From assembly GCF_001742145.1 (NCBI RefSeq), contig NZ_CP015749.1, positions 2,976,001 to 3,040,000 of the forward strand: a DNA stretch of 64,000 nt. Direction: 5' to 3'. The notes under the pieces are model-generated. The model was not told where the DNA came from, made no database searches, and saw nothing but the letters and a program-made list of their open reading frames with translations. Position 1 is the stretch's first letter, and each line of letters starts with the position of its first letter. This document shows positions 1 through 64,000 of this stretch, in pieces. Source of the stretch: Pectobacterium parmentieri. GTDB lineage: Bacteria > Pseudomonadota > Gammaproteobacteria > Enterobacterales > Enterobacteriaceae. The translations under genes were made by a program, and so were the position numbers.

Positions 1-1435
1 CTTCAATCACAGCCGCTTCATACCGTTGTGTGGCGATACGTAAATCGTGAATGTGCTGATAGCAATCCTGTTCCTCCACCGAACTGCTCATCAGCCGCTC
101 ACGTAGTTCGGGGGACAACGATGTCAGAGACAGCACATCGCCGTCCGGCGTATTCGCGCAGACGACCTCCAGCAGGTTGCGCAGTTCCCGTACATTGCCG
201 GGAAAGTCATATCCCATTAATTGGCGAAGGAAAGTACGGCTTAACGGCCCAACGTGCTTTTGTCGTTCGTCCGCAAATTGATCGATAAAGTGTTCGCACA
301 GCAGGCGAATATCGTCCGGCCGCTCACGCAGCGGCGCGAGCTGCAATAGACACTGGCAGAGGCGATGGTAGAGATCCTGCCGAAACACCCCGTCAGACAC
401 CTGTTGTTCCAGCGGCTGATGCGTCGCGGCGATCAAACGGAAGTCAGAATGAACCTCTTTATCCGCACCGAGGGAACGGAAGCTATGCGTCTCCAATACC
501 CTTAACAGCTTGGCCTGCATGGCCTGCGGCATATCGCCGACCTCATCCAAAAACAGGGTTCCACCATTAGCCTGTTCTACCAGACCTACTTTGTTGCTTT
601 GCGCGCCGGAGAACGCCCCTTTTTGATAGCCAAACAGCTCGCTCTCAATCAGATTTTCGGGGATTGCGGCACAGTTGATGGCAATAAAGGGCTTGTCGGC
701 ACGTTCAGAACACTGATGCAGCAGTCGCGCCACCACTTCTTTCCCTGAACCGGTTTCGCCCTGAATCAGCACCGAAAGACGGTGTTTTGCCGCCTGATAA
801 ATCTGCTGATGTAGCGCTTTCATCACGGCAGACTGCCCCACCAACGTGGTTTCCACCCGTTTTTCCTGCTCGCGACGGCTCTGCCCTTCATCCTTAATCT
901 GGCGGAGCGAATCTCTCAGCGCGACCTGTTCCCGCCGGGTATGCGCCAGCTCACGCAGCAGCATCAGTTGACGACAAAACACCTGCGTCAGTTGTTCGCA
1001 TTCTCCCTGCTGATGCAGCGTTTGCAGGCGCGCCGGCGTATCCAACAGCGCCAGCACTGCCAGCGGCTTACCGCCATCCGACAGCAGCGGCAGCGCGTGA
1101 AGCCCGCAACTCGCCCCGACAGAGATCAGCATCTGCTGAAACTCACGGTGCTCAATGCGGGCACCGCCATAGAGTGAATCCCAGGTGCGCGCCTGATTTT
1201 TATGCAGCGCATAAGCCAGAGGGTGGCTAAAGTCATCCACCCCCAGACTCAGCGCCACTGGCGTTTCATGCACCCGCCCCTGGCAGATCAGTTGCCTGCC
1301 GCTGACATCCACCATACCCAGTAGCATCCCTTGCGGTTGCCAGGCGGCCTGCATCGCCTCCAGCAGCCAGCCGCACAGACTGGCTTCATCATGCTGTTGG
1401 GTGAGCGCAAGCGCCAGTTTGAGGGCATGTTGCAT
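1..1435 (-). CDS. vasH: T6SS sigma-54-dependent transcriptional activator (VasH-like), C-terminus off window
   Basis: Enhancer-binding protein that activates RNA polymerase-sigma54, in T6SS loci usually for hcp or tss promoters. The start ATG (1433-1435) lies 2 bases after the clpV stop, so it is the distal gene of the tss operon. The N-terminal ~200 residues fit a GAF-type sensor. The central AAA+ domain shows a Walker A GETGSGKE (about 745-770) and the sigma-54 contact loop reads GAFSGA rather than the canonical GAFTGA (about 606-624). The reading frame is still open at base 1 (…QRYEAAVIE), so only the Fis-type DNA-binding helix is missing from view. Function is by family and context; the target promoters are not visible here. 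Confidence 0.9.
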
Positions 1436-1437
1436 AG

Positions 1438-4035
1438 TCAGCCCTCCACCTCGGTCTGGAACTGGCCGGCTTCGACGCGGAAATGAATACGGCTGACGGG
1501 TTCCCCCGCAGACAGTCGTTGCAGCAGTTGTAGTGATACCGGTGGCAGCAATGCCCCATCAATCACTGACTCCAGCATACGCGCCCCGTTTTCGCTGCGG
1601 TTTGCCAACCGGAGAATTTCTTCCGGCACCTCATCCTCAATGATGACCTCAGCACTAAAGCGCTGTTGCAGCAGAGAAACCAGACGCGACAATTTACCCT
1701 GTACGATCTCGACCATGGTGGCATGCGCCAGCGGCAGATAAGGGATGACTTCCATACGCGCCAATAGTGCAGGTTTAAAGAAAGCCGCCAGCTCAGGATA
1801 GAGCGCATCCAGCAACACATCCGACTGCTCGGCGTAGTTCACGATCGTCTGGAACCCGAGATTGGACGTCAGGAAAAACACCACATTGCGGCAGTCGATG
1901 ACCCGGCCTTCACCGTCGGCCAGTTCACCTTTATCAAAGGCCTGATAGAACAGATTCAGGACATCCGGGTGTGCTTTTTCCACTTCATCCAGCAGTACCA
2001 CGGAATACGGTTTCTGGCGGATCGCTTCGGTCAATACGCCCCCCTCACCAAACCCGACGTAGCCCGGCGGCGAACCGATCAGGCGTGAAACGGTATGTTT
2101 CTCCTGATATTCCGACATATTGATGGTGGTCAGATAGTTACGTCCGCCAAACATCAGGTCGGCAATCTGGACCACGGTTTCCGTTTTACCCACGCCGCTC
2201 GGCCCCACCAGCAGGAAAGCCCCCAACGGACGCCCAGGACGACGAAGATCCGCACGCGCGGTCAGCAAATGTTTATGCAATTGAGCAATCGCCAACTGCT
2301 GTCCTTTAATCGTTTCACCCAGGAATTCAGGCAGGCGCGTGACGATATCCATTTCACCCTGCGAGATTCGGTTAAGCGGCACGCCCGTCCACTCGGCTAT
2401 CACGGCAGCAATCTGTGTTTTATCAACGTGAGGAGAGACCAGCACGGAGGATTGTTGCAACGCTTCCAGCGCCTGTTCGCAGTCCGCCAGTTCCGCCGCA
2501 GCCGACACAGCATCGAAATCGACGGCTTGATCTTCATCCAGCAACGCCGTGCGCAGTTCAATCACGCGCTGAACCTGCGTTTTCTGCTGCTGCCAATCGG
2601 CTTCTAACTGTACCAACTGTGCCGCGCCGGCTTCGCGAGCATTACGCAGTTCCACTAAGCGGTCTTCGGTATTGCCCAGACCGATGCGCGCCTGCCGCTC
2701 AAGCTGGGTGATTTCCATTTCCTGCTGGCGTAGACGGGTCTGTAGTTGGCTGACGGCACGCGGTGGTGTCGTCAGGTTAATGGCTACGCGCGCACTCGCG
2801 GTATCCAGCACGTCAATCGCTTTATCGGGGAGTTGGCGACCAGAGATATAGCGCGCCGACAGTTGCGCCGCCGCCTGAAGCGCATCTTCATCAATCAGGA
2901 CGCCATGTGCTTTTTCATAGATACCGCGCAGCCCACGCAGGATCACCGTGGCTTCTTCCGCGTTCGGTTCACCGACTTTGACGAGCTGGAAGCGACGGGA
3001 AAGCGCAGCGTCCTTCTCGACATATTTTTTGTATTCGCTCCAGGTGGTTGCCGCGATGGTACGCAACTCACCGCGCGCCAGCGCAGGCTTAAGCAGATTG
3101 GACACATCCAGCCCACCGGCCTGATTGCCTGCCCCGATTAGCGTATGCGCTTCATCAATAAATAGAATGATCGGGCGTGGCGCATCCTTCACTTCCTGCA
3201 TCACACCTTTGAAGCGTTTCTCAAATTCGCCTTTAACTGACGCACCCGCCTGCATCGCCCCCAAATCGAGCGTAAGCAGTTCTACATCTCGTAATCTTTC
3301 CGGCACGGCACCCGCCACAATACGCAGCGCCAGCCCTTCGATCAGCGCACTTTTACCAACACCCGCTTCCCCCACGACAATCGGGTTGTTTTTACGACGA
3401 CGGGAGAGAATATCGATCATCAGATCGATTTCATGGTCGCGGCACAACACCGGGTCCAACTGCCCTTGTCGAGCGGATTCCGTCACATTTTGCGTATAGC
3501 GCGAGAGCTGCGTGTTCGCCGCGGCTGCCTGTTCGGCCGTGGCGGACTGCACCGCGACGTCCGTTTCCACCGAATCTTTCACCCACTCATCAAACTGCTG
3601 GCGTAAAAGTTCACGGTTAATCTGCGCCAGCGGGCGGGATACCGCGCCTGCCACATAGCGATTGGGCGTCAGCAGCAAGACCAGCAACAATATGCCGCTG
3701 CGCAGACGCACGTGCTGAAACTCAGCCGAGGCCAGCAGCCAGCTATCCTGTAACCACTCCACCAACAGAGGGGAGAATGAGGGATAGCCCGCGTCAAATT
3801 CTTTATCCACGGAGGAAGGCAACAGCAGCGAAGACAACTCATCCGCATCAACGCCCGCACGCTTGAGGATCTGCCGCACATCACACAGCGGCGTTTCCAG
3901 CATTTTCATCAACAAGTGCTCAATACGGATTTCCGCACCCTGATGCTGAATACAGAGTGCCGCCGCTTCTTCCAGCATATGACGGCACACGGGGTTGAGT
4001 CGTTCAACCAGTGTCGGCAGTTCAATTCGAATCAC
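1438..4035 (-). CDS. tssH: T6SS sheath-disassembly AAA+ ATPase ClpV (TssH)
   Basis: Hexameric unfoldase that recycles contracted TssB/TssC sheath in the cytoplasm. The 865 residues have an N-terminal Clp repeat domain (about 1-150), a first AAA module with Walker A GEAGVGKS (222-229) and Walker B LFIDEAH (291-297), a middle coiled-coil (about 425-500), and a second AAA module with Walker A GPSGVGKT (611-618) and Walker B LLDEVEKAH near 681-689. The length is normal for ClpV1. It starts at a GTG with an AGGAGC ribosome site, 13 bases after tssL. No IGF/IGL ClpP-docking loop was noticed, as expected for ClpV rather than ClpA, though this was not checked exhaustively. Confidence 0.97.
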   Translation of the reverse strand: MIRIELPTLVERLNPVCRHMLEEAAALCIQHQGAEIRIEHLLMKMLETPLCDVRQILKRAGVDADELSSLLLPSSVDKEFDAGYPSFSPLLVEWLQDSWLLASAEFQHVRLRSGILLLVLLLTPNRYVAGAVSRPLAQINRELLRQQFDEWVKDSVETDVAVQSATAEQAAAANTQLSRYTQNVTESARQGQLDPVLCRDHEIDLMIDILSRRRKNNPIVVGEAGVGKSALIEGLALRIVAGAVPERLRDVELLTLDLGAMQAGASVKGEFEKRFKGVMQEVKDAPRPIILFIDEAHTLIGAGNQAGGLDVSNLLKPALARGELRTIAATTWSEYKKYVEKDAALSRRFQLVKVGEPNAEEATVILRGLRGIYEKAHGVLIDEDALQAAAQLSARYISGRQLPDKAIDVLDTASARVAINLTTPPRAVSQLQTRLRQQEMEITQLERQARIGLGNTEDRLVELRNAREAGAAQLVQLEADWQQQKTQVQRVIELRTALLDEDQAVDFDAVSAAAELADCEQALEALQQSSVLVSPHVDKTQIAAVIAEWTGVPLNRISQGEMDIVTRLPEFLGETIKGQQLAIAQLHKHLLTARADLRRPGRPLGAFLLVGPSGVGKTETVVQIADLMFGGRNYLTTINMSEYQEKHTVSRLIGSPPGYVGFGEGGVLTEAIRQKPYSVVLLDEVEKAHPDVLNLFYQAFDKGELADGEGRVIDCRNVVFFLTSNLGFQTIVNYAEQSDVLLDALYPELAAFFKPALLARMEVIPYLPLAHATMVEIVQGKLSRLVSLLQQRFSAEVIIEDEVPEEILRLANRSENGARMLESVIDGALLPPVSLQLLQRLSAGEPVSRIHFRVEAGQFQTEVEG

Positions 4036-4048
4036 GGTGTAGCTCCTG

Positions 4049-4825
4049 TTATTGTAATAATTCTCCCAGTTGACGCAGTACGTCCTGGGTTTGATGAGTA
4101 AGCTGGTAACGGTACAGGCCGAATGCGGCCACCAAGGCTACACACACGCCGATAAACAACGTGCGCAATGACACCTGCCTACGCAGTTGGTAGCGCGAGG
4201 CCTGCTGCCCCAGATTCAGGTGGAATACCGTTGGCGCATTCGTAGGCTCAGGGCGCAGGGTGTCATGTAGCTTACTCACAACGCGATCCAGCTCTTCACG
4301 CCCTTGAGTCATCACCCGATAGCGCCCTTCAAAGCCCAGACAAAGGCAGAGGTAGATAAACTCCAGAATGTCGCGATAGCGGGTAGGATCGTCCAACAGC
4401 TTCTCTAGCAGGACGAAAACCTTTTCGCCCCCCCAGGTCTCATTATGAAAACGAGTCAGCAGGGAGTGTGCCGACCACATGCTTTGTCCACCCCACTCCC
4501 GCCCCATCACGGCTTCATCAATAAACGTGCAGAGGATGTAGCGGAAAGACAGGATCACACCGTTCTCATAGCTATGAGAGTGCAATTCCTGTTCGATAGC
4601 CTGAACTTCAGATACCACGCGCTGATAGAGATCCTCCACGCCCTCATAGGCAGAGAGCTGGCGTACCCGCTCCACCATGCCCAATAGCGGCGTAACGGCA
4701 TCAATCATCGGATTAATGCTTTGTCCACGCAGGCGGAACCAGTAGTCGGAATCCATATCCAACTGTCGGGCGTGGTCAAAAAGCAGATCGCCCAGTTGAT
4801 CGTTCTTAATAACCTCGATGCTCAT
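4049..4825 (-). CDS. tssL: T6SS inner-membrane protein TssL (DotU/IcmH family)
   Basis: Forms the TssJ-TssL-TssM membrane complex that anchors the T6SS baseplate. The 258 residues are a cytoplasmic hook-like domain (about 1-215) followed by one tail transmembrane helix (about 221-239) and a short periplasmic end. The family is recognised from the DotU core, including FIDEAVMG near 101-108. There is no C-terminal OmpA/peptidoglycan-binding extension, so cell-wall anchoring must come from another protein. The start ATG is preceded by AGGAG, 15 bases after the tssK stop, as in a typical tssJ-K-L operon. Confidence 0.95.
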   Translation of the reverse strand: MSIEVIKNDQLGDLLFDHARQLDMDSDYWFRLRGQSINPMIDAVTPLLGMVERVRQLSAYEGVEDLYQRVVSEVQAIEQELHSHSYENGVILSFRYILCTFIDEAVMGREWGGQSMWSAHSLLTRFHNETWGGEKVFVLLEKLLDDPTRYRDILEFIYLCLCLGFEGRYRVMTQGREELDRVVSKLHDTLRPEPTNAPTVFHLNLGQQASRYQLRRQVSLRTLFIGVCVALVAAFGLYRYQLTHQTQDVLRQLGELLQ

Positions 4826-4840
4826 CTCTTTCTCTCCTGA

Positions 4841-6178
4841 CTACTGACCGCGGATGGCCCAAAGCTGCATATCCAGTTCCGGGAACTCGCCAGCAATGTG
4901 GAACGCCAACGTATTGCCAGATACCAGCACCTGCCAGGCGGGGCTTTGCCTATCCAGTTGGAAATAGCTGTAACCCGCGTGATAAGGCAGTTGACGCGGT
5001 GCAACCGGCAGCGGCAGCAGTGGAATGCCAGGCAGTTGTAGGCTGATCAGTTCGCGGATCTTCTCGCTGGAGGCAATCTTCGTTTGTTGCAGCAGTTGTT
5101 TACGCAGATGCTCCTGTGGCATACGCGCACGCACCGCCAGTACAAACTCGGCGCTGGCCATCAATTCCGCATCGCCGACCATCGCCACCATCACACCATA
5201 CGGCTGTTTCTTCAGTTGGATGGAAACGGCACGCGGTGACAGTACGGTGCTCAGGGCTTGACGCAGCGCCATCATCAGCGGCTCAAAGCTGGCCTGCTGA
5301 TGTTCATGACGATAGGCCGGGAATTCAGGCGGCAGGCGCGACTCATCGGTAAACGTCATCAGTTCACCACACAGCTCGACTAACGCCTCGTGCAGGCGCT
5401 CGGGGTGTAGCGTGCCAAGGCGGGCCAGATGCGACAATCTGGGCTGGGCGCGGTTAAGCAATTGCAGCATCATGAATTCCGCTACGTCCGCCACGCCCTG
5501 TTGCCCCGGTGCGGCAATACGCTGTGCCAGACTGCGCGCACGTTCGGCAACCAGACCGGCAGATTCCCCCAGGAAGCGTTTTAAGGCAGGGATCGCCGTA
5601 ACGCTGATGCTGCATGGCATAAAATTAGGATCCAGGATCAAGCCGCCGTCAGGGCGTTTATCCAGAATGTTGGCAATCGCCAGCGAGGCATAGGCGCTGC
5701 GATCGTCACGATCGAGCATCAACCGCAGACTAACCTTGCCGACCTCCAGAGAAACGATATCGCCGCCGTCGCTATGCAGATCGCGCACATCATGCCGGTG
5801 TGATTGCAAACGGCTGGCGATCCCCTGTCCCGGTTGGCCCACTTCGCTGACGCCATTTACCGCCAGCGGTAGTGCCAGATACACTTTCTGGTTTGCCAGC
5901 GCGACGTCGGTGATCTCCAACGGCAGCGGCAAGGCGTCATCGCCCGGAATATTGAACACAGTGCCATCAGGCATCACCCCGCTGGCATTAACCAGTGCGA
6001 TGCGGCCAAAATTGAGGTATTCCTCATTAATCTCCAGCGATTGCAAGCCATAAAAATAATCACTCAGTGCGCTGAGACGCGCATGCAATGCGTAATCGGT
6101 ATGTCTTTGCTGCTGTTGAAAATGCTGCGGTTTAATGAACAAACCTTCCCGCCAGATAATGCGATTGCGACTCGACAT
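4841..6178 (-). CDS. tssK: T6SS baseplate adaptor TssK
   Basis: Trimeric cytoplasmic adaptor that links the baseplate (TssF/G/E) to the membrane complex (TssL/TssM). The 445 residues match the family length. The N-terminus reads MSSRNRIIWREGLFIKPQHF, the characteristic TssK opening in which the GLFIKPQHFQQQ stretch forms part of the shoulder domain. It lies between tssJ (2-base gap) and tssL (15-base gap), the standard order. No irregularity is seen. Confidence 0.96.
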   Translation of the reverse strand: MSSRNRIIWREGLFIKPQHFQQQQRHTDYALHARLSALSDYFYGLQSLEINEEYLNFGRIALVNASGVMPDGTVFNIPGDDALPLPLEITDVALANQKVYLALPLAVNGVSEVGQPGQGIASRLQSHRHDVRDLHSDGGDIVSLEVGKVSLRLMLDRDDRSAYASLAIANILDKRPDGGLILDPNFMPCSISVTAIPALKRFLGESAGLVAERARSLAQRIAAPGQQGVADVAEFMMLQLLNRAQPRLSHLARLGTLHPERLHEALVELCGELMTFTDESRLPPEFPAYRHEHQQASFEPLMMALRQALSTVLSPRAVSIQLKKQPYGVMVAMVGDAELMASAEFVLAVRARMPQEHLRKQLLQQTKIASSEKIRELISLQLPGIPLLPLPVAPRQLPYHAGYSYFQLDRQSPAWQVLVSGNTLAFHIAGEFPELDMQLWAIRGQ

Positions 6179-6180
6179 AA

Positions 6181-6705
6181 TTATTCTTCTTCTTGGTCTT
6201 TTTTGATTTCGACTTCATCCCGGCGCAGGTGCACGAGGATCTGATACGTTTGCCCGACATTTTTTAGCTTGATCACCTTGCGCCATTCCGCACTTTCCGA
6301 ATCCGCATAGCGAGCGACCACGCCGAGGTAGTGCACCTTTTCATCCAACGCTTCTGGCGGCAGGTATTTGAACTGCCCCGGCAACAGCGTGTAGTCCTGA
6401 TGACTGAGGTAATTCTTGGCCAGCGCCTTTTCGATATCCGTCGTGATCTGATCATAATCCGTGGCTAACAGGCGAGAATCTTCCGCCAGCAGGACCAGTT
6501 GGAATTCGATAGGTGCAGCTTCACCACTTTCATTCGGGTTAACGTCCGGTTCCGCCAGCAGGCTAAAACCCACGGTAGAAGGCTGATGATTGTTGCTGCC
6601 CACCTGGATATCAGGATTCGCCGCGACCTGCGCCATTTTGCTCAGCGTGGAACACCCCGACAGCACGACCATCAGCGAACATAAGCAAAATGCCCGCAGC
6701 ATCAT
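6181..6705 (-). CDS. tssJ: T6SS outer-membrane lipoprotein TssJ
   Basis: Outer-membrane-anchored lipoprotein that binds the periplasmic part of TssM. A lipoprotein signal peptide with lipobox LSGC puts the lipidated cysteine at residue 18. The mature part is a ~155-residue transthyretin-like fold, with the usual 'PxEFQLVLL' type core near residue 65. The ATG start overlaps the tagH stop as ATGA (the first of two adjacent ATGs), with an AGGAG site inside the tagH end, which implies translational coupling. The acidic tail (EIKKDQEEE) is slightly unusual but harmless. Confidence 0.95.
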   Translation of the reverse strand: MMLRAFCLCSLMVVLSGCSTLSKMAQVAANPDIQVGSNNHQPSTVGFSLLAEPDVNPNESGEAAPIEFQLVLLAEDSRLLATDYDQITTDIEKALAKNYLSHQDYTLLPGQFKYLPPEALDEKVHYLGVVARYADSESAEWRKVIKLKNVGQTYQILVHLRRDEVEIKKDQEEE

Positions 6706-7922
6706 TTTTGCTCCTGCTGTTGGCGCACGGCACGGTCATACGCCTGCGCATACACCTGATGGAACAGTTTCTGGAAACCTTGCTGGCGTGGCGACGTCAA
6801 TTCTCGGTAGTAGTGCTGATACATTTGCCATGCCCAGCCGTCATCCGCCGCCAGTGGTTCACCACTACGGCGATAATGCTCAAAGCGGCTGAGCAGCGCG
6901 TCTGGCGAAAAGGCCTGAAGAATATTTTCCAACGCCGCAGCAATCGCTTGCTGATTCGCGATGTGATGCACCCGCACATTGTTCAACACTTCTTCCACCG
7001 CAGCAGGTGCAGACAGGTGAACCGGGCTTTTCCCTTCGGCAAACAGCACCGACAGCGTATCCGCATAGCCCAGCCCCAGACGCAGCGGGTTATCTTCAAT
7101 CGGGCGTAAATGCGTGTCCGCCAGTGCGGCCTGTTCCGTCTGCAATGTCAGCAGCCCTTCAACCATCGCACGCAGGCTTTTCCCCATTTCTTCCAGCATT
7201 TCACGCAGGCGAGCATCATCACCCGGCTGAAGCGACAGCCCCAGGCCACGCATCAACGGAGCCAGCGAAGTGCCGTCGCTGTACCCTTCCAGCCCTTCTC
7301 CCGCGTAGGGGGTATTGATGCTCGGTAATTCGACAAATTTCTGATCCATGGTGTCCTCAACAGCAGAAAAAGAAGAAAGAGAGGTCGTGAGCGATTCTCC
7401 GCCTCTCTCACTGTCTGATGGCAATAGTGGCTGGCTCTGTTCTTTCTGTAGCGCCCACAGCGGGTCATTCATCACGGCCGCAGTATCTGCACTCTCTGCC
7501 GTTCGCCCTTTTTTCTTTTCACTTAACCAGCCGCCTAACACATCGTCCGTGCGCAGCCCTAACACCTGATCGATATCCTGTTCCGTCGTGGGATCGCCGA
7601 TGTAAACGCCCAGCCGAAAAGGCCCAATCACCAATTCATCGCCGTGCGACAAAATGACGTTGCGATCCCGCCCAATCGGCGACAGCGAACCGTTAATAAA
7701 AGACTGCCCGCTCAGATCGCATAGACTGAAATAACCATCGGTCATTTCGATACGTGCATGCGCGGGTAACACCGATCCCAATCGATCGCGTAGCTGCCAC
7801 TGATCTTTTTCCGATGCACCCAGCGTGCCACCGAGGTGATCAAACTGATGCTGCACCTGAGAATTGATATCGAGCTGCTCACTGTTGAGCACAACCAACG
7901 TGAGTGGATGGGTTACGTTCAC
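6702..7922 (-). CDS. tagH: T6SS FHA-domain protein TagH (Fha)
   Basis: Phosphothreonine-binding scaffold linked to post-translational control of T6SS assembly in systems that carry PpkA/PppA. I chose the GTG at 7920-7922 (406 residues) because an AGGAG lies 5 bases upstream and it falls just after the tssG stop; the longer frame to 7988 would overlap tssG by 64 bases. The FHA domain (about 1-100) contains the expected DG.FSLCDLS.. and 'SFINGSLSPIGR' features. A low-complexity linker follows, then the T6SS-specific C-terminal domain (about 225-400). No kinase or phosphatase gene is seen in this window. Confidence 0.92.
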   Translation of the reverse strand: MNVTHPLTLVVLNSEQLDINSQVQHQFDHLGGTLGASEKDQWQLRDRLGSVLPAHARIEMTDGYFSLCDLSGQSFINGSLSPIGRDRNVILSHGDELVIGPFRLGVYIGDPTTEQDIDQVLGLRTDDVLGGWLSEKKKGRTAESADTAAVMNDPLWALQKEQSQPLLPSDSERGGESLTTSLSSFSAVEDTMDQKFVELPSINTPYAGEGLEGYSDGTSLAPLMRGLGLSLQPGDDARLREMLEEMGKSLRAMVEGLLTLQTEQAALADTHLRPIEDNPLRLGLGYADTLSVLFAEGKSPVHLSAPAAVEEVLNNVRVHHIANQQAIAAALENILQAFSPDALLSRFEHYRRSGEPLAADDGWAWQMYQHYYRELTSPRQQGFQKLFHQVYAQAYDRAVRQQQEQK

Positions 7923-7924
7923 AT

Positions 7925-8923
7925 TTACTCCTGCACACAAATCGTCACATAGGGATCCGCTGGCGGCTGCCCGAGAAAGCTGCTCCACCCCAAACGGCTG
8001 CTTTGCTCGCTGCCCAGACTTAAGCCCTTAGCTTCATCTTCTGCGAAACCAAGACGGAGATCCCAAGCCAACTGATCGCGAAGAATGAAAGAGACAAAAC
8101 GCACCAGCGGCTGAAAATGTTCACCGTTGGGCAGAAAGCTGAGAAAGCGGCTAAAACTGAGATTGCCGATCTTGAGCAAGAACTTGCCGGCACAATCATT
8201 CACTTTGTCACCGATGACAAAATCACCGCCCAGCATCATGTTTCCTTTTCCCAGCCGGTTCTGCTGCCCTTCATGAATGGGAACGCGGCGGTGCTGCCAG
8301 GCCAAGACGGCAACATCATCCAGGTCAAAACAGTGAATAACTAACCCGGCGACCACTTCAGGGGAACGGCTGGGGCTTGCCAACACCCCAGCGTAGGAAA
8401 GCATCTTGGCGCGGTTAACCGGCAGACTGTCGCGCACGGCATCATTGCCCAAGCCCACGAGCGCAAACATCAGACGGGAGAATCCATCCTCCCCCTCATT
8501 CTGAAAGCGGACGTGATAGCGATATTTCCGCCATGCGCGGTGCAACAGCGTGAGTAAGCGATGATGAAAGAAATCGAGAAACACGCCCAGCTTCTGTTCG
8601 CCCTGCGCGTATTCCCAGGCCAGTTCTTCGAGGTAATAGCCGGGCATCGGCGACTGACTACCGTGCAGGCCCAGGAACGCGACTTCCAATTCCTGACGGC
8701 CCTCTTCATCACACCCCACCCGCAAGATATCGCTGGGGTGAAAACCGATGGAGGCCGTGGAGCGAAAACGCAGACGTTCCTGTTCAGGGCGAAAATCCAG
8801 CTCTTGTTCCAGATCCACGCCTTCCAACTGGTTGAGTAATTCCACCAGTTGGAAAAAATTGAAGCGTGAGACATCCTGACGGAACGTTACATCATTGAGT
8901 GTTGACCTATCTGTACCGGCCAT
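7925..8923 (-). CDS. tssG: T6SS baseplate protein TssG
   Basis: Wedge component of the T6SS baseplate; two TssG with TssF form the core bundle that TssK trimers bind. The 332 residues are typical. The N-terminal FNFFQLVELL segment is the family signature, with further conserved blocks FLGLHGSQSPMPGYYLE and FFHHRLL. The start ATG follows a GGAG site located inside the end of tssF, with a 37-base overlap, suggesting coupled translation of the TssF-TssG pair. Confidence 0.95.
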   Translation of the reverse strand: MAGTDRSTLNDVTFRQDVSRFNFFQLVELLNQLEGVDLEQELDFRPEQERLRFRSTASIGFHPSDILRVGCDEEGRQELEVAFLGLHGSQSPMPGYYLEELAWEYAQGEQKLGVFLDFFHHRLLTLLHRAWRKYRYHVRFQNEGEDGFSRLMFALVGLGNDAVRDSLPVNRAKMLSYAGVLASPSRSPEVVAGLVIHCFDLDDVAVLAWQHRRVPIHEGQQNRLGKGNMMLGGDFVIGDKVNDCAGKFLLKIGNLSFSRFLSFLPNGEHFQPLVRFVSFILRDQLAWDLRLGFAEDEAKGLSLGSEQSSRLGWSSFLGQPPADPYVTICVQE

Positions 8924-10653
8924 CGGTAGCGCTCCTTGTTATCGATGTTGACCACTTCCAACAGGTGGAAAGCGTTGACGCTGGCGTATAGCGAGAAAAA
9001 GTGCGCCAGCACCGTGCTAAACAGGTACAGTTCTCCTTCACTGGAAAACGCGGATTGCCGTACAGACAGGATTGATTTCAAGCCACGAACCGGCATCCCC
9101 TGAACCAGGCGATCGATAGGCGTGGTTTCGATAGACTCGATACCCGCCAGACGCTTACGCGAGGCTTGTTCCGCCTGCTTGTCGTGCAGCGCTGGGAAAT
9201 CGTAGGTACGTAGGATCTGTACCAACGCATCACGCCGCAGCAGCGACACATAGTTCAGCGACAGGTTGGAGATCAGCGTCCAATGCAGGCTGCCATCCAT
9301 CGCAGGCCGCAGTGGCCGCGTTGGCCGTAACAAATTACGAAACGTCGCGAAAGACGGTGAGTTACCGGCTGGTACACAAATCGCCCCAACGGGCAGTTGT
9401 GCCGCACGCGACCGATTGGTACAGGTCAGAGTCACCGAGATGGATTCATCCAAATCAATGACTTCCCGCTCATCGCCCCGCACAAAAGAGAGCATGTGTT
9501 CAAAACCATTGCCGTTCACCGCTTCTCTTATCCGAATACGGTAATAGAGCGCCAATCGCCCTTTAGCTCGCTCGATTTGGTGCTGAAAGCTCTCAAAGGG
9601 CTGATACGTGCGTGGGATACCCCGAGCACGACCTGAATTGCCTTCAACCCACCCCTCAACCTTATCCACAGAGAAGATTTCAAAGCTATCGGCGTTACGG
9701 TAACTGGCCTTCAGCGGGTAATCCGTCTGGCGTCCGCTAAGGTTGATCGGCTCGCTATCGTGTCGGAAGAGATTGATTGCAGGCACGCAGTTGAGCATGA
9801 ATGAATCAGGACGGATCTTCAGCTCCGCTGGCAACGGACGATCAAAACAAAAATGCAGACGGAACTCCGTTACCGTCAGCGGAAGATCCGGCCATACCGC
9901 GCCAGCAAGTTGGAAAAAGAGAAAACTTTCAGGAAAGCAAAAGTATTCCTGCAGGATGCGGTAGCCCGAATAGACATTGCCGGGATACGGTAATAGCGCG
10001 TCTTCTCGCTCGAAGCCGACCGTCTTCAGCACGCTGGCCTCTTGACGGAAGCGTTGGCCATCGACTTCCAGCTCAATATGCGACAGTTGGCTGGCGATCC
10101 AGAAATAGAGTTCGTAGGCCGTATAGGTATCGCCGCCCAGATAAAAGCGCAGCTTGTCGAGTTGCAGATCGCTTAGCGATAACGGGCCATGCAACCCTAT
10201 ATCCAGCGTAATGGTGGAAAGATCGTTACCGCTTTGTACCTTAATCTCGCGGATATCCGCCGGATAAATCCAGATATCGTGACAGGTCTGAAAATGGCAG
10301 ACCACATCATCAATCGGCAGGCTATCGAGTTCACAACCGCGCTCAACAAATGCGGGCTGTGCAATCGCGCCGGGATGCACCGAAAATTGCATCATCGTCA
10401 TGCTCGGTACTGGACGCAGGTAATTAGGCCAGAGCATGCCCAGCAGACCGTGTGTCAGTTCCGGAAATTCATCCTCGATCTTCGCCCGCAGGCTCCCTGT
10501 CAAAAAGGCGAACCCTTCCAGCAGTCGCTCAACGTCTGGATCCGTGGTTTGTTCTGACAAAAATCGGGTAAGCTCAGGGTGCGCCTTGGCGAATTCGCGC
10601 CCTTGCAGGCGCAAGTAAGTCAGCTCATCCCTGAAAAAATGTTCCAGTGACAT
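8887..10653 (-). CDS. tssF: T6SS baseplate protein TssF
   Basis: Major wedge protein of the baseplate, equivalent to phage T4 gp6. The 588 residues open with the recognisable YLRLQGREFAKAHPEL and DPDVERLLEGFAFLTG blocks of VasA/ImpG family proteins. It is located between tssE (2-base gap) and tssG (37-base overlap). Length and motif content look complete, with no frameshift. Confidence 0.96.
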   Translation of the reverse strand: MSLEHFFRDELTYLRLQGREFAKAHPELTRFLSEQTTDPDVERLLEGFAFLTGSLRAKIEDEFPELTHGLLGMLWPNYLRPVPSMTMMQFSVHPGAIAQPAFVERGCELDSLPIDDVVCHFQTCHDIWIYPADIREIKVQSGNDLSTITLDIGLHGPLSLSDLQLDKLRFYLGGDTYTAYELYFWIASQLSHIELEVDGQRFRQEASVLKTVGFEREDALLPYPGNVYSGYRILQEYFCFPESFLFFQLAGAVWPDLPLTVTEFRLHFCFDRPLPAELKIRPDSFMLNCVPAINLFRHDSEPINLSGRQTDYPLKASYRNADSFEIFSVDKVEGWVEGNSGRARGIPRTYQPFESFQHQIERAKGRLALYYRIRIREAVNGNGFEHMLSFVRGDEREVIDLDESISVTLTCTNRSRAAQLPVGAICVPAGNSPSFATFRNLLRPTRPLRPAMDGSLHWTLISNLSLNYVSLLRRDALVQILRTYDFPALHDKQAEQASRKRLAGIESIETTPIDRLVQGMPVRGLKSILSVRQSAFSSEGELYLFSTVLAHFFSLYASVNAFHLLEVVNIDNKERYRWPVQIGQHSMM

Positions 10654-10655
10654 AA

Positions 10656-11087
10656 TCAGATCATTCTGTAATGGCGGTGGCTATCCATATGGATATTGAA
10701 AGAGGCAACCTGCTCCAGGTCTTCCAACCTGACCCGAGCGGTAACCTGAAACGACATCTCCATCGGATTCGATAAATAGTCCGATGTGTCGACATCCACA
10801 TGAACAATTCGAGGTTCAAAGCGACAGATACACTGCCGGATCGCCTCCCGGATTTTCCCCCGAATATCCGCACCACCCTGCGTCGCGTCATTAAAATCAA
10901 TCACGCCAAGCTCAGGTGCGCTGCGACAATTTCCGGGCCGGGTGTTGAGCACATTGTCCAGTTGACGCTTAACGGACTCGATCAGTGCTTCAACGTCCGT
11001 TTCAGGGGAGGAACGACGCCCCTCCCCACGGATACGATCAAACAGACTTGCCGCGTTTCCCCTTTCCCAGGCAGAAAGAGACGGCAT
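10656..11087 (-). CDS. tssE: T6SS baseplate protein TssE (gp25-like)
   Basis: Small wedge protein homologous to phage T4 gp25; it starts sheath polymerisation. The 143 residues have the gp25-type core, with 'LDNVLNTRPGNCRSAPELGV' (about 62-81) and the conserved EPR-like segment here written FEPRIVHVDVD. The start ATG follows an AAGGA that overlaps the tssC stop region; the gap to tssC is 5 bases. Confidence 0.95.
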   Translation of the reverse strand: MPSLSAWERGNAASLFDRIRGEGRRSSPETDVEALIESVKRQLDNVLNTRPGNCRSAPELGVIDFNDATQGGADIRGKIREAIRQCICRFEPRIVHVDVDTSDYLSNPMEMSFQVTARVRLEDLEQVASFNIHMDSHRHYRMI

Positions 11088-11092
11088 AAGTC

Positions 11093-12571
11093 TTATTCCT
11101 TATCCAGACGCCCTACCAGCGACAGCTCAAAGTTTGCCCCCATGTACTTGAAGTGCGGGCGCACAGACATAGTGACCTGATACCAACCTGGTTCTCCTTC
11201 CACATCCAGCACTTTGATTTGTGCAGCACGCAGAGGACGACGGCTACGGACATCTGCCGGCGGGTTTTCCTGATCGGCGATGTACTGTTTAATCCAGGTA
11301 TTCAACTCACGTTCAAGATCCTGACGCTCTTTCCATGAGCCAATCTGTTCACGCTGAAGCACTTTGATGTAGTGCGCCAGACGGTTGATGATGAACATGT
11401 ACGGCAGTTGCGTACCCAGCTTGTAGTTGGTTTCCGCTTCTTTGCCTTCCTTGGTGTTTGGGAACACCTTCGGCTTCTGCACTGAGTTAGCGGAGAAGAA
11501 GGCGGCATTGTCACTGTCTTTACGCATCGTCAGCGTGATAAAGCCTTCTTCGGCCATTTCATATTCGCGACGATCGGTGATCAGCACTTCAGTCGGGATC
11601 TTGGCCTGAAGTTGGCCCATCGCTTCATAAACATGCACCGGCAGGTCGGTAATCGCCCCACCGCTCTGTGGACCGATAATGTTCGGACACCAGCGGTATT
11701 TCGCGAAACTGTCCGTCAATGCCGTTCCCATCAGATAGGCGGTATTGCCCCACAGATAGTGTTCGTGATCGGTGCTGATATCTTCCTTGTAGTTGAAACC
11801 CTTAATCGGGTTTTCTACCGGATCATAAGGCAAGCGAGCCAGGAAGCGCGGTGCCGTCAGCCCCAGATAGCGGCCGTCTTCAGATTCACGCAGCGAACGC
11901 CATTTCGTGTAGGCAGGGCCTTCGAAAACGGATTTCAGATCTTTGATTGAAGGCAGATCGGTGAAGCGATCCACGCCAAAGAAGGTTGGTGCAACGGAAG
12001 AGATGAACGGTGCATGCGCCATCGCGCCAACGGCGCTGACATACTGCATCAGTTTGATGTCCGGTGAGCTTTGCGTCAGCGCATAGTCACCGATCACGCC
12101 ACCAATAGGCTGACCGCCGAACTGGCCGTAACCGCTGGAATACACGTGCTTATAGAAGCCAGACTGTGAGATTTCAGGGGCGAATTCGAAATCTTCCAAC
12201 AGCTCTTCTTTCGTCGCATGCAACACCAGCAGTTTGATGTTTTCACGGAAATCAGTGCGATCGATAAGCAGTTTCATCGAACGCCAGGAAGATTCCAGTT
12301 CCTGTAATTCTTTTGCATGCAGAATCACGTCAATCTGCTTGCTAAGTTTTTTGTCCAGTTCGACGATCATGCTATCGACCAGCGCTTTATTCACGGGCTC
12401 TGCTGCATTACCGCTATCAAGAATGTTAGCAACCAGCGCGGCAATGCCCTGTTTAGCCACGCTGTAGCCTTCATCAACCGGGCTGATACGTGCTTGAGCC
12501 ATGATGTCATCAAGCAACGATCCAGAAGCACTGGCGGCTCCTGCCTGAACCTGTTCTTCAACTATTGACAT
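11093..12571 (-). CDS. tssC: T6SS contractile sheath large subunit TssC (VipB)
   Basis: Large sheath protein that forms helical tubes with TssB around the Hcp tube. The 492 residues are standard. The central ELESSWRSMKLLIDRT, GGQPIGGVIGDY and WRSLRESEDGRYLGL blocks and the C-terminal RPHFKYMGANFELSLVG are hallmarks of the family. It is preceded by a GGGAAA ribosome site and sits 32 bases downstream of tssB. Confidence 0.97.
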   Translation of the reverse strand: MSIVEEQVQAGAASASGSLLDDIMAQARISPVDEGYSVAKQGIAALVANILDSGNAAEPVNKALVDSMIVELDKKLSKQIDVILHAKELQELESSWRSMKLLIDRTDFRENIKLLVLHATKEELLEDFEFAPEISQSGFYKHVYSSGYGQFGGQPIGGVIGDYALTQSSPDIKLMQYVSAVGAMAHAPFISSVAPTFFGVDRFTDLPSIKDLKSVFEGPAYTKWRSLRESEDGRYLGLTAPRFLARLPYDPVENPIKGFNYKEDISTDHEHYLWGNTAYLMGTALTDSFAKYRWCPNIIGPQSGGAITDLPVHVYEAMGQLQAKIPTEVLITDRREYEMAEEGFITLTMRKDSDNAAFFSANSVQKPKVFPNTKEGKEAETNYKLGTQLPYMFIINRLAHYIKVLQREQIGSWKERQDLERELNTWIKQYIADQENPPADVRSRRPLRAAQIKVLDVEGEPGWYQVTMSVRPHFKYMGANFELSLVGRLDKE

Positions 12572-12603
12572 ATTCGTTTCCCTATTTCGTCAATAAACAT
12601 CAA

Positions 12604-13107
12604 TTATTCGGCGGGTTTCACCAGATCGAGCTCTTTCAAAAGCTGCTCTCTGGCTTCTTCGCTGGACAACAGATCCTGCAAACGATTACGGAATGAGGGA
12701 ATATTGCCGAGGGGGCCTTTCAGCGCGACCAATGCTTCACGTAAATCAAGCAACTTACGTAATTCAGGCACTTGTTGGGCGATGCGGTCAGGAGAAAAAT
12801 CATTCAAGCCAGCAATACTCAGTTTCACTGGCAGGTCGTCTTGGCTCTCTTCTTCAAGGCGATTTGGCACACTGAAATTCAGTTCCAGATTGGCTTCTTT
12901 CATCACGGAGGTAAAATTGTTCTTATCGATCGATACGGTCTGACGTTCTTCGATCGGCGTTTCCTCTGTGCGCCCTTTCATATTTCCCACGATCATCAGC
13001 GTCAACGGCAATTCTATTTCCGCCTGCTGACCACCAGTGGCCGGAACATATTTGATATTAATACGTTCCTTTGGTGCGACAGATGCACCATCAGTTCCTT
13101 TTGCCAT
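12604..13107 (-). CDS. tssB: T6SS contractile sheath small subunit TssB (VipA)
   Basis: Small sheath protein; first gene of the visible operon. I chose the ATG at 13105-13107 (167 residues, MAKGTDGAS…) over an in-frame GTG 24 bases upstream because it gives the usual family N-terminus. The ribosome site is weak. The conserved RINIKYVPATGG, LPLTLMIVGN and 'SFAPDRIAQQVPEL'-like (here DFSPDRIAQQVPELRKL) segments are present. The C-terminal helix used to interlock with TssC is intact. Confidence 0.95.
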   Translation of the reverse strand: MAKGTDGASVAPKERINIKYVPATGGQQAEIELPLTLMIVGNMKGRTEETPIEERQTVSIDKNNFTSVMKEANLELNFSVPNRLEEESQDDLPVKLSIAGLNDFSPDRIAQQVPELRKLLDLREALVALKGPLGNIPSFRNRLQDLLSSEEAREQLLKELDLVKPAE

Positions 13108-13964
13108 GTGTCTATACCAACGTAAGGGCACTCGGGCCCGGAGAAGTAAAGTCGATTCCTACCAAAAACCCACCATAATCCATAAGCACGGCAGTAATTC
13201 GGCAAACAAATAGCGTATTTGTTTTTCGACCAGCGAGATGAAATAAATTAAAATCGAATTAAAAAAACCATAATAAAACCGTAACTTTACGATTTACATC
13301 GGTGTGAAAGACTCGCACCAAGAAGGAAGTTAAATACATTCATATTTTGAGTTTGGATCATACACACAACACAAACACATGGTCAACGCTTATATAGGAG
13401 AGCAAGTAAAGAGAATAACTAAAACAAAAAACAAATTAAAAACAAAGACATAGATAAAACTTAAGTAAAAAAAACCACAAAAAAACAGAATAAACCAGTG
13501 AGTTTCAATTAGCGGAAAAAGAATATATTTCGCGCCTTTTAATTTCGTTAAAAACGAAATACTTAGTCAGCTAGTAAATTACTCAAGTTACAAACACTCT
13601 ATTTATTTTAATTTAGTAAAACCATTTACCCTTTATTTTTTACTTTTGTCAGAATAAACAACCTGATTACCTTATGGGATTATTTCTTTATTAAGAAATA
13701 AATATGAGATAGTTTAGCAATCACTTTCCTTTTAATGAAAATTAAAAGATTTTTACACCATAAAAAACAACACAATCAGTATAAAAGACCAACCCATGAA
13801 AATCAGTGGCATTTCATAACAAGAATTATCAACAAAGGCAGTTAGATGATCTTTTATACGCCCGTTTCAGGTTAAAAAATGGTAGTCATTCTGCAATTTA
13901 TCCTACAAGAGAATCTTCCAAATGATACGTGAGCCCACTGCACAACAGAGAGGATGATGAGGCA
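13108..13964. other. AT-rich intergenic region upstream of the T6SS operon
   Basis: About 860 bases with no convincing gene. It is very rich in A and T compared with the flanking tss genes and has many runs of A. The tss promoter should lie here, reading leftward. I looked for a sigma-54 -24/-12 element (GG and GC separated by 10) in the right orientation near tssB and did not see a clear one, so vasH may act on other promoters. No hcp gene is present, although hcp commonly lies next to tss clusters. Nothing more is supported. Confidence 0.6.
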
Positions 13965-14684
13965 TCATTCATGAAACCAGTAAGGCATGCAGCAAAGGGG
14001 GGCCACAATCCCAGACATCAAAATCAGCAAGACAGACAGCGCGGCAATCTGTGGATCCGTGAAATATTCAAGATAGTGATAAATTTGCGTCGGTAACGTT
14101 GAAGCATGAGTTGAAACAATGAATAACGATAACGTAGCTTCATCAAAGGAAATAAGAAAAGCGATCACAGCCCCCGCAATCAGGCCGGGGCGAATCAACG
14201 GCAGCGTAATACGCCGAAATACGGTGAAAGGCCGGGCTCCGTGGATCAGCGCCGCTTCTTCCAGACGAGGATCCACCGCTAGTAGGCTCATGGTAATCGT
14301 GCGGACAGTATAAGGAATGGTGATACCTAAATGAGCCAGAATGATCCCACCATAACTATCGAGTAGCCCCAGCGGGGCAAATACCAACATCAAGCCAACC
14401 GCCAGCACAATATGCGAAACCAGAAACGGCGCGGCAACCAAAAATGTAATCAATTGTCGCCCCCGGAAACGGAAACGAGTAAGCGCCAGCGAGAGCAAAA
14501 TGCCAGATATCACAGCGCTCGTCCCGACAATGACCCCAATAACCAGACTACGCCAGGAAGCGACAATAAACTCAGCGTTATTGAGCACCTTAATGTATGA
14601 CCCGAAAGAAAAGCTTTCTGGCGGAAAAGAGAGATACTGTCGGGTATCAAACGAAATGATCAATACGACGATAATAGGGGCCAT
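13965..14684 (-). pseudogene. Truncated ABC transporter permease (PotC/polyamine-type)
   Basis: Remnant of an inner-membrane permease of the spermidine/putrescine or iron/thiamine ABC type. The 239-codon frame contains several transmembrane helices and the EAA-loop region (EEAALIHGARPFTVFRRITLP, about positions 141-161). The first helix is cut: a stop codon lies 6 bases upstream of the first ATG, right where an IS3-like sequence begins. The C-terminus ends abnormally in LCCMPYWFHE instead of the usual helix and basic tail. No ATPase or binding-protein gene remains beside it. I infer a disrupted transporter operon at the T6SS border. Confidence 0.75.
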
Positions 14685-14689
14685 CTGAA

Positions 14690-14949
14690 TTTACCAGCCC
14701 GATACTCGGCGTGATTGGCCGGTAATTCAAGCGTTGACCGAAATGGCTGAGCGCTATCCGCGATATGGCTTTAAGAAGCGGTTCCAGAAGTTACGCAAGG
14801 GGCATGTATGGAACCATAAACATATTCACCGTATTTACTGCTTGTTAAAACTGAATTTTCGCCACACTGTCAATAAGATCGCGTTATGGGGAGTCGAATC
14901 GAAGGCACAAACAGAGCTGATTTCAGTTCAGCCATACGACCCAATTTAA
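14690..14949 (+). pseudogene. IS3-family transposase (orfB) fragment
   Basis: In frame, the sequence reads QPDTRRDWPVIQALTE, then MAERYPRYGFKKRFQKLR and WNHKHIHRIYCLLKLNFR. This is the region before the catalytic DDE domain of IS3/IS407-group transposases. No DDE core follows; after about base 14860 the translation no longer resembles the family. No terminal inverted repeats were found. It abuts the broken permease gene, so an old insertion followed by deletion is the simplest explanation. Confidence 0.75.
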
Positions 14950-15109
14950 TATACAAGCCAAACGGTCGGTTTTAAAAAATAAGCGACAAAACTTTTTCCT
15001 TTTATGTAGTCAATACAAGCTTGCATACCGAAAGTTAAGCCTGGCAGGATTTTTACGGTGCTTAATCCGGCCTTGTGCTGGTTGTACACTCAATGATATG
15101 GCGTATTAT

Positions 15110-15128
15110 CAATATAATGGCTATATTG
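15110..15128. promoter_or_regulatory. Perfect inverted repeat upstream of the 15173 gene (candidate operator)
   Basis: CAATATA-ATGGC-TATATTG: perfect 7-base arms with a 5-base centre, 44 bases before the ATG at 15173. It sits in an AT-rich stretch that could include a -10 element (TATATTGTATAT). Position and symmetry suit an operator for autoregulation by the downstream antitoxin-like protein, but that role is inferred. Confidence 0.5.
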
Positions 15129-15172
15129 TATATATTCGATATTTAATTGAGCTATTTAAAAGGAGTCAAATC

Positions 15173-15892
15173 ATGATTACACGAGAAAAAGGCTCTGATT
15201 TTGAAGTTATTGCAGTCCCTGCAGACAACATCTCATACTTTAAAACGGAAGGTGAGCATGCTGATATCACTATTTCAGTACCAGACGTCCATAACGACAA
15301 GAAAAATCAGGCAGAACGGTACTATGTCCTGAAACGCCCGGCCTCCATTGATGACGCAGTTTTTAAGGTAGCACTCGAAGCAGCTTTTTGGGCAGTAACT
15401 GGTCTGATTGACTCCTCACCAACCGAATTGGCATCGCGTTATACAGCAAAGGAGTCGATTAGGAACAGGAAAAAGAACACTGGTATAACAAACACAGAAC
15501 GGCTGGAGAAACTAAAAAAGACGATCCTAGATGACAGTGAGTGGCTACCGGCCCAAGAGGTTTCACGCCGTGCTGGAACTGGCACCGGAGTGAAAAATCC
15601 CAGCGGATTACCAAATCGCTGGAAACGAGCAGAGAAGATTTTTGCTATAACATCGGAAGGCAGAGACCTATATCCGGCCTATGCGCTGGATATAGGTGGA
15701 CAACCGCTACCACTGCTAAAGAAAATCATCCAAATGTTCAATGAAACAAAAACGCCATGGTCACTCGCCCTCTGGTTCGGCTCCCCAAACAGTTGGCTGG
15801 GTAATAAAAAACCCAAAGATCTCCTAATATCAGCACCGGAGAAGGTACTGGAAGCCGCATTAAGGGCGAAGGAAGGACCAGTACATGGCTAA
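15173..15892 (+). CDS. Putative antitoxin-like protein with MbcA/ParS/Xre-type C-terminus
   Basis: The start ATG (15173) has an ideal AGGAGTCAAATC site, so I prefer it to a TTG/ATG 75 bases upstream; 239 residues. The C-terminal ~55 residues (WSLALWFGSPNSWLGNKKP… DLLISAPEKVLEAA) resemble the MbcA/ParS/Xre antitoxin domain, in which 'PN..L.G..P..LL' and a trailing V..A helix are typical. The middle ('EWLPAQEVSRRAGTGT') resembles a helix-turn-helix-like segment. Such proteins pair with RES toxins; here the next frame overlaps by 8 bases but is only 29 codons long. The assignment is by eye and moderate. It could instead be an unrelated regulator. Confidence 0.5.
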   Translation: MITREKGSDFEVIAVPADNISYFKTEGEHADITISVPDVHNDKKNQAERYYVLKRPASIDDAVFKVALEAAFWAVTGLIDSSPTELASRYTAKESIRNRKKNTGITNTERLEKLKKTILDDSEWLPAQEVSRRAGTGTGVKNPSGLPNRWKRAEKIFAITSEGRDLYPAYALDIGGQPLPLLKKIIQMFNETKTPWSLALWFGSPNSWLGNKKPKDLLISAPEKVLEAALRAKEGPVHG

Positions 15893-15974
15893 GAAAATTA
15901 ACACTCCCAGTAAAAATGATAACCTTTCGGCCAGCCTGATACTGTTGGTTTCCTCATCCAAGATAGCGCTTTGA
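15885..15974 (+). pseudogene. Truncated ORF coupled to the antitoxin-like gene (possible toxin remnant)
   Basis: ATGGCTAA overlap: the ATG at 15885 lies inside the end of the upstream gene, the arrangement expected for a translationally coupled partner. The frame runs 29 codons (MAKKINTPSKNDNLSA…) and stops at 15974, directly before the acetyltransferase ribosome site. No domain can be recognised. I infer that a longer second gene, possibly a RES-type toxin, was deleted. Confidence 0.35.
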
Positions 15975-15988
15975 GAGACAAGGATATA

Positions 15989-16495
15989 ATGAACATTGAG
16001 CAATTGAGTACTCTGGCAGAAAGCCATGATGAGTTAATTATCTTATTGAATGATTGTGTGGAAAGTGGAGCATCCATTGGTTTTCTTGCACCACTGGAAG
16101 CAGGTGAAGCTGAATGTTACTGGCAGGGGGTAGCCGCCGACCTGGTTGAAGGCGGTCGTAAGTTATTGGTTGCGCGTGAGTCGGGACGCATCGTGGGTGC
16201 AGTGCAGATCAGCTATTGTCCAAAGAAAAATGGCAGTCACCGTGCTGAAGTAGAAAAACTGATGGTGCATACGGCATTTCGTCAACGCGGCATTGCTCAG
16301 CAGTTAATGGCAGAAGTAGAACGCCAGGCACAAGCTAATCAGCGTACCCTACTCGTGCTTGATACCCGTACCAATGACACAGCCTCCATTTTGTATCGTA
16401 AATCGGGCTATCAGGAAGCGGGTCAAATCCCACAGTTTGCTCGCAGCTCCACAGGTACTCTCGATGGCACAACCTTCTTTTATAAATTGCTATAG
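15989..16495 (+). CDS. GNAT acetyltransferase, tabtoxin-resistance (Ttr)-like
   Basis: Acetyl-CoA-dependent N-acetyltransferase of 168 residues. I chose ATG 15989 because AAGGA lies 5 bases upstream. The alignment recalled from memory to Pseudomonas syringae Ttr is strong along the length: SGASIGF, HRAEVEKLMV, FRQRGIAQQLMAEVE (the acetyl-CoA pyrophosphate loop Q/R-x-x-G-x-A) and LVLDTRTNDTA. Ttr detoxifies the beta-lactam tabtoxinine; in a bacterium that competes in plants this may be resistance to a microbial inhibitor, but the true substrate is unknown. A strong terminator follows 135 bases downstream. Confidence 0.85.
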   Translation: MNIEQLSTLAESHDELIILLNDCVESGASIGFLAPLEAGEAECYWQGVAADLVEGGRKLLVARESGRIVGAVQISYCPKKNGSHRAEVEKLMVHTAFRQRGIAQQLMAEVERQAQANQRTLLVLDTRTNDTASILYRKSGYQEAGQIPQFARSSTGTLDGTTFFYKLL

Positions 16496-16630
16496 AGCCT
16501 ACTTTAGGTAATTTGGTCGAGCATTTTCCAATAATTTCAACAAATAATCCCTTGCGCAGGACGAAAGAACCGGAAGTTAACGTTCAACCGACTGGAAAGT
16601 GACTCTCTAATAGTTAGATATAAAAATGAT

Positions 16631-16661
16631 AAAAGCCCTGACTGTGTTAGTCAGGGCTTTT
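16631..16661. terminator. Rho-independent terminator
   Basis: Perfect 13-base stem AAAAGCCCTGACT / AGTCAGGGCTTTT with a 5-base loop, ending in a T run. It lies downstream of the acetyltransferase gene and, because the stem carries A and T runs on both sides, could act on both strands. Confidence 0.9.
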
Positions 16662-17620
16662 AAGGTACTACAGACTTAATATTTAACATTCATTGACTTA
16701 ATAACGTCTTACTACTATTGATACTGCCTCAAATGTACACGTTTATCACAGATAATATTGGGTATTAAAAATAACTAAAACCTCCCATATATTTGCTGAT
16801 TTAAACACTCTACCAACCTTGCCAGACACTCAAAGGTAGGTACATCCCCCATCGCGATATAGACTCTTTGATGCGTGGCCTTACTCTCGTTGCGATATTT
16901 TTCACATAACTCAATCACGACCTATCGCAAACAACAATGCTAAATCATAGCCTTACATCATCGCGCTTTCGTCCCCTTTTGCGATTGTAGATACTGACTA
17001 CGTGGCCTTAAGCATCATCGAGTGAGAAAATTAATTTTTCTCAACATCGACTACCCATACAAAAACACATCGTGGCCTTTATCGCAAAAATGCTTATTAA
17101 AGAACATGTTCGTTGTCTTTAATATAACAGCAGACTGAAACCTCACTGCTATTAATAACCAATTTACGGATTTTAAAAACCATGTCAATACTGTTATTAA
17201 TAACATGTTTTTAATAACAGTATTAATGGAATTTAGCCATGCGGATCTCTGCACCTATATCGCTTCCCCCATTCCGGCGGCAACCGGACCGATTTGGATC
17301 ATTGCTCCCCTTACCGTTCTTCCTGCATTACGTTAGGGATAAAAATCGCTTGTTCGCAGCACGAGTGAAATGCAATTCCTCAGCAACGGCGATGAAATAA
17401 CGAAGGTGGTGGAACTCCATTTATATCCTTAAGTGAATCAATACCTCATTAAATATATTAGACACATATTTCAGTCCAACTTAAGATAGCTGCCGCCATG
17501 CCCCCATACGCTATGGCTGACAGCGATATCAGCCATGCCTGATTCAGCACGATTCATAACGCCTGACGTCGTGTGTGTTGAATTATCCCAAAGCGGTTAG
17601 CACTCAACAAAGGACTTACC
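16662..17620. other. Long intergenic region with gene debris
   Basis: About 960 bases without a convincing intact gene. On the minus strand a 48-codon open stretch ends at 16777 with protein-like sequence (KATHQRVYIAMGDVPTFECL…), which may be the tail of a lost gene. A 38-base near-palindrome lies at 17187-17224. The rest is AT-rich with stops in all frames as far as I read. The promoter of the TSUP gene should lie just before 17621. Confidence 0.5.
17187..17224. repeat. 38-base near-perfect palindrome
   Basis: AATACTGTTATTAA (17187-17200) and TTAATAACAGTATT (17211-17224) are exact reverse complements. The 10-base centre TAACATGTTT is itself almost palindromic. There is no following T tract and no flanking gene closer than 390 bases, so it is neither an obvious terminator nor an operator. 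It may be part of a decayed mobile element. Confidence 0.7.
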
Positions 17621-18385
17621 ATGGCTCACGAGCTACTTATCCTCCTTCCAATCGCATTCATTGCGGGCGCCATTAATGCCGCCGTTGGTGGCGGTGGGCT
17701 AATCAGTATGCCGATGTTTTACAGCACGCTTCCCCATTTCACGCCCGCCCAAATTATGGGAATCGATAAGTTCTCTTCCGTGATGGGGCATTTAATGTCC
17801 ATACGGCAGTTTGCAGCCCGACTGCGCCTACCATGGCGGCTCATGCTTCCAACGGTCCTCGCGGCTGTCACCGGTGCCTATATCGGAATCCGCATGCTGG
17901 ATTTCATGCCTTCTTCCTGGATGCGCCCGGTAATTATTGTTGTACTGGCGATCATGGTCGCTTACACATGGTTTCGCCCCAGCTTTGGTAGTCAGGATAC
18001 CAGCAGGGAGCCAACGCGAAGTGACCTTATTAAAGGAGCCATACTTGGATTTATGATTGGATTCTATGACGGCTTCATCGGACCAGGAACAGGCAGCTTT
18101 TTACTCTTTCTTTTCATTCGTTTTTTCCATTTTGATTTTCTGCGGGCAACAGCCTGCGCCAAGGTGGTCAATTTCGGCACCAACTCCGCTACGCTTATTT
18201 TCCTAATTCCAGCGGGTCTGATTAATTACGGGATCGCGCTACCACTCGGCATCGCGGCTATTTGCGGTTCAATCGTGGGTTCGCAGCTAGCGCTAAAAGG
18301 GGGGAATTATTGGATTCGTCGCTTATTCCTGATATTAGCGGTGACATTACTCATTAAGCTGTTGTGGGAAACACTCCAACATTAA
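17621..18385 (+). CDS. TSUP-family membrane exporter (TauE/SafE)
   Basis: Integral inner-membrane protein of 254 residues with about eight hydrophobic helices. The N-terminal GAINAAVGGGGLISMP motif and the second-half GFYDGFIGPGTGSFLLF motif are the two internal-repeat signatures of TauE/SafE (DUF81) proteins. Members export sulfite, sulfoacetate or other small anions; the substrate here cannot be told. Ribosome site AAAGGA before the ATG. It is monocistronic, followed by the copper gene cueP in the same direction, but with its own promoter between them. Confidence 0.9.
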   Translation: MAHELLILLPIAFIAGAINAAVGGGGLISMPMFYSTLPHFTPAQIMGIDKFSSVMGHLMSIRQFAARLRLPWRLMLPTVLAAVTGAYIGIRMLDFMPSSWMRPVIIVVLAIMVAYTWFRPSFGSQDTSREPTRSDLIKGAILGFMIGFYDGFIGPGTGSFLLFLFIRFFHFDFLRATACAKVVNFGTNSATLIFLIPAGLINYGIALPLGIAAICGSIVGSQLALKGGNYWIRRLFLILAVTLLIKLLWETLQH

Positions 18386-18542
18386 TACTTATTTTCACGG
18401 CTCAGTGCTAGCGTAAACCCTGACTCATGACCCACATCAATAACAACGCAAATATCACCGCCATTACGCGTGGTTTAAAATTGATCGAAATCAATTAAAA
18501 ACCAGCAAATACATTAATTTACCTTTCTATACCCACAAACTT

Positions 18543-18573
18543 TTGACCTTCCCGTAGGGGGAAGGTGTAACGT
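18543..18573 (+). promoter_or_regulatory. MerR-type (CueR-like) promoter of cueP
   Basis: A -35 TTGACC and a -10 TAACGT are separated by 19 bases, the over-long spacing that MerR-family activators require. The spacer holds the dyad ACCTTCCC-GTAGG-GGGAAGGT, which matches the known CueR operator pattern (ACCTTCC…GGAAGGT). It lies 45 bases before the cueP start. Copper- or gold-responsive activation by CueR, encoded elsewhere, is a confident inference. Confidence 0.88.
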
Positions 18574-18617
18574 CATAGCATGTTATTTCAAGATAATGAC
18601 TCTATTAAGGGGAAGTA

Positions 18618-19175
18618 ATGATGAAGATAAAAATGATGGCGGTACTACTCGGCCTAACATTAAGCGGCCCTGGTTTCGCAACGACGACTGACGCCAACGC
18701 TTTTCTGGCCAAGCAGGGGCTCGCGGGGAAAACCGTCGAGCAGATCGTCGATGTTATCGATCGGTCACCGCAAGCGAGGCCTTTGCCCTACAGCGCTTCC
18801 ATTACCAGCAAAGAACTAAAATTATCGGATGGACAGCAGCAATATAGTTATCCGCTGGGAGATAAATTTTATCTCTCATTCGCCCCTTATATTCAGCAAA
18901 CACATCCCTGCTTTAACCACAGTTTGTCCGGTTGTCAGGGCGAACTCGCTAATACGGCATTTGACGTAAAAATCACAGATAAAGCCGGTAACGTTATCGT
19001 GCAGAAAACACTAAGTAGTCACCAGAACGGTTTTGTTGGCGTATGGTTACCGCGCAATATTGAAGGAACGATTGATGTCACTTATCAAGGACGCGTGGCA
19101 ACCTCACCGTTTGCGACCTATAGCGACAGCCAGACCTGCATGACGACATTGCCATTGAAAGAACAGGCATCGTAG
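18618..19175 (+). CDS. cueP: Periplasmic copper-binding protein CueP
   Basis: Periplasmic copper-resistance protein known from Salmonella, where it stores copper and supplies SodCII. The 185 residues have a Sec signal peptide cleaved after about residue 21. The blocks SPQARPLPYSASITS, LGDKFYLSFAPYIQQTHPCF and NGFVGVWLPRN are near-identical to Salmonella CueP as I recall it. The three conserved metal-binding cysteines are C98, C106 and C174. Two adjacent ATGs (18618, 18621) share one GGGGAAG site. The 19-base-spacer promoter upstream ties it to CueR. Confidence 0.93.
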   Translation: MMKIKMMAVLLGLTLSGPGFATTTDANAFLAKQGLAGKTVEQIVDVIDRSPQARPLPYSASITSKELKLSDGQQQYSYPLGDKFYLSFAPYIQQTHPCFNHSLSGCQGELANTAFDVKITDKAGNVIVQKTLSSHQNGFVGVWLPRNIEGTIDVTYQGRVATSPFATYSDSQTCMTTLPLKEQAS

Positions 19176-19232
19176 TAAAAGGCACTAGCCTACGGCACAG
19201 CAGGAAACACGCCAACAGTCGCGCTTATTTTC

Positions 19233-19253
19233 GCCGGGGATCACCTCCCCGGC
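19233..19253. terminator. GC-rich hairpin between cueP and the LOG-family gene
   Basis: GCCGGGGA-TCACC-TCCCCGGC, a perfect 8-base stem preceded by a T run (TTATTTTC) and followed by an A-rich stretch. It lies between two convergent genes. It suits termination, with the T run serving the minus strand. Confidence 0.6.
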
Positions 19254-19344
19254 AGCGAAATATTTCTCGCTTCTTATTTACACACCAGAAGGCATTATGT
19301 GACGCGATTAAAAATACAGGCGACACGGACAATAATCGGCGCGC

Positions 19345-19911
19345 TTACTTTTGCGTCCATTTCTTTTCTGGTGGCTGATAAGTATGGAAGAACGTTAATA
19401 ACGCTTCTGGGCTGTCGGAAAACAGCAGCATATCCGCATAGTCACGACGTAAGAATCCTGCATCAACCATGCCGCTAATCATGTCTTGCAAGGGATCAAA
19501 ATAGCCCGCAATGTTGAGAAAAGCGCAGGGTTTATCATGAATACCCAACTGCGCCCATGTCCACTGTTCGAATATTTCTTCAAATGTTCCAGCACCGCCA
19601 GGAAGGGCGATAAACGCATCAGACAACTCTGCCATCTTGCTCTTGCGCTCATGCATGTTTTCAACAACATGCAATTCTGTCAGTCCCTGATGCACAATTT
19701 CTTTTTCAACGAGTGCTCTGGGCATCACGCCGATCGCGGTGCCAGCGTGGGATAATACAGAATTTGCTATTTCCCCCATCAACCCAACTTTACCGCCACC
19801 ATATACAATATCTACACCGGAATCGGCAAGGAAATGCCCCATCTGTTTAGTTTTCTCAATATAGATAGGTGAATTACCCGGTGCCGAACCACAAAAAATG
19901 CCAATTCTCAT
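19345..19911 (-). CDS. LOG-family protein (cytokinin riboside 5'-monophosphate phosphoribohydrolase type)
   Basis: Rossmann-like nucleotide hydrolase of the LOG family, which in plants and some microbes releases active cytokinin from its riboside monophosphate; bacterial members also act on AMP. I chose ATG 19911 (188 residues) because AGGGAG lies 6 bases upstream and MRIGIFCGSAPGN is the normal N-terminus; the open frame extends 54 codons further without support. The catalytic signature PGGAGTFEE is at 104-112, with the preceding HERKSKM phosphate-binding stretch. In a plant-associated bacterium a cytokinin role is attractive but unproven. Confidence 0.9.
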   Translation of the reverse strand: MRIGIFCGSAPGNSPIYIEKTKQMGHFLADSGVDIVYGGGKVGLMGEIANSVLSHAGTAIGVMPRALVEKEIVHQGLTELHVVENMHERKSKMAELSDAFIALPGGAGTFEEIFEQWTWAQLGIHDKPCAFLNIAGYFDPLQDMISGMVDAGFLRRDYADMLLFSDSPEALLTFFHTYQPPEKKWTQK

Positions 19912-20069
19912 CACAAACTCCCTGTAACAAATGGTATTCACTGATTCTACCACCGCATGCCAGGAACAATACTGCGTTATCGCATAGAAAGCCAATAGCT
20001 GCTTGAGATCGGTCAACACATCAGCAACGAGTTCATTATCTCCGAGCACACTACGTACCCAGCCAAACA

Positions 20070-20540
20070 TCACTTCCTGATATTACATGCCAGCTTTGAT
20101 TGGACAGTGCTAATCAGATAGGCATGCTTCGTCAACATTTCAAACTGGATAACGTCATGTTCAGCCAGAATAGGGATCGCCTCTGCAGGGGCATTATCAT
20201 TGATATTTTTATTCATCGTGATATTGCTCGCCACCAGACGGTTTCCCTCCCAAACTGAATCAAAGCTGAACGAGCGCAGGATCGTCAGCGGCACGCCATC
20301 CTCGCCAATGTAAAGACCGTTGACCAAAACCAGCACTCTATTTTTTTCATTCAGATAAAAATAGACGTCATATTCCTTTTTGATGCGCTGATCCTCTGCG
20401 TAGAGAGTTACCTCTGCCTGACATATCAGCGATTTTTTGAATAAATTACTTTTTAAATAAAAGATCGTTCCCAGGAAAAATGAAATAAAAAGCACCATTG
20501 CTGTGAAAAAAACCTTCCTTTTTACTTTAATTATTAACAT
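20070..20540 (-). CDS. Membrane-anchored periplasmic partner of the ToxR-like regulator (YqeJ-like)
   Basis: The 156 residues have one transmembrane helix near the N-terminus (about 12-29) and a ~125-residue periplasmic domain with two cysteines (about 39 and 152). Its start overlaps the end of the upstream regulator gene by 14 bases. A small single-pass protein coupled to a ToxR-type regulator recalls ToxS, and the pair resembles E. coli YqeI-YqeJ as I remember them. Molecular function unknown; modulation of the regulator is inferred from arrangement alone. Confidence 0.65.
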   Translation of the reverse strand: MLIIKVKRKVFFTAMVLFISFFLGTIFYLKSNLFKKSLICQAEVTLYAEDQRIKKEYDVYFYLNEKNRVLVLVNGLYIGEDGVPLTILRSFSFDSVWEGNRLVASNITMNKNINDNAPAEAIPILAEHDVIQFEMLTKHAYLISTVQSKLACNIRK

Positions 20541-21300
20541 AAGTTACACAATTCCCCCCATCTTTCTTGCAGGAAATAGCAATTTCACTCTTCTTATCCA
20601 ACGTTCCAGACATAACCGTTTTTTTCGAATTAAAGAACAATGTGTTACCTGAACAAAGATGTTCATAACCGGGCGGGAGAGAATGACTCACACTGTCATA
20701 CAAATAGAAAAGATCGCATTTCCCATTCATACTCACGTTGACAACCTGTCGATACGGAAAACGATTTACGTTCGCTAGCGTTAGCAGGATTGCGCCAACA
20801 ACCACAGTCCAGAGGATAAGATACTTGATGTATTGCTGTTTTTTTACCGGCTCAGGCATCGCGTGATGTTCTATAGAAAACGAATTTTCTCCCTCATAGT
20901 CCTTTGGTTCAACGCCCCTTTCAACACATTGATTTAAATTATTTTCTCCCTCCACCTCTCTATTTTCCCTCGAAGGAAAAACACGGCTTTCAACATTAAA
21001 AACAATGCCTATTTTAGGAATAGTTACTATCGAATCGGCAATATCAAACTCGCGTAATACCTTCCTTAGCAGAGAGAGATAATTGTTGAGATTATTAATA
21101 GAAGGGCAAAGCGCATGCTTTTCCAGTGCTTCCTCTAGCAAAAAATCACGGCTTAGCGTTATCCCTTGATTCTCTATTAATAAGCAGAGCAATCGTGAAA
21201 TAGGAAAATTCACAGAGATTGCTTCACTTTCACGCCCTACCCATGCCAGCGTTCCCTCACCCTCGTTGAAAATGATTAGATCATTAATCAAATAAACCAT
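20527..21300 (-). CDS. ToxR/CadC-type transmembrane transcriptional regulator (YqeI-like)
   Basis: An inner-membrane one-component regulator. I chose ATG 21300 (257 residues) because AAAAGG lies 4 bases upstream; in-frame ATG and TTG codons 15-18 bases further lack a ribosome site. The N-terminal winged helix (about 1-105) has the OmpR/ToxR pattern (RLLCLLIENQG, NNLNNYLSLLRKVLRE, TIPKIGIVF). A poorly conserved acidic linker follows, then one transmembrane helix (about 160-178) and a ~75-residue periplasmic domain with four cysteines. It resembles E. coli YqeI. The neighbouring fimbrial genes are possible targets, but this is not shown. Confidence 0.82.
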   Translation of the reverse strand: MVYLINDLIIFNEGEGTLAWVGRESEAISVNFPISRLLCLLIENQGITLSRDFLLEEALEKHALCPSINNLNNYLSLLRKVLREFDIADSIVTIPKIGIVFNVESRVFPSRENREVEGENNLNQCVERGVEPKDYEGENSFSIEHHAMPEPVKKQQYIKYLILWTVVVGAILLTLANVNRFPYRQVVNVSMNGKCDLFYLYDSVSHSLPPGYEHLCSGNTLFFNSKKTVMSGTLDKKSEIAISCKKDGGNCVTYVNN

Positions 21301-22153
21301 TCGACCTTTTCCCATCAAAATTAGAGGTACTATTCATTTGTTACAAACAGATTGTAGATACGCTGCTTCATGAGCATAAAACCAACGGAATAGTCCGAAA
21401 AAAAATCATCATAAAAAATAAAAACACGCTTTCCATAAAGAAAAATCAATTATATACAGAACGTTACCGCCCCATCAGAGGCAAGAATAAAAACTTAACC
21501 ATTTATTGTCAAAGATTATTTAACGTTCAATTAACCATTGGTAAAATAAAAAGACATTTCATTTTTTTATAAAAAAATAGATATTTCACGACACCCACAA
21601 TCAAATAAAATGAATGGTAAATAAGGTATTGAATTAAAATAATTTACACCTAAAATAACGTTTATATCCCGTGCTGCCCCCCCTGACACGACAAAAAACC
21701 AGAATAAAAACCTAAATAAATTAAAATTCAAGATATTTAATCTAAATAAACATAATCAAGCCAATACATTTGACCAAAAAAAACAATAAACACTACTATC
21801 TAACCAACATATGGAAAGCTGATTGGGCACGCCAGCCAACATATTCGCTACGTGAATAGGCTAAAAATCGTAATCGGTCAGCAGAGACATGACAAAAAAG
21901 GTATTACCCACTATGCAGAAATGTGGGGGAGCACTCATGAGAGTGCGCTGCTAGCGCTAAAGGGCGGTGTGAACGATGCAGGTATTGCTGTAGAGCATGC
22001 CTCCGAGGAGTAACACCAGGGGGTTATCCAGCACAGCAAATTTTTTATCTTAAAAAGAAAGATAGTTACGCTAACAACAGGGTCAAATGGGTATATCCAA
22101 TAAAATGGGAGGTTTCCTCCCTTATACCCTATTTATTCCACATTTTAATTGGT
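21301..22153. other. AT-rich region between the regulator and fimbrial genes
   Basis: About 850 bases. The first ~500 are very AT-rich and probably include the regulator promoter. From about 21830 to 22013 a plus-strand open stretch reads like protein (HIRYVNRLKIVIGQQRH, then YAEMWGSTHESALLALKGG…) and stops at TAA 22011-22013, without a convincing start codon. I take it as the tail of a decayed gene of unknown identity. A nested hairpin follows at 22089-22129. Confidence 0.5.
22089..22129. repeat. Nested inverted repeats (possible terminator or leader hairpin)
   Basis: Outer arms GGGTATA (22089-22095) and TATACCC (22123-22129) enclose a perfect inner hairpin GGGAGG-TTT-CCTCCC (22107-22121). 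It is followed by TATTTATT. It lies 25 bases before the usher-remnant frame and could terminate upstream transcription. Confidence 0.6.
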
Positions 22154-22642
22154 GTGAATGGATACCACAATGCTGCATCTGCTAAAGCCTATATTCCTAT
22201 GACAATGAAGAGTTTTATGCTCAAGGGAAAAGTAAAACCTGCGTTATTTCACTATGAAATTTTCATTTTTTCTTTGAGTACAACACCACTCAGTGCAACG
22301 AAATTGAACGTTAATGTACTGGATGTCGATGAGCACAGCGAAATTAATCCTTACCATTTCTCCGCTCCCGAAGATATCACGCCGGGCACCTCTCTTTTAT
22401 CCCAAAGAATGAACCCACGTGAAAGACAGCAGCAGGCCGTTAACGCACCGCCAGAAAGCAATAGTCGTTCCCAACCAGCGGTCGACCTCCCGCTTAAACT
22501 CGTCGATAACCTGGCGCTAACACAAGAAGTGCGACCAGATCACGCGCAGTACAAACTCGCCGCCGAAGCTTCATGGAGGCAATCCATCATCCTGCCCGCT
22601 ACCTTAAATCACCGTGATGCGCTGCGACTTCCCTGTAAATAA
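22154..22642 (+). pseudogene. Fimbrial usher remnant
   Basis: The open frame of 162 codons has no good ribosome site. From about residue 47 it reads KLNVNVLDVDEHSEINPYHF followed by 'PGTSLL', which resembles the usher N-terminal pattern (FN.D.LDVDDR.NIDLS.F…PG.Y). A true usher is ~800 residues, so nearly all of the beta-barrel and plug is missing. The end (RDALRLPCK) has a terminal cysteine region as ushers do, so an internal deletion that joined both ends is possible. It lies directly upstream of an intact chaperone. Usher identity is my reading, not a search result. Confidence 0.55.
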
Positions 22643-22676
22643 GCCGCGAGAAATAGAAAAGTCTGGAGAGTACGTT

Positions 22677-23426
22677 ATGAAATGCCCATTTTATCAGCGA
22701 GCAGCGGGATTTATTATCAGTTACTTGTTTTTGATACCCTCAGCCTATAGCACCCTGAGCCTCGATCGCACCCGCGTTATTTTTAACGATGAGGAACAAT
22801 CCGCAACGGTGATGCTGATGAACCCAAATGCGGAACATCCGATTCTGGCACATTCCTGGCTGACGGACGATCAGCACAATAAAGTGACCACGCCGCTGAT
22901 GGTACTGCCGCCGTTACAGCGCATCGAAGCGAAAGGATATAGCCTGACTCGTCTGGTTAAAACTGAACAAATCACCCAATTGCCGACCGATCGCGAATCG
23001 CTGTTTTACCTTAACGTCCGAGAAATTCTGCCAAAAACAGAAAAGGTCAACGTATTGCAGATCGCCATTCAGTCTGAAATCAAAGTGTTCTTCCGCCCGC
23101 GTGGTGTAAAACCAGGAAAAGATGAGATATGGCAGAAAAAACTGCTTATAAAAAAAACAGGCAACACGTTTCAGGTAGAAAATCCAACACCGTACTACAT
23201 CACGGTAAGCAGCATCTTGAAGCAGCCCAAAACGACTCACGCCAAGCCTGCCAACCTATTAAAGAGAAACGCCTTTATGGTAGCGCCACGCTCAACGTTG
23301 TCTGTTGAGGTCAATAACGGCGCGATCAATCATTTCTATCTGTACTACGTCAACGACCACGGTGCCTATGTGCCGTTGCCCTTTACCTGCGCACAAAACC
23401 AGTGTCAGCCCGTTCCTCATGAATAA
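22677..23426 (+). CDS. Periplasmic fimbrial chaperone (PapD-like)
   Basis: Periplasmic chaperone of chaperone-usher fimbriae: it donates a beta-strand to subunits and delivers them to the usher. I chose ATG 22677 (249 residues) after a GGAGAG site; the frame opens 63 bases earlier inside the usher remnant. Signal peptide cleaved near residue 26. The immunoglobulin-like N-domain begins LSLDRTRVIFNDEEQSATVML, and the family signature around 'SLFYLNVREILPK' is present, with a second-domain segment NPTPYYITVS. The matching usher is broken, so this chaperone may have no assembly partner at this locus. Confidence 0.9.
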   Translation: MKCPFYQRAAGFIISYLFLIPSAYSTLSLDRTRVIFNDEEQSATVMLMNPNAEHPILAHSWLTDDQHNKVTTPLMVLPPLQRIEAKGYSLTRLVKTEQITQLPTDRESLFYLNVREILPKTEKVNVLQIAIQSEIKVFFRPRGVKPGKDEIWQKKLLIKKTGNTFQVENPTPYYITVSSILKQPKTTHAKPANLLKRNAFMVAPRSTLSVEVNNGAINHFYLYYVNDHGAYVPLPFTCAQNQCQPVPHE

Positions 23427-23503
23427 TCATCAGGGAGATCCGTCAACATATTATTCTGCGATTTAATTATCACTACTCCGCGCACCTGCATGAGATAGCA
23501 ACG

Positions 23504-24073
23504 ATGATAAAAAATGACAATACAGTAATGAAAACTACGTCACACCATGCCCTGCTCACTTTAGCAGTCGGCATCATGGCACTACAATCAAGTTCACCTC
23601 TTGCACTACAATCCCCTCCTCTGAGCGATAATGAAGTGACGTTCCGCGTCTCCGCCGTCAACGCTGGCTGTAATGTCAGTACGGAAAGCAAGGTGATTGT
23701 GGTAAACATGAGTGAAGTCTCTGAGCGCTATTTAAAAACCAATAGCTACGGCAACTGGCATGACTTCACGATTAACCTCACGGACTGCAATCTGGATACC
23801 TACCAAAACGTTACTGTTCGTTTTTCAGGAAAAGAAGAGCTGCTATTGCCCAAGCATCTGGCACTTGATACACCATCCAGAGCCAAAGGTATCGCGATTG
23901 GCATTTATCATGCCAATAAACTGATTGGCATCAATAGCAGCGCGGACAGCATTGTGTTGCAAAGTGGGGACAACGCCATTCTCTTTTCAGCCCGCATCGA
24001 AAAGATACGCGACGATTTGATTCGATCCGGTGATTTTGTGGCAACGGCGAACTTCACGTTGAGCTATTTATAG
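23504..24073 (+). CDS. Fimbrial subunit (type 1 pilin-like)
   Basis: Exported pilin-domain protein of 189 residues; a Sec signal ends near residue 35. Two cysteines, C56 (in NAGC) and C95 (in LTDC), sit at the spacing of the conserved pilin disulfide, and the C-terminus ends with the donor-groove strand …GDFVATANFTLSYL, matching FimA-family ends. Ribosome sites are poor for both ATG 23504 and ATG 23528. It follows the chaperone by 77 bases in the same direction. With no usher it may be non-functional, or it may use an usher encoded elsewhere. Confidence 0.82.
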   Translation: MIKNDNTVMKTTSHHALLTLAVGIMALQSSSPLALQSPPLSDNEVTFRVSAVNAGCNVSTESKVIVVNMSEVSERYLKTNSYGNWHDFTINLTDCNLDTYQNVTVRFSGKEELLLPKHLALDTPSRAKGIAIGIYHANKLIGINSSADSIVLQSGDNAILFSARIEKIRDDLIRSGDFVATANFTLSYL

Positions 24074-24151
24074 TAGGTTAAGAGTGAGGCATAGGCCGCT
24101 ACGTGCCTTACCCGATACAGGCACACATACCCTTGCGGCTAAACCTATTGG

Positions 24152-24643
24152 CTAGCGGCTAAAAACCAGAGGAATTCTTTTCGAAAACAGGAAATATGGG
24201 ATCCAGACGACAATGCTGAAAACAATCGCAGCAAGCATACTAAATGCATTATCGTCCAGCGCGACACCAAATAGCTGTGAAGGCAGTAACGTTAGGCAAT
24301 ATACGATAACCGCATTAATGACATAGTAAGCGACCATCACCACCTTCGTCCGCCGCTTGCGCCGAAAAAACGTTAGCGCAGTAAAAATCGACATACCAAG
24401 TAAAACAATTACGCAAAATATAGCGAATAGACTGTAATAACTCACAAACCCCGTTTTTTTGAAATGCGCCAGCACGGCACTGACCAGTTCATACAGCGAG
24501 AACGGAGCCATAATGACAGAGAGAATAATTCCCAGCGCCGGAAGGTAGAGAATACCGTTAATCTTCTGCTGTTCTTCTCTTTCGCAATCTGTACACAAAC
24601 CAGACTCTTTTTGCGCATCGTTCTCGCAATTCAGGCACTTCAT
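24152..24643 (-). CDS. Zinc-ribbon membrane protein of unknown function
   Basis: The 163 residues start with a CxxC…CxxC zinc ribbon (C3, C6, C17, C20; MKCLNCENDAQKESGLCTDC), followed by four hydrophobic helices (about 32-52, 65-88, 103-120, 134-155). A basic segment FFRRKRRTKVV lies between helices 2 and 3. No enzyme motif is visible. I do not recognise a named family. It is convergent with the pilin gene and stands alone. Confidence 0.7.
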   Translation of the reverse strand: MKCLNCENDAQKESGLCTDCEREEQQKINGILYLPALGIILSVIMAPFSLYELVSAVLAHFKKTGFVSYYSLFAIFCVIVLLGMSIFTALTFFRRKRRTKVVMVAYYVINAVIVYCLTLLPSQLFGVALDDNAFSMLAAIVFSIVVWIPYFLFSKRIPLVFSR

Positions 24644-24804
24644 TTCTTAATTCCTGTAAAAATGTTCTAAAAGAAAAAAACGGTTCCCCGCCCCGACATA
24701 GCCCGTTATTGTCGCCTATCCCCGAGCCAATGTTAACCCTACTCCACCATCCACTCAGGTAGCACGTACTCAGGTGAGTGTCGAAAATATCTTACAGAGC
24801 CAAA

Positions 24805-24840
24805 AGAAAAAGCGCCTATGTCATTGAGGCAACGGGCGCT
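24805..24840 (-). terminator. Terminator of fhuE
   Basis: On the minus strand AGCGCC…GGCGCT (24811-24840) is followed by TTTTTCTTTTGG, with an inner GCCT…AGGC pairing. It lies 69 bases past the receptor gene stop and fits rho-independent termination. Confidence 0.7.
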
Positions 24841-24908
24841 ATCATTATTCCCGACAGCAGCTCACTGCGCCGTCGGGCAAGTCACTAGAATCAATTCAGA
24901 ACAGCGAA

Positions 24909-27158
24909 CTAGAACGCATAGTTGACCGTCATTGAGACGCTGCGCGGCGCACCATACACGGCATAAGGCGCAAGGTAGTCGCTGTACTCTTTATCAAACA
25001 GGTTGTTGATATTGGCCTGAACTGCCAACTGCTTGGTCACCTGATAACGGCCAAACAGGTTAACCAGCGCGTAGCTACCTTGTTCGGCACGCAACGTTGT
25101 GTTTTGCGGGCCAGAACCTTCCTGCCAGATACCATTTTGCCAGTTAACACCGCCGCCAACGGTTAATTCCGGCAGCACTGGCAACTGGTAGCGAGTAAAC
25201 AGCTTGAGCGACGTGCGCGGCTGTTCTGGGTTGACTGACTTACCATCTTGATCGTCAACCACATAGCGAGAACCACCAAACGTCATTTGCAGATTATCCG
25301 TCACCGCGCCGTTGACTTCAAATTCAATACCTTTGCTGACAACACCATCAACTGTACGGTAGGCAAACTCACCGCCACCTCCGGGGATCGCGATTCCCGT
25401 TGATTGTCCTAGGTTATCCTGCTCAATACGGAAGATTGATACCGAGGCCGTCAGGCGGCTGTTATACCAGTCTCCCTTAACACCCGTTTCGTAGTTTTTA
25501 CCTGTAGTCGGAGACAGATATTTTTTATTAATATCTTTTTGCGTTTGCGGTTGGAAGATATCGGTGTAGCTGGCATACGTCGACCAGGTATCGTTGATGT
25601 CATAAACCAGACCAACATAAGGCGTCACACGATTATTGCTGGTATCACCCGTCGACCCCATGATGCTCCAGTCAGTATAACGCGCGCCAGCAATCAGATG
25701 CAGCGGATCGGCCAGAGAGAAGCGCGCCGACGCATAGAGTGATTTTTGGCGTGTGGTTGAATGTTCATAATCCGCCCAGACTCCCGGCACAAAAGTGTTA
25801 TCAACCCAAGATCCCCATGTAGGATCGGCAATATTGCCATTCCAGTTGTAGTAATTGCCCATATCAGTCGGGCTGATCGTGGATTGCGTGTTATAGAACT
25901 GGCTACGCTGTCGAGTATAGCTGCCGCCAACCACCAGCTCATGCTGGCGTCCTAATAGCTCGAACGGGCCAGAAGCATAGGTGTCAATCGCATCAACTTT
26001 ACGGGTTCCTTTGTTCCATCCACCGTAAGCACCAACATTAGCGCCAGACGGATCAACAAGTATTCCGGTATCTTTATCGGGGAAACCATTGGCATACATC
26101 AGCTTGGAATCGAAGTTGGTTTCGCCGTGCGTCCCATTCATACGCACCTGCCAGCCATTATCAAAACGCTGAGTCAGATCGGCAAACACTTTTCTCGACG
26201 TTTTATCGGAATAGCTCCAGTTCGGTGCGGAGTTAAATTTGTGCCCAAAATTAGTGGGACTGCCATCGGTAAACCATGTTGGCAAACCACCCCAGGTTGG
26301 GCTATCTGTATTGCTTTCCTGATAATTATAACCAAGCGATAACGTGGTGGATTCTGTTACATCAGCATCAATCACGCCGTAGAGGAATTTTTTGCGGCCG
26401 TGGTAACGATCGAGCCAAGTGTCGTTATCCTGATAGCCCGCAATTACACGCCCGCGCACATTGCCAGACTCCGTCAGCGGCGCAGACAGATCGGCCACCA
26501 TCCGCTGTTTATCCCAAGAACCATAACTACCCGACACAGAGCCCTTAAACTCGCGACTGTCCGCATGTTTGCGTACCATATTCACGGCAGCAGAAGGGTT
26601 ACCCGTTCCCGTCATTAACCCCGTAGCCCCGCGCACGACTTCAATACGGTCATAGATCGCTGTGTCTGAGCCTGAATCACCAAAATCCCAAATTTCGTTC
26701 ACGACCGTTGGAATATCGTCGAACAGGTAGTTAGTGATACGGAAACCGCGAGAGAAATACGTCACACGTTCTGAGTCGATAATTTTAGAGGACACACCTG
26801 TCGTGTTCGCCATTACCTCACCAATCGTTTGCAGGTTCTGATCTTCGATACGCTGCTTACTGATGACACTCACCGACTGCGGAATATCGCGCGGCGTCAG
26901 CGTCATTTTGGTTCCGGCGTTAGTGACTTTCACGCTGTAATCCTGCGGGTCGCTGGCCTCTGCATTAGCATTAGCATTTGCATTCGCGCTAACGACAAGC
27001 GTATCGCCTGAAGCAGGATTTTCTTCGGCAACAGCCTGAGCAGGTAGGAAAGAGGCAGAAATCAACAGGGCGAGAAGGGAGACTCCGAATGGTTTTGTTC
27101 CGGCCAGCGAAGAATCACAAACGCGCATTTTTCCGGCGCGAGTAACTCCAAAAGACAT
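24909..27158 (-). CDS. fhuE: TonB-dependent ferric-siderophore receptor FhuE
   Basis: Outer-membrane receptor, in E. coli for ferric coprogen, ferrioxamine B and rhodotorulic acid. The 749 residues show a signal peptide (to about 45), TonB box DTLVV (52-56), plug domain with RDIPQSVSVI and VEVVRGATGLMTGTGNPSA-type sequence, and a 22-strand barrel ending in an aromatic Phe (TVNYAF). Resemblance to E. coli FhuE is strong along the whole length. Oddity: an Ala-Asn dipeptide run (ANANANANA, residues 58-66) just after the TonB box, encoded by GCNAAT hexamers. A Fur-like site lies upstream. Other FhuE partners (FhuBCD) are not here. Confidence 0.93.
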   Translation of the reverse strand: MSFGVTRAGKMRVCDSSLAGTKPFGVSLLALLISASFLPAQAVAEENPASGDTLVVSANANANANAEASDPQDYSVKVTNAGTKMTLTPRDIPQSVSVISKQRIEDQNLQTIGEVMANTTGVSSKIIDSERVTYFSRGFRITNYLFDDIPTVVNEIWDFGDSGSDTAIYDRIEVVRGATGLMTGTGNPSAAVNMVRKHADSREFKGSVSGSYGSWDKQRMVADLSAPLTESGNVRGRVIAGYQDNDTWLDRYHGRKKFLYGVIDADVTESTTLSLGYNYQESNTDSPTWGGLPTWFTDGSPTNFGHKFNSAPNWSYSDKTSRKVFADLTQRFDNGWQVRMNGTHGETNFDSKLMYANGFPDKDTGILVDPSGANVGAYGGWNKGTRKVDAIDTYASGPFELLGRQHELVVGGSYTRQRSQFYNTQSTISPTDMGNYYNWNGNIADPTWGSWVDNTFVPGVWADYEHSTTRQKSLYASARFSLADPLHLIAGARYTDWSIMGSTGDTSNNRVTPYVGLVYDINDTWSTYASYTDIFQPQTQKDINKKYLSPTTGKNYETGVKGDWYNSRLTASVSIFRIEQDNLGQSTGIAIPGGGGEFAYRTVDGVVSKGIEFEVNGAVTDNLQMTFGGSRYVVDDQDGKSVNPEQPRTSLKLFTRYQLPVLPELTVGGGVNWQNGIWQEGSGPQNTTLRAEQGSYALVNLFGRYQVTKQLAVQANINNLFDKEYSDYLAPYAVYGAPRSVSMTVNYAF

Positions 27159-27238
27159 GGTATATCCTCGGTTAACTGATGGTAATTTTGGCGAGATGCT
27201 GAGGCGTGTTTTGTCAACATTTGCACAGAAAGGTAAAT

Positions 27239-27257
27239 GATAACTATACGCGTTATT
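27239..27257. promoter_or_regulatory. Candidate Fur box upstream of fhuE
   Basis: GATAACTATACGCGTTATT, an imperfect palindrome matching about 13 of 19 positions of the Fur consensus by eye, 81 bases upstream of the fhuE start. Iron repression of fhuE is expected from E. coli. Confidence 0.55.
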
Positions 27258-27428
27258 ATTTCCATTTCAACAAAACGATTAATTCCATTAAAATACATAT
27301 AGATAAAAAAGAACAATTCACCATATCGTTAACGAGGCATTGTTAAAAAAGAAACATTTGAGAGGTTTAAGCCGCTCAGTAAAGCGAGAAAGTCGCGGCA
27401 TAGAGGAAAGGCTAGCGGAAAATATTCA

Positions 27429-27454
27429 CCTATGCCTCCTTTATGAGGCATAGG
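27429..27454 (-). terminator. Terminator after the capA-family gene
   Basis: Perfect 10-base stem CCTATGCCTC / GAGGCATAGG with a 6-base loop, 19 bases past the minus-strand CapA-family stop and followed on that strand by TGAATATTTTCC. The T tract is weak. Confidence 0.65.
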
Positions 27455-27472
27455 CTGACAGGGGATTACGAG

Positions 27473-28801
27473 CTAAGCCTTTTCAATCGCGATCGTCCCA
27501 AGATCCTCGTCATAACGTAATACCGTGCCATAACGAGCGCTCATACGCGTCAGATCTGCCGCGATTTCATGCCCAAGAGCCGCAGACACCGTAACAGGTA
27601 AACCACGATCGAGTGGGCGCTCACGGTTCATACCCAGATCGAGCGGAAGTAATTTGAACTGTAGCGCCCCATCGGCGTAATCCAACAGCGCGGCACAATT
27701 TTTGGAGAAACGTGATTCGGCATTGAAGCCAATAAAGTTACCTTCCCGATCTTTTGCTCGTGCCCGGTGCAAATCGGAAGGGCGTGCATCGTGATCGTAA
27801 CCATAGGCGGTGTACATTTCTGGCGCGATAATCGATTCACCCGCTTCAAACTCCATCAGCAGGCTACCCAGATTGTAAAAAATCGGACGTTTGTTATAAA
27901 TTTCCACGCCACGCAGGAAGTGCGCACCATGTCCCACCACTGCCGATGCGCCAGCATCAATGGCCCGGTGAGCAAAATCTTCGATAAATTCAGGTGGATG
28001 TGGCGCATACCAACCATCACCTTCCCCTTCATGCGTATGCAGGCTGACGATGGCGACATCGGAACGATTTGCTGCATCGCGCACGCTTTTAAGAATCGCG
28101 GCACAATCTTCTTCATTCATAAATGTGCGAACATAAGCTTGCTCGCCACGCTCTATTGGTATCGAACTTTCAAACAACGAGCCAAATTTGAAACGATCGG
28201 GTCCCTGATCCGCCATCACTTCAATTCGGGCTCCTTCACGGTTGCTGGCAGCAACACCTAGCAGTTCAGTGATCTCCTGCAGTTGCTCAAACTCCTTATC
28301 CGGCAACACGTAAGCTCGCCCCCAGCGCAGCGGGTTGAGGCCGGGACGTGCCACCACACTTCCCCCTGCGACACTTGCGGCAAAGACTTCCGAACGGGTG
28401 CTGCTGACAGCCACCACGCCGACCCGCCCTTTTGGCGTATCGAGGAACCGCGCAGCGCGGGCGTCATCAAGGTTACGCCCCACACCACAATGAATCAGCC
28501 CGCGTTCTTCTGCCGCGTCGATCGTATCAACGACGCCTTCCCAGCCAAAATCACCCGTGTGGTTGTTAGCAAAAGAAACCAGCTTGATATTCAAATCAAC
28601 AAACTCATCCAGCGTTGCCTGCCTCACCGCCGTGATATAGCCACGACCCGCCGCAGGTGGTGTGGTGGGTTTTGGGCAACAAAACTCAGCATTAGCGAAA
28701 ACCGCATCCGCCGCCGCAAGTTGGTCAACGATGTTTTTGTCTACTCGCGCAGCCAGATTGCGGCTGGAAAACAGTAAATCCCCACAGGCAATAATTCGCA
28801 T
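27473..28801 (-). CDS. CapA-family (PGA_cap) metallophosphatase-like protein
   Basis: Calcineurin-like fold of the CapA/PgsA family, named for poly-gamma-glutamate capsule synthesis; many members are lone enzymes of unknown substrate. I chose ATG 28801 (442 residues, MRIIACGDLLFSS), preceded by GAGAG. Metal-site motifs: CGDLLF (7-12), FANNHTGDFGWEG, VSLHTHEGEGDGWY and VVGHGAHFLRG, in the usual order. No signal peptide or membrane anchor is visible, unlike capsule-type CapA, so it is probably cytoplasmic. It follows the PLP-lyase gene by 56 bases on the same strand, probably in one transcript. A peptidase or phosphatase step on the imported substrate is possible; the reaction is unknown. Confidence 0.82.
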   Translation of the reverse strand: MRIIACGDLLFSSRNLAARVDKNIVDQLAAADAVFANAEFCCPKPTTPPAAGRGYITAVRQATLDEFVDLNIKLVSFANNHTGDFGWEGVVDTIDAAEERGLIHCGVGRNLDDARAARFLDTPKGRVGVVAVSSTRSEVFAASVAGGSVVARPGLNPLRWGRAYVLPDKEFEQLQEITELLGVAASNREGARIEVMADQGPDRFKFGSLFESSIPIERGEQAYVRTFMNEEDCAAILKSVRDAANRSDVAIVSLHTHEGEGDGWYAPHPPEFIEDFAHRAIDAGASAVVGHGAHFLRGVEIYNKRPIFYNLGSLLMEFEAGESIIAPEMYTAYGYDHDARPSDLHRARAKDREGNFIGFNAESRFSKNCAALLDYADGALQFKLLPLDLGMNRERPLDRGLPVTVSAALGHEIAADLTRMSARYGTVLRYDEDLGTIAIEKA

Positions 28802-28857
28802 AGCATGACTCTCTTTTAGCATGATGTGTCGTTCGATGGGATAACCCGAATGGAAGG

Positions 28858-30027
28858 CTAAGCTTGCCGAATAAGGGCAAAAGCCCGTTCCAGATCGGCC
28901 AACAGATCGTCCACACTCTCTAATCCCGCGTGGATACGCAGCAGCGTGCCGGGATGCGCATCAGGGTGAACCGATCGGACAGGGTTTAGTGGCAAGATCA
29001 GACTTTCGTAGCCTCCCCAGGATCCGCCAATGCCAAACAAGGTGAGCGCTTCAACAAACGCAGTACGCTTGTGACTTAGCTCGGGGTGAAGCGCAAACGC
29101 AAAGAGCCCTGATGCCCCCGTGAAATCACGTTTCCACAAGGCATATCCCGGATCGCTGGGTAATGCTGGGTGAATGACCCGAGCAACTTCCGGCTGACGG
29201 GCAATAAATTCGGCAAGCCGAAGCCCTGTTTGATAATGGCGTTCCAGACGGACATGCAGCGTGCGTAAACCACGCTGCGCCAGATAGCAATCATCAGGGC
29301 TGGCAAGTAAACCCAGCTCATGCGTAGTCGATTTTAGACGTTGGTAGGTGGCTTCGGTGGCGGTAACAATCCCCATCATGACATCAGAATGACCGACAAT
29401 ATATTTTGTCGCCGCCTGAATAGAGATATCTACACCTTTAGTAAAGGGTTGAAAATACAGCGGACTAGCCCAGGTGTTATCCATTACCACAATTGCGTCA
29501 TGCCGATGAGCAACCTCGGCGATGGCGGGAATATCCTGCATTTCAAACGTCATTGAACCTGGCGCTTCGGTGTATACCAATCGAGTCTCAGGGCGGAATA
29601 ATTTTTCAATATCCGCGCCAAGTGCAGGATCGTAGAACTCAACGTTGATGCGAAATCTTTTCAGCAACGTGCCAGCAATTTGGCGCACCGGACCATAAAC
29701 GCTGTCAGGCACCAGCACATGATCATCTGCCGAAGTAAAAGCCAAAATGGCCGTGGTACACGCAGAAACACCGGAAGGATAAACAAAAGATTTATAGCCA
29801 CCTTCCAACTCGGCGATGGCCTCTTGCAACGACTTACTGGTTGGCGTGCCGTGTCGGCCGTAGAAAAGTTCTGGCTCATCGAAAGATGTTTGCTGCCGTT
29901 GCTTATTATCCCATTCCGCCATCGACCCGCAAATCACCGTGGATGTACGGTAGACCGGTGTATTAACCGTGCCAAGAAAATCGTCTGGATGGCGTCCGGC
30001 ATGGATAACCTTCGTTTCAGGTTTCAT
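28858..30027 (-). CDS. PLP-dependent cystathionine beta-lyase-like C-S lyase (MetC/PatB-related fold type I)
   Basis: Cys/Met-metabolism PLP enzyme of 389 residues that would cleave or exchange at the beta- or gamma-carbon of a sulfur amino acid. The Schiff-base lysine is K208 in ISIQAATKYIVGHSD. Other signatures: YGRHGTPT (56-63), YPSGVSA (83-89), VVMDNTWASP (180-189). The sequence is of the MetC type rather than MetB. It is probably not the biosynthetic housekeeping enzyme because it lies beside an IclR regulator and a divergent amino-acid-type transporter and sulfurtransferase. Possible substrates are cystathionine, cystine or plant S-alkyl-cysteines. Confidence 0.88.
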   Translation of the reverse strand: MKPETKVIHAGRHPDDFLGTVNTPVYRTSTVICGSMAEWDNKQRQQTSFDEPELFYGRHGTPTSKSLQEAIAELEGGYKSFVYPSGVSACTTAILAFTSADDHVLVPDSVYGPVRQIAGTLLKRFRINVEFYDPALGADIEKLFRPETRLVYTEAPGSMTFEMQDIPAIAEVAHRHDAIVVMDNTWASPLYFQPFTKGVDISIQAATKYIVGHSDVMMGIVTATEATYQRLKSTTHELGLLASPDDCYLAQRGLRTLHVRLERHYQTGLRLAEFIARQPEVARVIHPALPSDPGYALWKRDFTGASGLFAFALHPELSHKRTAFVEALTLFGIGGSWGGYESLILPLNPVRSVHPDAHPGTLLRIHAGLESVDDLLADLERAFALIRQA

Positions 30028-30213
30028 GATAAATCGTGTTCTCGTTGATGGGCTGGCCCGATTCCTCTCTTTTTACCAGTCTGCCGCAACCCATCCCTAA
30101 ATCAACAACTATCTCGTATTTTTCATATACAGCAATATTACATCATATTCCGAATTAACCTTATCCTGATGCCGCATGGTGAGAGACATGCCGACATAAG
30201 CGGCCACATTCAA

Positions 30214-31026
30214 TTATTCCATGATAAATTTATTCGCTTCTTCACGCACCAGTATCCCCAATGCATCAAGGTCTTCGGTGCGAATACGGACAGTTGGACC
30301 TGAAACGCCAACAGCCCCAATGACGTAACCGTTACGGTCGAACAACGGTGCCGCCGCACCGCGAATTCCCAAATGAAACTCTTCATCATGCAGTGCGTAA
30401 CCCTGCTGTGCGATAGTCTGCAGCGCTATCTGAAAGAGACGTGGATCGGTGATGGTATGCTCCGTTTGCGCATGCAATTGTTCGGGTAATGGTGCATCCG
30501 CCAGTGCCAGAAAAATCCGGCCAATCGCCGTGTACGCCAAGGGAGCCAAAGTACCGGGACGGCTATCAACCCGCAAAGAGTAGCGGGATTCGATCGTATC
30601 CAGGTACAAAACCTGTTCGTCTGCCAGAATCGATAAATGTACCGCTTCTCCGGTACGGGCAGATAAACGTTCCAGAACCGGCCGGGCACACACGCGCAGG
30701 CTTTTCTGCGGGCGCACGGTATTCGGCCGCTCAGCCAATTTGGGCCCGAGCATAAAGCTGCGACGTTCGCCGGATTGCGCATAGCCCGCCTGAGCCAGCG
30801 TTTGCAGAATACGTGATGCACTACTTTTATCTATCGCAAGCACATCGGCGACATCGCTGGTTCGCACCGTTTGGTTATGTATCAGCAAATCAAGCGCCGC
30901 CAGGCCTTTTGTCAGCGTCTTAAGCTCCCCTTTCACGCTTTCGGTTCGAGTCGCCTCTTCAGTTGCGTTCGTCACAGGCTGGACGTTGCGGGTTTTCACG
31001 TTTCCATTCTCTCTATTAACGGGCAT
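30214..31026 (-). CDS. IclR-family transcriptional regulator
   Basis: The 270 residues start at ATG 31026 (a TTG 6 bases upstream is the alternative; no strong ribosome site for either). After a ~35-residue non-conserved leader comes an N-terminal winged helix (about 38-95; VRTSDVADVLAIDKSSASRILQTLAQAGY), then the IclR effector-binding domain (about 110-265; GEAVHLSILADEQVLYLD, YTAIGRIFLA, LGIRGAAAPLFDRNGYVIGAVGVSGP). It is divergent from the ABC transporter operon and upstream of the lyase-capA pair, so it is the likely local regulator of both. An inverted repeat lies directly against its start codon. Confidence 0.92.
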   Translation of the reverse strand: MPVNRENGNVKTRNVQPVTNATEEATRTESVKGELKTLTKGLAALDLLIHNQTVRTSDVADVLAIDKSSASRILQTLAQAGYAQSGERRSFMLGPKLAERPNTVRPQKSLRVCARPVLERLSARTGEAVHLSILADEQVLYLDTIESRYSLRVDSRPGTLAPLAYTAIGRIFLALADAPLPEQLHAQTEHTITDPRLFQIALQTIAQQGYALHDEEFHLGIRGAAAPLFDRNGYVIGAVGVSGPTVRIRTEDLDALGILVREEANKFIME

Positions 31027-31033
31027 ATGCAAA

Positions 31034-31054
31034 AAGTTGATATATATACAACTT
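31034..31054. promoter_or_regulatory. Inverted repeat in the IclR/ABC-transporter divergent promoter
   Basis: AAGTTG-ATATATATA-CAACTT: 6-base perfect arms, 8-28 bases upstream of the iclR start codon and about 120 bases before the binding-protein gene. Position suits an autoregulatory operator. IclR sites often have such weak AT-rich dyads. Confidence 0.5.
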
Positions 31055-31176
31055 AATCGAATGTTGATTTTATTGACACAAAATGGCAGTTACCCCTACA
31101 TTTCCCTCTATCTTTGGGCTGCCTCGTGAGCAAAATATATCAGAGGCTCTTATCTTAACTAAGGTAAATTGATCAT

Positions 31177-32028
31177 ATGTCAAAAACAACACTGAGTTCT
31201 CTGATGACATTGAGTGGTGTTGCGCTAGCCGCATCATTTATTCCCACGATTGCCCACGCTGATGTGCTGGAAAAAATTGCCGATCGCGGCGTGATTTCGG
31301 TCTGTACTAACGTCAATAATCCACCACTGGCCTTCCTGGAGTCCTCGGGAGAAACCAAAGGTCTGCACATCGATCTGCTGAATGACTTTACTCAACGGCT
31401 GTCCACGCAACTGGGTAAAACGGTCAAAGTGGATCTGGTTCCTGTTTTGCCCGCAAACCGCGTGCAATTCCTGCAACAGGGCAAATGCGACATTCTGTTT
31501 ACTTCATTGACGGTCAGTGAAGAGCGCAAGAAGTTAGTACAATTTGTCGAACCTTACTATTACGCCGCGGGTCCAGCGCTGCTGACGAAGAAAGGCGTAA
31601 CCTTCTCGAACTGGGAAGAAGTGAAAGGCAAAGCGATTTGTAGCAACCAAGGATCGAGCTGGAACGTACCGTTAGAACAGAAATTTGGTGCCAACATCGT
31701 TGCTTTCCAGACTCAGCAAGAAGTCGATCAATCCTTACGTGACGGACGCTGCGCCGCACTCGTATCCGATGACAGCTATCTCCAGGCGCGTTTTCTTAAC
31801 GACAAAGAAGGCATCTGGAAAGATTACTTCATTCAAAATCTGACACCGTTTACCGAAGGCCCGTGGGGTCTGGCGGTTCGCTTTAACGAACCACAGTTTA
31901 CTCAATTCATTTCCAGCGTGATCAAAGACTGGAACAAGCAAGGCACCATCATTGAACTGGCGAAAAAATGGGGCCTAAAACCGGCACCGTTTGCAGTAAA
32001 AGCCCACGAAGAAGCCATTAAGCTATAA
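31177..32028 (+). CDS. ABC transporter periplasmic amino-acid-binding protein (SBP family 3)
   Basis: Periplasmic solute receptor of 283 residues with signal peptide cleaved after about residue 28 (IAHA|DVLE). Family-3 features: a start motif 'RGVISVCTNVNNPPLAF', the LVPVLPANRVQFLQQGKCDILF block and WNKQGTIIELAKKWGL near the end. This family binds polar amino acids, including cystine. First gene of a six-gene run in one direction; the gap to the first permease is 2 bases. The ligand is not determined by sequence; the lyase and sulfurtransferase next to it suggest a sulfur compound. Confidence 0.92.
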   Translation: MSKTTLSSLMTLSGVALAASFIPTIAHADVLEKIADRGVISVCTNVNNPPLAFLESSGETKGLHIDLLNDFTQRLSTQLGKTVKVDLVPVLPANRVQFLQQGKCDILFTSLTVSEERKKLVQFVEPYYYAAGPALLTKKGVTFSNWEEVKGKAICSNQGSSWNVPLEQKFGANIVAFQTQQEVDQSLRDGRCAALVSDDSYLQARFLNDKEGIWKDYFIQNLTPFTEGPWGLAVRFNEPQFTQFISSVIKDWNKQGTIIELAKKWGLKPAPFAVKAHEEAIKL

Positions 32029-32030
32029 CA

Positions 32031-32780
32031 ATGATGTCATTTATCGCCGATGGGTTTAAAGCGCTCTACGAGCAGACCGGCTGGAACTTTTCGGTATTTT
32101 ACAACGCATGGGAAGCCCAAAAATACCTTACCGGGCTTACCCTTGCCGTTGAGTTGGCGGTCTGGTCACTACTCGGCTCAATGCTCATTGGGTTCCTGTG
32201 CGTGTTTGCCAGACAGTCCAACCTGCGGCCTTTGCGCTGGCTGGTCACGGCCTATGTCGAATTATTTCGTAATACGCCGGGGCTCGCCCAACTGTACTTT
32301 TTATTCTTTGGTATCGGCTCTTACTTTCACCTTTCCACTTACGGACAAAACGGCGAACTACCGCTGGTATCGCCGTTTCAATTCGTGGTTATCGCTCTGT
32401 CGCTGCAATATGGCGCATTTGTCGCTGAAATCCTGCGAGCAGGCATTGAAGCCGTGCCGAGAACCACTGTCGAAGCGGCAGAATCCCTCGGTTACAACCG
32501 CACCCGTGCCATGATTCATATCATTTTACCGCTGGCTTTTCGCACCAGTCTGCCTGCCTTGGGCAATAACATGGCTCAGATCGTCAAGAGCACTGCGCTT
32601 GCTTATGCCATAGCAGTACCAGAAGCCTTGTATGTGGCGCATGAAATCTGGACGGAACACTTTAACGTGCTCGAAATGATGAACGTGGTACTACTCAGCT
32701 ATCTGGGGTTAATGGGCATATTCACGCTGTTGGTGAAACTGCTGGAGCGTTGGCTAAAAGTACCGGGGCTAGGACGATGA
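32031..32780 (+). CDS. ABC transporter permease 1 (polar amino acid type)
   Basis: Inner-membrane permease of the HisMQ family, 249 residues with about five helices. N-terminal YLTGLTLAVELAVWSLLGS, the 'VELFRNTPGLAQLYFLFFG' motif and the EAA loop (EAAESLGYNRTRAMIHIILP) are diagnostic. Two adjacent ATGs at 32031. The stop overlaps the next permease as ATGA, so translation is coupled. The two permeases should form a heterodimer. Confidence 0.93.
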   Translation: MMSFIADGFKALYEQTGWNFSVFYNAWEAQKYLTGLTLAVELAVWSLLGSMLIGFLCVFARQSNLRPLRWLVTAYVELFRNTPGLAQLYFLFFGIGSYFHLSTYGQNGELPLVSPFQFVVIALSLQYGAFVAEILRAGIEAVPRTTVEAAESLGYNRTRAMIHIILPLAFRTSLPALGNNMAQIVKSTALAYAIAVPEALYVAHEIWTEHFNVLEMMNVVLLSYLGLMGIFTLLVKLLERWLKVPGLGR

Positions 32781-33490
32781 CGATCATAGACGCAATTTTT
32801 CCAGCAGGCAGCGCTTTCGCAGTATTGCTCCCCTGGCTACCGCTGATCCTGAAAGGGTTTGGGCTCAACTTGCTCATCTCGGTTCTGAGTATGGCGATTG
32901 GCATGTTGGCCGGTACACTGCTGGGTGCGGCACAAATGGCTAACCTTGCGATTATCCGACTGCCTGCCCGCATTCTGACATTATTCTTTCGCAACAGTCC
33001 CTGGCTGGTCATCATGTTTTATGTGATGTTCCTGCTGCCGTTTGAGATCAAGATTGCAGGCACGTGGTTCAGTTTTCCAGACTGGGTAAAAGCCGTTGTG
33101 GCGCTGGCTATCCCCGTCAGTGGTTATACCTCGGAGATTGTGCGCGGCGGGCTGAAATCCATACCCACCACCCAGTGGGAAGCGGCCGCTGCCCTCGCCT
33201 TCGGCACCGTTCGCACCACGCTCACGATCATTTTACCGCAGGCGATACGCCAAATGGTGCCTCCCACCATGAACCTGTATTGCTCAGTGGTTATGGCAAC
33301 GTCGCTGGCTAATGTGGTTGGCGTACAGGAAGTCATGACGATCACCCAAACGATTCTGACCACGGAAACACGCCCCGGCCTGATTCTGCCAGCCTATAGC
33401 ATTACGCTGATCCTCTTTTTTGCTTTTGTTTTTCCGATCTCGTTATTTTCACGCCGTTTAGAACGGACGTGGCAATTTGGAACCCGCTGA
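32777..33490 (+). CDS. ABC transporter permease 2 (polar amino acid type)
   Basis: Second HisMQ-type permease, 237 residues from ATG 32777, which overlaps the preceding stop by 4 bases (ATGA); a GTG-like start 27 bases earlier is less likely. It has the FFRNSPWLVIMFYVMFLLPF helix region and the EAA loop WEAAAALAFGTVRTTLTIILP. It overlaps the ATPase start as TGATG. It is paired with the permease at 32031. Confidence 0.92.
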   Translation: MTIIDAIFPAGSAFAVLLPWLPLILKGFGLNLLISVLSMAIGMLAGTLLGAAQMANLAIIRLPARILTLFFRNSPWLVIMFYVMFLLPFEIKIAGTWFSFPDWVKAVVALAIPVSGYTSEIVRGGLKSIPTTQWEAAAALAFGTVRTTLTIILPQAIRQMVPPTMNLYCSVVMATSLANVVGVQEVMTITQTILTTETRPGLILPAYSITLILFFAFVFPISLFSRRLERTWQFGTR

Positions 33491-34239
33491 TGACTGATAC
33501 GCACACGCTGCCTGCACAGGTAATCCTCACCGATGTTCATAAATCCTTCGGCAAAACAAACGTGCTGAGCGGTATTTCACTGTCCGTCGCACGTTCAGAA
33601 ATTGTTTGTATTATCGGCCCTTCCGGCTCTGGAAAATCTACGCTATTGCGCTGCATCAACGCGCTGGCACCTATCAACGCAGGATCGATCACCGTCGGCG
33701 GCATTGAGGTGAACGATCCCAAGCTGGATGCACTGGCACTGCGGCGCAAGGTGGGAATGGTTTTCCAGAGCTACAACCTCTTCCCACACCGTACTGTGTT
33801 GGAAAACATCATGATGGCCCCTATGCAGGTGTTAAAACAGCCAGCGCGAGACGTGGAAGCGCGCGCCCGTGAGCTGTTGGCAAAAGTGCATCTGGAAGCC
33901 AAGGCCAATGCTTATCCAGGCGAGCTGTCCGGCGGGCAACAGCAGCGCGTCGCTATTGCGCGAGCGCTGTGTATGAACCCGGAAGTGATGATGTTTGACG
34001 AAGTGACGGCAGCATTAGACCCCGAGATGGTCAAAGAAGTGCTGACCACCATTCAGGATGTGGCACGTGACGGTATGACCTGCATTTTGGTCACCCATGA
34101 AATGCGTTTTGCTCGTGAGGTCGCCGACCGTATCTACTTTACCGACAAGGGAAAGATCGTTGAAAGCAACACGCCGCAGGCATTCTTTGATCACCCACAG
34201 GACCCTCGTACACAAGCCTTTCTGGACAAAGTGCTGTAA
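33490..34239 (+). CDS. ABC transporter ATP-binding protein (polar amino acid type)
   Basis: Cytoplasmic ATPase of 249 residues from ATG 33490. Walker A GPSGSGKS (about 45-52), Q-loop VFQSYNLFPH, signature LSGGQQQRVAIARAL, Walker B VMMFDEVTAALDP (the usual catalytic Glu after Asp is present: DE), and H-loop VTHEM. It closely resembles GlnQ/HisP/TcyC ATPases. Its start overlaps the permease stop by one base. It powers uptake of the ligand bound by the 31177 product. Confidence 0.95.
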   Translation: MTDTHTLPAQVILTDVHKSFGKTNVLSGISLSVARSEIVCIIGPSGSGKSTLLRCINALAPINAGSITVGGIEVNDPKLDALALRRKVGMVFQSYNLFPHRTVLENIMMAPMQVLKQPARDVEARARELLAKVHLEAKANAYPGELSGGQQQRVAIARALCMNPEVMMFDEVTAALDPEMVKEVLTTIQDVARDGMTCILVTHEMRFAREVADRIYFTDKGKIVESNTPQAFFDHPQDPRTQAFLDKVL

Positions 34240-34258
34240 TAGCAACGGACAAAACATA

Positions 34259-35128
34259 ATGAAAACGTCATATGCTAACGGGTTGGTAAGTACCAAATGG
34301 CTTGCCGCCCATCGAACCGATCCCAACATATTGATTTTTGACTGTACCACCCGTTTAGTCCCCGATGAAAAAACGCTGTACCGCGCAGAACCCGCGCGGG
34401 CGGATTTTCAGGCCGGTCACATCCCCGGTGCACAGTTTATTGATGTCCAGGCCGACCTGTCTGATAACACCCATCGCTATAAATACATGCTTCCTACGCC
34501 AGAGAGCTTCTCCGCTGCCATGACTCGCTTTGGCGTTCGTCCCGGTGTACACATTGTGGTTTATTCCAGCGCCGATCCGTGGTGGGCGACCCGCGTCTGG
34601 TGGTTGTTACGTGTTTTTGGCTTTGATAACGTCTCTGTGCTGGATGGCGGATTGCAAAAATGGCGGCGTGAACACCTGCCGCTCGAAAGTGGCAAGAGCC
34701 GCTATCGCCCGGCAGGTCAGTTCGTCGCCACGCTACGTCCGCACCTCATCGCCGAGAAAAATGACGTGTTGGACGCCATCGGTAATGAGCACATCTGTAT
34801 CCTTAGCGCACGCCAACCCACACAGTTCTCCGGCGCGGAGGGTAACAATTATGGTCGTCCTGGACGCATCACAGGTAGCCACAATCTGCCCGCCGCCAGC
34901 CTGTTCGATCCCACCAGTGGAACGTATCTTCCGTTAGATCGGCTGCGCGACGCCGTTGCCACGCTCAATCTCAACAATAAAAAAGTCATTGCCTATTGCG
35001 GACACGGCGTAGCAGCCAGTGCCGATGTTTTTGTCCTGACGCAACTCGGCCATCCTGATATCGCTCTTTACGATGCTTCGCTGTCCGAATGGGCAGACGC
35101 GGACGATCTCCCAATGACCGTCGGATAA
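34259..35128 (+). CDS. Two-domain sulfurtransferase (rhodanese / 3-mercaptopyruvate sulfurtransferase family)
   Basis: Tandem rhodanese of 289 residues, starting at ATG 34259, 19 bases after the ATPase stop. The N-terminal inactive domain (about 10-145; HIPGAQFIDVQADLSD) is followed by a catalytic domain (about 165-285) with the active-site cysteine C247 in the loop CGHGVAAS. Thiosulfate enzymes usually have CRKGVTA and mercaptopyruvate enzymes CGSGVTA, so the loop is nearer the latter but with His in the third place. It would move sulfane sulfur from a keto-thiol made after transport and C-S cleavage or transamination. Substrate is inferred. Confidence 0.9.
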   Translation: MKTSYANGLVSTKWLAAHRTDPNILIFDCTTRLVPDEKTLYRAEPARADFQAGHIPGAQFIDVQADLSDNTHRYKYMLPTPESFSAAMTRFGVRPGVHIVVYSSADPWWATRVWWLLRVFGFDNVSVLDGGLQKWRREHLPLESGKSRYRPAGQFVATLRPHLIAEKNDVLDAIGNEHICILSARQPTQFSGAEGNNYGRPGRITGSHNLPAASLFDPTSGTYLPLDRLRDAVATLNLNNKKVIAYCGHGVAASADVFVLTQLGHPDIALYDASLSEWADADDLPMTVG

Positions 35129-35175
35129 TTACACGCGATAACTCATGATTACCGAATAACCACTGGAGAACCATT

Positions 35176-36204
35176 TTGATTTCTATCGGACTTATTGGTG
35201 CCGGTCGCATTGCCTCAGTGCACGCTCAACACCTGAAAAATCACTCGTTTGCACGCCTTGTTGCCGTTACCGATCCATTGACGACGCGGGCAGAGGCGAT
35301 TGCCGCCGAGCATGGTGCTCGCGTATTCCCTAACGCGGAGGCACTCATTGCAGCGCATGAAATTGATGCCGTTATCATTGCATCGTCAACGGAAACGCAT
35401 TGCCCGCTAATGCTGGCCGCCGTGCGAGCGGGAAAGAAGGTGTATTGTGAAAAACCGCTGGCCTCAACGTTGGCAGAAGCCCATCGCACACTGATTGAAC
35501 TGGGCGAACAGCAGCAGCAGGTGATGGTTGGCTTTAATCGTCGCTTCGATCGTAACCATGCCGCGATACAAACGGACATTACGCAGGGGCGTCTTGGTCG
35601 AGTACAAACCGTGCAAATCACGTCACGCGGCCCTAATGCAATTCCCTCTCTGGAGTATCTGCGCGTTTCTGGTGGCCTGTTTTATGACAAGATGATCCAC
35701 TTTTTCGATCTGGTACGCTGGTTAACAGGTGAAGAAGTCACGGATATCTCAGCCTTCGGTTCAGTGATTGCCGACCCGCTGTTTCGTGAAGCTAACGATG
35801 TGGATACTGCGATGGTGACGCTGCGCACCGCCAGCGGCGCGCTTTGCCAAATCGATAACGCCCGCCGAGCCGTATATGGTTATGACGATCGCATTGAAGT
35901 ATTTGGTACAGGCGGACTGGCCGAATCATCACGCATTACCGAAGGCAGCGTCATGCGTATTTTTGATGATAAAGTCCTGACGGAAGGGTTGCCTAAAGAT
36001 CCAATGATCCGCATGGCACCAAGCTACTCCGCCGCCATCCAAGCTTTCACAGTATTTGTGCATAACGCGGGCACGCCAGAAGCCATTTCCGTCCCCGGTG
36101 TTTACGATGGACTCCGCGCCCAAATGATGGCGGAAGCCGCAACGCGCGCCGCAACAGAACGTCGTATTGTGACACTGGCGGAAATTGAAGCGGAAATAGG
36201 CTAA
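35176..36204 (+). CDS. Gfo/Idh/MocA-family NAD(P)-dependent oxidoreductase
   Basis: A dehydrogenase of 342 residues; the start is a TTG (35176) preceded by GGAG, since no ATG fits. N-terminal Rossmann motif IGLIGAGRIASVHA, the catalytic EKPLAS (the Lys of EKP), and the C-terminal beta-sheet domain with FYDKMIHFFDLVRWL, where the His-x-x-x-Asp pattern of inositol dehydrogenases is visible. Family members act on sugars, inositols or amino-polyols. Last gene of the transporter operon, followed by a strong terminator. Its place in a sulfur-amino-acid locus is puzzling and suggests a substrate carrying a sugar or polyol part, or a separate side step. Confidence 0.88.
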   Translation: MISIGLIGAGRIASVHAQHLKNHSFARLVAVTDPLTTRAEAIAAEHGARVFPNAEALIAAHEIDAVIIASSTETHCPLMLAAVRAGKKVYCEKPLASTLAEAHRTLIELGEQQQQVMVGFNRRFDRNHAAIQTDITQGRLGRVQTVQITSRGPNAIPSLEYLRVSGGLFYDKMIHFFDLVRWLTGEEVTDISAFGSVIADPLFREANDVDTAMVTLRTASGALCQIDNARRAVYGYDDRIEVFGTGGLAESSRITEGSVMRIFDDKVLTEGLPKDPMIRMAPSYSAAIQAFTVFVHNAGTPEAISVPGVYDGLRAQMMAEAATRAATERRIVTLAEIEAEIG

Positions 36205-36222
36205 AAATAAATGGCAAAAAAA

Positions 36223-36256
36223 GGGGGGCATGATTTATCATGCCCCCTCTGTTTTT
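36223..36256 (+). terminator. Rho-independent terminator of the ABC/sulfurtransferase operon
   Basis: GGGGGCATGAT-TT-ATCATGCCCCC, a perfect 11-base stem, followed by TCTGTTTTTAG; 19 bases past the oxidoreductase stop. Confidence 0.92.
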
Positions 36257-36559
36257 AGTAAAAATCGAGCTTCAGGAAGATCAACAAACGAGCAACTTAC
36301 TCATAAAAAACAGACTTTTCGATACAACCTGAATTTTATTATAATTTATTTAGTGTTTTCCCTGGTGAGGCAAACACATGTTTAATTTCTATTTTTATCA
36401 CCATACGTTCAAAACATATCAGATGATGTGTTTATCATAGCGCGACATTGCAACCTAGAAACGAGTGAAACTCACCCTTGCTTAAGTATATTTAATATGA
36501 TAAAGAAATATTCATATTGGAAATATAATTTAGCATGCTAATAATGGGGTTTTATTGTA
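36257..36559. other. AT-rich intergenic region
   Basis: About 300 bases, AT-rich, no gene seen. It must carry the promoter for the GNAT gene at 36560; no clear -35/-10 pair is assigned. Confidence 0.5.
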
Positions 36560-36973
36560 ATGAATCTGAATATTACTGACACACCAGAGTCGGATGAAGA
36601 AGAATTTGTAATAGCAAGCCTGTGGAAACACAACGCACAGTATGATGCCGTTGATATTTCTCCTCTTTTTTTAAATTTCAAAGACGATGAAAATAACATC
36701 ATCGCTGGATTAATATCCAGAACCTGGTGGGGAGCATTGGAAGTTCAATACCTTTGGGTTAGTGATAAGCACCGTAAAAGCGGCCTTGGCCGTCAACTTA
36801 TGCAAGCTGCTGAAAAAGAAGCACTAAAGCGTGATTGTCATCTGGCTTATGTAGACACATTCGAATTTCAAGCCAAGGGATTCTACGAAAAATTGGGGTA
36901 CAAGGAATATGGCAACCTACCGGGTTACGCGCACAGGCATACTCGACATTATTTAGCTAAACTGATCCGTTAA
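36560..36973 (+). CDS. GNAT-family N-acetyltransferase
   Basis: A single GNAT domain of 137 residues. The acetyl-CoA-binding motif reads KHRKSGLGRQLMQAAEKEA (R/Q-x-x-G-x-G/A), and the fold's last strand LAYVDTFEFQAKGFYEKLGYKEYG is canonical. The substrate is unknown. Codon use and the AT-rich surroundings look slightly different from the flanking operons. The next gene, a regulator, starts 29 bases downstream after AAGGAGG, so they may be co-transcribed. Confidence 0.85.
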   Translation: MNLNITDTPESDEEEFVIASLWKHNAQYDAVDISPLFLNFKDDENNIIAGLISRTWWGALEVQYLWVSDKHRKSGLGRQLMQAAEKEALKRDCHLAYVDTFEFQAKGFYEKLGYKEYGNLPGYAHRHTRHYLAKLIR

Positions 36974-37002
36974 ATTAATCCCGACCTATTAAGGAGGGCA
37001 GG

Positions 37003-37692
37003 ATGCCATCATCACAAGAAAACATGACTGATTATATTCGCAATCTGATTATTATGATGGAGTGTTTAAATGAACCATGGGGTATTAAAGATTTATCATC
37101 GCGCCATGTTTACATGAATAAAGCCGCTTACCTTTATACCAATACGCCAGTACGTTTTGATATTGAAGGACGGCTAGATGATGAATTTCCTGCCAGTTGG
37201 GCGGAGCTTTCTGATGATTTAAAAGAACATGATAGGCTGACAGAAAATAGTGAGCAGCGCGTAACCGTGATCGAAACACACTATTGGTATGGAAAGAAAA
37301 CGCTGACGCCCTTCGTCAGCGAAAAGATTCCTATCTTTGATGAAAATAAGGTGTGCATTGGTACGATGTGGAATGCCAGGGCTCTGGATACGCGATCTCC
37401 ACTTATTTACATAGACCACAAGAAACCGACTACGTTACAAACCGAGTTAACTACCAGTATTTTTACCCAGTCAGAACTTGACACTATATTTTTGATGTTA
37501 CAGCGTTTTTCAAACAAAGAAATCGCAAGAAAAATGAACGTATCACCAAAAACTATCGAGAACAGAATATATAGTATGTATCAAAAGGCGGAGACTCATT
37601 CATTACCTCAGTTTGAGGAGTTTTGTCGTCATCTTGGGATTGATGGTTATATTCCCAATTCCCTAATAGAAAAAGGCATTCAATTTATATAA
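37003..37692 (+). CDS. PAS-LuxR-type transcriptional regulator
   Basis: The 229 residues start after a strong AAGGAGGG site. The N-terminal ~140 residues fit a PAS-like sensor (KDLSSRHVYMNKAAYLY, PIFDENKVCIGTMW), and residues about 155-205 are a LuxR helix-turn-helix (FSNKEIARKMNVSPKTIEN). There are no phospho-acceptor residues of a response regulator. The permease follows 14 bases downstream; a nucleobase or related metabolite carried by the permease is a possible signal. Confidence 0.82.
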   Translation: MPSSQENMTDYIRNLIIMMECLNEPWGIKDLSSRHVYMNKAAYLYTNTPVRFDIEGRLDDEFPASWAELSDDLKEHDRLTENSEQRVTVIETHYWYGKKTLTPFVSEKIPIFDENKVCIGTMWNARALDTRSPLIYIDHKKPTTLQTELTTSIFTQSELDTIFLMLQRFSNKEIARKMNVSPKTIENRIYSMYQKAETHSLPQFEEFCRHLGIDGYIPNSLIEKGIQFI

Positions 37693-37706
37693 GCGAATAT
37701 ATCCAC

Positions 37707-39023
37707 ATGGAAAAAATAGATGATTATCCGGTCAGTCGCGTTCCGCTAAATGTTCGACTGCCTTTTTTAAACGTAGCGTTAGTACACATCGGTATGCTAA
37801 CCGCGCTAGACCAATTTATGTTAGGCGCGGTGCTCGGCCATTCAATGACGCTAAGCCAAGCCTTTATCGCCATCTTTATTGGCAGCGCCATTTTTGGCGT
37901 AGTGACGGTGGGATTGGGCTACGCCGGGATGAAAGAAGGGATGTCCGGCAGTCTGCTTGCGCGCTGGTGCGGTTTCGGCCGTATTGGGTCAGTTCTGATT
38001 GGGTTGGTTATCGCCATTAGCCTCATCGGCTGGTTCGGTGTTCAGAATGCAGTATTCGCCAAAGCACTCAACTTCGCGATGGAGAACAAACTCGGCTTTG
38101 GCTGGTCTGCTGCCCTTTCCGGTATTGCACTAACTCTGCTGGTTGCCTTTGGTTTTAGAGCATTACGCTTCACCGCCAAAATTGCCGTACCGATGTTTAT
38201 TATCGTTGTCGGCTATATCTCGATCATGACGCTCTCCGGCCACAATATTGCTGAACTGCTTGCTTCAGCCCCCAACGGCGAAGTCATTTCCATTAGCGCC
38301 GGCGCGACAATGGTGGTAGGCGGTTGTATTGTCGCCAGCTTAATTACTCCAGACATGACGCGTTATTCCCAAAAAGGAAAACACGTTTTCTGGATGACGA
38401 TGCTGTCGATTATCGTCGGGGAATTTATTGTGAATGGCCTCGCCATCATTATTGCCCGCGCACTCAATACCGCTGACGTTGTGACGATAATGTCCCAGGC
38501 TGCAGGGGGGATCGGGCTGATTGCCGTTATATTTTCAACATTGAGGGTGAACGATATCAACCTTTATTCTTCCTCTTTGGGAATTGCCAACGCGATAGAA
38601 GGCGTCACGGGAAAAAAACTACGCTATGTATCAATCACACTGGTGATTGGCCTCATCGGCACCGCACTATCTGTAGCCGGTATTTTGGACCGCTTTATCG
38701 ATTTTCTGACGCTATTGGGCGTGCTATTCCCACCGATTATCGGCGTGATGCTGGTTGATTATTATATTTTACGCACTCACAGAACGCTGCTCGACACCAG
38801 TCGTGCCGAAGGCAAATTACCCGACAGCGCACAAACGCCACTGATTGGCTGGCCAGCGATGATTGCCAGCGTCGCGGGTGCCATCATCGGATTAGCCTTT
38901 GAGTGGGGCGTGCCAGCGTTTAATTCGTTACTGGCAGCCAGCCTGCTTTATTGGGTAATTAAGCATTACACCAACAATTCTATTTATTTTAAGAAACTCG
39001 AGCATAACCAAAACTTAAAATGA
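37707..39023 (+). CDS. NCS1-family cytosine/purine permease (CodB-like)
   Basis: Inner-membrane cation symporter of 438 residues with about 12 helices. The N-terminal RVPLNVRLPFLNVALVHIG, the GMKEGMSGSLLARWCGFGRIGS block and GGCIVASLITPDMTRY are typical of the CodB branch of NCS1. Unlike E. coli codB there is no cytosine deaminase (codA) after it; a terminator follows. The substrate could be cytosine, another nucleobase, or a related heterocycle. Confidence 0.87.
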   Translation: MEKIDDYPVSRVPLNVRLPFLNVALVHIGMLTALDQFMLGAVLGHSMTLSQAFIAIFIGSAIFGVVTVGLGYAGMKEGMSGSLLARWCGFGRIGSVLIGLVIAISLIGWFGVQNAVFAKALNFAMENKLGFGWSAALSGIALTLLVAFGFRALRFTAKIAVPMFIIVVGYISIMTLSGHNIAELLASAPNGEVISISAGATMVVGGCIVASLITPDMTRYSQKGKHVFWMTMLSIIVGEFIVNGLAIIIARALNTADVVTIMSQAAGGIGLIAVIFSTLRVNDINLYSSSLGIANAIEGVTGKKLRYVSITLVIGLIGTALSVAGILDRFIDFLTLLGVLFPPIIGVMLVDYYILRTHRTLLDTSRAEGKLPDSAQTPLIGWPAMIASVAGAIIGLAFEWGVPAFNSLLAASLLYWVIKHYTNNSIYFKKLEHNQNLK

Positions 39024-39056
39024 AATAGGTTACGCGATAAAGTTAATCTATAATCC

Positions 39057-39091
39057 ATATCGACCTCTTTTCATAGAGGCCGATATTTTTT
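39057..39091 (+). terminator. Terminator of the permease gene
   Basis: ATATCGACCTCT-TTTCAT-AGAGGCCGATAT with one mismatch, followed by TTTTT; 33 bases after the permease stop. Confidence 0.88.
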
Positions 39092-39109
39092 CACTTAAGT
39101 AAACTAGAA

Positions 39110-39230
39110 CCTAAATAATTCGAGTTACATGCAGGCGGCGACGCAGTGAATCCCAGGAGCTTACATCAGTAAGTGACTGGGGTGAACGAGGAAAGCCAAC
39201 GTACAGGTAACTTGAAGTATAACGGATATA
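39110..39230. repeat. Dispersed repeat, copy A (CTAAATAATTCGAGTT family)
   Basis: It begins CCTAAATAATTCGAGTT and ends AACTTGAAGTATAACGG. The core has the hairpin CCCAG-GAG-CTTAC-ATCA-GTAAG-TGA-CTGGG flanked by GGCGACGCAGTGAATC and GGTGAACGAGG. The same core occurs inverted at 62059-62325. It is a non-coding, palindromic, MITE- or ERIC-like enterobacterial element between the permease and svx. Confidence 0.8.
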
Positions 39231-39331
39231 GGCCATGATGGCCTTGGGATGGGGCCTTATATATTAACGAGAAATTCACTCTCATAAAATAATAAGGCTG
39301 ATTAGCAATATTCATGCTAGGAAAAGGATTT

Positions 39332-41200
39332 ATGCCAAAGATGAAAACACTTCTCACGCCGCTAAACTGTTTACTCGTTTTAAGCGGCGCATTAATGGTC
39401 AATACGGCAAATGCTGCTGAAGCTTGCGTCGCAGGTAACTGGCAGGTAAATAGTTCCATCACCGATATGCCTTCCGTGAAATACCAGACGGAGCACTTTG
39501 CCTTCCGCTGGAATAATAACGACGTTAACCGTAATGACGCGGTTGCCGCCGGACAGAAACTGGAACAAATTTGGGATAAGTTCATTAACCAAATTCAGTA
39601 CCCAGAGCCTTATTGCAAGCAAACCGTAAAATATAAAGCCAATATTCACATCGATCCTACTTTTGGCCTCAGCGGCGGTATTGCTGGTGGTGGCAGTATG
39701 GGAATGTGGATCGGCCCCGCCTCACTGAAGGATAACTGGGGGCTGGCGCATGAATTTACCCATGCGTTACAAGGCCAAACCGGCGGTTTTCAGGGTTCGG
39801 GCGGGGCAGACTACGTTGGCTGGATTTGGGAATCCCATGCGAACTGGATGACGCACCAGATGGATGAATTCCGCGGTACGTCAGCACACTGTTCGGAAAT
39901 GCAGGTCAACTATTCGCATATTTATCTGGGTTCAACCCGTAACCGTTACTGCAACTGGCAGTTTATGGAATACCTGAAAAACCGCTTTGGCTATGGCGTT
40001 ATCAACGATATGTGGTCAAAGGCGCCGAAAGGGGGCGAAAGCGGTCAGGCTACTGCCGATCCATTGTCCGTTCTGCGTACCAACATGGCGTGGAGTCAGT
40101 CTGAATTCAACGATATCTTCGGCGACTGGGCAATGCACAACGTCAACTGGGATTACGTCGATCCAGATGGTTTCGACCGTGGTCGGTTTTATCGTTCAAC
40201 CTACGGCAGCTATGGTGCGGTACAACCTAACCAGAGTAACGCCGACCGCCTGTTAAGAACGACAGCGCTTGAGCCCGTTGTCGGAGCCAGCGCCAGCCTC
40301 CGACGCTTCTCTGTACCGTTCGATCAGGCTCCACAGCAGTTGGGCTACAACATCGTCCGGTTAATCCCTGAAAGTGGTGCGACGAAAATCACCGTCAAAT
40401 TCCGTGGCATGGTGCAGAGTAAATCTGCCATTACCCGCTTCCCTGGGCTGAAAAACGATCCGGCAACCATGCCGCAGCCAAATTCCGACTGGCGTTGGGG
40501 TATTGTTGCGATTGGCTCAGACGGCGTTTCACGTTACAGCGAATTGCAGCGTGGCGCATCGGCAACGCTGAAAAACTTCACTATCCGACAGGACGATCGC
40601 GGCATTTACATGGTCGTGATGGGCACGCCGTCGCAAATGCAGAAGATCAAGTGGGATCAGGCTTACTACTCCCTTTACCGCTATCCGTGGATGGCTGATT
40701 TCACTGGCGTTTGGCCAGAAGGCAGCCAACCCGGTGCACCGAATCCAACCGCTAACGGCTCTCGCCATCCAAACGGCGGCGGCTGGGTATCTAACTCCGC
40801 AAATGTCGCCCCTACCGCATACGTCGGGCCTTATGCTCGCGTGATCGGCGGTACGGTGAGGGATAACGCCAGAATTGAAGATCGTGCAACGATTCTGAGC
40901 GGAACGGTGGAAGGACGTGCCGTTGTTAGCGGCCTGACCGTGATGCAGGGCGATACCATCGTCCGTGATAACGCACGGCTGCATACGGTCTTCATGGGGC
41001 CGGGAGCCTATGAACGCGGTATTGTGTTGTCAGGCAATGCGCAAATGCGCGGGGATGCGGAAATTCGCGGCGTTTCCGCATCGCAGGGCGTATTCTATGG
41101 CTTTATTGATGAAGATGAAGTCAAAAGCAGCGCAGCCGGTGCTTACCTGACCGAGGCCGTGCCAGAAGTGACGGCGGTTCCGGTCTACAGCACAAAATAG
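39332..41200 (+). CDS. svx: Secreted virulence protein Svx (putative zinc metallopeptidase)
   Basis: The type II-secreted virulence factor Svx of Pectobacterium, related to Xanthomonas AvrXca; recalled from the literature. I chose ATG 39332 (622 residues) after AAAAGGA; the frame opens 18 bases earlier. Signal peptide cleaved near NANA|AEAC. The zinc-binding motif HEFTH is at 140-144, and E167 in WESHANWM, 23 residues later, fits the third ligand of gluzincin peptidases. The C-terminal ~130 residues contain hexapeptide-type repeats (NARIEDRATILSGTVEGRAVV) suggesting a left-handed beta-helix. Monocistronic between a repeat and a terminator. Confidence 0.9.
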   Translation: MPKMKTLLTPLNCLLVLSGALMVNTANAAEACVAGNWQVNSSITDMPSVKYQTEHFAFRWNNNDVNRNDAVAAGQKLEQIWDKFINQIQYPEPYCKQTVKYKANIHIDPTFGLSGGIAGGGSMGMWIGPASLKDNWGLAHEFTHALQGQTGGFQGSGGADYVGWIWESHANWMTHQMDEFRGTSAHCSEMQVNYSHIYLGSTRNRYCNWQFMEYLKNRFGYGVINDMWSKAPKGGESGQATADPLSVLRTNMAWSQSEFNDIFGDWAMHNVNWDYVDPDGFDRGRFYRSTYGSYGAVQPNQSNADRLLRTTALEPVVGASASLRRFSVPFDQAPQQLGYNIVRLIPESGATKITVKFRGMVQSKSAITRFPGLKNDPATMPQPNSDWRWGIVAIGSDGVSRYSELQRGASATLKNFTIRQDDRGIYMVVMGTPSQMQKIKWDQAYYSLYRYPWMADFTGVWPEGSQPGAPNPTANGSRHPNGGGWVSNSANVAPTAYVGPYARVIGGTVRDNARIEDRATILSGTVEGRAVVSGLTVMQGDTIVRDNARLHTVFMGPGAYERGIVLSGNAQMRGDAEIRGVSASQGVFYGFIDEDEVKSSAAGAYLTEAVPEVTAVPVYSTK

Positions 41201-41274
41201 TATAACTACGAAAAGGTATAGGGCTAGTTCAGAACCACACTACGTTGGTTCTCAAAATAAGTCGGCCCATAAAT

Positions 41275-41303
41275 AAACAGGCCGCCAATATGGCGGCCTG
41301 TTT
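41275..41303 (+). terminator. Terminator of svx
   Basis: AAACAGGCCGCCA-ATA-TGGCGGCCTGTTT, perfect 13-base stem with terminal T run, 75 bases after the svx stop; symmetric and so probably bidirectional. Confidence 0.92.
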
Positions 41304-41775
41304 CATGCGATGCATAGCACAGATTCTTAGAACAGTGCGCCAGGCGGCACGTTTTTATAAGTATTCAGGTAAGCCGCCAGCATTTTTTTAAAGAAGTTAC
41401 GCACTTTTTTCACCTTATTTTTACTTAACTTATTGCTTAACTAAGCAATAGCTTTAATCACGCGATGGAATAACGGTTCTCTTAATGGCGATGCTTTGCC
41501 TTATGTCGAAGAATTCTACAACGCCTGCTTAGCAAAAGCACATTTTTTGTGACATGAATCACAAAATTAAATTTACCCGTCTCAACTCCCTACCATGCTG
41601 ATTTTCTTTTGTTGCGAATCATTACTCTCAGTGACCAATACGCTACGGGCTATGCTATGCTCATGATGAAAGACGAAATTTTAGTCACATCTCGTTATTA
41701 ATTGAGCGCTATTTACTGTCCGTTAGCCCATTTTTCACGCACGGTCACCACGATTTCGCTATTGGTTATTCGCTG
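41304..41775. other. Region upstream of mdtG with gene debris
   Basis: About 470 bases. On the minus strand an open stretch of ~37 codons ends at 41329 (…KKMLAAYLNTYKNVPPGALF), and on the plus strand ~33 codons end at about 41551 (…LPYVEEFYNACLAKAHFL). Both look protein-like and may be ends of lost genes or one tiny gene; neither has a clear start. A strong CRP site lies at 41548-41563. The mdtG promoter should be between there and 41776. Confidence 0.45.
41548..41563. promoter_or_regulatory. CRP (cAMP receptor protein) site upstream of mdtG
   Basis: TGTGA-CATGAA-TCACA, an exact match to both CRP half-sites, flanked by T and A runs. It lies 213 bases before the mdtG start, a long distance, so the controlled promoter is uncertain. 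Confidence 0.75.
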
Positions 41776-42990
41776 ATGAAGGCCCTTTCCGTCCACATGG
41801 AAACCTGGAAACTTAACCTCTTCTCTGCCTGGCTGGGATGCTTTTTCACCGGGTTGGCCATGAGCCAGATACTGCCCTTCTTGCCGCTGTACATTGAGCA
41901 GCTCGGTGTTAATTCACACGAATCGCTGAGCCTGTGGTCTGGTTTGATCTTCAGCTCGTCTTTTCTCATTTCTGCCGCCGTAGCACCACTGTGGGGAAGC
42001 CTCGCCGACCGTAAAGGTCGCAAGCTCATGCTGCTGCGCGCCGCACTCGGTATGGCGATCGTGATGTCGCTGCAAGGGTTGGCGACTAACGTGTGGCAGT
42101 TGTTCATCCTGCGTTCGTTAATGGGGCTGACCTCCGGCTACATTCCTAACGCGATGGCGCTGATCGCCTCGCAGGTTCCGCGTGAAAAAAGCGGTTGGGC
42201 GCTGGGTATGCTATCAACCGGGCAGATCGCTGGTGTCATCCTCGGTCCCTTATTCGGCGGCTTTATGGCCGATTATATTGGGCTACGCATCGTCTTTTTC
42301 ATCACCGGCGGCCTGCTGTTTACCAGCTTCCTGATTACGCTTTTCGCGATTAAAGAGAGCGTGGTGAAGGTCACAAAAGAGAATCGACTCAGCGGGAAAG
42401 CCGTTTTTGCTTCGCTGCCTTATCCAACGCTCATCATCTGCCTGTTCATTACAACGATGATGATCCAGATGGCAAACGGCTCCATCAGCCCCATTCTCAC
42501 CTTGTTCATCCGCGATCTGGCTCCCGGTACGGACAATATTGCCTTTATCAGCGGCGTAATTGCCGCCATTCCCGGCGTATCCGCGCTGCTATCGGCACCG
42601 CGTCTTGGCCGCTTAGGTGACCGAATCGGCGCACATCGCGTCCTGATCGCCGCATTGGCGATCAGCGTGCTGCTATTCTTGGTTATGGCAATGGTACAGA
42701 GTCCGACACAGCTTGGCATTCTGCGCTTCATGCTGGGCTTTGCCGATGGCGCACTGATGCCAACCGTGCAGGCGCTATTAGTCAAATACAGCAGCCAGCA
42801 GGTAACAGGCCGTATCTTTGGCTATAACCAGTCATTTATGTATTTGGGCAACGTGCTGGGGCCGCTGATGGGCTCAGGCGTATCCGCCCTGATGGGATTC
42901 CGTTGGGTATTCGTCGTCACCGCTTTTCTGGTGCTATGCAACACGCTGCAACTCTTTTTCGTCTTCAGGAAACCGCGCGGAAAAGGATAA
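41776..42990 (+). CDS. mdtG: Multidrug efflux MFS transporter MdtG
   Basis: Proton-driven drug exporter of 404 residues with 12 helices. Near-identity in blocks to E. coli MdtG (YceE), which confers fosfomycin and deoxycholate tolerance: [46 protein letters not shown] (loop 2-3 motif A), [32 protein letters not shown]. Start ATG at 41776. In E. coli it is in the marA/soxS regulon; no mar-box was sought here. Confidence 0.93.
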
Positions 42991-43133
42991 CTACCGCCTC
43001 CCGAAGCAACGATATGTCATGAAAATCGCATCTTTCCTTTCAAAATCAGGGATGCGATCACAGAACTGACATATCTATTATTTATGCTCCGACGATACTT
43101 CTGTCAAATCGGCTCATATCAAAAGAGCATCCC

Positions 43134-44495
43134 ATGAAACACACGTTGTTAGCATTGCTGGTTGCCGGATTTCTGCCATTCAGCGCTCAAGCTGAAGGAG
43201 AAAGCGTAACGCGCTATATCGTTACCTTCCCGGCTGGCGATCATGTTCCGTATCAGGGAAAATTCGCCAAAAACTTCCCCAATGGTCTGCCGGTTGGTAT
43301 TGGCTCTGGCCTCTATTTCACGGGCAAACAGGGTGATGACCTGATGTTCACCACCGTCACCGATCGCGGCCCAAATGCCGATGCACCGCTATCTGACGGA
43401 AAAGAGGCCAAGATCTTCGCTAGCCCTGACTTTGCACCGCTAATTATGGATATTCGAGTTAGCGCGAAAGCAGCCGAAGCCATTAATCCTCGATCGCTGC
43501 ACGATGCCGAGGGCAATATCACTGGCCTGCCCCTGCCTACGGATTTTATCGGCACGACCAACGAAGTAGCGCTGAACGACGCGCTACAACCGCTCAGCAC
43601 CAGCCAACGTGGACTGGACACCGAAGGGATCACGCCGGATGGCAAAGGCGGTTTCTGGCTGTGTGACGAATACGGCCCTTTCCTGATCCATATTGATGCC
43701 GGCGGGAAAATCCTGCAAAAATTCGGGCCGACGCCTACGGGTAATGAACACTCCGTTGCCAGCGGATTACCAAATATCATCAAATGGCGTCAGCCGAATC
43801 GCGGTTTTGAAGGCCTGACTCGCCTGCCCGACGGCACGATCGTCATGGCCGTACAAAGTACGTTGGATATCGACGGTAAAACCAAAAACAAAGCACAGTT
43901 TACGCGTCTGGTGATGTTTAACCCGGAAACGCAAACCAGTCGTATGCTGGGTTATCCCATCAACATCGACAGCTATAAGAAAGCGAAAGATGCCAAGATA
44001 GGCGACATCGTCGCACTGGATAATCGGCGCATTCTGCTGGTTGAGCAAGGCATGGATAAAGATAAACAGATGCAGAACCGCATCTATCTGGTCGATCTCA
44101 GTAAGGCGAGCGACCTGACGCCGTTCGATGCCGAGGGTAAATCGCCAGAATTTGACGATCCCGCTCAGTTGGAAAAACGTGGCATTACGCTGGCGCACAA
44201 GCAGGAGTTGGTTAACCTGCGTAAGCTTGGCTGGCAGCAAGAGAAAGTGGAAGGTCTTGCGCTAGTCGATAAACAAACGCTGGCCGTCATCAATGATAAC
44301 GATTTTGGCCTGCAATCCGTGCTGCACTCTCCCGCGAAGGCAAAAGATAAGGCGGATGACTATCAGGCGACAGCCGACGGCAAACTCACGCGAGATGGCA
44401 AGGCGGTCGAGACGACGTTAGAAATCAAACCATTGCAGAAGCCAGAAGCCGACAACGAACTGTGGTTGATTACATTGGCACAGCCGCTGAAATAA
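43134..44495 (+). CDS. Exported phytase-like esterase-domain protein
   Basis: Periplasmic or secreted protein of 453 residues with signal peptide (cleaved near AQA|EGES, residue 20). It fits the 'esterase-like activity of phytase' family, a six-bladed beta-propeller with motifs TVTDRGPNAD, GLDTEGITPDGKGGFWLCDEYGPFL and NRGFEGLTRLPDGT. Acidic loops could bind calcium. The activity in bacteria is poorly known (phosphoesterase or carboxyl-esterase). It stands alone, with its own ribosome site, and ends at a hairpin shared with the convergent rspR. Confidence 0.85.
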   Translation: MKHTLLALLVAGFLPFSAQAEGESVTRYIVTFPAGDHVPYQGKFAKNFPNGLPVGIGSGLYFTGKQGDDLMFTTVTDRGPNADAPLSDGKEAKIFASPDFAPLIMDIRVSAKAAEAINPRSLHDAEGNITGLPLPTDFIGTTNEVALNDALQPLSTSQRGLDTEGITPDGKGGFWLCDEYGPFLIHIDAGGKILQKFGPTPTGNEHSVASGLPNIIKWRQPNRGFEGLTRLPDGTIVMAVQSTLDIDGKTKNKAQFTRLVMFNPETQTSRMLGYPINIDSYKKAKDAKIGDIVALDNRRILLVEQGMDKDKQMQNRIYLVDLSKASDLTPFDAEGKSPEFDDPAQLEKRGITLAHKQELVNLRKLGWQQEKVEGLALVDKQTLAVINDNDFGLQSVLHSPAKAKDKADDYQATADGKLTRDGKAVETTLEIKPLQKPEADNELWLITLAQPLK

Positions 44496-44502
44496 CTGCT
44501 AG

Positions 44503-44544
44503 CATGGCTTCCACCGGAGGATCGCACCCAAGGTGGAGGCCATG
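44503..44544. terminator. Hairpin between convergent genes
   Basis: CATGGCTTCCACC and GGTGGAGGCCATG (one mismatch) pair around a 16-base loop between the phytase-like gene and rspR. There is no T tract, so termination would be rho-assisted at best. Confidence 0.5.
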
Positions 44545-44556
44545 ACTCAGCACAAC

Positions 44557-45243
44557 TCAGACGTGCTCAAACCAGTCACTATTCTGCTTCGCAATCGGCG
44601 TGATCGAATAGATCATTTCCTGTAAATGCTCACGGATCGCTTTTTCCGCCGCATCGGGATCGCGCGCTTTCAGGGCGCTAAAAATCAGGTAGTGCTGTTG
44701 GATCAGGCTTGACGGGGGAGATACCTGACTCAGGCTGAGAAAACGCACGCGGTCCATTGTCGCTTTGATCGATTCGATCGTTTCCCACGCCAGCGGACAG
44801 TTGGCAATCTGCGTCAGAAGCTGATGGAAGCTGTCATCGAGGCTAAGGAACTCGCGCACCTGCTCATTTTGCGCGGCCAGTTCCTGACGGCGTAAGTTGT
44901 GCTCTAGCGTTAGTAGTTGTTCATCCGTCACCATTTCGGCTGCCCGACGCACAATGGCACATTCCAGCGCCTGGCGGATAAAGCGAGCATCCGCTACGCG
45001 CTGCTCGGAGATCTTCATCACAAACGTGCCGCGCTGCGGCATGATCTGCACCAATCCAGCTTCGGCCAGCTTGATAAAGGCCTCTCTGACCGGCTGGCGG
45101 GAAACATCGAAGCGCACAGATATTTCTTTTTCAGACAGTAACTTACCCGGCGGAATATTGCATTCCACAATGTCTTTACGCAGTACGCGATATATTTGCT
45201 GGTTTACTGGTTCGTTGTTGTTGATTTGAAAAGACGTATCCAT
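44557..45243 (-). CDS. rspR: GntR-family (FCD) regulator RspR
   Basis: A regulator of 228 residues from ATG 45243 (an in-frame TTG lies 18 bases upstream; both have weak ribosome sites). The N-terminal winged helix ([42 protein letters not shown]) is followed by the FCD ligand domain ([29 protein letters not shown]), strongly like E. coli RspR (YdfH), which represses rspAB. It is downstream-most of the rsp gene run on this strand, so it probably controls all of it. A sugar acid ligand is likely. Confidence 0.9.
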
Positions 45244-45333
45244 GCCACTGTGTTTAGCCAAGAAATTTACCGCTTATGATACACGCTTAGCGCAGCGAGT
45301 GTCATTGTTACCGAACCCGCTGCGCTTTTCACT

Positions 45334-46800
45334 CTACCAGTCAGTCGCTTGCAACGTCTCCTTCACGCCTTTAGCTAACAGCGATAAATAGTGCTGCGTC
45401 ACAGCGTCTACAAAGGCAGGATTCTTCGGTAAATCTTCACCAAAAATCGCCGTCAACGTCAGTAACGCCGCGACTCGGCTTTCTCCGTCCATACTGTTTT
45501 GCACCGTTTCAGCGATCACCTCTTTCAGCGGATCGCTGATTTCAATCGGTTTACCCTGCTCATCGACACCGCCGACATAGCGCATCCACCCCGCAACACC
45601 GAGCGCTAGCGCATCAAAACGGCTACCCTGTGCCAAATGCCAGCGGATCGAATCCAGCATCCGCTGCGGCAGCTTTTGCGAACCGTCCATCGCAATCTGC
45701 CAGGTACGGTGTTTTAGCGCCCGGTTGCGATAGCGATCCAGCAGCGCATCCGCATAGGCGGCGAGATCGACCTCCTGTGTACGCAGCGTCGGAGCCTGTT
45801 CATGCAGCATCAGATGATGTGCCGCCGCGACCAGCGCGCTGTCCTGCATGCACTCGCTGATGTGTTGATAGCCAGCGAGATAGCCGAGATACGCGAGAAA
45901 CGAGTGGCTGCCGTTGAGCATGCGCAACTTCATTTCCTCAAACGGCAGCACGTCCTGTACCAACTCCGCACCTGCGTTTTCCCATGCGGGGCGACCGTTA
46001 ACAAAGTTATCCTCAATCACCCACTGGAAGAACGGCTCACAGGCGACCCCAGCCGGATCGGCAACGCCCAGTTGTCCTTGGATCGTTTCCAGCGTTTCTT
46101 CGGTAATGGCGGGGACAATGCGGTCCACCATGGTGGAGGGAAAGGTGACGTGCTGCTCAATCCAGCGCGCCAGTTCGCTATCCTGCAACTCGGCCAGTTG
46201 CACGATCACGTTGCGCGTGACGTGCCCGTTTTCCGGCATATTGTCGCAGGACATCACGCTGAATGCCGGTAGCTGGCGTTCCCGTCTGCGTTTGATGGCA
46301 GCCAGAATCACACCGGGCAGGGAGCGTGGTTCTGCGGGTAACCCCAGATCGTGGCAAATCAGCGGATGTTCACTATTTAACTGCCCGGTAGCGGGATGGT
46401 GGCAATAGCCTTTCTCCGTGACAGTAATCGACACGATGGCGATATCCGGCGCGCTTAACGCTTCCAGCACCGCCTCTATGCCTTCGACTTCAGCATGCAG
46501 CGCGTGGGTTGCCACGCCGATGACCCGGCTATTCCAGCCGCTGTCCGCCATTTCGGAAACCGACCACAGCAAATCCTGCTGGCGAATGGCTTCAATTTGC
46601 TGCTCGCCGCCAATCAGGTTAATTTCACAATAGCCCCAGTCGCTACCCTGCTCAGCCGCCAGCTTATCGGCGCAGACCGCCTGATGCGCCCGGTGAAATG
46701 CGCCAAAGCCAATATGCGCAATACGTGTTTTTAGCAGGCGTCGGTCGTAACGTGGCACCACAACCTGCGGTTTAAGAGTAGAAAACTTATTAATACTCAT
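45334..46800 (-). CDS. ydfI: Mannitol dehydrogenase-family oxidoreductase (YdfI-like, fructuronate/mannonate)
   Basis: NAD-dependent long-chain polyol/uronate dehydrogenase of 488 residues from ATG 46800, 5 bases after AGGGA; the frame opens 24 bases earlier. Rossmann motif AHIGFGAFHRAHQA at the N-terminus and the family catalytic signature K-x4-N-x2-H (KLRMLNGSHSF) in the middle. In the rsp context, interconversion of D-fructuronate and D-mannonate is predicted, giving the substrate for RspA. The gap to rspR is 90 bases. Confidence 0.88.
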   Translation of the reverse strand: MSINKFSTLKPQVVVPRYDRRLLKTRIAHIGFGAFHRAHQAVCADKLAAEQGSDWGYCEINLIGGEQQIEAIRQQDLLWSVSEMADSGWNSRVIGVATHALHAEVEGIEAVLEALSAPDIAIVSITVTEKGYCHHPATGQLNSEHPLICHDLGLPAEPRSLPGVILAAIKRRRERQLPAFSVMSCDNMPENGHVTRNVIVQLAELQDSELARWIEQHVTFPSTMVDRIVPAITEETLETIQGQLGVADPAGVACEPFFQWVIEDNFVNGRPAWENAGAELVQDVLPFEEMKLRMLNGSHSFLAYLGYLAGYQHISECMQDSALVAAAHHLMLHEQAPTLRTQEVDLAAYADALLDRYRNRALKHRTWQIAMDGSQKLPQRMLDSIRWHLAQGSRFDALALGVAGWMRYVGGVDEQGKPIEISDPLKEVIAETVQNSMDGESRVAALLTLTAIFGEDLPKNPAFVDAVTQHYLSLLAKGVKETLQATDW

Positions 46801-46839
46801 CGTTATCCCTGATAGTTGATTCAAAAATATGGCAACACT

Positions 46840-46889
46840 CTAAATAATTCGAGTTGCAGAAAGATCGACTTATCTGCAACTCGAATAAT
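46840..46889. repeat. Dispersed repeat, minimal copy B
   Basis: A shortened copy: CTAAATAATTCGAGTTGCAG followed by its inverted end. The stem ATTCGAGTTGCAGA (46847-46860) pairs perfectly with TCTGCAACTCGAAT (46873-46886). It sits 13 bases past the stop of the MHS transporter gene and may double as its terminator. Confidence 0.75.
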
Positions 46890-46902
46890 GGCAAGCTGAA
46901 CG

Positions 46903-48276
46903 TTATGCAGCGTCGTCTAATTCATCTAAATCGCGATCTTTGACTTCCGGCATGCTGATAGCCGCGAATAGACCAATCAGTGAATAGACAATCAACATCA
47001 CGACAATCGGCCACCAGGAACCAGTCATGTTGCAGAAAATACCGGCTAATACCGGACCAAAACCAACGGCAACCAAACCACCGGTTTCTTTAGCAATCGC
47101 CATTTGCGTAAACCGGCTACGTCCGCCGAACATTTCCGCCAGGGTGATATTTTCCAGCGCAAAGAGTCCCAGCACCGCGAAGTTATGAATAATGATAATG
47201 CTGACGATAATGACATTCACGCTATTCTCTTTATCAACGATAAGAGAGAGCATTGGGTAGGCTAACAATATCGCCGAAATATTCAGAATAATATAAGGCA
47301 CGCGACGACCGATCTTATCTGAGAGCCATCCTAAGAATGGAATAGTGATGAAACCGATAATAGAACTGATCATCAGCGCATCTGTCGGAATATACTTCTC
47401 GAACAACAGCGTTTGAACCAAATATCCAGCAAGGAAGGTCTGGATTAATCCTGAATTCCCTGCCTGACCGAAACGCAACCCGACGGCCAGCCAAAACGCT
47501 TTGCCTTTGAACATCGACAATACGGATTTTTGCTCGCTTTGTTCAACGACCAGAGCAGAGGACGGTTCTTCAGTCCCGGAAACATCATTACTGACTTTCT
47601 CAAAGACCGGGCTTTCTTTCAGGTTCATACGCAGCCAGATCGCAAATATCATCACGACTACGCTGGCCAGGAACGGGACACGCCAGCCCCACGCCAGTAA
47701 CTCTTCTCTTTCAAGGGTGAAAAACATAACGGCCCAGATAGCCGTGGCGCTAAGCGTGCCGCAGTTAGTTCCCATCGCAACCAGTGAGGAAATAATCCCG
47801 CGTTTCCCTTTTGGCGCGTATTCAGCCAGCATGGTGCCTGCACCGGAAATTTCTGCGCCCGCCCCCAGTCCCTGCACAATACGCAAGGTCACCAGCAAGA
47901 TCGGCGCGAAAATACCAATCTGTGCATAGGTCGGTAGGACGCCGATTAAGGTAGTACAGATCCCCATCATGGTGATGGTAATAAAGAGCACTTTCTTTCT
48001 ACCGATGGAATCACCCATACGGCCAAAAATAAAGGCACCGACAATACGCGCAATATAGCCTGCACCATAGGTGCCCATTGCCAGAATCAACGCCATTGCC
48101 GCCGATTGCTCAGGGAAGAATATTTCATGGAAGACTAATGCCGCTCCGAGCGAATACAGTTGGAAATCCATGAATTCCAATGCGGTGCCCAGCCAACCGG
48201 ACACCGCCGCTTTAATTAAGTCAGAGGTACTTCTTGCAGGTTTACCTTGTCCAGATGCTATCTTATGCTTATTCAT
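46903..48276 (-). CDS. MFS sugar-acid/carboxylate transporter (MHS family)
   Basis: Proton symporter of 457 residues with 12 helices. The opening SGWLGTALEFMDFQLYSLG and the GRMGDSIGRKKVL loop are typical of the metabolite:H+ symporter branch (KgtP, ProP, ShiA). Within the rsp locus it is probably the uptake system for the acid sugar degraded by RspB/YdfI/RspA. It is flanked on both sides by copies of the dispersed repeat, which suggests it entered the locus as a cassette or that the repeats punctuate transcription. Confidence 0.85.
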   Translation of the reverse strand: MNKHKIASGQGKPARSTSDLIKAAVSGWLGTALEFMDFQLYSLGAALVFHEIFFPEQSAAMALILAMGTYGAGYIARIVGAFIFGRMGDSIGRKKVLFITITMMGICTTLIGVLPTYAQIGIFAPILLVTLRIVQGLGAGAEISGAGTMLAEYAPKGKRGIISSLVAMGTNCGTLSATAIWAVMFFTLEREELLAWGWRVPFLASVVVMIFAIWLRMNLKESPVFEKVSNDVSGTEEPSSALVVEQSEQKSVLSMFKGKAFWLAVGLRFGQAGNSGLIQTFLAGYLVQTLLFEKYIPTDALMISSIIGFITIPFLGWLSDKIGRRVPYIILNISAILLAYPMLSLIVDKENSVNVIIVSIIIIHNFAVLGLFALENITLAEMFGGRSRFTQMAIAKETGGLVAVGFGPVLAGIFCNMTGSWWPIVVMLIVYSLIGLFAAISMPEVKDRDLDELDDAA

Positions 48277-48304
48277 ATATATACTCTCGACGTTTTTTAA
48301 TTAT

Positions 48305-48440
48305 GGTATATCCGTCATACTTCAAGCTACATGTGCATTGGTAATACTCGGCTTATCTCTAAGCCTCGCCCTAGCGGGCCAACGCCAGCGTTGTTCAAAA
48401 TGCTAACATTCTGTCATGCAACTCGAATTATTTAGGGGAT
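48305..48440. repeat. Dispersed repeat, copy C
   Basis: Outer ends TATATCCGTCATACTTCAAG and ACTCGAATTATTTAGGGGAT match the ends of copy D (62059-62325) in the same orientation, and copy A in the opposite one. The core is shortened: the CCCAG…CTGGG hairpin is missing. It lies between rspB and the transporter gene. Confidence 0.78.
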
Positions 48441-48610
48441 AAATAACAGTAAATGAAATTACCGTTCATCATGGTGTCGCAATCCACTCCAGCCCGTTTT
48501 TATGGCCTGGAGTGATTAAGAGAGAAATAATTAATTAAAAGGAATAATTATAATTTTCTGTAATCGATAGTGTGTTTCCCTTTTATATAGACCCTATTGC
48601 CAATAGCCCG
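48441..48610. other. Hairpin-bearing gap between rspB and the transporter
   Basis: It contains CACTCCAG…CTGGAGTG (48485-48514), an 8-base stem without a T tract. It is probably the 3' end structure of the rspA-rspB transcript. Confidence 0.45.
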
Positions 48611-49633
48611 TTATATTTCATTAAAGGTCAGTAATACTTTGCAGCAGCGTTTTTGATCTTTTTCAAAGACCTCAATCGCCTGAGTGACCTGCTGATAATC
48701 AAACCGGTGGGTAATCAATTTTGCCGGGTTGATACGTTTCTCTTTCAGCCACTCAATCACGATAGGGAATTTATTAGCATTCAAGCGTGATGAGAAAATA
48801 GAGAGCTCTTTGCTGGTGATTCCCTGCTGGCTGACCTGACAAGGTTCGCTGGAAAAGCCCATGATGGCGATACGCGCCGCCGGAGAGGCAATCGTAATCG
48901 CCTCCTGCAAAATAGACGGATGGCAGGCGGCGTCAATAATCAGCGTAGGCTTGATATTCAGCGCTTCCAGTTCCTCTTTTAATGACAGCGATGCGTTGTT
49001 GATGACTCTGTCTGCCCCGCTGCGCAATGCCATCTCCAGACGTTCAGGAATGCGATCCACGACGATCACTTCCTTCACGTTGAACACGCCTTTCAGTGCC
49101 TGAACCGAGGTCAACCCCATCGGCCCCGCGCCGTAAATCAGGGCGACATCCTGCTCTGTCGGTTTCACCTGTGCAGTCACGTTGGCGGATATCGTGAAAG
49201 GCTCCACCATCACGGCGAACTCATCGGGGATTTCATCAGGAATGGCGTGTGCATTCTTCGCCGGTACGGCAGCGTACTCGCTGAACCCGCCGTCACGATG
49301 TACGCCCAGCACCACCAGCGAGGTACAGACGTTCGGCTTGCCGATTGAACACGGGTAGCAGTGGCCGCAGCTCACCACCGGATCGACTGAGACGCGCTCG
49401 CCCAGTCGGGATCCCTCCACGCCGTCACCAACGGCTTCAATCACACCAAAGAATTCATGTCCAATCACACGCGGGTACTTGGCAAAGGGGTTATGTCCGC
49501 GATAGATGTGGCTGTCCGAACCACAGATGCCCGCCAGCTTTACCTTCACCCGAACTTCGCCTGCCGCTGGTTGCGGAATCGGGCGTTCTTCAATCACCAG
49601 CGTATTCGGCTGCTGTATTACAATGCTTTTCAT
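48611..49633 (-). CDS. rspB: Zinc-binding alcohol dehydrogenase RspB (L-gulonate 5-dehydrogenase type)
   Basis: Medium-chain zinc dehydrogenase of 340 residues. Catalytic-zinc motif GICGSDSHIYRG and GHEFFGVI, structural-zinc cysteines in CGHCYPCSIGKPNVC, and NAD-binding GAGPMGL. It resembles E. coli RspB/YjjN. Some of these oxidise L-gulonate to D-fructuronate (established for family members), and I infer that reaction here because rspA and a fructuronate-type dehydrogenase are adjacent. It is 29 bases downstream of rspA, in one operon. Confidence 0.9.
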   Translation of the reverse strand: MKSIVIQQPNTLVIEERPIPQPAAGEVRVKVKLAGICGSDSHIYRGHNPFAKYPRVIGHEFFGVIEAVGDGVEGSRLGERVSVDPVVSCGHCYPCSIGKPNVCTSLVVLGVHRDGGFSEYAAVPAKNAHAIPDEIPDEFAVMVEPFTISANVTAQVKPTEQDVALIYGAGPMGLTSVQALKGVFNVKEVIVVDRIPERLEMALRSGADRVINNASLSLKEELEALNIKPTLIIDAACHPSILQEAITIASPAARIAIMGFSSEPCQVSQQGITSKELSIFSSRLNANKFPIVIEWLKEKRINPAKLITHRFDYQQVTQAIEVFEKDQKRCCKVLLTFNEI

Positions 49634-49662
49634 GTTTTGGCCTCTGATTACCTATTCCACTC

Positions 49663-50877
49663 TTACCAGTTCCACAACGTGCCATCTTCCAGACGGGCGA
49701 CCGGCAGGTACGCAGGGTCATAGGGATATTTGGCCGCCAGCTTTTCATCGAACTCAATGCCTAATCCCGGTTTTTCGCCTGGGTGCATATAGCCGTTATC
49801 GAATGTCCAGCTATGTGGGAACACTTCCAGCATTTGCTCCGAATAGCCCATGTATTCCTGCACACCGAAGTTTGGCACCCAGAGATCAAAATGTAGCGCC
49901 GCCGCCATGCAGACAGGCGACAAATCCGACGGCCCATGCGAACCGGTGCGCACCTGATAGAGCGATGCAAAGTCGGCGATGCGACGCATACCAGTAATCC
50001 CACCCGCGTGGGTAATCGTGGTACGGATGTAGTCAATGAGCTGCTCTTCAATCAGTTGTTTGCAATCCCAAATGCTGTTAAAGACTTCACCGACTGCAAT
50101 CGGCGTGACGGTGTGCTGACGAATTAGACGGAAGCACTCCTGATTTTCCGCAGGTGTCGGGTCTTCCATCCAGAATAGACGATAATCTTCAACGCTTTTG
50201 CCAAAGCGCGCCGCTTCAATCGGCGTCAGACGGTGGTGCATGTCGTGCAACAAATGTTCGTTGAAACCAAACTTATCGCGTACCGCTTCAAACAGCTTCG
50301 GCGTGAAATCGAGGTATTTTTCCGTGGACCACAGTTGCTCTTCCGGCCAGTTGCCTTTCGTCGCGGGCTCATAGGCCAGCCCTTTGCCTTTCGCCATGCC
50401 GTAGGTGGTTTTCATGCCCGGCACGCCACACTGCACGCGAATCGCTTTATAGCCCTGATCGCGATGCTTGGCGTAATCATCCAGCACTTCATCAATCGAG
50501 TGGCCCGTCGTGTGGCAATACACCATCACCCCCGTGCGCGACGCACCGCCCAGCAGTTGGTAAAGCGGCATATTCGCAGCTTTAGCCTTAATGTCCCACA
50601 GTGCAGTATCGACGGCCGAAATCGCAGACATGGTTACTGGCCCACGACGCCAGTACGCGCCTTTGTAGAAATACTGCCAAATGTCTTCAATCTGGTGTGC
50701 GTCACGGCCGATAAGCTGCGGGCACACATGATCCTTGAGGTAAGAGGCGACCGGCAGTTCACGCCCGTTGAGCGTCGCATCACCAAGACCGGTTAATCCG
50801 CTATCTGTCGTAATCTTCAGGGTGACGAAGTTCCGCCCCGGGCAGGTGACAAACACTTCAGCGCTGACAATCTTCAC
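49663..50877 (-). CDS. rspA: D-mannonate/D-altronate-type dehydratase RspA (ManD, enolase superfamily)
   Basis: Enolase-superfamily dehydratase that makes 2-keto-3-deoxy-gluconate from D-mannonate; RspA-group members often have low turnover. I chose the GTG at 50877 (404 residues, the E. coli length) with AAGGA 8 bases upstream; an ATG 21 bases upstream is possible. Motifs: [40 protein letters not shown] and [10 protein letters not shown] carry the metal ligands and acid/base residues. First gene of the rsp run; a small dyad ATACAAGTAT at 50925-50934 is a candidate operator. Confidence 0.92.
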
Positions 50878-51048
50878 GTTACTTATCCTTCTGTGCATAT
50901 AGCCATTCGTTAATGCTGACTACCATACAAGTATATTAATAGCGATAATTTGAATTGCCTCACATTTATTCACATTTGCAATATTTATCTAAAACCCGTG
51001 AATGGTGGGGAAGAGGAACTTGAATGAGTCAGGGGGGAGTAAAATGCG

Positions 51049-51948
51049 CTACCGATCGGGCTCGCGGTAATCTTGCAGAAAATTCAGAAACAGACGCACC
51101 ATGGGAATATTCACGCTGCGCTTCAGGTAACTAATAGCGAAGGTTCTTTTCAACTGCTCTTCTAGCGGGATCACGGCGACGTCGTAAGCCGTCAGGCTTT
51201 TGGCGACAGACGAACAGAGGAAGACCACGCCGGACAGGTTCATCACCAGATCCATAATGATGTCCATGTTGCTGCATTCGCGGAAATAACTGGGGTTGAT
51301 GCCCTGTCTGGTGAAAGACTCAGAAACGGCGGCATGCTCCCCCGTTCCTTTCTGCGGCACGATCAGCTTTTCTTTTACCAGTTGCGGCAGGCTTAGCGTG
51401 CTCTTCGATGCCAGAGGATGCGACGTCGCCATAACCGCCACCATGTCATCAATCTGGCAAATGGTGTGGTGAAATAAAGGATCGCTTAGGTACTCATCAA
51501 AAGGCGTCGAAAAAGACAGGTGGATATCACCATTGCGTACCCTTTCCAGTAAATCGGTGCTTACGCCATCGATGAAAGAGATATCTATATTGGGGTAGGC
51601 TTTCTGAAATAGGTTAAACACATTGTAGTGCGCCAGACGATTAAAAATCGGGATCACACCAACCAGTAACGCACCATCCGAGCTTTCCTCATAGCTACTG
51701 ACAAACTGCTCCAACTCATAGTGTTCTTTAATCATCCCCTGAATTTTGTCAGCAAAGATCTTCCCAAATGGCGTCAGAGAAAACTGTCGGGTGGTTCTGT
51801 TGATCAGCTTTCTTTCCGTTTCACTCTCCAGGCGTGCGATCTCCTGTGACAAAAAAGCCTGAGAAATATTCAGCGCCTTTGCCGCCTTGGTGAAACTCCC
51901 GACCCGGATGAGTTCCTGATAATAAATCACACGCTTTATGCTGAACAT
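51049..51948 (-). CDS. LysR-family transcriptional regulator
   Basis: A LysR regulator of 299 residues: N-terminal helix-turn-helix (GSFTKAAKALNISQAFLSQEIARLE, residues about 17-41) and a two-lobed periplasmic-binding-like effector domain (about 90-295). It is divergent from the exported hydrolase gene at 52225 and shares its promoter region with a CRP site. It most likely regulates the hydrolase, and perhaps the respiratory genes downstream; effector unknown. Confidence 0.92.
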   Translation of the reverse strand: MFSIKRVIYYQELIRVGSFTKAAKALNISQAFLSQEIARLESETERKLINRTTRQFSLTPFGKIFADKIQGMIKEHYELEQFVSSYEESSDGALLVGVIPIFNRLAHYNVFNLFQKAYPNIDISFIDGVSTDLLERVRNGDIHLSFSTPFDEYLSDPLFHHTICQIDDMVAVMATSHPLASKSTLSLPQLVKEKLIVPQKGTGEHAAVSESFTRQGINPSYFRECSNMDIIMDLVMNLSGVVFLCSSVAKSLTAYDVAVIPLEEQLKRTFAISYLKRSVNIPMVRLFLNFLQDYREPDR

Positions 51949-51996
51949 TGTTTTATATTACGCATTAACTGTCTCGTTTATAATTAGCCACAATAG

Positions 51997-52012
51997 CAAT
52001 TATAAGGAATTG
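51997..52012. promoter_or_regulatory. Inverted repeat next to the lysR start (candidate LysR box)
   Basis: CAATT-ATAAGG-AATTG, 5-base arms, about 50 bases upstream of the lysR start. It is of the size and place usual for LysR autoregulatory sites; weak on its own. Confidence 0.4.
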
Positions 52013-52021
52013 TAAATAATC

Positions 52022-52043
52022 AAATGTGATTAGAGCCACATTT
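52022..52043. promoter_or_regulatory. CRP site in the lysR/hydrolase divergent promoter
   Basis: AAATGTGATTAGAGCCACATTT; the left half TGTGA is perfect, the right half CCACA has one change, and the A/T flanks are ideal. It is 182 bases before the hydrolase start. Confidence 0.75.
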
Positions 52044-52224
52044 AATTAATGAGAAATAACGTTAATGGCAGATATAGTCAACTTATTATCAATGAGGAAA
52101 TGATTTATTCACTTAAGACTGCCACCCATAATATTAAAGATTTTTTAATATTATTTTTACAAATATGACATTACCTCTTACAAACCGAAAAAATTTACAT
52201 CCCCCTAACAAAAGGACTTAAGAT

Positions 52225-53190
52225 ATGGATTATTCGAAAGCAACAAAAATAGGATTGGCAACCTTGGCAATGATGAGCGCGACAGCAATCAATGCGGCAC
52301 AGAATCAACATGACATCACCGTAAAGCAGGAAATCACATCGGTGAAGTTAATCTCTGACGTCGTTTATTCTCAGGTATCAATGCGGGGCTATCCAAATGT
52401 TGCATTAAAAATGGATATTCTTCAGCCTGAAGCGAAGACAGCACTTCCCGTTGTGTTATTCATTACCGGCGGCGGCTTTATTAACGCCAATAAAGATAAT
52501 TATCTGCAACAGCGCCTGAGCATTGCTGAAGCGGGCTATGTGGTTGCCAGTATGGAATACCGTGTCGCCCCTACCGTACTTTTCCCCTCGCCGCTGGAAG
52601 ATGTAAAATCCGCCATTCGTTATCTGCGGGCAAACGCGAAAAGATTCGGTATTGATGGTCAACACGCTGCTGTTTTCGGTTCCTCGGCAGGCGGCTATCT
52701 GGCGGCGTTTGCCGGGACGAGCAATGGCTCAAAAACCTACGATAAAGGCGAGCATCTTGACCAAAGCAGTGATGTCCAGGCCGTGATCGACTTCTATGGA
52801 TTATCCGATCTGACGCTCGTTGGTGAAGGCTTCCCTGACGATGTCGTGCAGAAACACGCGTCGCCTTCTGCAACTGAAGCTATCTGGGTCAACGGCACTG
52901 CGGTGTTTAATGAAGGAGGCGCAATCACCCGTTATCCAGACAAAGCAGCGGCCGCAAACCCGATTAACTTTATCAACAGCACAACGCCTCCGTTCCTGAT
53001 CATGCATGGTACGAACGATACGATAGTTTCTCCACGCCAGACCGAACGACTGCATCAGGCTCTGATAGCGAAAAATATCGAATCGACCTATTACAGCGTT
53101 AACGGCGCAGAGCACGGTGGGCCACACTGGCTACAACCGGCAATCATGCAAATTACCGTCCGCTTTCTTGATAAACACCTAAAACCCTGA
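52225..53190 (+). CDS. Exported alpha/beta-hydrolase (carboxylesterase, HSL/BD-FAE type)
   Basis: Esterase of 321 residues with a signal peptide (cleaved near INA|AQN, residue 24), so periplasmic or secreted. Oxyanion loop FITGGGFI (79-86), nucleophile S154 in GSSAGG (152-157), and probable Asp264 (HGTND) and His296 (GAEHGG) complete the triad. Preceded by AAAGGA. It resembles the acyl/feruloyl-esterase-like hydrolases rather than lipases. The terminator after it shows that it is transcribed apart from the reductase genes, but both have a CRP site. Confidence 0.87.
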   Translation: MDYSKATKIGLATLAMMSATAINAAQNQHDITVKQEITSVKLISDVVYSQVSMRGYPNVALKMDILQPEAKTALPVVLFITGGGFINANKDNYLQQRLSIAEAGYVVASMEYRVAPTVLFPSPLEDVKSAIRYLRANAKRFGIDGQHAAVFGSSAGGYLAAFAGTSNGSKTYDKGEHLDQSSDVQAVIDFYGLSDLTLVGEGFPDDVVQKHASPSATEAIWVNGTAVFNEGGAITRYPDKAAAANPINFINSTTPPFLIMHGTNDTIVSPRQTERLHQALIAKNIESTYYSVNGAEHGGPHWLQPAIMQITVRFLDKHLKP

Positions 53191-53224
53191 CATCAATCTG
53201 CATTCTTAATGACTCATACTACAT

Positions 53225-53258
53225 AAACGTTAGTGCTAAGTAAGTACTAACGTTTTTT
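53225..53258 (+). terminator. Terminator of the hydrolase gene
   Basis: AAACGTTAGTGCT-AAGTA-AGTACTAACGTTT (one G-T pair) followed by TTTAT, 35 bases past the stop. Confidence 0.88.
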
Positions 53259-53485
53259 ATTTGTTACAAAAAAGGCCATCATCCATTTATCTTCCCCTAC
53301 ACTCCTCACATAAAAAGCCAGTAATCTGACACACATCAATTATTCACTTTTATCACGAGAATGAAAAAAACAGCGTACATCTATATAATAGGAACACAAT
53401 TTCTTAAATAAATGAGAAGAATAGAAAAAATTAAAACTCACTTATAACAAATCCATATTTGTCATATACGATTCTGCAAAAAAAC

Positions 53486-53507
53486 AAATGTGCACTTAGT
53501 CACATTT
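53486..53507. promoter_or_regulatory. CRP (or CRP/FNR-type) site upstream of the reductase cluster
   Basis: AAATGTGCACTTAGTCACATTT; matches the CRP consensus except for one base in the left half (TGTGC). It is 193 bases before the ferredoxin start. It suggests catabolite control. Confidence 0.75.
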
Positions 53508-53604
53508 AGCCTTTTATTGCCATGTTCCAATAAAACCACAATAACAACATGGCCTATTTATTACTTTCATCGTAATGATCGACCACTGTTTTTCTATTAG
53601 CGTC

Positions 53605-53629
53605 AATAGCGCGAAATATTAGCGCTATT
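53605..53629. promoter_or_regulatory. Inverted repeat upstream of the ferredoxin gene
   Basis: AATAGCGC-GAAATATTA-GCGCTATT, 8-base perfect arms with 9-base spacer, 71 bases before ATG 53700. A third AGCG copy precedes it (53599-53602). It may be an operator for a local regulator. Confidence 0.5.
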
Positions 53630-53699
53630 GCTGGATTAATAACATCCATGAAAAATTGGGTGCTCACGCAACTTTCACCCCAACGTGAAGATTTATAAT

Positions 53700-54398
53700 A
53701 TGGAAGAATTATCTCGCCGTCGTTTTATTGCCTATATGGGAAGTGCGATTGCCGTTAGTGGAAATATCGGTCTCGCACACGCGCAAAATGAGCCAGAAAA
53801 AACGCAGGGTAAATTAGCCGTTAAATATGGTTTATTACATAACGAAATGCGTTGTATTGGATGCAAAGCCTGTATCAAGGCCTGCAAAGAGACGAATAAC
53901 GTCCCTGATGGCGTAGCCCGGCTGGACATACTGCAAACCGTCGATATTCCCGCCGTCGAGAAAACGCGTGCCATCAAGCAATTTTTCCGTAAGTCCTGCC
54001 AGCACTGTGAGAATCCGCCCTGCGTTGCCGTCTGTCCAACGGGCGCGTCCTTCAAAGATGCGCTCACTGGCATTGTCGACGTCAACGATAAACGGTGCGT
54101 AGGCTGCCGCTACTGCATTGCCGCGTGCCCTTATCATGTGCGCTTCATCAACCCCGTCACGAAAACGGCAGATAAATGCAATTTTTGTCGCGAATCCAAT
54201 CTGGCCGCCGGGAAACAGCCCGCTTGCGTCGAGATTTGCCCCACCAAAGCCTTGGTATTTGGCGACCTCAACGATCCTGAGAGCAACATTGCCAAGATGA
54301 TCGAGAGCAACGCGACCTACCGTTCCAAGGTTTATCTGGGTACCGAGCCTCAACTCTATCGTATTCCTGGAAAACGAGGGGTAATCGACAATGCATAA
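53700..54398 (+). CDS. Tat-exported 4Fe-4S ferredoxin subunit (NrfC/DmsB-like)
   Basis: Electron-transfer subunit of 232 residues from ATG 53700 (a GTG 15 bases earlier is possible). Twin-arginine signal SRRRFI (5-10) followed by a hydrophobic stretch and AHA cleavage site indicates folded export to the periplasm. Four cysteine clusters: CIGCKACIKAC; CQHCENPPCVAVC; CVGCRYCIAAC; CNFC…CVEIC. These fit four [4Fe-4S] clusters. It is coupled to the NrfD gene by an 8-base overlap. It should carry electrons from the membrane quinol to the exported flavoproteins encoded 2-3 kb downstream. Confidence 0.93.
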   Translation: MEELSRRRFIAYMGSAIAVSGNIGLAHAQNEPEKTQGKLAVKYGLLHNEMRCIGCKACIKACKETNNVPDGVARLDILQTVDIPAVEKTRAIKQFFRKSCQHCENPPCVAVCPTGASFKDALTGIVDVNDKRCVGCRYCIAACPYHVRFINPVTKTADKCNFCRESNLAAGKQPACVEICPTKALVFGDLNDPESNIAKMIESNATYRSKVYLGTEPQLYRIPGKRGVIDNA

Positions 54399-55353
54399 TG
54401 CCTTCACGTTTGACACGCTGGTATGGGATTGGCCCATCGCCGTTTATCTTCTTCTGGTCGGCATTTCAGCGGGGATGGTATCGCTGTCCCTGCTGCTCAG
54501 GCACTACGTCCCCATCGAATATAACGGCAGTAATCGCATGATCAAAGCCACCGCCATCGTGGCACCGCTTGCCGTGATCTTCGGGCTGGTGATCCTGATT
54601 TTTCATCTGACTAAACCGCTGACCTTTTGGTATTTGATGGTCTTTTACAATCCCACCTCCATCATGTCGCTTGGGGTGATGCTCTTTCAGGTGTATTTCA
54701 TCGTGATGCTGTTATGGCTCATCACGCTTTATCATGACGTATGGCTGACTCAGCTTGAGACCGTCTGGCACCGCCCCGCGCTGGCTGTGCGAGCACGTAA
54801 GCTGGCGGCGATTATCGTTAAAAATGCCGCGGTGATTGAAAATCTGCTGCTGGTACTGGCAGTCCTGCTCGGTTGCTATACCGGCTTTCTGCTGTCCGCG
54901 CTGAAATCATTCCCGTTACTGAACAATCCCGTCCTGCCCGTCCTGTTTCTGGTATCCGGCACCACCTCCGGTATTGCCGTCATGCTGCTGGCCAGCGCAT
55001 GGGGGCGTCATACCTCAGGGAATTCACTCTCCCTGCATTTCATCCATCGTGTAGAAACTCCGGTGGTATATGCCGAACTGTTCCTGCTGCTGGCGTTTTT
55101 TGTCGGGCTGCTGCTTGGCGGTGGGCAAAAAGTTATCGCCGCTCAGACCGCACTGTCAGGATTCTGGGGCAACGTATTTTGGATTGGCATTATCGGCATC
55201 GGCATTGTGATCCCTTCTATTGTCAATCGGGTACGCAAACCATCTGCTCATTCTGGCAAAGGGCAAGTGATTATCTTAGCCGTCATGAGCCTGTTCGGCG
55301 TGTTCCTGCTACGACTGTTCGTGCTTTATGCCGGACAAATGACGGTGGCTTAA
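54391..55353 (+). CDS. NrfD/PsrC-family membrane quinol dehydrogenase subunit
   Basis: Membrane protein of 320 residues with about eight to nine helices and no heme motif. The N-terminal DWPIAVYLLLVGISAGM and the later 'LLLGCYTGFLLSALKSFPLLNNPVLPVLFL' type stretch (positions 163-192) are typical of NrfD/PsrC. It takes electrons from quinol at the periplasmic face and passes them to the 4Fe-4S partner. Its ATG overlaps the ferredoxin stop (ATGCATAA), implying a stoichiometric complex. The MFS gene starts immediately after its stop. Confidence 0.93.
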   Translation: MHNAFTFDTLVWDWPIAVYLLLVGISAGMVSLSLLLRHYVPIEYNGSNRMIKATAIVAPLAVIFGLVILIFHLTKPLTFWYLMVFYNPTSIMSLGVMLFQVYFIVMLLWLITLYHDVWLTQLETVWHRPALAVRARKLAAIIVKNAAVIENLLLVLAVLLGCYTGFLLSALKSFPLLNNPVLPVLFLVSGTTSGIAVMLLASAWGRHTSGNSLSLHFIHRVETPVVYAELFLLLAFFVGLLLGGGQKVIAAQTALSGFWGNVFWIGIIGIGIVIPSIVNRVRKPSAHSGKGQVIILAVMSLFGVFLLRLFVLYAGQMTVA

Positions 55354-56730
55354 ATGAATACGTCATGGGTCTTATTCTGGATTGCCTCAACCACCTTTTT
55401 CATGCAATCCCTGGATACCACCATGGTGTATATCGCTATTCCGGCTATCGCGCAGTCGCTGCACCAGCCGGTACTGCATATGGAAACGATCGTAATTTCT
55501 TACATTGTCACGGTCGTCGCGTTTACGCCGGCCAATAGCTGGCTGGCGGAACGACTCGGAGAAAGAAAAACCTACCAGATCGCGATTGCCATTTTCACAC
55601 TCGGATCGCTGCTGTGTATGACAGCCACCACGCTCGGCAGCTTAAGCATTTACCGCTTTATTCAGGGCATCGGTGGTGCGCTCATGCTGCCCATCATCAG
55701 AACCGTGGTATTGCGTACTACGCCGCAAAGTCTGAAATTACGCTTTCTTAATCGGGTAACCTTGTTGGGATTACTTGGCACTCTGCTGGGCCCAGTGTTC
55801 GGTAATATTCTGGTTAGCTTTCTCTCTTGGCAGGCTATTTTCATCGTGAATATTCCGCTGGCTTTCGTCTGCTTTTTTCTGGCGACAAAATATATTCCTG
55901 CTTCGACAATTAAAGAAGCGTCACGCACGGGTGCCTACGAAGTCGCCTTTCCCATTTTGATGTTATTTCTCGTCGCTTTCATACTCACCAGCGCCACGAA
56001 AAATATATTGCCAACGTTCGTCATGTTATTTCTGTCTTGTAGCACATTGGGTTTGTTTTTTCTTTACTACCGACAGCATCTCATTGCAGAGACCGTATTA
56101 TTTCCGCGCGCCCTGTTTGGTATCAGAACCTTTTCTGTCGGCGTTATTGGCGGCATCGCGACGCGCACGCTACTGGCATCAACACCCGTCGTACTCTCAC
56201 TCATGCTGCAAACGACGCTGGCCTGTCAACCCGCAGAAACCAGCCTGATTCTGCTGCTCTTTTCCAGTGGTGCACTGCTGTCAAAGCTGCTGTTCGAGCC
56301 ACTAGTCAAGCGTATCGGCTATCGGCGGCTGTTGATGCTGACGACCAGCGTAACGTCGCTATGCGTTCTCGCGCTGAGTGTCGCCGTGCAAGAGAGATCG
56401 ATTCACCTCATTAGCATTATCGCCATGCTGTTAGGCGTGCTGATTTCGACCTTATATTCAGCCGAAAGCACGCTGGCCTTCAGTAATCTGAGCGACAGCA
56501 CATACCATAGCGGTAATAACCTGTTAACCATTAGCCAATTACTTTCCGTCATGCTCAGCATGACGCTGACATTTCCAATCTTACGCTTTCTCTCTCAGTT
56601 TGAAGTCTTCTTCAATCTTAACCCTTTCAGCCTGTTGTTTTTATTACTCGGCATTGGCTTACCGGTTTGCTGCCTGATATTCAGGCCCCTCAATAACGAC
56701 GACGGTTGTCACTTTATTCATGGGAGATAG
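55354..56730 (+). CDS. MFS transporter (DHA2/EmrB-like)
   Basis: Membrane carrier of 458 residues. The opening ASTTFFMQSLDTTMVYIAIPAIA and GIGGALMLPIIRTVVLRTTP are typical of the 14-helix DHA2 drug-efflux group, although the length is shorter than usual (~500). It is fused by position to a respiratory gene set, starting right after the NrfD stop. It may import or expel the substrate or product; both the direction and the substrate are unknown. The stop is 65 bases before the next start. Confidence 0.85.
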   Translation: MNTSWVLFWIASTTFFMQSLDTTMVYIAIPAIAQSLHQPVLHMETIVISYIVTVVAFTPANSWLAERLGERKTYQIAIAIFTLGSLLCMTATTLGSLSIYRFIQGIGGALMLPIIRTVVLRTTPQSLKLRFLNRVTLLGLLGTLLGPVFGNILVSFLSWQAIFIVNIPLAFVCFFLATKYIPASTIKEASRTGAYEVAFPILMLFLVAFILTSATKNILPTFVMLFLSCSTLGLFFLYYRQHLIAETVLFPRALFGIRTFSVGVIGGIATRTLLASTPVVLSLMLQTTLACQPAETSLILLLFSSGALLSKLLFEPLVKRIGYRRLLMLTTSVTSLCVLALSVAVQERSIHLISIIAMLLGVLISTLYSAESTLAFSNLSDSTYHSGNNLLTISQLLSVMLSMTLTFPILRFLSQFEVFFNLNPFSLLFLLLGIGLPVCCLIFRPLNNDDGCHFIHGR

Positions 56731-56795
56731 CTTTATTTATGGGAAATAACGTGGTTATTCACCGTATTCATTCAAAAACGCATGGAACTATTGAT

Positions 56796-57143
56796 ATGAA
56801 AATATGCTCAGGAATTCTTCCGCTTTGCTTGTTATTCGTAATCGGAACCGCCGTTGCACAAGAAGGGAATTTTAAAGCGGGCACTTATTCCGCTGCCAGA
56901 CAAGGCATCGGCGGGGATGTCACCGTTACGCTTGATATCGATGCGAAAGGGAAAGTCCTCAAATCAACGATTGATGCCCCGGAAGAGACCCCCGAAGTCG
57001 GCGGGGAAGCGGCAATCGAACTCGCAAAAGCCATGACCGAAAAGCAAAGCATACAGGTTGATGGGGTGTCCGGTGCCACGATGACCAGCGAGGCAGTGAA
57101 AGAAGCGTCGGAAGATGCGTACTCGCAGGCTAAGGCGAATTAA
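56796..57143 (+). CDS. Small exported FMN-binding-domain protein
   Basis: FMN_bind-domain protein of 115 residues from ATG 56796; upstream ATGs exist in frame (56739), but MKICSGILPL begins a clear signal peptide with cleavage near AQ|EGN (22). The flavinylation motif SGATMT (92-97) puts covalent FMN on T97, by analogy with NqrC/RnfG and flavocytochrome-type proteins, and needs an ApbE transferase encoded elsewhere. Most related reductases carry this domain fused to the FAD part; here it is a separate subunit. It would relay electrons from the Fe-S protein to the FAD reductase. Confidence 0.9.
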   Translation: MKICSGILPLCLLFVIGTAVAQEGNFKAGTYSAARQGIGGDVTVTLDIDAKGKVLKSTIDAPEETPEVGGEAAIELAKAMTEKQSIQVDGVSGATMTSEAVKEASEDAYSQAKAN

Positions 57144-57184
57144 TACCGTGTTGTAAGAATATCAATAACATCAAGGAAAACATC

Positions 57185-58714
57185 ATGAAACGCTTCAGAA
57201 AAAGTGTACTCGCGACGCTCTGTCTCTCGATGATGGGCTGGTCTACCGCACAGGCGGCGGACGCAGCAAAGCCGGAAATCCCGAAAAGTGCCGACATCGT
57301 TATTATCGGTGCAGGCGCGGCAGGCACCTCGGCAACCATGGCCTCCGCAGAAAAAGGGGCGAAAATCGTCTTACTGGAAAAACAACCGATTGTCGGCGGC
57401 ACGGGTAACTTTGCCGAAGGTATCTTCGCCGCCAACAGCAGCATGCAGAAACGTCAGGGGATTGTGGTGACGCCTGATATGGCCTTTAAGACCATCATGG
57501 AGTACAGCCACTGGATGGCAAATCCCTTCGTGGTGCGCGCCTTCGTGAACCGCTCAGCGGACACGATTGAGTGGGTGAAATCGAAAGGCATCAAATTTGA
57601 ATACATCGGCCCCGGCGGCCCCGGCGGTATGTTGACCTGGCATGTGATTGACGGCCCCGGCCACGGACGCCACCTGATCAAGACATTCCACGAGCAGTTT
57701 AAAAGTATGGATGTCACCACGCTGGTGAAAACGGCGGGTAAAGATCTGGTCGTGAAAGACGGCAAAGTGACGGGCGTCATCGCACAAGATAGCGACGGCA
57801 ACACCTTCCAGATCGACGCCAAGGCCGTCATCATCGCCACTGGCGGCTATGCCAACAATAAAGAGATGCTGCAAAAATATGCCGCTTTCCCCGACACCAT
57901 TATGGTTGGTAACGTCGGTAAAGACGGCGACGGGATCAATATGGCCTGGAAAGCTGGTGCAAAACCGGACGGTCTGGGTCTGCTGCAAGCGTATCGCCCC
58001 GGCCTGCCAGACTACGCCCCTAACTCTCACCTGCTGGCCGCCGCGCGTCAGCCTTATCTGTGGGTTGATCAACACGGCCGCCGCTTTACCGATGAATCCA
58101 ACGTCATTATCTGGCCACACTCCGGCAACGCGCTGTCAAAAGCGGGCGGCATCATGTACTCCATTTTTGACGAAACCTCCCGTAAGCATTACGTTGAAGA
58201 CGGCATTGACGTGCCGATTGGCGAATGGGTGATCGCCAACACCAAGCTGACAAAATTCGATAGCGAATTTACGAAAGAAAGCCAGAAAAATCGCGGCTTC
58301 GTCTTCAAATCTGCCACCGTTGACGGGCTGGCAAAAGAGATGGGCGTTGATGCCAGCGTGCTGAAGCATACGTTGGAAGAAAACAACACATTTGCGACGC
58401 AAAAACGGGATGAGGTGTTCAACAAAAACATGGATTACCTGCGCCCGATAAAAACCGGTCCATTCTATGCTGTGAGAATGCAGCCCGCCGCGCTGGGTAC
58501 ACTCGGCGGCGTGAAGATCGACGAGAAAATGCAGGCGATAGATAAATCCGGTGAGGTTATTCCGGGCCTGTACGTCACGGGTAATGATGCTGCCGGAATG
58601 TATGGCGATACCTATGATCTGCTGTTAGGCGGCGGCACGTTTGGCTTTGCGCTCAACTCCGGTCGTATCGCGGCAGAAAGCGCACTCGATTATATGAAGT
58701 TCGGCAAGAAATAA
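57185..58714 (+). CDS. Exported FAD-dependent reductase (flavocytochrome c / UrdA-like, no heme domain)
   Basis: Flavoprotein of 509 residues: Sec signal (cleaved near residue 25), FAD dinucleotide motif GAGAAG (42-47), fumarate-reductase-like capping domain, and C-terminal FAD segment GLYVTGNDAAGMYGDTYDLL. No CXXCH heme site is present, so it needs an external donor. In fumarate reductases this end reads G(A)NRLGGN with a substrate-binding Arg; here it is GDTYDLLLGGG, so fumarate is unlikely to be the substrate. Other enoate acceptors (urocanate, acrylate, cinnamate types) are possible. It lies 41 bases after the FMN protein, in the same operon, and ends at a strong hairpin. Confidence 0.88.
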   Translation: MKRFRKSVLATLCLSMMGWSTAQAADAAKPEIPKSADIVIIGAGAAGTSATMASAEKGAKIVLLEKQPIVGGTGNFAEGIFAANSSMQKRQGIVVTPDMAFKTIMEYSHWMANPFVVRAFVNRSADTIEWVKSKGIKFEYIGPGGPGGMLTWHVIDGPGHGRHLIKTFHEQFKSMDVTTLVKTAGKDLVVKDGKVTGVIAQDSDGNTFQIDAKAVIIATGGYANNKEMLQKYAAFPDTIMVGNVGKDGDGINMAWKAGAKPDGLGLLQAYRPGLPDYAPNSHLLAAARQPYLWVDQHGRRFTDESNVIIWPHSGNALSKAGGIMYSIFDETSRKHYVEDGIDVPIGEWVIANTKLTKFDSEFTKESQKNRGFVFKSATVDGLAKEMGVDASVLKHTLEENNTFATQKRDEVFNKNMDYLRPIKTGPFYAVRMQPAALGTLGGVKIDEKMQAIDKSGEVIPGLYVTGNDAAGMYGDTYDLLLGGGTFGFALNSGRIAAESALDYMKFGKK

Positions 58715-58760
58715 GCGGCAGCGCTTAAGTCTAAGACCGTTTGAGCATCGAGGGACACAG

Positions 58761-58794
58761 GGGAACCACAGGGAAAACATCTCTGTGGTTTCCC
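58761..58794. terminator. Terminator between the reductase and alkB
   Basis: GGGAACCACAG (58761-58771) pairs with CTGTGGTTTCCC (58783-58794) with one bulge. It is flanked by the end of alkB on the other strand. Probably bidirectional. Confidence 0.75.
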
Positions 58795-59451
58795 TTATCC
58801 CGCTTTACGAAACGTCAGATTAAAACGGCATTCATCAGTCATGCCTTGCGGCACGCTGCCATTTTTCAGCGGCAGAATACCGTGAAAATAGAGCCGCGAT
58901 TCGCCGCCCCAGACCACCACATCGCCGTGTGTCAGCGGAACACGTTGTGCTCTATCGCTACGCGCCATGCCACCAAACAGGAACGTCGCGCTCAGCCCCA
59001 GCGAGACGGACACAATTGGCTGACGAAAATCCCGTTCGTTTTTATCCTGATGCAGAGACATACGCGTACCAACGTCATAGCGGTTGATCAGGCAAGCATC
59101 CGGTTCAAAAGCCGCAAAACCGGCTTCACTTGCCGCCTGCTGCGCCAGTCGGGAAAAGACCTCCGGCATCGCAGGCCACGCTTCCCCGTTCAGCGGATCG
59201 TGTGAAGTGTAGCGATAGCCGCACTCATCCGTCACCCAGCCGAGCCGACCGCAGTTACTCATCGCCACCGACATCACAAAGCCGCCCGGTGTGACCATAT
59301 TACGCAGCGGTGCACGCGCAATGACGGTTTTCAGTGCCGCAAGCAGCGCTGACGCATCATCATAAGCGCGACCACGCAGGATGAGCGCACCCGGTGCCAG
59401 CGTTTCCGTCCAGCGACGCGGTGCTTCATCGGCAAATAAATCAAAATTCAC
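58795..59451 (-). CDS. alkB: DNA oxidative demethylase AlkB
   Basis: Fe(II)/2-oxoglutarate dioxygenase that reverses 1-methyladenine and 3-methylcytosine, 218 residues. Iron ligands: H and D in SLHQDKNE, and H in LYFHGILPLK; the 2-oxoglutarate-binding Arg lies in RFNLTFRKAG at the end. Start ATG is 31 bases after the ada stop, as in the E. coli ada-alkB operon. Confidence 0.95.
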   Translation of the reverse strand: MNFDLFADEAPRRWTETLAPGALILRGRAYDDASALLAALKTVIARAPLRNMVTPGGFVMSVAMSNCGRLGWVTDECGYRYTSHDPLNGEAWPAMPEVFSRLAQQAASEAGFAAFEPDACLINRYDVGTRMSLHQDKNERDFRQPIVSVSLGLSATFLFGGMARSDRAQRVPLTHGDVVVWGGESRLYFHGILPLKNGSVPQGMTDECRFNLTFRKAG

Positions 59452-59482
59452 AGTGACGATTCCTCTGACTGATGCACACCAT

Positions 59483-60562
59483 CTACTCTTTCCCCTGTTC
59501 CCTCTTCAATAGAGCACGCTTACGCTCAATACCCCAGCGATAGCCGGACAGCGTCCCATCATGCCGCACCACACGATGACAAGGGATCACAACCGCCAGC
59601 CGGTTCGCCGCACAGGCACCCGCGACAGCGCGAACGGCAGCGGGCGTTCCAATCCGATGAGCAACTTCACTGTAGCTCAGCGTTTCTCCTGTCGGGATCG
59701 CCCGCAGTGCTTGCCAAACACGCCGCTGGAATGCCGTACCGCGAATATCAAGCGGCAGCGTCAGCCCGATGGTCGAATCGTCGACAAATCCGACAACCTG
59801 CGCCATCCGTTGTTCAAACGCCGCATCACCACCGACCAAATGCGCATTAGCAAACATCTCCTGAAGCGAGTTGAGCAGAGGTTCAGGTTCGTCTCCCAGC
59901 AGGATCGCACAGATCCCTTTCTCGCTTTCCGCCACCAAAATCTCACCAAGTGAGCAGCAGCCAACGGCAAAGTGGATCGTCATCCCTTTTCCCTTGTGCT
60001 GAAACGCCGTCGGCGTCATCCCTAAATGCGTACCAGCTTCAGCATAAAAGCGCCCGCTGGCGTCATAACCGGCCGCAGCAATCGCCGCGGTCACCTCATC
60101 ATTATCGACCAATTGTTCACGTAACTGCCGGTGACGATGGGCGCTGGCATACTGTTTTGGCGTCAGACCCGTTGTGGTTTTGAACACGCGATGAAAATGG
60201 AAAGCGCTTATCCCGACGGCTTGAGCCAACATCGCCAGCGTCGGCGGACGATCCGACTGCTCTATCATCCGGCAGGCGCGGGCAATCTGCTGTGTCTGCT
60301 GTTCCTGTCGCGAAAGCATCCCCTGGCGACACCGTTTACACGGGCGGAAACCCGCCGCTTGTGCTTCATCAGCCGTCGCGAAGAACACCACATTTTCACG
60401 CCGAGGCTGGCGTGATGCACAGGATGGAGAACAGTAAATCCCCGTCGTTTTCACCGCATAAATAAAACAACCATTAGCCGCCTTATTGCGCGTAACCACC
60501 GCCTGCCAGCGCGAATCAGCATCCTGAAATGGCGTATCGTTAAGCATCGTGTCGTTACGCAT
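59483..60562 (-). CDS. ada: Bifunctional regulator/O6-methylguanine-DNA methyltransferase Ada
   Basis: Adaptive-response sensor of 359 residues. The N-terminal Ada domain has the four zinc cysteines (CSPSC… CKRC), where methyl-phosphotriester repair turns it into an activator; an AraC-type helix-turn-helix follows (about 95-180; GISAFHFHRVFKTTTGLTP); the C-terminal methyltransferase has the acceptor Cys in VIPCHRVV. Promoter lies in the 223-base gap to the divergent alkA-like gene; no confident Ada box was recognised there. Start ATG 60562 could equally be an ATG five codons downstream. Confidence 0.95.
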   Translation of the reverse strand: MRNDTMLNDTPFQDADSRWQAVVTRNKAANGCFIYAVKTTGIYCSPSCASRQPRRENVVFFATADEAQAAGFRPCKRCRQGMLSRQEQQTQQIARACRMIEQSDRPPTLAMLAQAVGISAFHFHRVFKTTTGLTPKQYASAHRHRQLREQLVDNDEVTAAIAAAGYDASGRFYAEAGTHLGMTPTAFQHKGKGMTIHFAVGCCSLGEILVAESEKGICAILLGDEPEPLLNSLQEMFANAHLVGGDAAFEQRMAQVVGFVDDSTIGLTLPLDIRGTAFQRRVWQALRAIPTGETLSYSEVAHRIGTPAAVRAVAGACAANRLAVVIPCHRVVRHDGTLSGYRWGIERKRALLKREQGKE

Positions 60563-60785
60563 TTGTGCACCTCATTCCCATTCAGTATGGCTGCCAATCT
60601 TACTATTACTGAAAGTCACGTCATGAGCTAACGCTAAACCAAAGCCACCCTACACACACGTTCAACTCTTGCTTTTTCATTCGGATTTTCTTTTTCATAC
60701 CAACAGTGCTTCCCAGATGGCGCGCCGCACGGCAATCACCTATGCTCGTTTCCTGTCCTTTGCGTTCTCACAACGGAAGCCGTTT

Positions 60786-61448
60786 ATGCCATCCCACTCG
60801 CCGTCAGATTTGATGCAGCACGCCAAAACACATCTCAGCGCCATCAATACACGCTGGGCCAGCGTGATCGAACAGATCGGCGACTGTCGCCATCAGACCG
60901 CGCCACACCGAGAACCTTATGAGGCGCTGATGCGTGCCGTTGCCTATCAGCAACTGACAACCCGCGCCGGAGATGCGATGGTCGCAAAACTCTTGCGGGT
61001 ACATGATGATGTCTTTCCCAGCCCGGAACAGATGCTGGCCTGCTCCACCGACACACTGCGGCAGTGCGGCTTTTCAGCCCGCAAAGCGGATACGCTACAT
61101 GGCATCGCACAGGGTGCTCTCAGCGGGCTGGTGCCGAGCCTCGAACAGGCCGCAGAGAGGGATGATGATACGCTTATCCAGCAACTCACCTCGCTCAAGG
61201 GAATCGGGCGCTGGACGGTAGAAATGTTTTTGATTTATTCGCTGGAACGCACCGACATCATGCCGCTCGACGATTTGGGCATTCGTCAGGGATTGCGCTA
61301 CGTCTACGATTTACCAGACATGCCGAAACCACGCGATTTGCAGGCGTTTAGTCTGCAATGTCAGCCTTACCGCACGGTAGCGTCATGGTATTTATGGCGA
61401 TCGCTTGAGCTACCGGCGTATCAGCGCTTTAAGCTGACACACCGGTAA
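60786..61448 (+). CDS. DNA-3-methyladenine glycosylase (AlkA/HhH-GPD family)
   Basis: Base-excision glycosylase of 220 residues from ATG 60786, preceded by GGAAG; the frame opens 117 bases upstream. HhH motif GIGRWTVEMFLIYSLE and catalytic Asp in LERTDIMPLDDLGIRQG; also YQQLTTRAGDAM. It is shorter than E. coli AlkA (282) and lacks its N-terminal domain, like the compact AlkA2-type enzymes. It is divergent from ada-alkB, so the three repair genes form one adaptive-response locus. Confidence 0.9.
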   Translation: MPSHSPSDLMQHAKTHLSAINTRWASVIEQIGDCRHQTAPHREPYEALMRAVAYQQLTTRAGDAMVAKLLRVHDDVFPSPEQMLACSTDTLRQCGFSARKADTLHGIAQGALSGLVPSLEQAAERDDDTLIQQLTSLKGIGRWTVEMFLIYSLERTDIMPLDDLGIRQGLRYVYDLPDMPKPRDLQAFSLQCQPYRTVASWYLWRSLELPAYQRFKLTHR

Positions 61449-61457
61449 CGCGTAGGG

Positions 61458-61928
61458 TTAACGCAGACGGGAGTTCGCCGACACCTGACGAACGTCGCGA
61501 CGGCGGTTCATAATGCGTTCCCGCAATGTATCGTAGGCCCAGTTATACGCCACAGTGTAAGGCAGGAAGAACAGGAAGAAGCCGATCTCCACCATCAACG
61601 CCTGCCACAGCGTGATATTCAGCATCCACGCCGCCAGCGGCAGACCAATCAGGATAAAGCCGCCTTCAAACCCCAGCGCATGTGCGACGCGGATCGGCAA
61701 CCGACGTTTAACGCGATCCGCAGGCCATAAGCGATCGAATATCGAGTTGTAGATCATATTCCAGATCATCGCGACACTGGACAGCATAATGGCTAGTGCC
61801 CCCATATCGAAGAGCGGCTTATTGAGCAGCCAGGCACCCGCTGGCGCACAGATCATCAACGCAATCAGCTCAAAGCCCACCGCATGGTACAAACGTTCAC
61901 GTATGGTTTTGCTGGTTTTATTTTGCAT
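61458..61928 (-). CDS. PACE-family efflux transporter
   Basis: Small proton-coupled efflux protein of 156 residues (AceI family; chlorhexidine, short diamines) made of two tandem bacterial transmembrane pair domains, four helices in all. Each half starts with the family motif: RLYHAVGFELIAL (the Glu is the conserved proton site) and RVAHALGFEGGFIL. It is convergent with the glycosylase gene (9-base gap) and divergent from a LysR gene, which in other bacteria often controls PACE genes. Confidence 0.92.
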   Translation of the reverse strand: MQNKTSKTIRERLYHAVGFELIALMICAPAGAWLLNKPLFDMGALAIMLSSVAMIWNMIYNSIFDRLWPADRVKRRLPIRVAHALGFEGGFILIGLPLAAWMLNITLWQALMVEIGFFLFFLPYTVAYNWAYDTLRERIMNRRRDVRQVSANSRLR

Positions 61929-62058
61929 AGCACATTCACTTTTATTTACTGCATGTTACTGGTCAATTTTCGCCATGACCATGGATGGCATCGTATTACG
62001 GCCTTATTTTCATCGCATAAGATGGTAGAGTACAGTTAGATTCCATCGATAAAAGCGA
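61929..62058. other. PACE/LysR promoter region
   Basis: 130 bases with the PACE promoter. The LysR gene side is taken up by a repeat copy. Confidence 0.5.
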
Positions 62059-62325
62059 TATACTCGTCATACTTCAAGTTGCATGTGCGTTGGCAATACT
62101 CGGCTCATTCTGAGCCTCGCCCTGGAGGGCCGCCGCTAGCGGCGTTCAAATCGGCTTAGCCGATTTGTCCTCGCTCACCCCAGTCACTTACTGATGTAAG
62201 CTCCTGGGGATTCACTGCGTCGCCGCGTTATTCGGCCTTACGGCCTCCCCCTCCGGGGTCAGCGCAAGCGCTGTTCAAAAACGCCTTGCCGTTTTTGTCC
62301 TGAAACTCGAATTATTTAGGGTATA
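62059..62325. repeat. Dispersed repeat, full-length copy D
   Basis: The longest copy (about 267 bases), ends TATACTCGTCATACTTCAAG and CTCGAATTATTTAGGGTATA. The core repeats the hairpin CCCAG…CTTAC…GTAAG…CTGGG and the ATTCACTGCGTCGCC block of copy A in inverted orientation. It ends 7 bases before the LysR start codon, so it forms the 5' leader of that gene. Confidence 0.82.
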
Positions 62326-62332
62326 GATAAAG

Positions 62333-63211
62333 ATGCGGTATTCACCAGAATCCTTGCTGGCTTTTATCACCACCGTTGATGCAGGCTCGTTTTCTGCCGC
62401 CGCTCGACGATTACATAAAAGCCAGTCCACCATCAGCGCCGCGATAGCGAATTTGGAAACCGATCTGGGGCTGACGCTATTTGATCGATCCGGTCACCAG
62501 CCCGTTCTGACGCTGGCGGGTAGAAAAGTGCTTTCTCACGTACAGGCCATCTTATCCGCCAGTGAGGAGCTGGATGAGCTGGCGATCCGTTTGGCCGACC
62601 ATATCGAACCCCGTCTGACGTTTGTACTGTCCGATATCTGGCAGGCCACCCATTACGAACCCGTGATTCAGCGTTTTGCACACAACTTTCCCGATATTGA
62701 ATTTGAATGTCTGGTTGCGGAAGGCGATGACGTCATCGATCTACTACAGATGGATCGCGCACATGTCGGGCTACTGCGCGCCCAAACGGATTACCCGCCC
62801 GATATCGCCGCCGCACGTTTGCAGGTTAAGACCGAAATGGCCGTCTTCGTGTCAGCCGCCCATCCACTCGCGACTGAGAAAACCGTCACCCGTAGTCAAC
62901 TCGCGACGATCCGTCAGCTTTATCTCAATACCTATAAACGCAGTGACCGGCCGCAGCCGGAAGGGATCGTCTGGTCTGCGCCGTCCTACCTTATGCTATT
63001 GGAAATGGCGCAGCAGGGGCACGGCTGGAGCATTCTACCGCGCTGGCTGGTGGCACAATATGACCGACAAAAACTGGTAGAACTGCCCGTTGCAGGCTGG
63101 CCACAGTGGATTGACGTCGATGTCGTCTGGTCTAAACCCCATCCACCCGGTCCTGCTGGGCTGTGGATGATCGACAATCTCCTTGCTCAGCAAGAGAGTA
63201 CACCGTCGTAG
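62333..63211 (+). CDS. LysR-family transcriptional regulator
   Basis: The 292 residues have an N-terminal helix-turn-helix (GSFSAAARRLHKSQSTISAAIANLE) and an effector domain. Divergent from the PACE transporter, of which it is the likely regulator by analogy with AceR. The ribosome site is poor and made of the end of the repeat element. A terminator follows at 63242. Confidence 0.92.
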   Translation: MRYSPESLLAFITTVDAGSFSAAARRLHKSQSTISAAIANLETDLGLTLFDRSGHQPVLTLAGRKVLSHVQAILSASEELDELAIRLADHIEPRLTFVLSDIWQATHYEPVIQRFAHNFPDIEFECLVAEGDDVIDLLQMDRAHVGLLRAQTDYPPDIAAARLQVKTEMAVFVSAAHPLATEKTVTRSQLATIRQLYLNTYKRSDRPQPEGIVWSAPSYLMLLEMAQQGHGWSILPRWLVAQYDRQKLVELPVAGWPQWIDVDVVWSKPHPPGPAGLWMIDNLLAQQESTPS

Positions 63212-63241
63212 CGCGGGGAAAGTCACAGCAGTAATCATACG

Positions 63242-63263
63242 AGCCACACCGCAGTGGCTTTTA
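63242..63263 (+). terminator. Terminator of the LysR gene
   Basis: AGCCAC-ACCGCA-GTGGCT followed by TTTAT, 31 bases past the stop. Confidence 0.7.
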
Positions 63264-63696
63264 TGATGAGCCTGCTTTTTAGCGATGAGATAAAAAGCCG
63301 ATAACGGTTCCTTTATATCGCCAGTTAATAGCATTAAAGTTTAAATGGTTATTGTTTTTAATTTAACCGTTTACTTAACTTAATTAAGCCAATTAAAAGA
63401 GGAATATTTTCACGCTCACTCTCGTATTGTTTCCTGTATCCCCACACGCAGGAAACCTGTGCTGTGCCGCCGTTCGGCATCTCCGCCTCAGGGAAAAAAT
63501 AACCCGTCACATCATTATTATTGTGATGTACCAAAGTGGTACTTCCCGACAAAAAACCATACTATTATGGTGATTACTACTTTTGTATTCGAGACATTCC
63601 TGTCGTGCTGCGTAATACGCCTTACCTTAATAATAAGACGTTGAATCCTATAAAGGTCGGAATTTATTAATTAATGCCATTGCAAGTGAGAAAAAA
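63264..63696. other. Promoter region of the fumarase gene
   Basis: About 430 bases, AT-rich, no gene seen. It includes the small dyad GTACC-AAAGT-GGTAC near 63528-63542. The ribosome site for the next gene is weak (GTGAG). Confidence 0.5.
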
Positions 63697-64000
63697 ATGT
63701 CGAATAAACCCTTCTATTACCAAGATCCTTTTCCACTAAGTAAAGATGACACCGAATATCGCCTGCTGAGCAGCGATTTTGTCTCTGTCGCGCAATTTGA
63801 AGGTCAGGACATCCTGAAAGTCGAGCCAGCGGCGTTGACCCTTCTTGCCCAACAAGCCTTCCACGATGCGTCTTTCATGCTCCGCCCCGCTCACCAGCAG
63901 CAAGTTGCCGATATTCTTCACGACCCGGAAGCGAGCGAAAACGATAAATACGTTGCTCTGCAATTCCTGCGCAACTCCGAAATTTCCGCCAAGGGCATCC
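63697..64000 (+). CDS. fumA: Class I fumarate hydratase (FumA/FumB), N-terminus only
   Basis: Cytoplasmic [4Fe-4S] fumarase. The visible 101 residues ([18 protein letters not shown]… [20 protein letters not shown]) match E. coli FumA/FumB closely, including [21 protein letters not shown]. The gene runs off the right end, before the cluster cysteines. FumA and FumB cannot be told apart here; the symbol is the more common one. Confidence 0.93.

Follow-up and report, generated by a model that had tools for sequence, protein, structure and literature searches.

The window analysed here, a 64,000-nucleotide stretch of the 5.03-Mb genome of Pectobacterium parmentieri, carries five frames on the + strand between positions 53700 and 58714, all of which were confirmed at their coordinates (Table 1). 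They encode, in order, a Tat-exported four-cluster Fe-S protein, an NrfD-type protein, an MFS carrier, an exported FMN_bind protein and an exported FAD protein. The Fe-S and NrfD genes overlap by 8 bases, and the MFS gene starts directly after the NrfD gene (55353 to 55354). Sec-like signal peptides were recognized by eye in the FMN and FAD proteins. Beyond these five genes, the conserved block takes in a divergent LysR gene and a gene for an exported BD-FAE esterase. A motif scan of the block, covering its seven genes (LysR through FAD), did not detect a single CxxCH. An earlier note on this DNA had listed five co-directional genes for a Tat-signal Fe-S protein, an overlapping NrfD, an MFS carrier, a small FMN_bind protein bearing SGATMT and an exported FAD reductase without heme. 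The frames and domains confirmed this gene set, the FMN_bind protein contains the motif DGVSGATMTS, and the FAD protein has no CxxCH, in agreement with the absence of heme.

Table 1. Genes and promoter feature of the conserved block (positions within the window).
Feature	Position	Strand	Evidence
LysR-type regulator gene	51049..51948	-	Pfam LysR_substrate and HTH_1; divergent from esterase gene
BD-FAE esterase, exported	52225..53190	+	PF20434 176.7 bits; signal peptide by eye
CRP-like site TGTGCACTTAGTCACA	53489..53504		about 200 bases 5' of the Fe-S gene
NrfC-like Tat-exported Fe-S protein	53700..54398	+	TIGR03149 324.4 bits (cut-off 377.6); 16 Cys
NrfD-like membrane quinol dehydrogenase	54391..55353	+	TIGR03148 460.5 bits (cut-off 347.6)
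MFS carrier, MdtD-like	55354..56730	+	PF07690 122.3 bits; MdtD model 225.1 bits (cut-off 426)
Small exported FMN_bind protein	56796..57143	+	Pfam FMN_bind 55.3 bits (cut-off 22)
VprA-like exported FAD reductase, predicted terminal enzyme	57185..58714	+	PF00890 208.6 bits; NCBIfam, structure, residues

Conservation was assessed at FAD-family loci, of which the best 80 of 157 were sampled. All five genes occur together at 17 of these 80 loci, every one from Enterobacterales, and the co-occurrence that the earlier note had proposed to look for is therefore borne out as more than a chance arrangement. The complete loci belong to Pectobacterium, Symbiopectobacterium, Dickeya, Brenneria izbisi, Edaphovirga and one record labelled Serratia. 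Twelve of the 17 keep the window gene order in single intact frames; in the exceptions, the MFS gene is split over two frames (L025), the FAD gene comes first (L055) or several genes are fragmented (L028, L029 and L052). The FAD protein is 97-98% identical to Pectobacterium records. It is full length at 97% identity or more in 20 of the 24 genus-level genomes, its own included, and is present in two pieces in one (G021); for the remaining three (G003, G008 and G014), only distant paralogs and no close copy were found. Sixteen other genomes of the order gave only distant FAD matches, scoring at most 106.9 bits versus at least 1122 bits for full-length copies. Comparison of the window genes with those at seven other Pectobacterium loci (L015-L021) gave dN/dS values of 0.024-0.036 for the FAD gene, 0.040-0.060 for the Fe-S gene, 0.053-0.107 for the FMN gene, 0.093-0.137 for the MFS gene and 0.104-0.128 for the NrfD gene. 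All five genes are under purifying selection within Pectobacterium (dN/dS 0.02-0.14). The LysR gene is present at all of L015-L029. The esterase gene is absent at L021, L025 and L055, and is thus accessory to the block.

The LysR gene product is the probable regulator of the block. The upstream regions also contain a CRP-like site: compared with TGTGAN6TCACA, 11 of 14 regions show no more than one mismatch and all 14 no more than two; the candidate site was aligned in eight of eight upstream regions. No FNR site proved to be conserved in the upstream regions of module loci.

The Fe-S protein bears the Tat motif SRRRFIAYMG and 16 cysteines arranged in four groups. All 16 are invariant across seven aligned rows, including the NrfC of the genome's own nrf-type operon. 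The protein scores under the NrfC cut-off, and its NrfD partner scores over the cut-off of the NrfD family. Public annotation is misleading for the module NrfD, which is named nitrite reductase subunit NrfD. A separate nrf-type locus elsewhere in the same genome encodes a pentaheme protein, NrfC, NrfD and an NrfE-like gene (NrfA lies outside that stretch), and no heme proteins of the Nrf system were found beside the NrfCD of the block from LysR through FAD. In an NrfD tree, the proteins of 11 module loci form one branch (SH-aLRT 96) against 29 NrfD proteins of nrf operons, all 29 of which have a five-CxxCH neighbour.

FAD proteins of a second lineage, and fused FMN-FAD proteins, were also found in company with the Fe-S, NrfD and MFS genes. 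Acerihabitans has the three genes twice, both copies adjoining a fused FMN-FAD protein that carries the flavinylation motif; for the fused FMN-FAD protein of Brenneria (L153), the fetched stretch contains neither an Fe-S nor an NrfD gene. Because the NrfD of the module is a single clade and its FAD partners vary, one line of NrfCD seems to be combined with three or more types of FAD protein, and the Fe-S/NrfD/MFS genes look like a plug-in electron-delivery unit. The MFS carrier is the least understood part of this unit and may serve in substrate export, product uptake or flavin export. Across the module loci seen, the FAD partner differs in lineage and in type of active site, but the MFS gene is always part of the unit, which leaves flavin among the few things common to all versions.

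The flavinylation motif D-x-x-[ST]-G-A-[ST], as defined in PMC12052999, is present in nine of nine aligned orthologs of the FMN protein. In the Brenneria izbisi protein, the acceptor Thr is replaced by Ser, described as a poorer FMN acceptor (PMC12052999). The earlier note had suggested checking for apbE, and the genome encodes two ApbE proteins. One has a lipoprotein-type signal, judged by eye; the second adjoins a cytoplasmic FMN-FAD protein, an arrangement likewise described for Klebsiella pneumoniae (PMC12052999). Domain, motif and an exported ApbE, as expected of an ApbE-flavinylated FMN_bind protein, were all found, and covalent FMN is predicted, with attachment at the Thr of DGVSGAT. 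The structural model of the FMN protein is of modest quality (pLDDT 70.1), and its best structural match is the crystal structure of an FMN-bearing (flavinylated) domain. Public records name this protein TonB family protein or fumarate reductase subunit, which is again misleading.

The model of the FAD protein (pLDDT 87.7) shows the urocanate/fumarate reductase fold, as in UrdA and Fcc3. Its best NCBIfam match is VprA (NF053717, 392.8 bits, under the cut-off of 600); against TIGR01813 (flavocytochrome c/fumarate reductase), it scores 230 bits, under the cut-off of 285.45. We compared it with FccA at positions that we take to be the carboxylate and proton-transfer residues of fumarate reductase. 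Most of these are named in the titles of mutant structures, H504 and R544 excepted. Q363 is retained in the window protein; H365, E378 and R381 are replaced by Y270, L284 and A287, and R402, H504, H505 and R544 by I308, L437, G438 and Y477. The genome's own cytoplasmic FMN-FAD protein retains H365, E378, R381, R402, H504, H505 and R544, and the fused Mesosutterella (Sutterella) protein L163 retains R402, H504, H505 and R544; the alignment is therefore able to detect these residues. A plasmid-borne L. plantarum protein that exceeds the VprA cut-off (783.8 bits) shows the same losses as the window protein, including Tyr at the R544 position, its alignment near Q363/H365 being shifted between two alignments. 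The window protein is 31% identical to a VprA-type protein. It contains 15 near-invariant VprA-family residues, the Tyr at R544 among them, that are absent from FccA and the cytoplasmic protein, and departs from the VprA family at 16 near-invariant positions. Since its score falls short of the family cut-off, we class it by sequence as VprA-like and not as VprA. The fused Acerihabitans proteins beside the module show a different pattern again, with Tyr at R402.

A tree was built from 77 FAD proteins and an outgroup, four loci having been dropped as they had no full frame. In it, 16 Enterobacterales proteins form a clade, and the module accompanies 14 of them; L031 and L032 have no adjacent module. 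The sister clade (SH-aLRT 87) comprises 17 proteins from Geobacteraceae, Shewanella, Deferribacterota and others, and 16 of the 17 have a neighbour with at least three CxxCH within 400 bases. As the sister clade stands mostly beside multiheme cytochromes, NrfCD and flavin would take the place of the heme of these relatives. The module label corresponds to two changes on the FAD tree, the Edaphovirga L055 protein coming from another lineage. Neither of the proteins nearest to it, L058 and L066, has a module beside its gene; in their genomes, the module lies at other loci (L023 and L022).

We propose that the operon encodes a periplasmic reductase that works without heme and is fed from the quinol pool. 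(Mena)quinol would be oxidised by NrfD, and the electrons would pass to the Tat-exported four-cluster NrfC-like protein and on to the small FMN protein, whose FMN would be attached by the exported ApbE. The FMN protein would then reduce the FAD protein, which in turn would reduce a C=C bond in the periplasm. An NrfCD pair would be the ancestor of the Fe-S/NrfD/MFS genes, which would serve various FAD reductases through separate or fused FMN_bind domains. The cytochrome-free order of quinol, NrfD, Fe-S, FMN and FAD, already predicted by the earlier note, fits every domain and agrees with the heme/flavin swap on the FAD tree and with the fused FMN-FAD proteins beside the same genes. The natural FMN-FAD fusion is the best evidence in this analysis for electron transfer from FMN to FAD. 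The genes with their domains, motifs and conservation, the exchange relative to multiheme partners and the missing fumarate-type residues are observed; we infer the contacts, the direction of flow, the substrate, the role of the MFS carrier and the physiological role, and on balance consider the heme-free chain and its direction probable.

The substrate is plausibly, though with some doubt, a phenolic or other non-carboxylate alkene of plant origin, such as a vinylphenol. VprA is described as reducing vinylphenols (PMC10295242). The esterase beside the module may be FaeD, judging from its export signal and its relatives: close homologs are present in two of two Dickeya genomes (76-77%), one of which has a second paralog (44%, without a signal). 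FaeD is reported as a secreted protein (PMC9007343); all 14 Dickeya type strains are reported to have faeD (PMC10319131), and D. zeae EC1 and A5410 to have lost faeT, the gene of a second enzyme (PMC8386352). Phenolic acid decarboxylase was found in only 6 of 15 Pectobacterium genomes. With the esterase missing at three loci and the decarboxylase patchy, the phenolic alkene is a best guess and not a finding.

The same chain might instead reduce a plant unsaturated acid in the manner of Fcc3 or UrdA, as the earlier note had proposed with urocanate, acrylate, cinnamates and crotonate as candidates. The fold is common to UrdA, Fcc3 and the window FAD protein, and a probable feruloyl esterase adjoins, ferulate being an acid. 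However, all seven FccA positions from H365 to R544 are changed in the window protein while the cytoplasmic protein of the same genome keeps them, and the residue pattern is nearer to VprA; an acid substrate is not supported and appears decidedly improbable. The VprA-like pattern is also consistent with a variant that differs from the main reading in purpose only, in which quinol is used for the reductive detoxification of plant phenolics and not for growth-supporting respiration. The efflux-related MdtD type of the MFS carrier and the lack of a conserved FNR site point the same way, but a system with its own quinol dehydrogenase would seem made for a steady flow of electrons, and we regard detoxification as possible but rather unlikely.

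Electrons could also run in reverse, with a periplasmic FAD dehydrogenase supplying the quinone pool by way of FMN, Fe-S and NrfD. NrfCD of nrf operons, to which the module is related, works in reduction, and the VprA-like residue pattern likewise argues against this direction. The heme-linked relatives, moreover, resemble reductase systems such as Mrd/Mcc (PMC4427408), and we find the reverse flow improbable. Finally, NrfC and NrfD might act in nitrite reduction with the flavin genes as chance neighbours. NrfD does pass TIGR03148 and is called a nitrite reductase subunit in public records, but the genome has its separate nrf-type locus, the module and nrf NrfD proteins are distinct clades, and the module co-occurs with two FAD lineages as well as fused FMN-FAD proteins, which makes this explanation extremely improbable.

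The proposed heme-free chain was compared with known systems. VprA of Lactiplantibacillus plantarum (NF053717) and the window locus both have a LysR gene nearby; the window FAD protein differs in being exported and in having Fe-S, NrfD and FMN partners. As far as it is described in PMC4427408, the Mrd/Mcc methacrylate system of Geobacter sulfurreducens AM-1 is the closest split system, with an exported periplasmic FAD reductase and a separate carrier encoded alongside. Its carrier is a multiheme cytochrome, whereas the window has FMN_bind and NrfCD, and Mrd has a Tat signal in contrast to the Sec-like signal of the window FAD protein. UrdA and Fcc3 have a fused FMN or heme domain; the FMN_bind protein of the window is encoded by a separate gene, fusion being seen only in other genomes, and the window FAD protein has other residues at the catalytic positions compared, for which FccA and two similar proteins served as reference. 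The locus resembles NrfABCD in its NrfD, which is over the family cut-off, and in its four-cluster NrfC-like protein, but its NrfD belongs to a separate clade and has no heme partner, with MFS and flavin genes instead.

Five classes of membrane donors for flavinylated proteins are named by Meheust 2021 (PMC8238504), NapH, MsrQ, PepSY, DsbD and NQR/RNF-like, and the window locus is like these in having a membrane donor that would feed an exported FMN_bind protein. The same work describes 189 clusters that pair a fumarate-reductase-like gene with a nearby FMN_bind gene, as well as heme/flavin substitution in fumarate-reductase-like enzymes. NrfD lies outside the five classes, and the main text of that paper contains no match for NrfD, NrfC, 4Fe-4S or polysulfide; its supplementary cluster lists may include the locus. 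A bolder proposal is that NrfC-NrfD-MFS-FMN constitutes a further donor class for flavinylated periplasmic enzymes, heme-free and general-purpose, into which different FAD reductases plug, with the MFS carrier as a flavin exporter from which both ApbE and the FAD apoprotein, itself exported by Sec, would receive FAD; taken as a whole, we consider this quite unlikely.

If the proposed chain is true, NrfCD would join the bacterial routes for feeding electrons to flavinylated exported proteins, and the flavin-for-heme swap would be shown for an entire donor unit, for which the split and fused versions are natural controls. In soft-rot bacteria, the locus places a probable cell-wall esterase beside a periplasmic reductase. 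It raises the question of whether, in tissue poor in oxygen, such bacteria use phenolic alkenes of the plant for respiration or dispose of them by reduction.

Fused FMN-FAD proteins, in which the FMN_bind and FAD domains form one chain, were found in several of the other genomes. Acerihabitans (G781) carries the Fe-S/NrfD/MFS set twice (loci L154 and L155), each adjoined by a fused FMN-FAD protein. In both proteins a tyrosine occupies the position of R402 in the fumarate-reductase flavoprotein FccA, which points to a probably different substrate class. The FMN protein profile gave 14 matches in G788, reached via Sutterella wadsworthensis (L075), and 8 in G787, reached via Mesosutterella multiformis (L060); most lie in frames of ∼560–750 residues, and each genome encodes numerous predicted fused FMN-FAD reductases.

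The source genome itself has a cytoplasmic FMN-FAD protein with its fumarate-reductase residues intact, followed by an ApbE gene lacking a signal peptide; the pair resembles the Klebsiella pneumoniae soluble fumarate reductase. The two genomes that contain L058 and L066 each have a further small FMN_bind gene adjoining the gene for another FAD protein, with no NrfCD match within the 3.3 kb examined.

Several block genes are fragmented at each of three loci (L028, L029 and L052), belonging to Pectobacterium sp. PL152 and two Symbiopectobacterium records. Numerous frames are split in PL152, perhaps by assembly errors; the Symbiopectobacterium fragments perhaps reflect gene decay. JADMXW01, labelled Serratia marcescens (L023, L058), may be mislabelled; its block and second FAD gene are almost identical to those of Symbiopectobacterium. 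Public names are misleading for orthologs of the NrfD gene (window 54391-55353; nitrite reductase subunit NrfD) and of the FMN protein gene (56796-57143; TonB family protein or fumarate reductase flavoprotein subunit). Elsewhere in the window, a set of genes looks by eye like a type VI secretion cluster.

Coordinates of the features discussed (L, loci around relatives of operon proteins; G000, source genome)
Feature	Location	Strand	Remark
OprD or OprB family outer-membrane porin gene	L043 9503-10726		adjoins FAD reductase gene
same	L077 9708-10940		same
same	L031 9615-10970		same
same	L032 5282-6679		same
Small FMN_bind gene + 455-residue FAD protein	L145 1501-3294		genome of L058 or L066
same	L146 35-1827		genome of L058 or L066
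Cytoplasmic FMN-FAD protein + ApbE	G000:C1:1256170-1258831 (L012, L014)		998-residue frame
Putative type VI secretion cluster	window 1438-13131	minus	frames judged by eye

The position of porin genes next to four FAD reductase genes suggests that these reductases are supplied with substrate through a dedicated porin.
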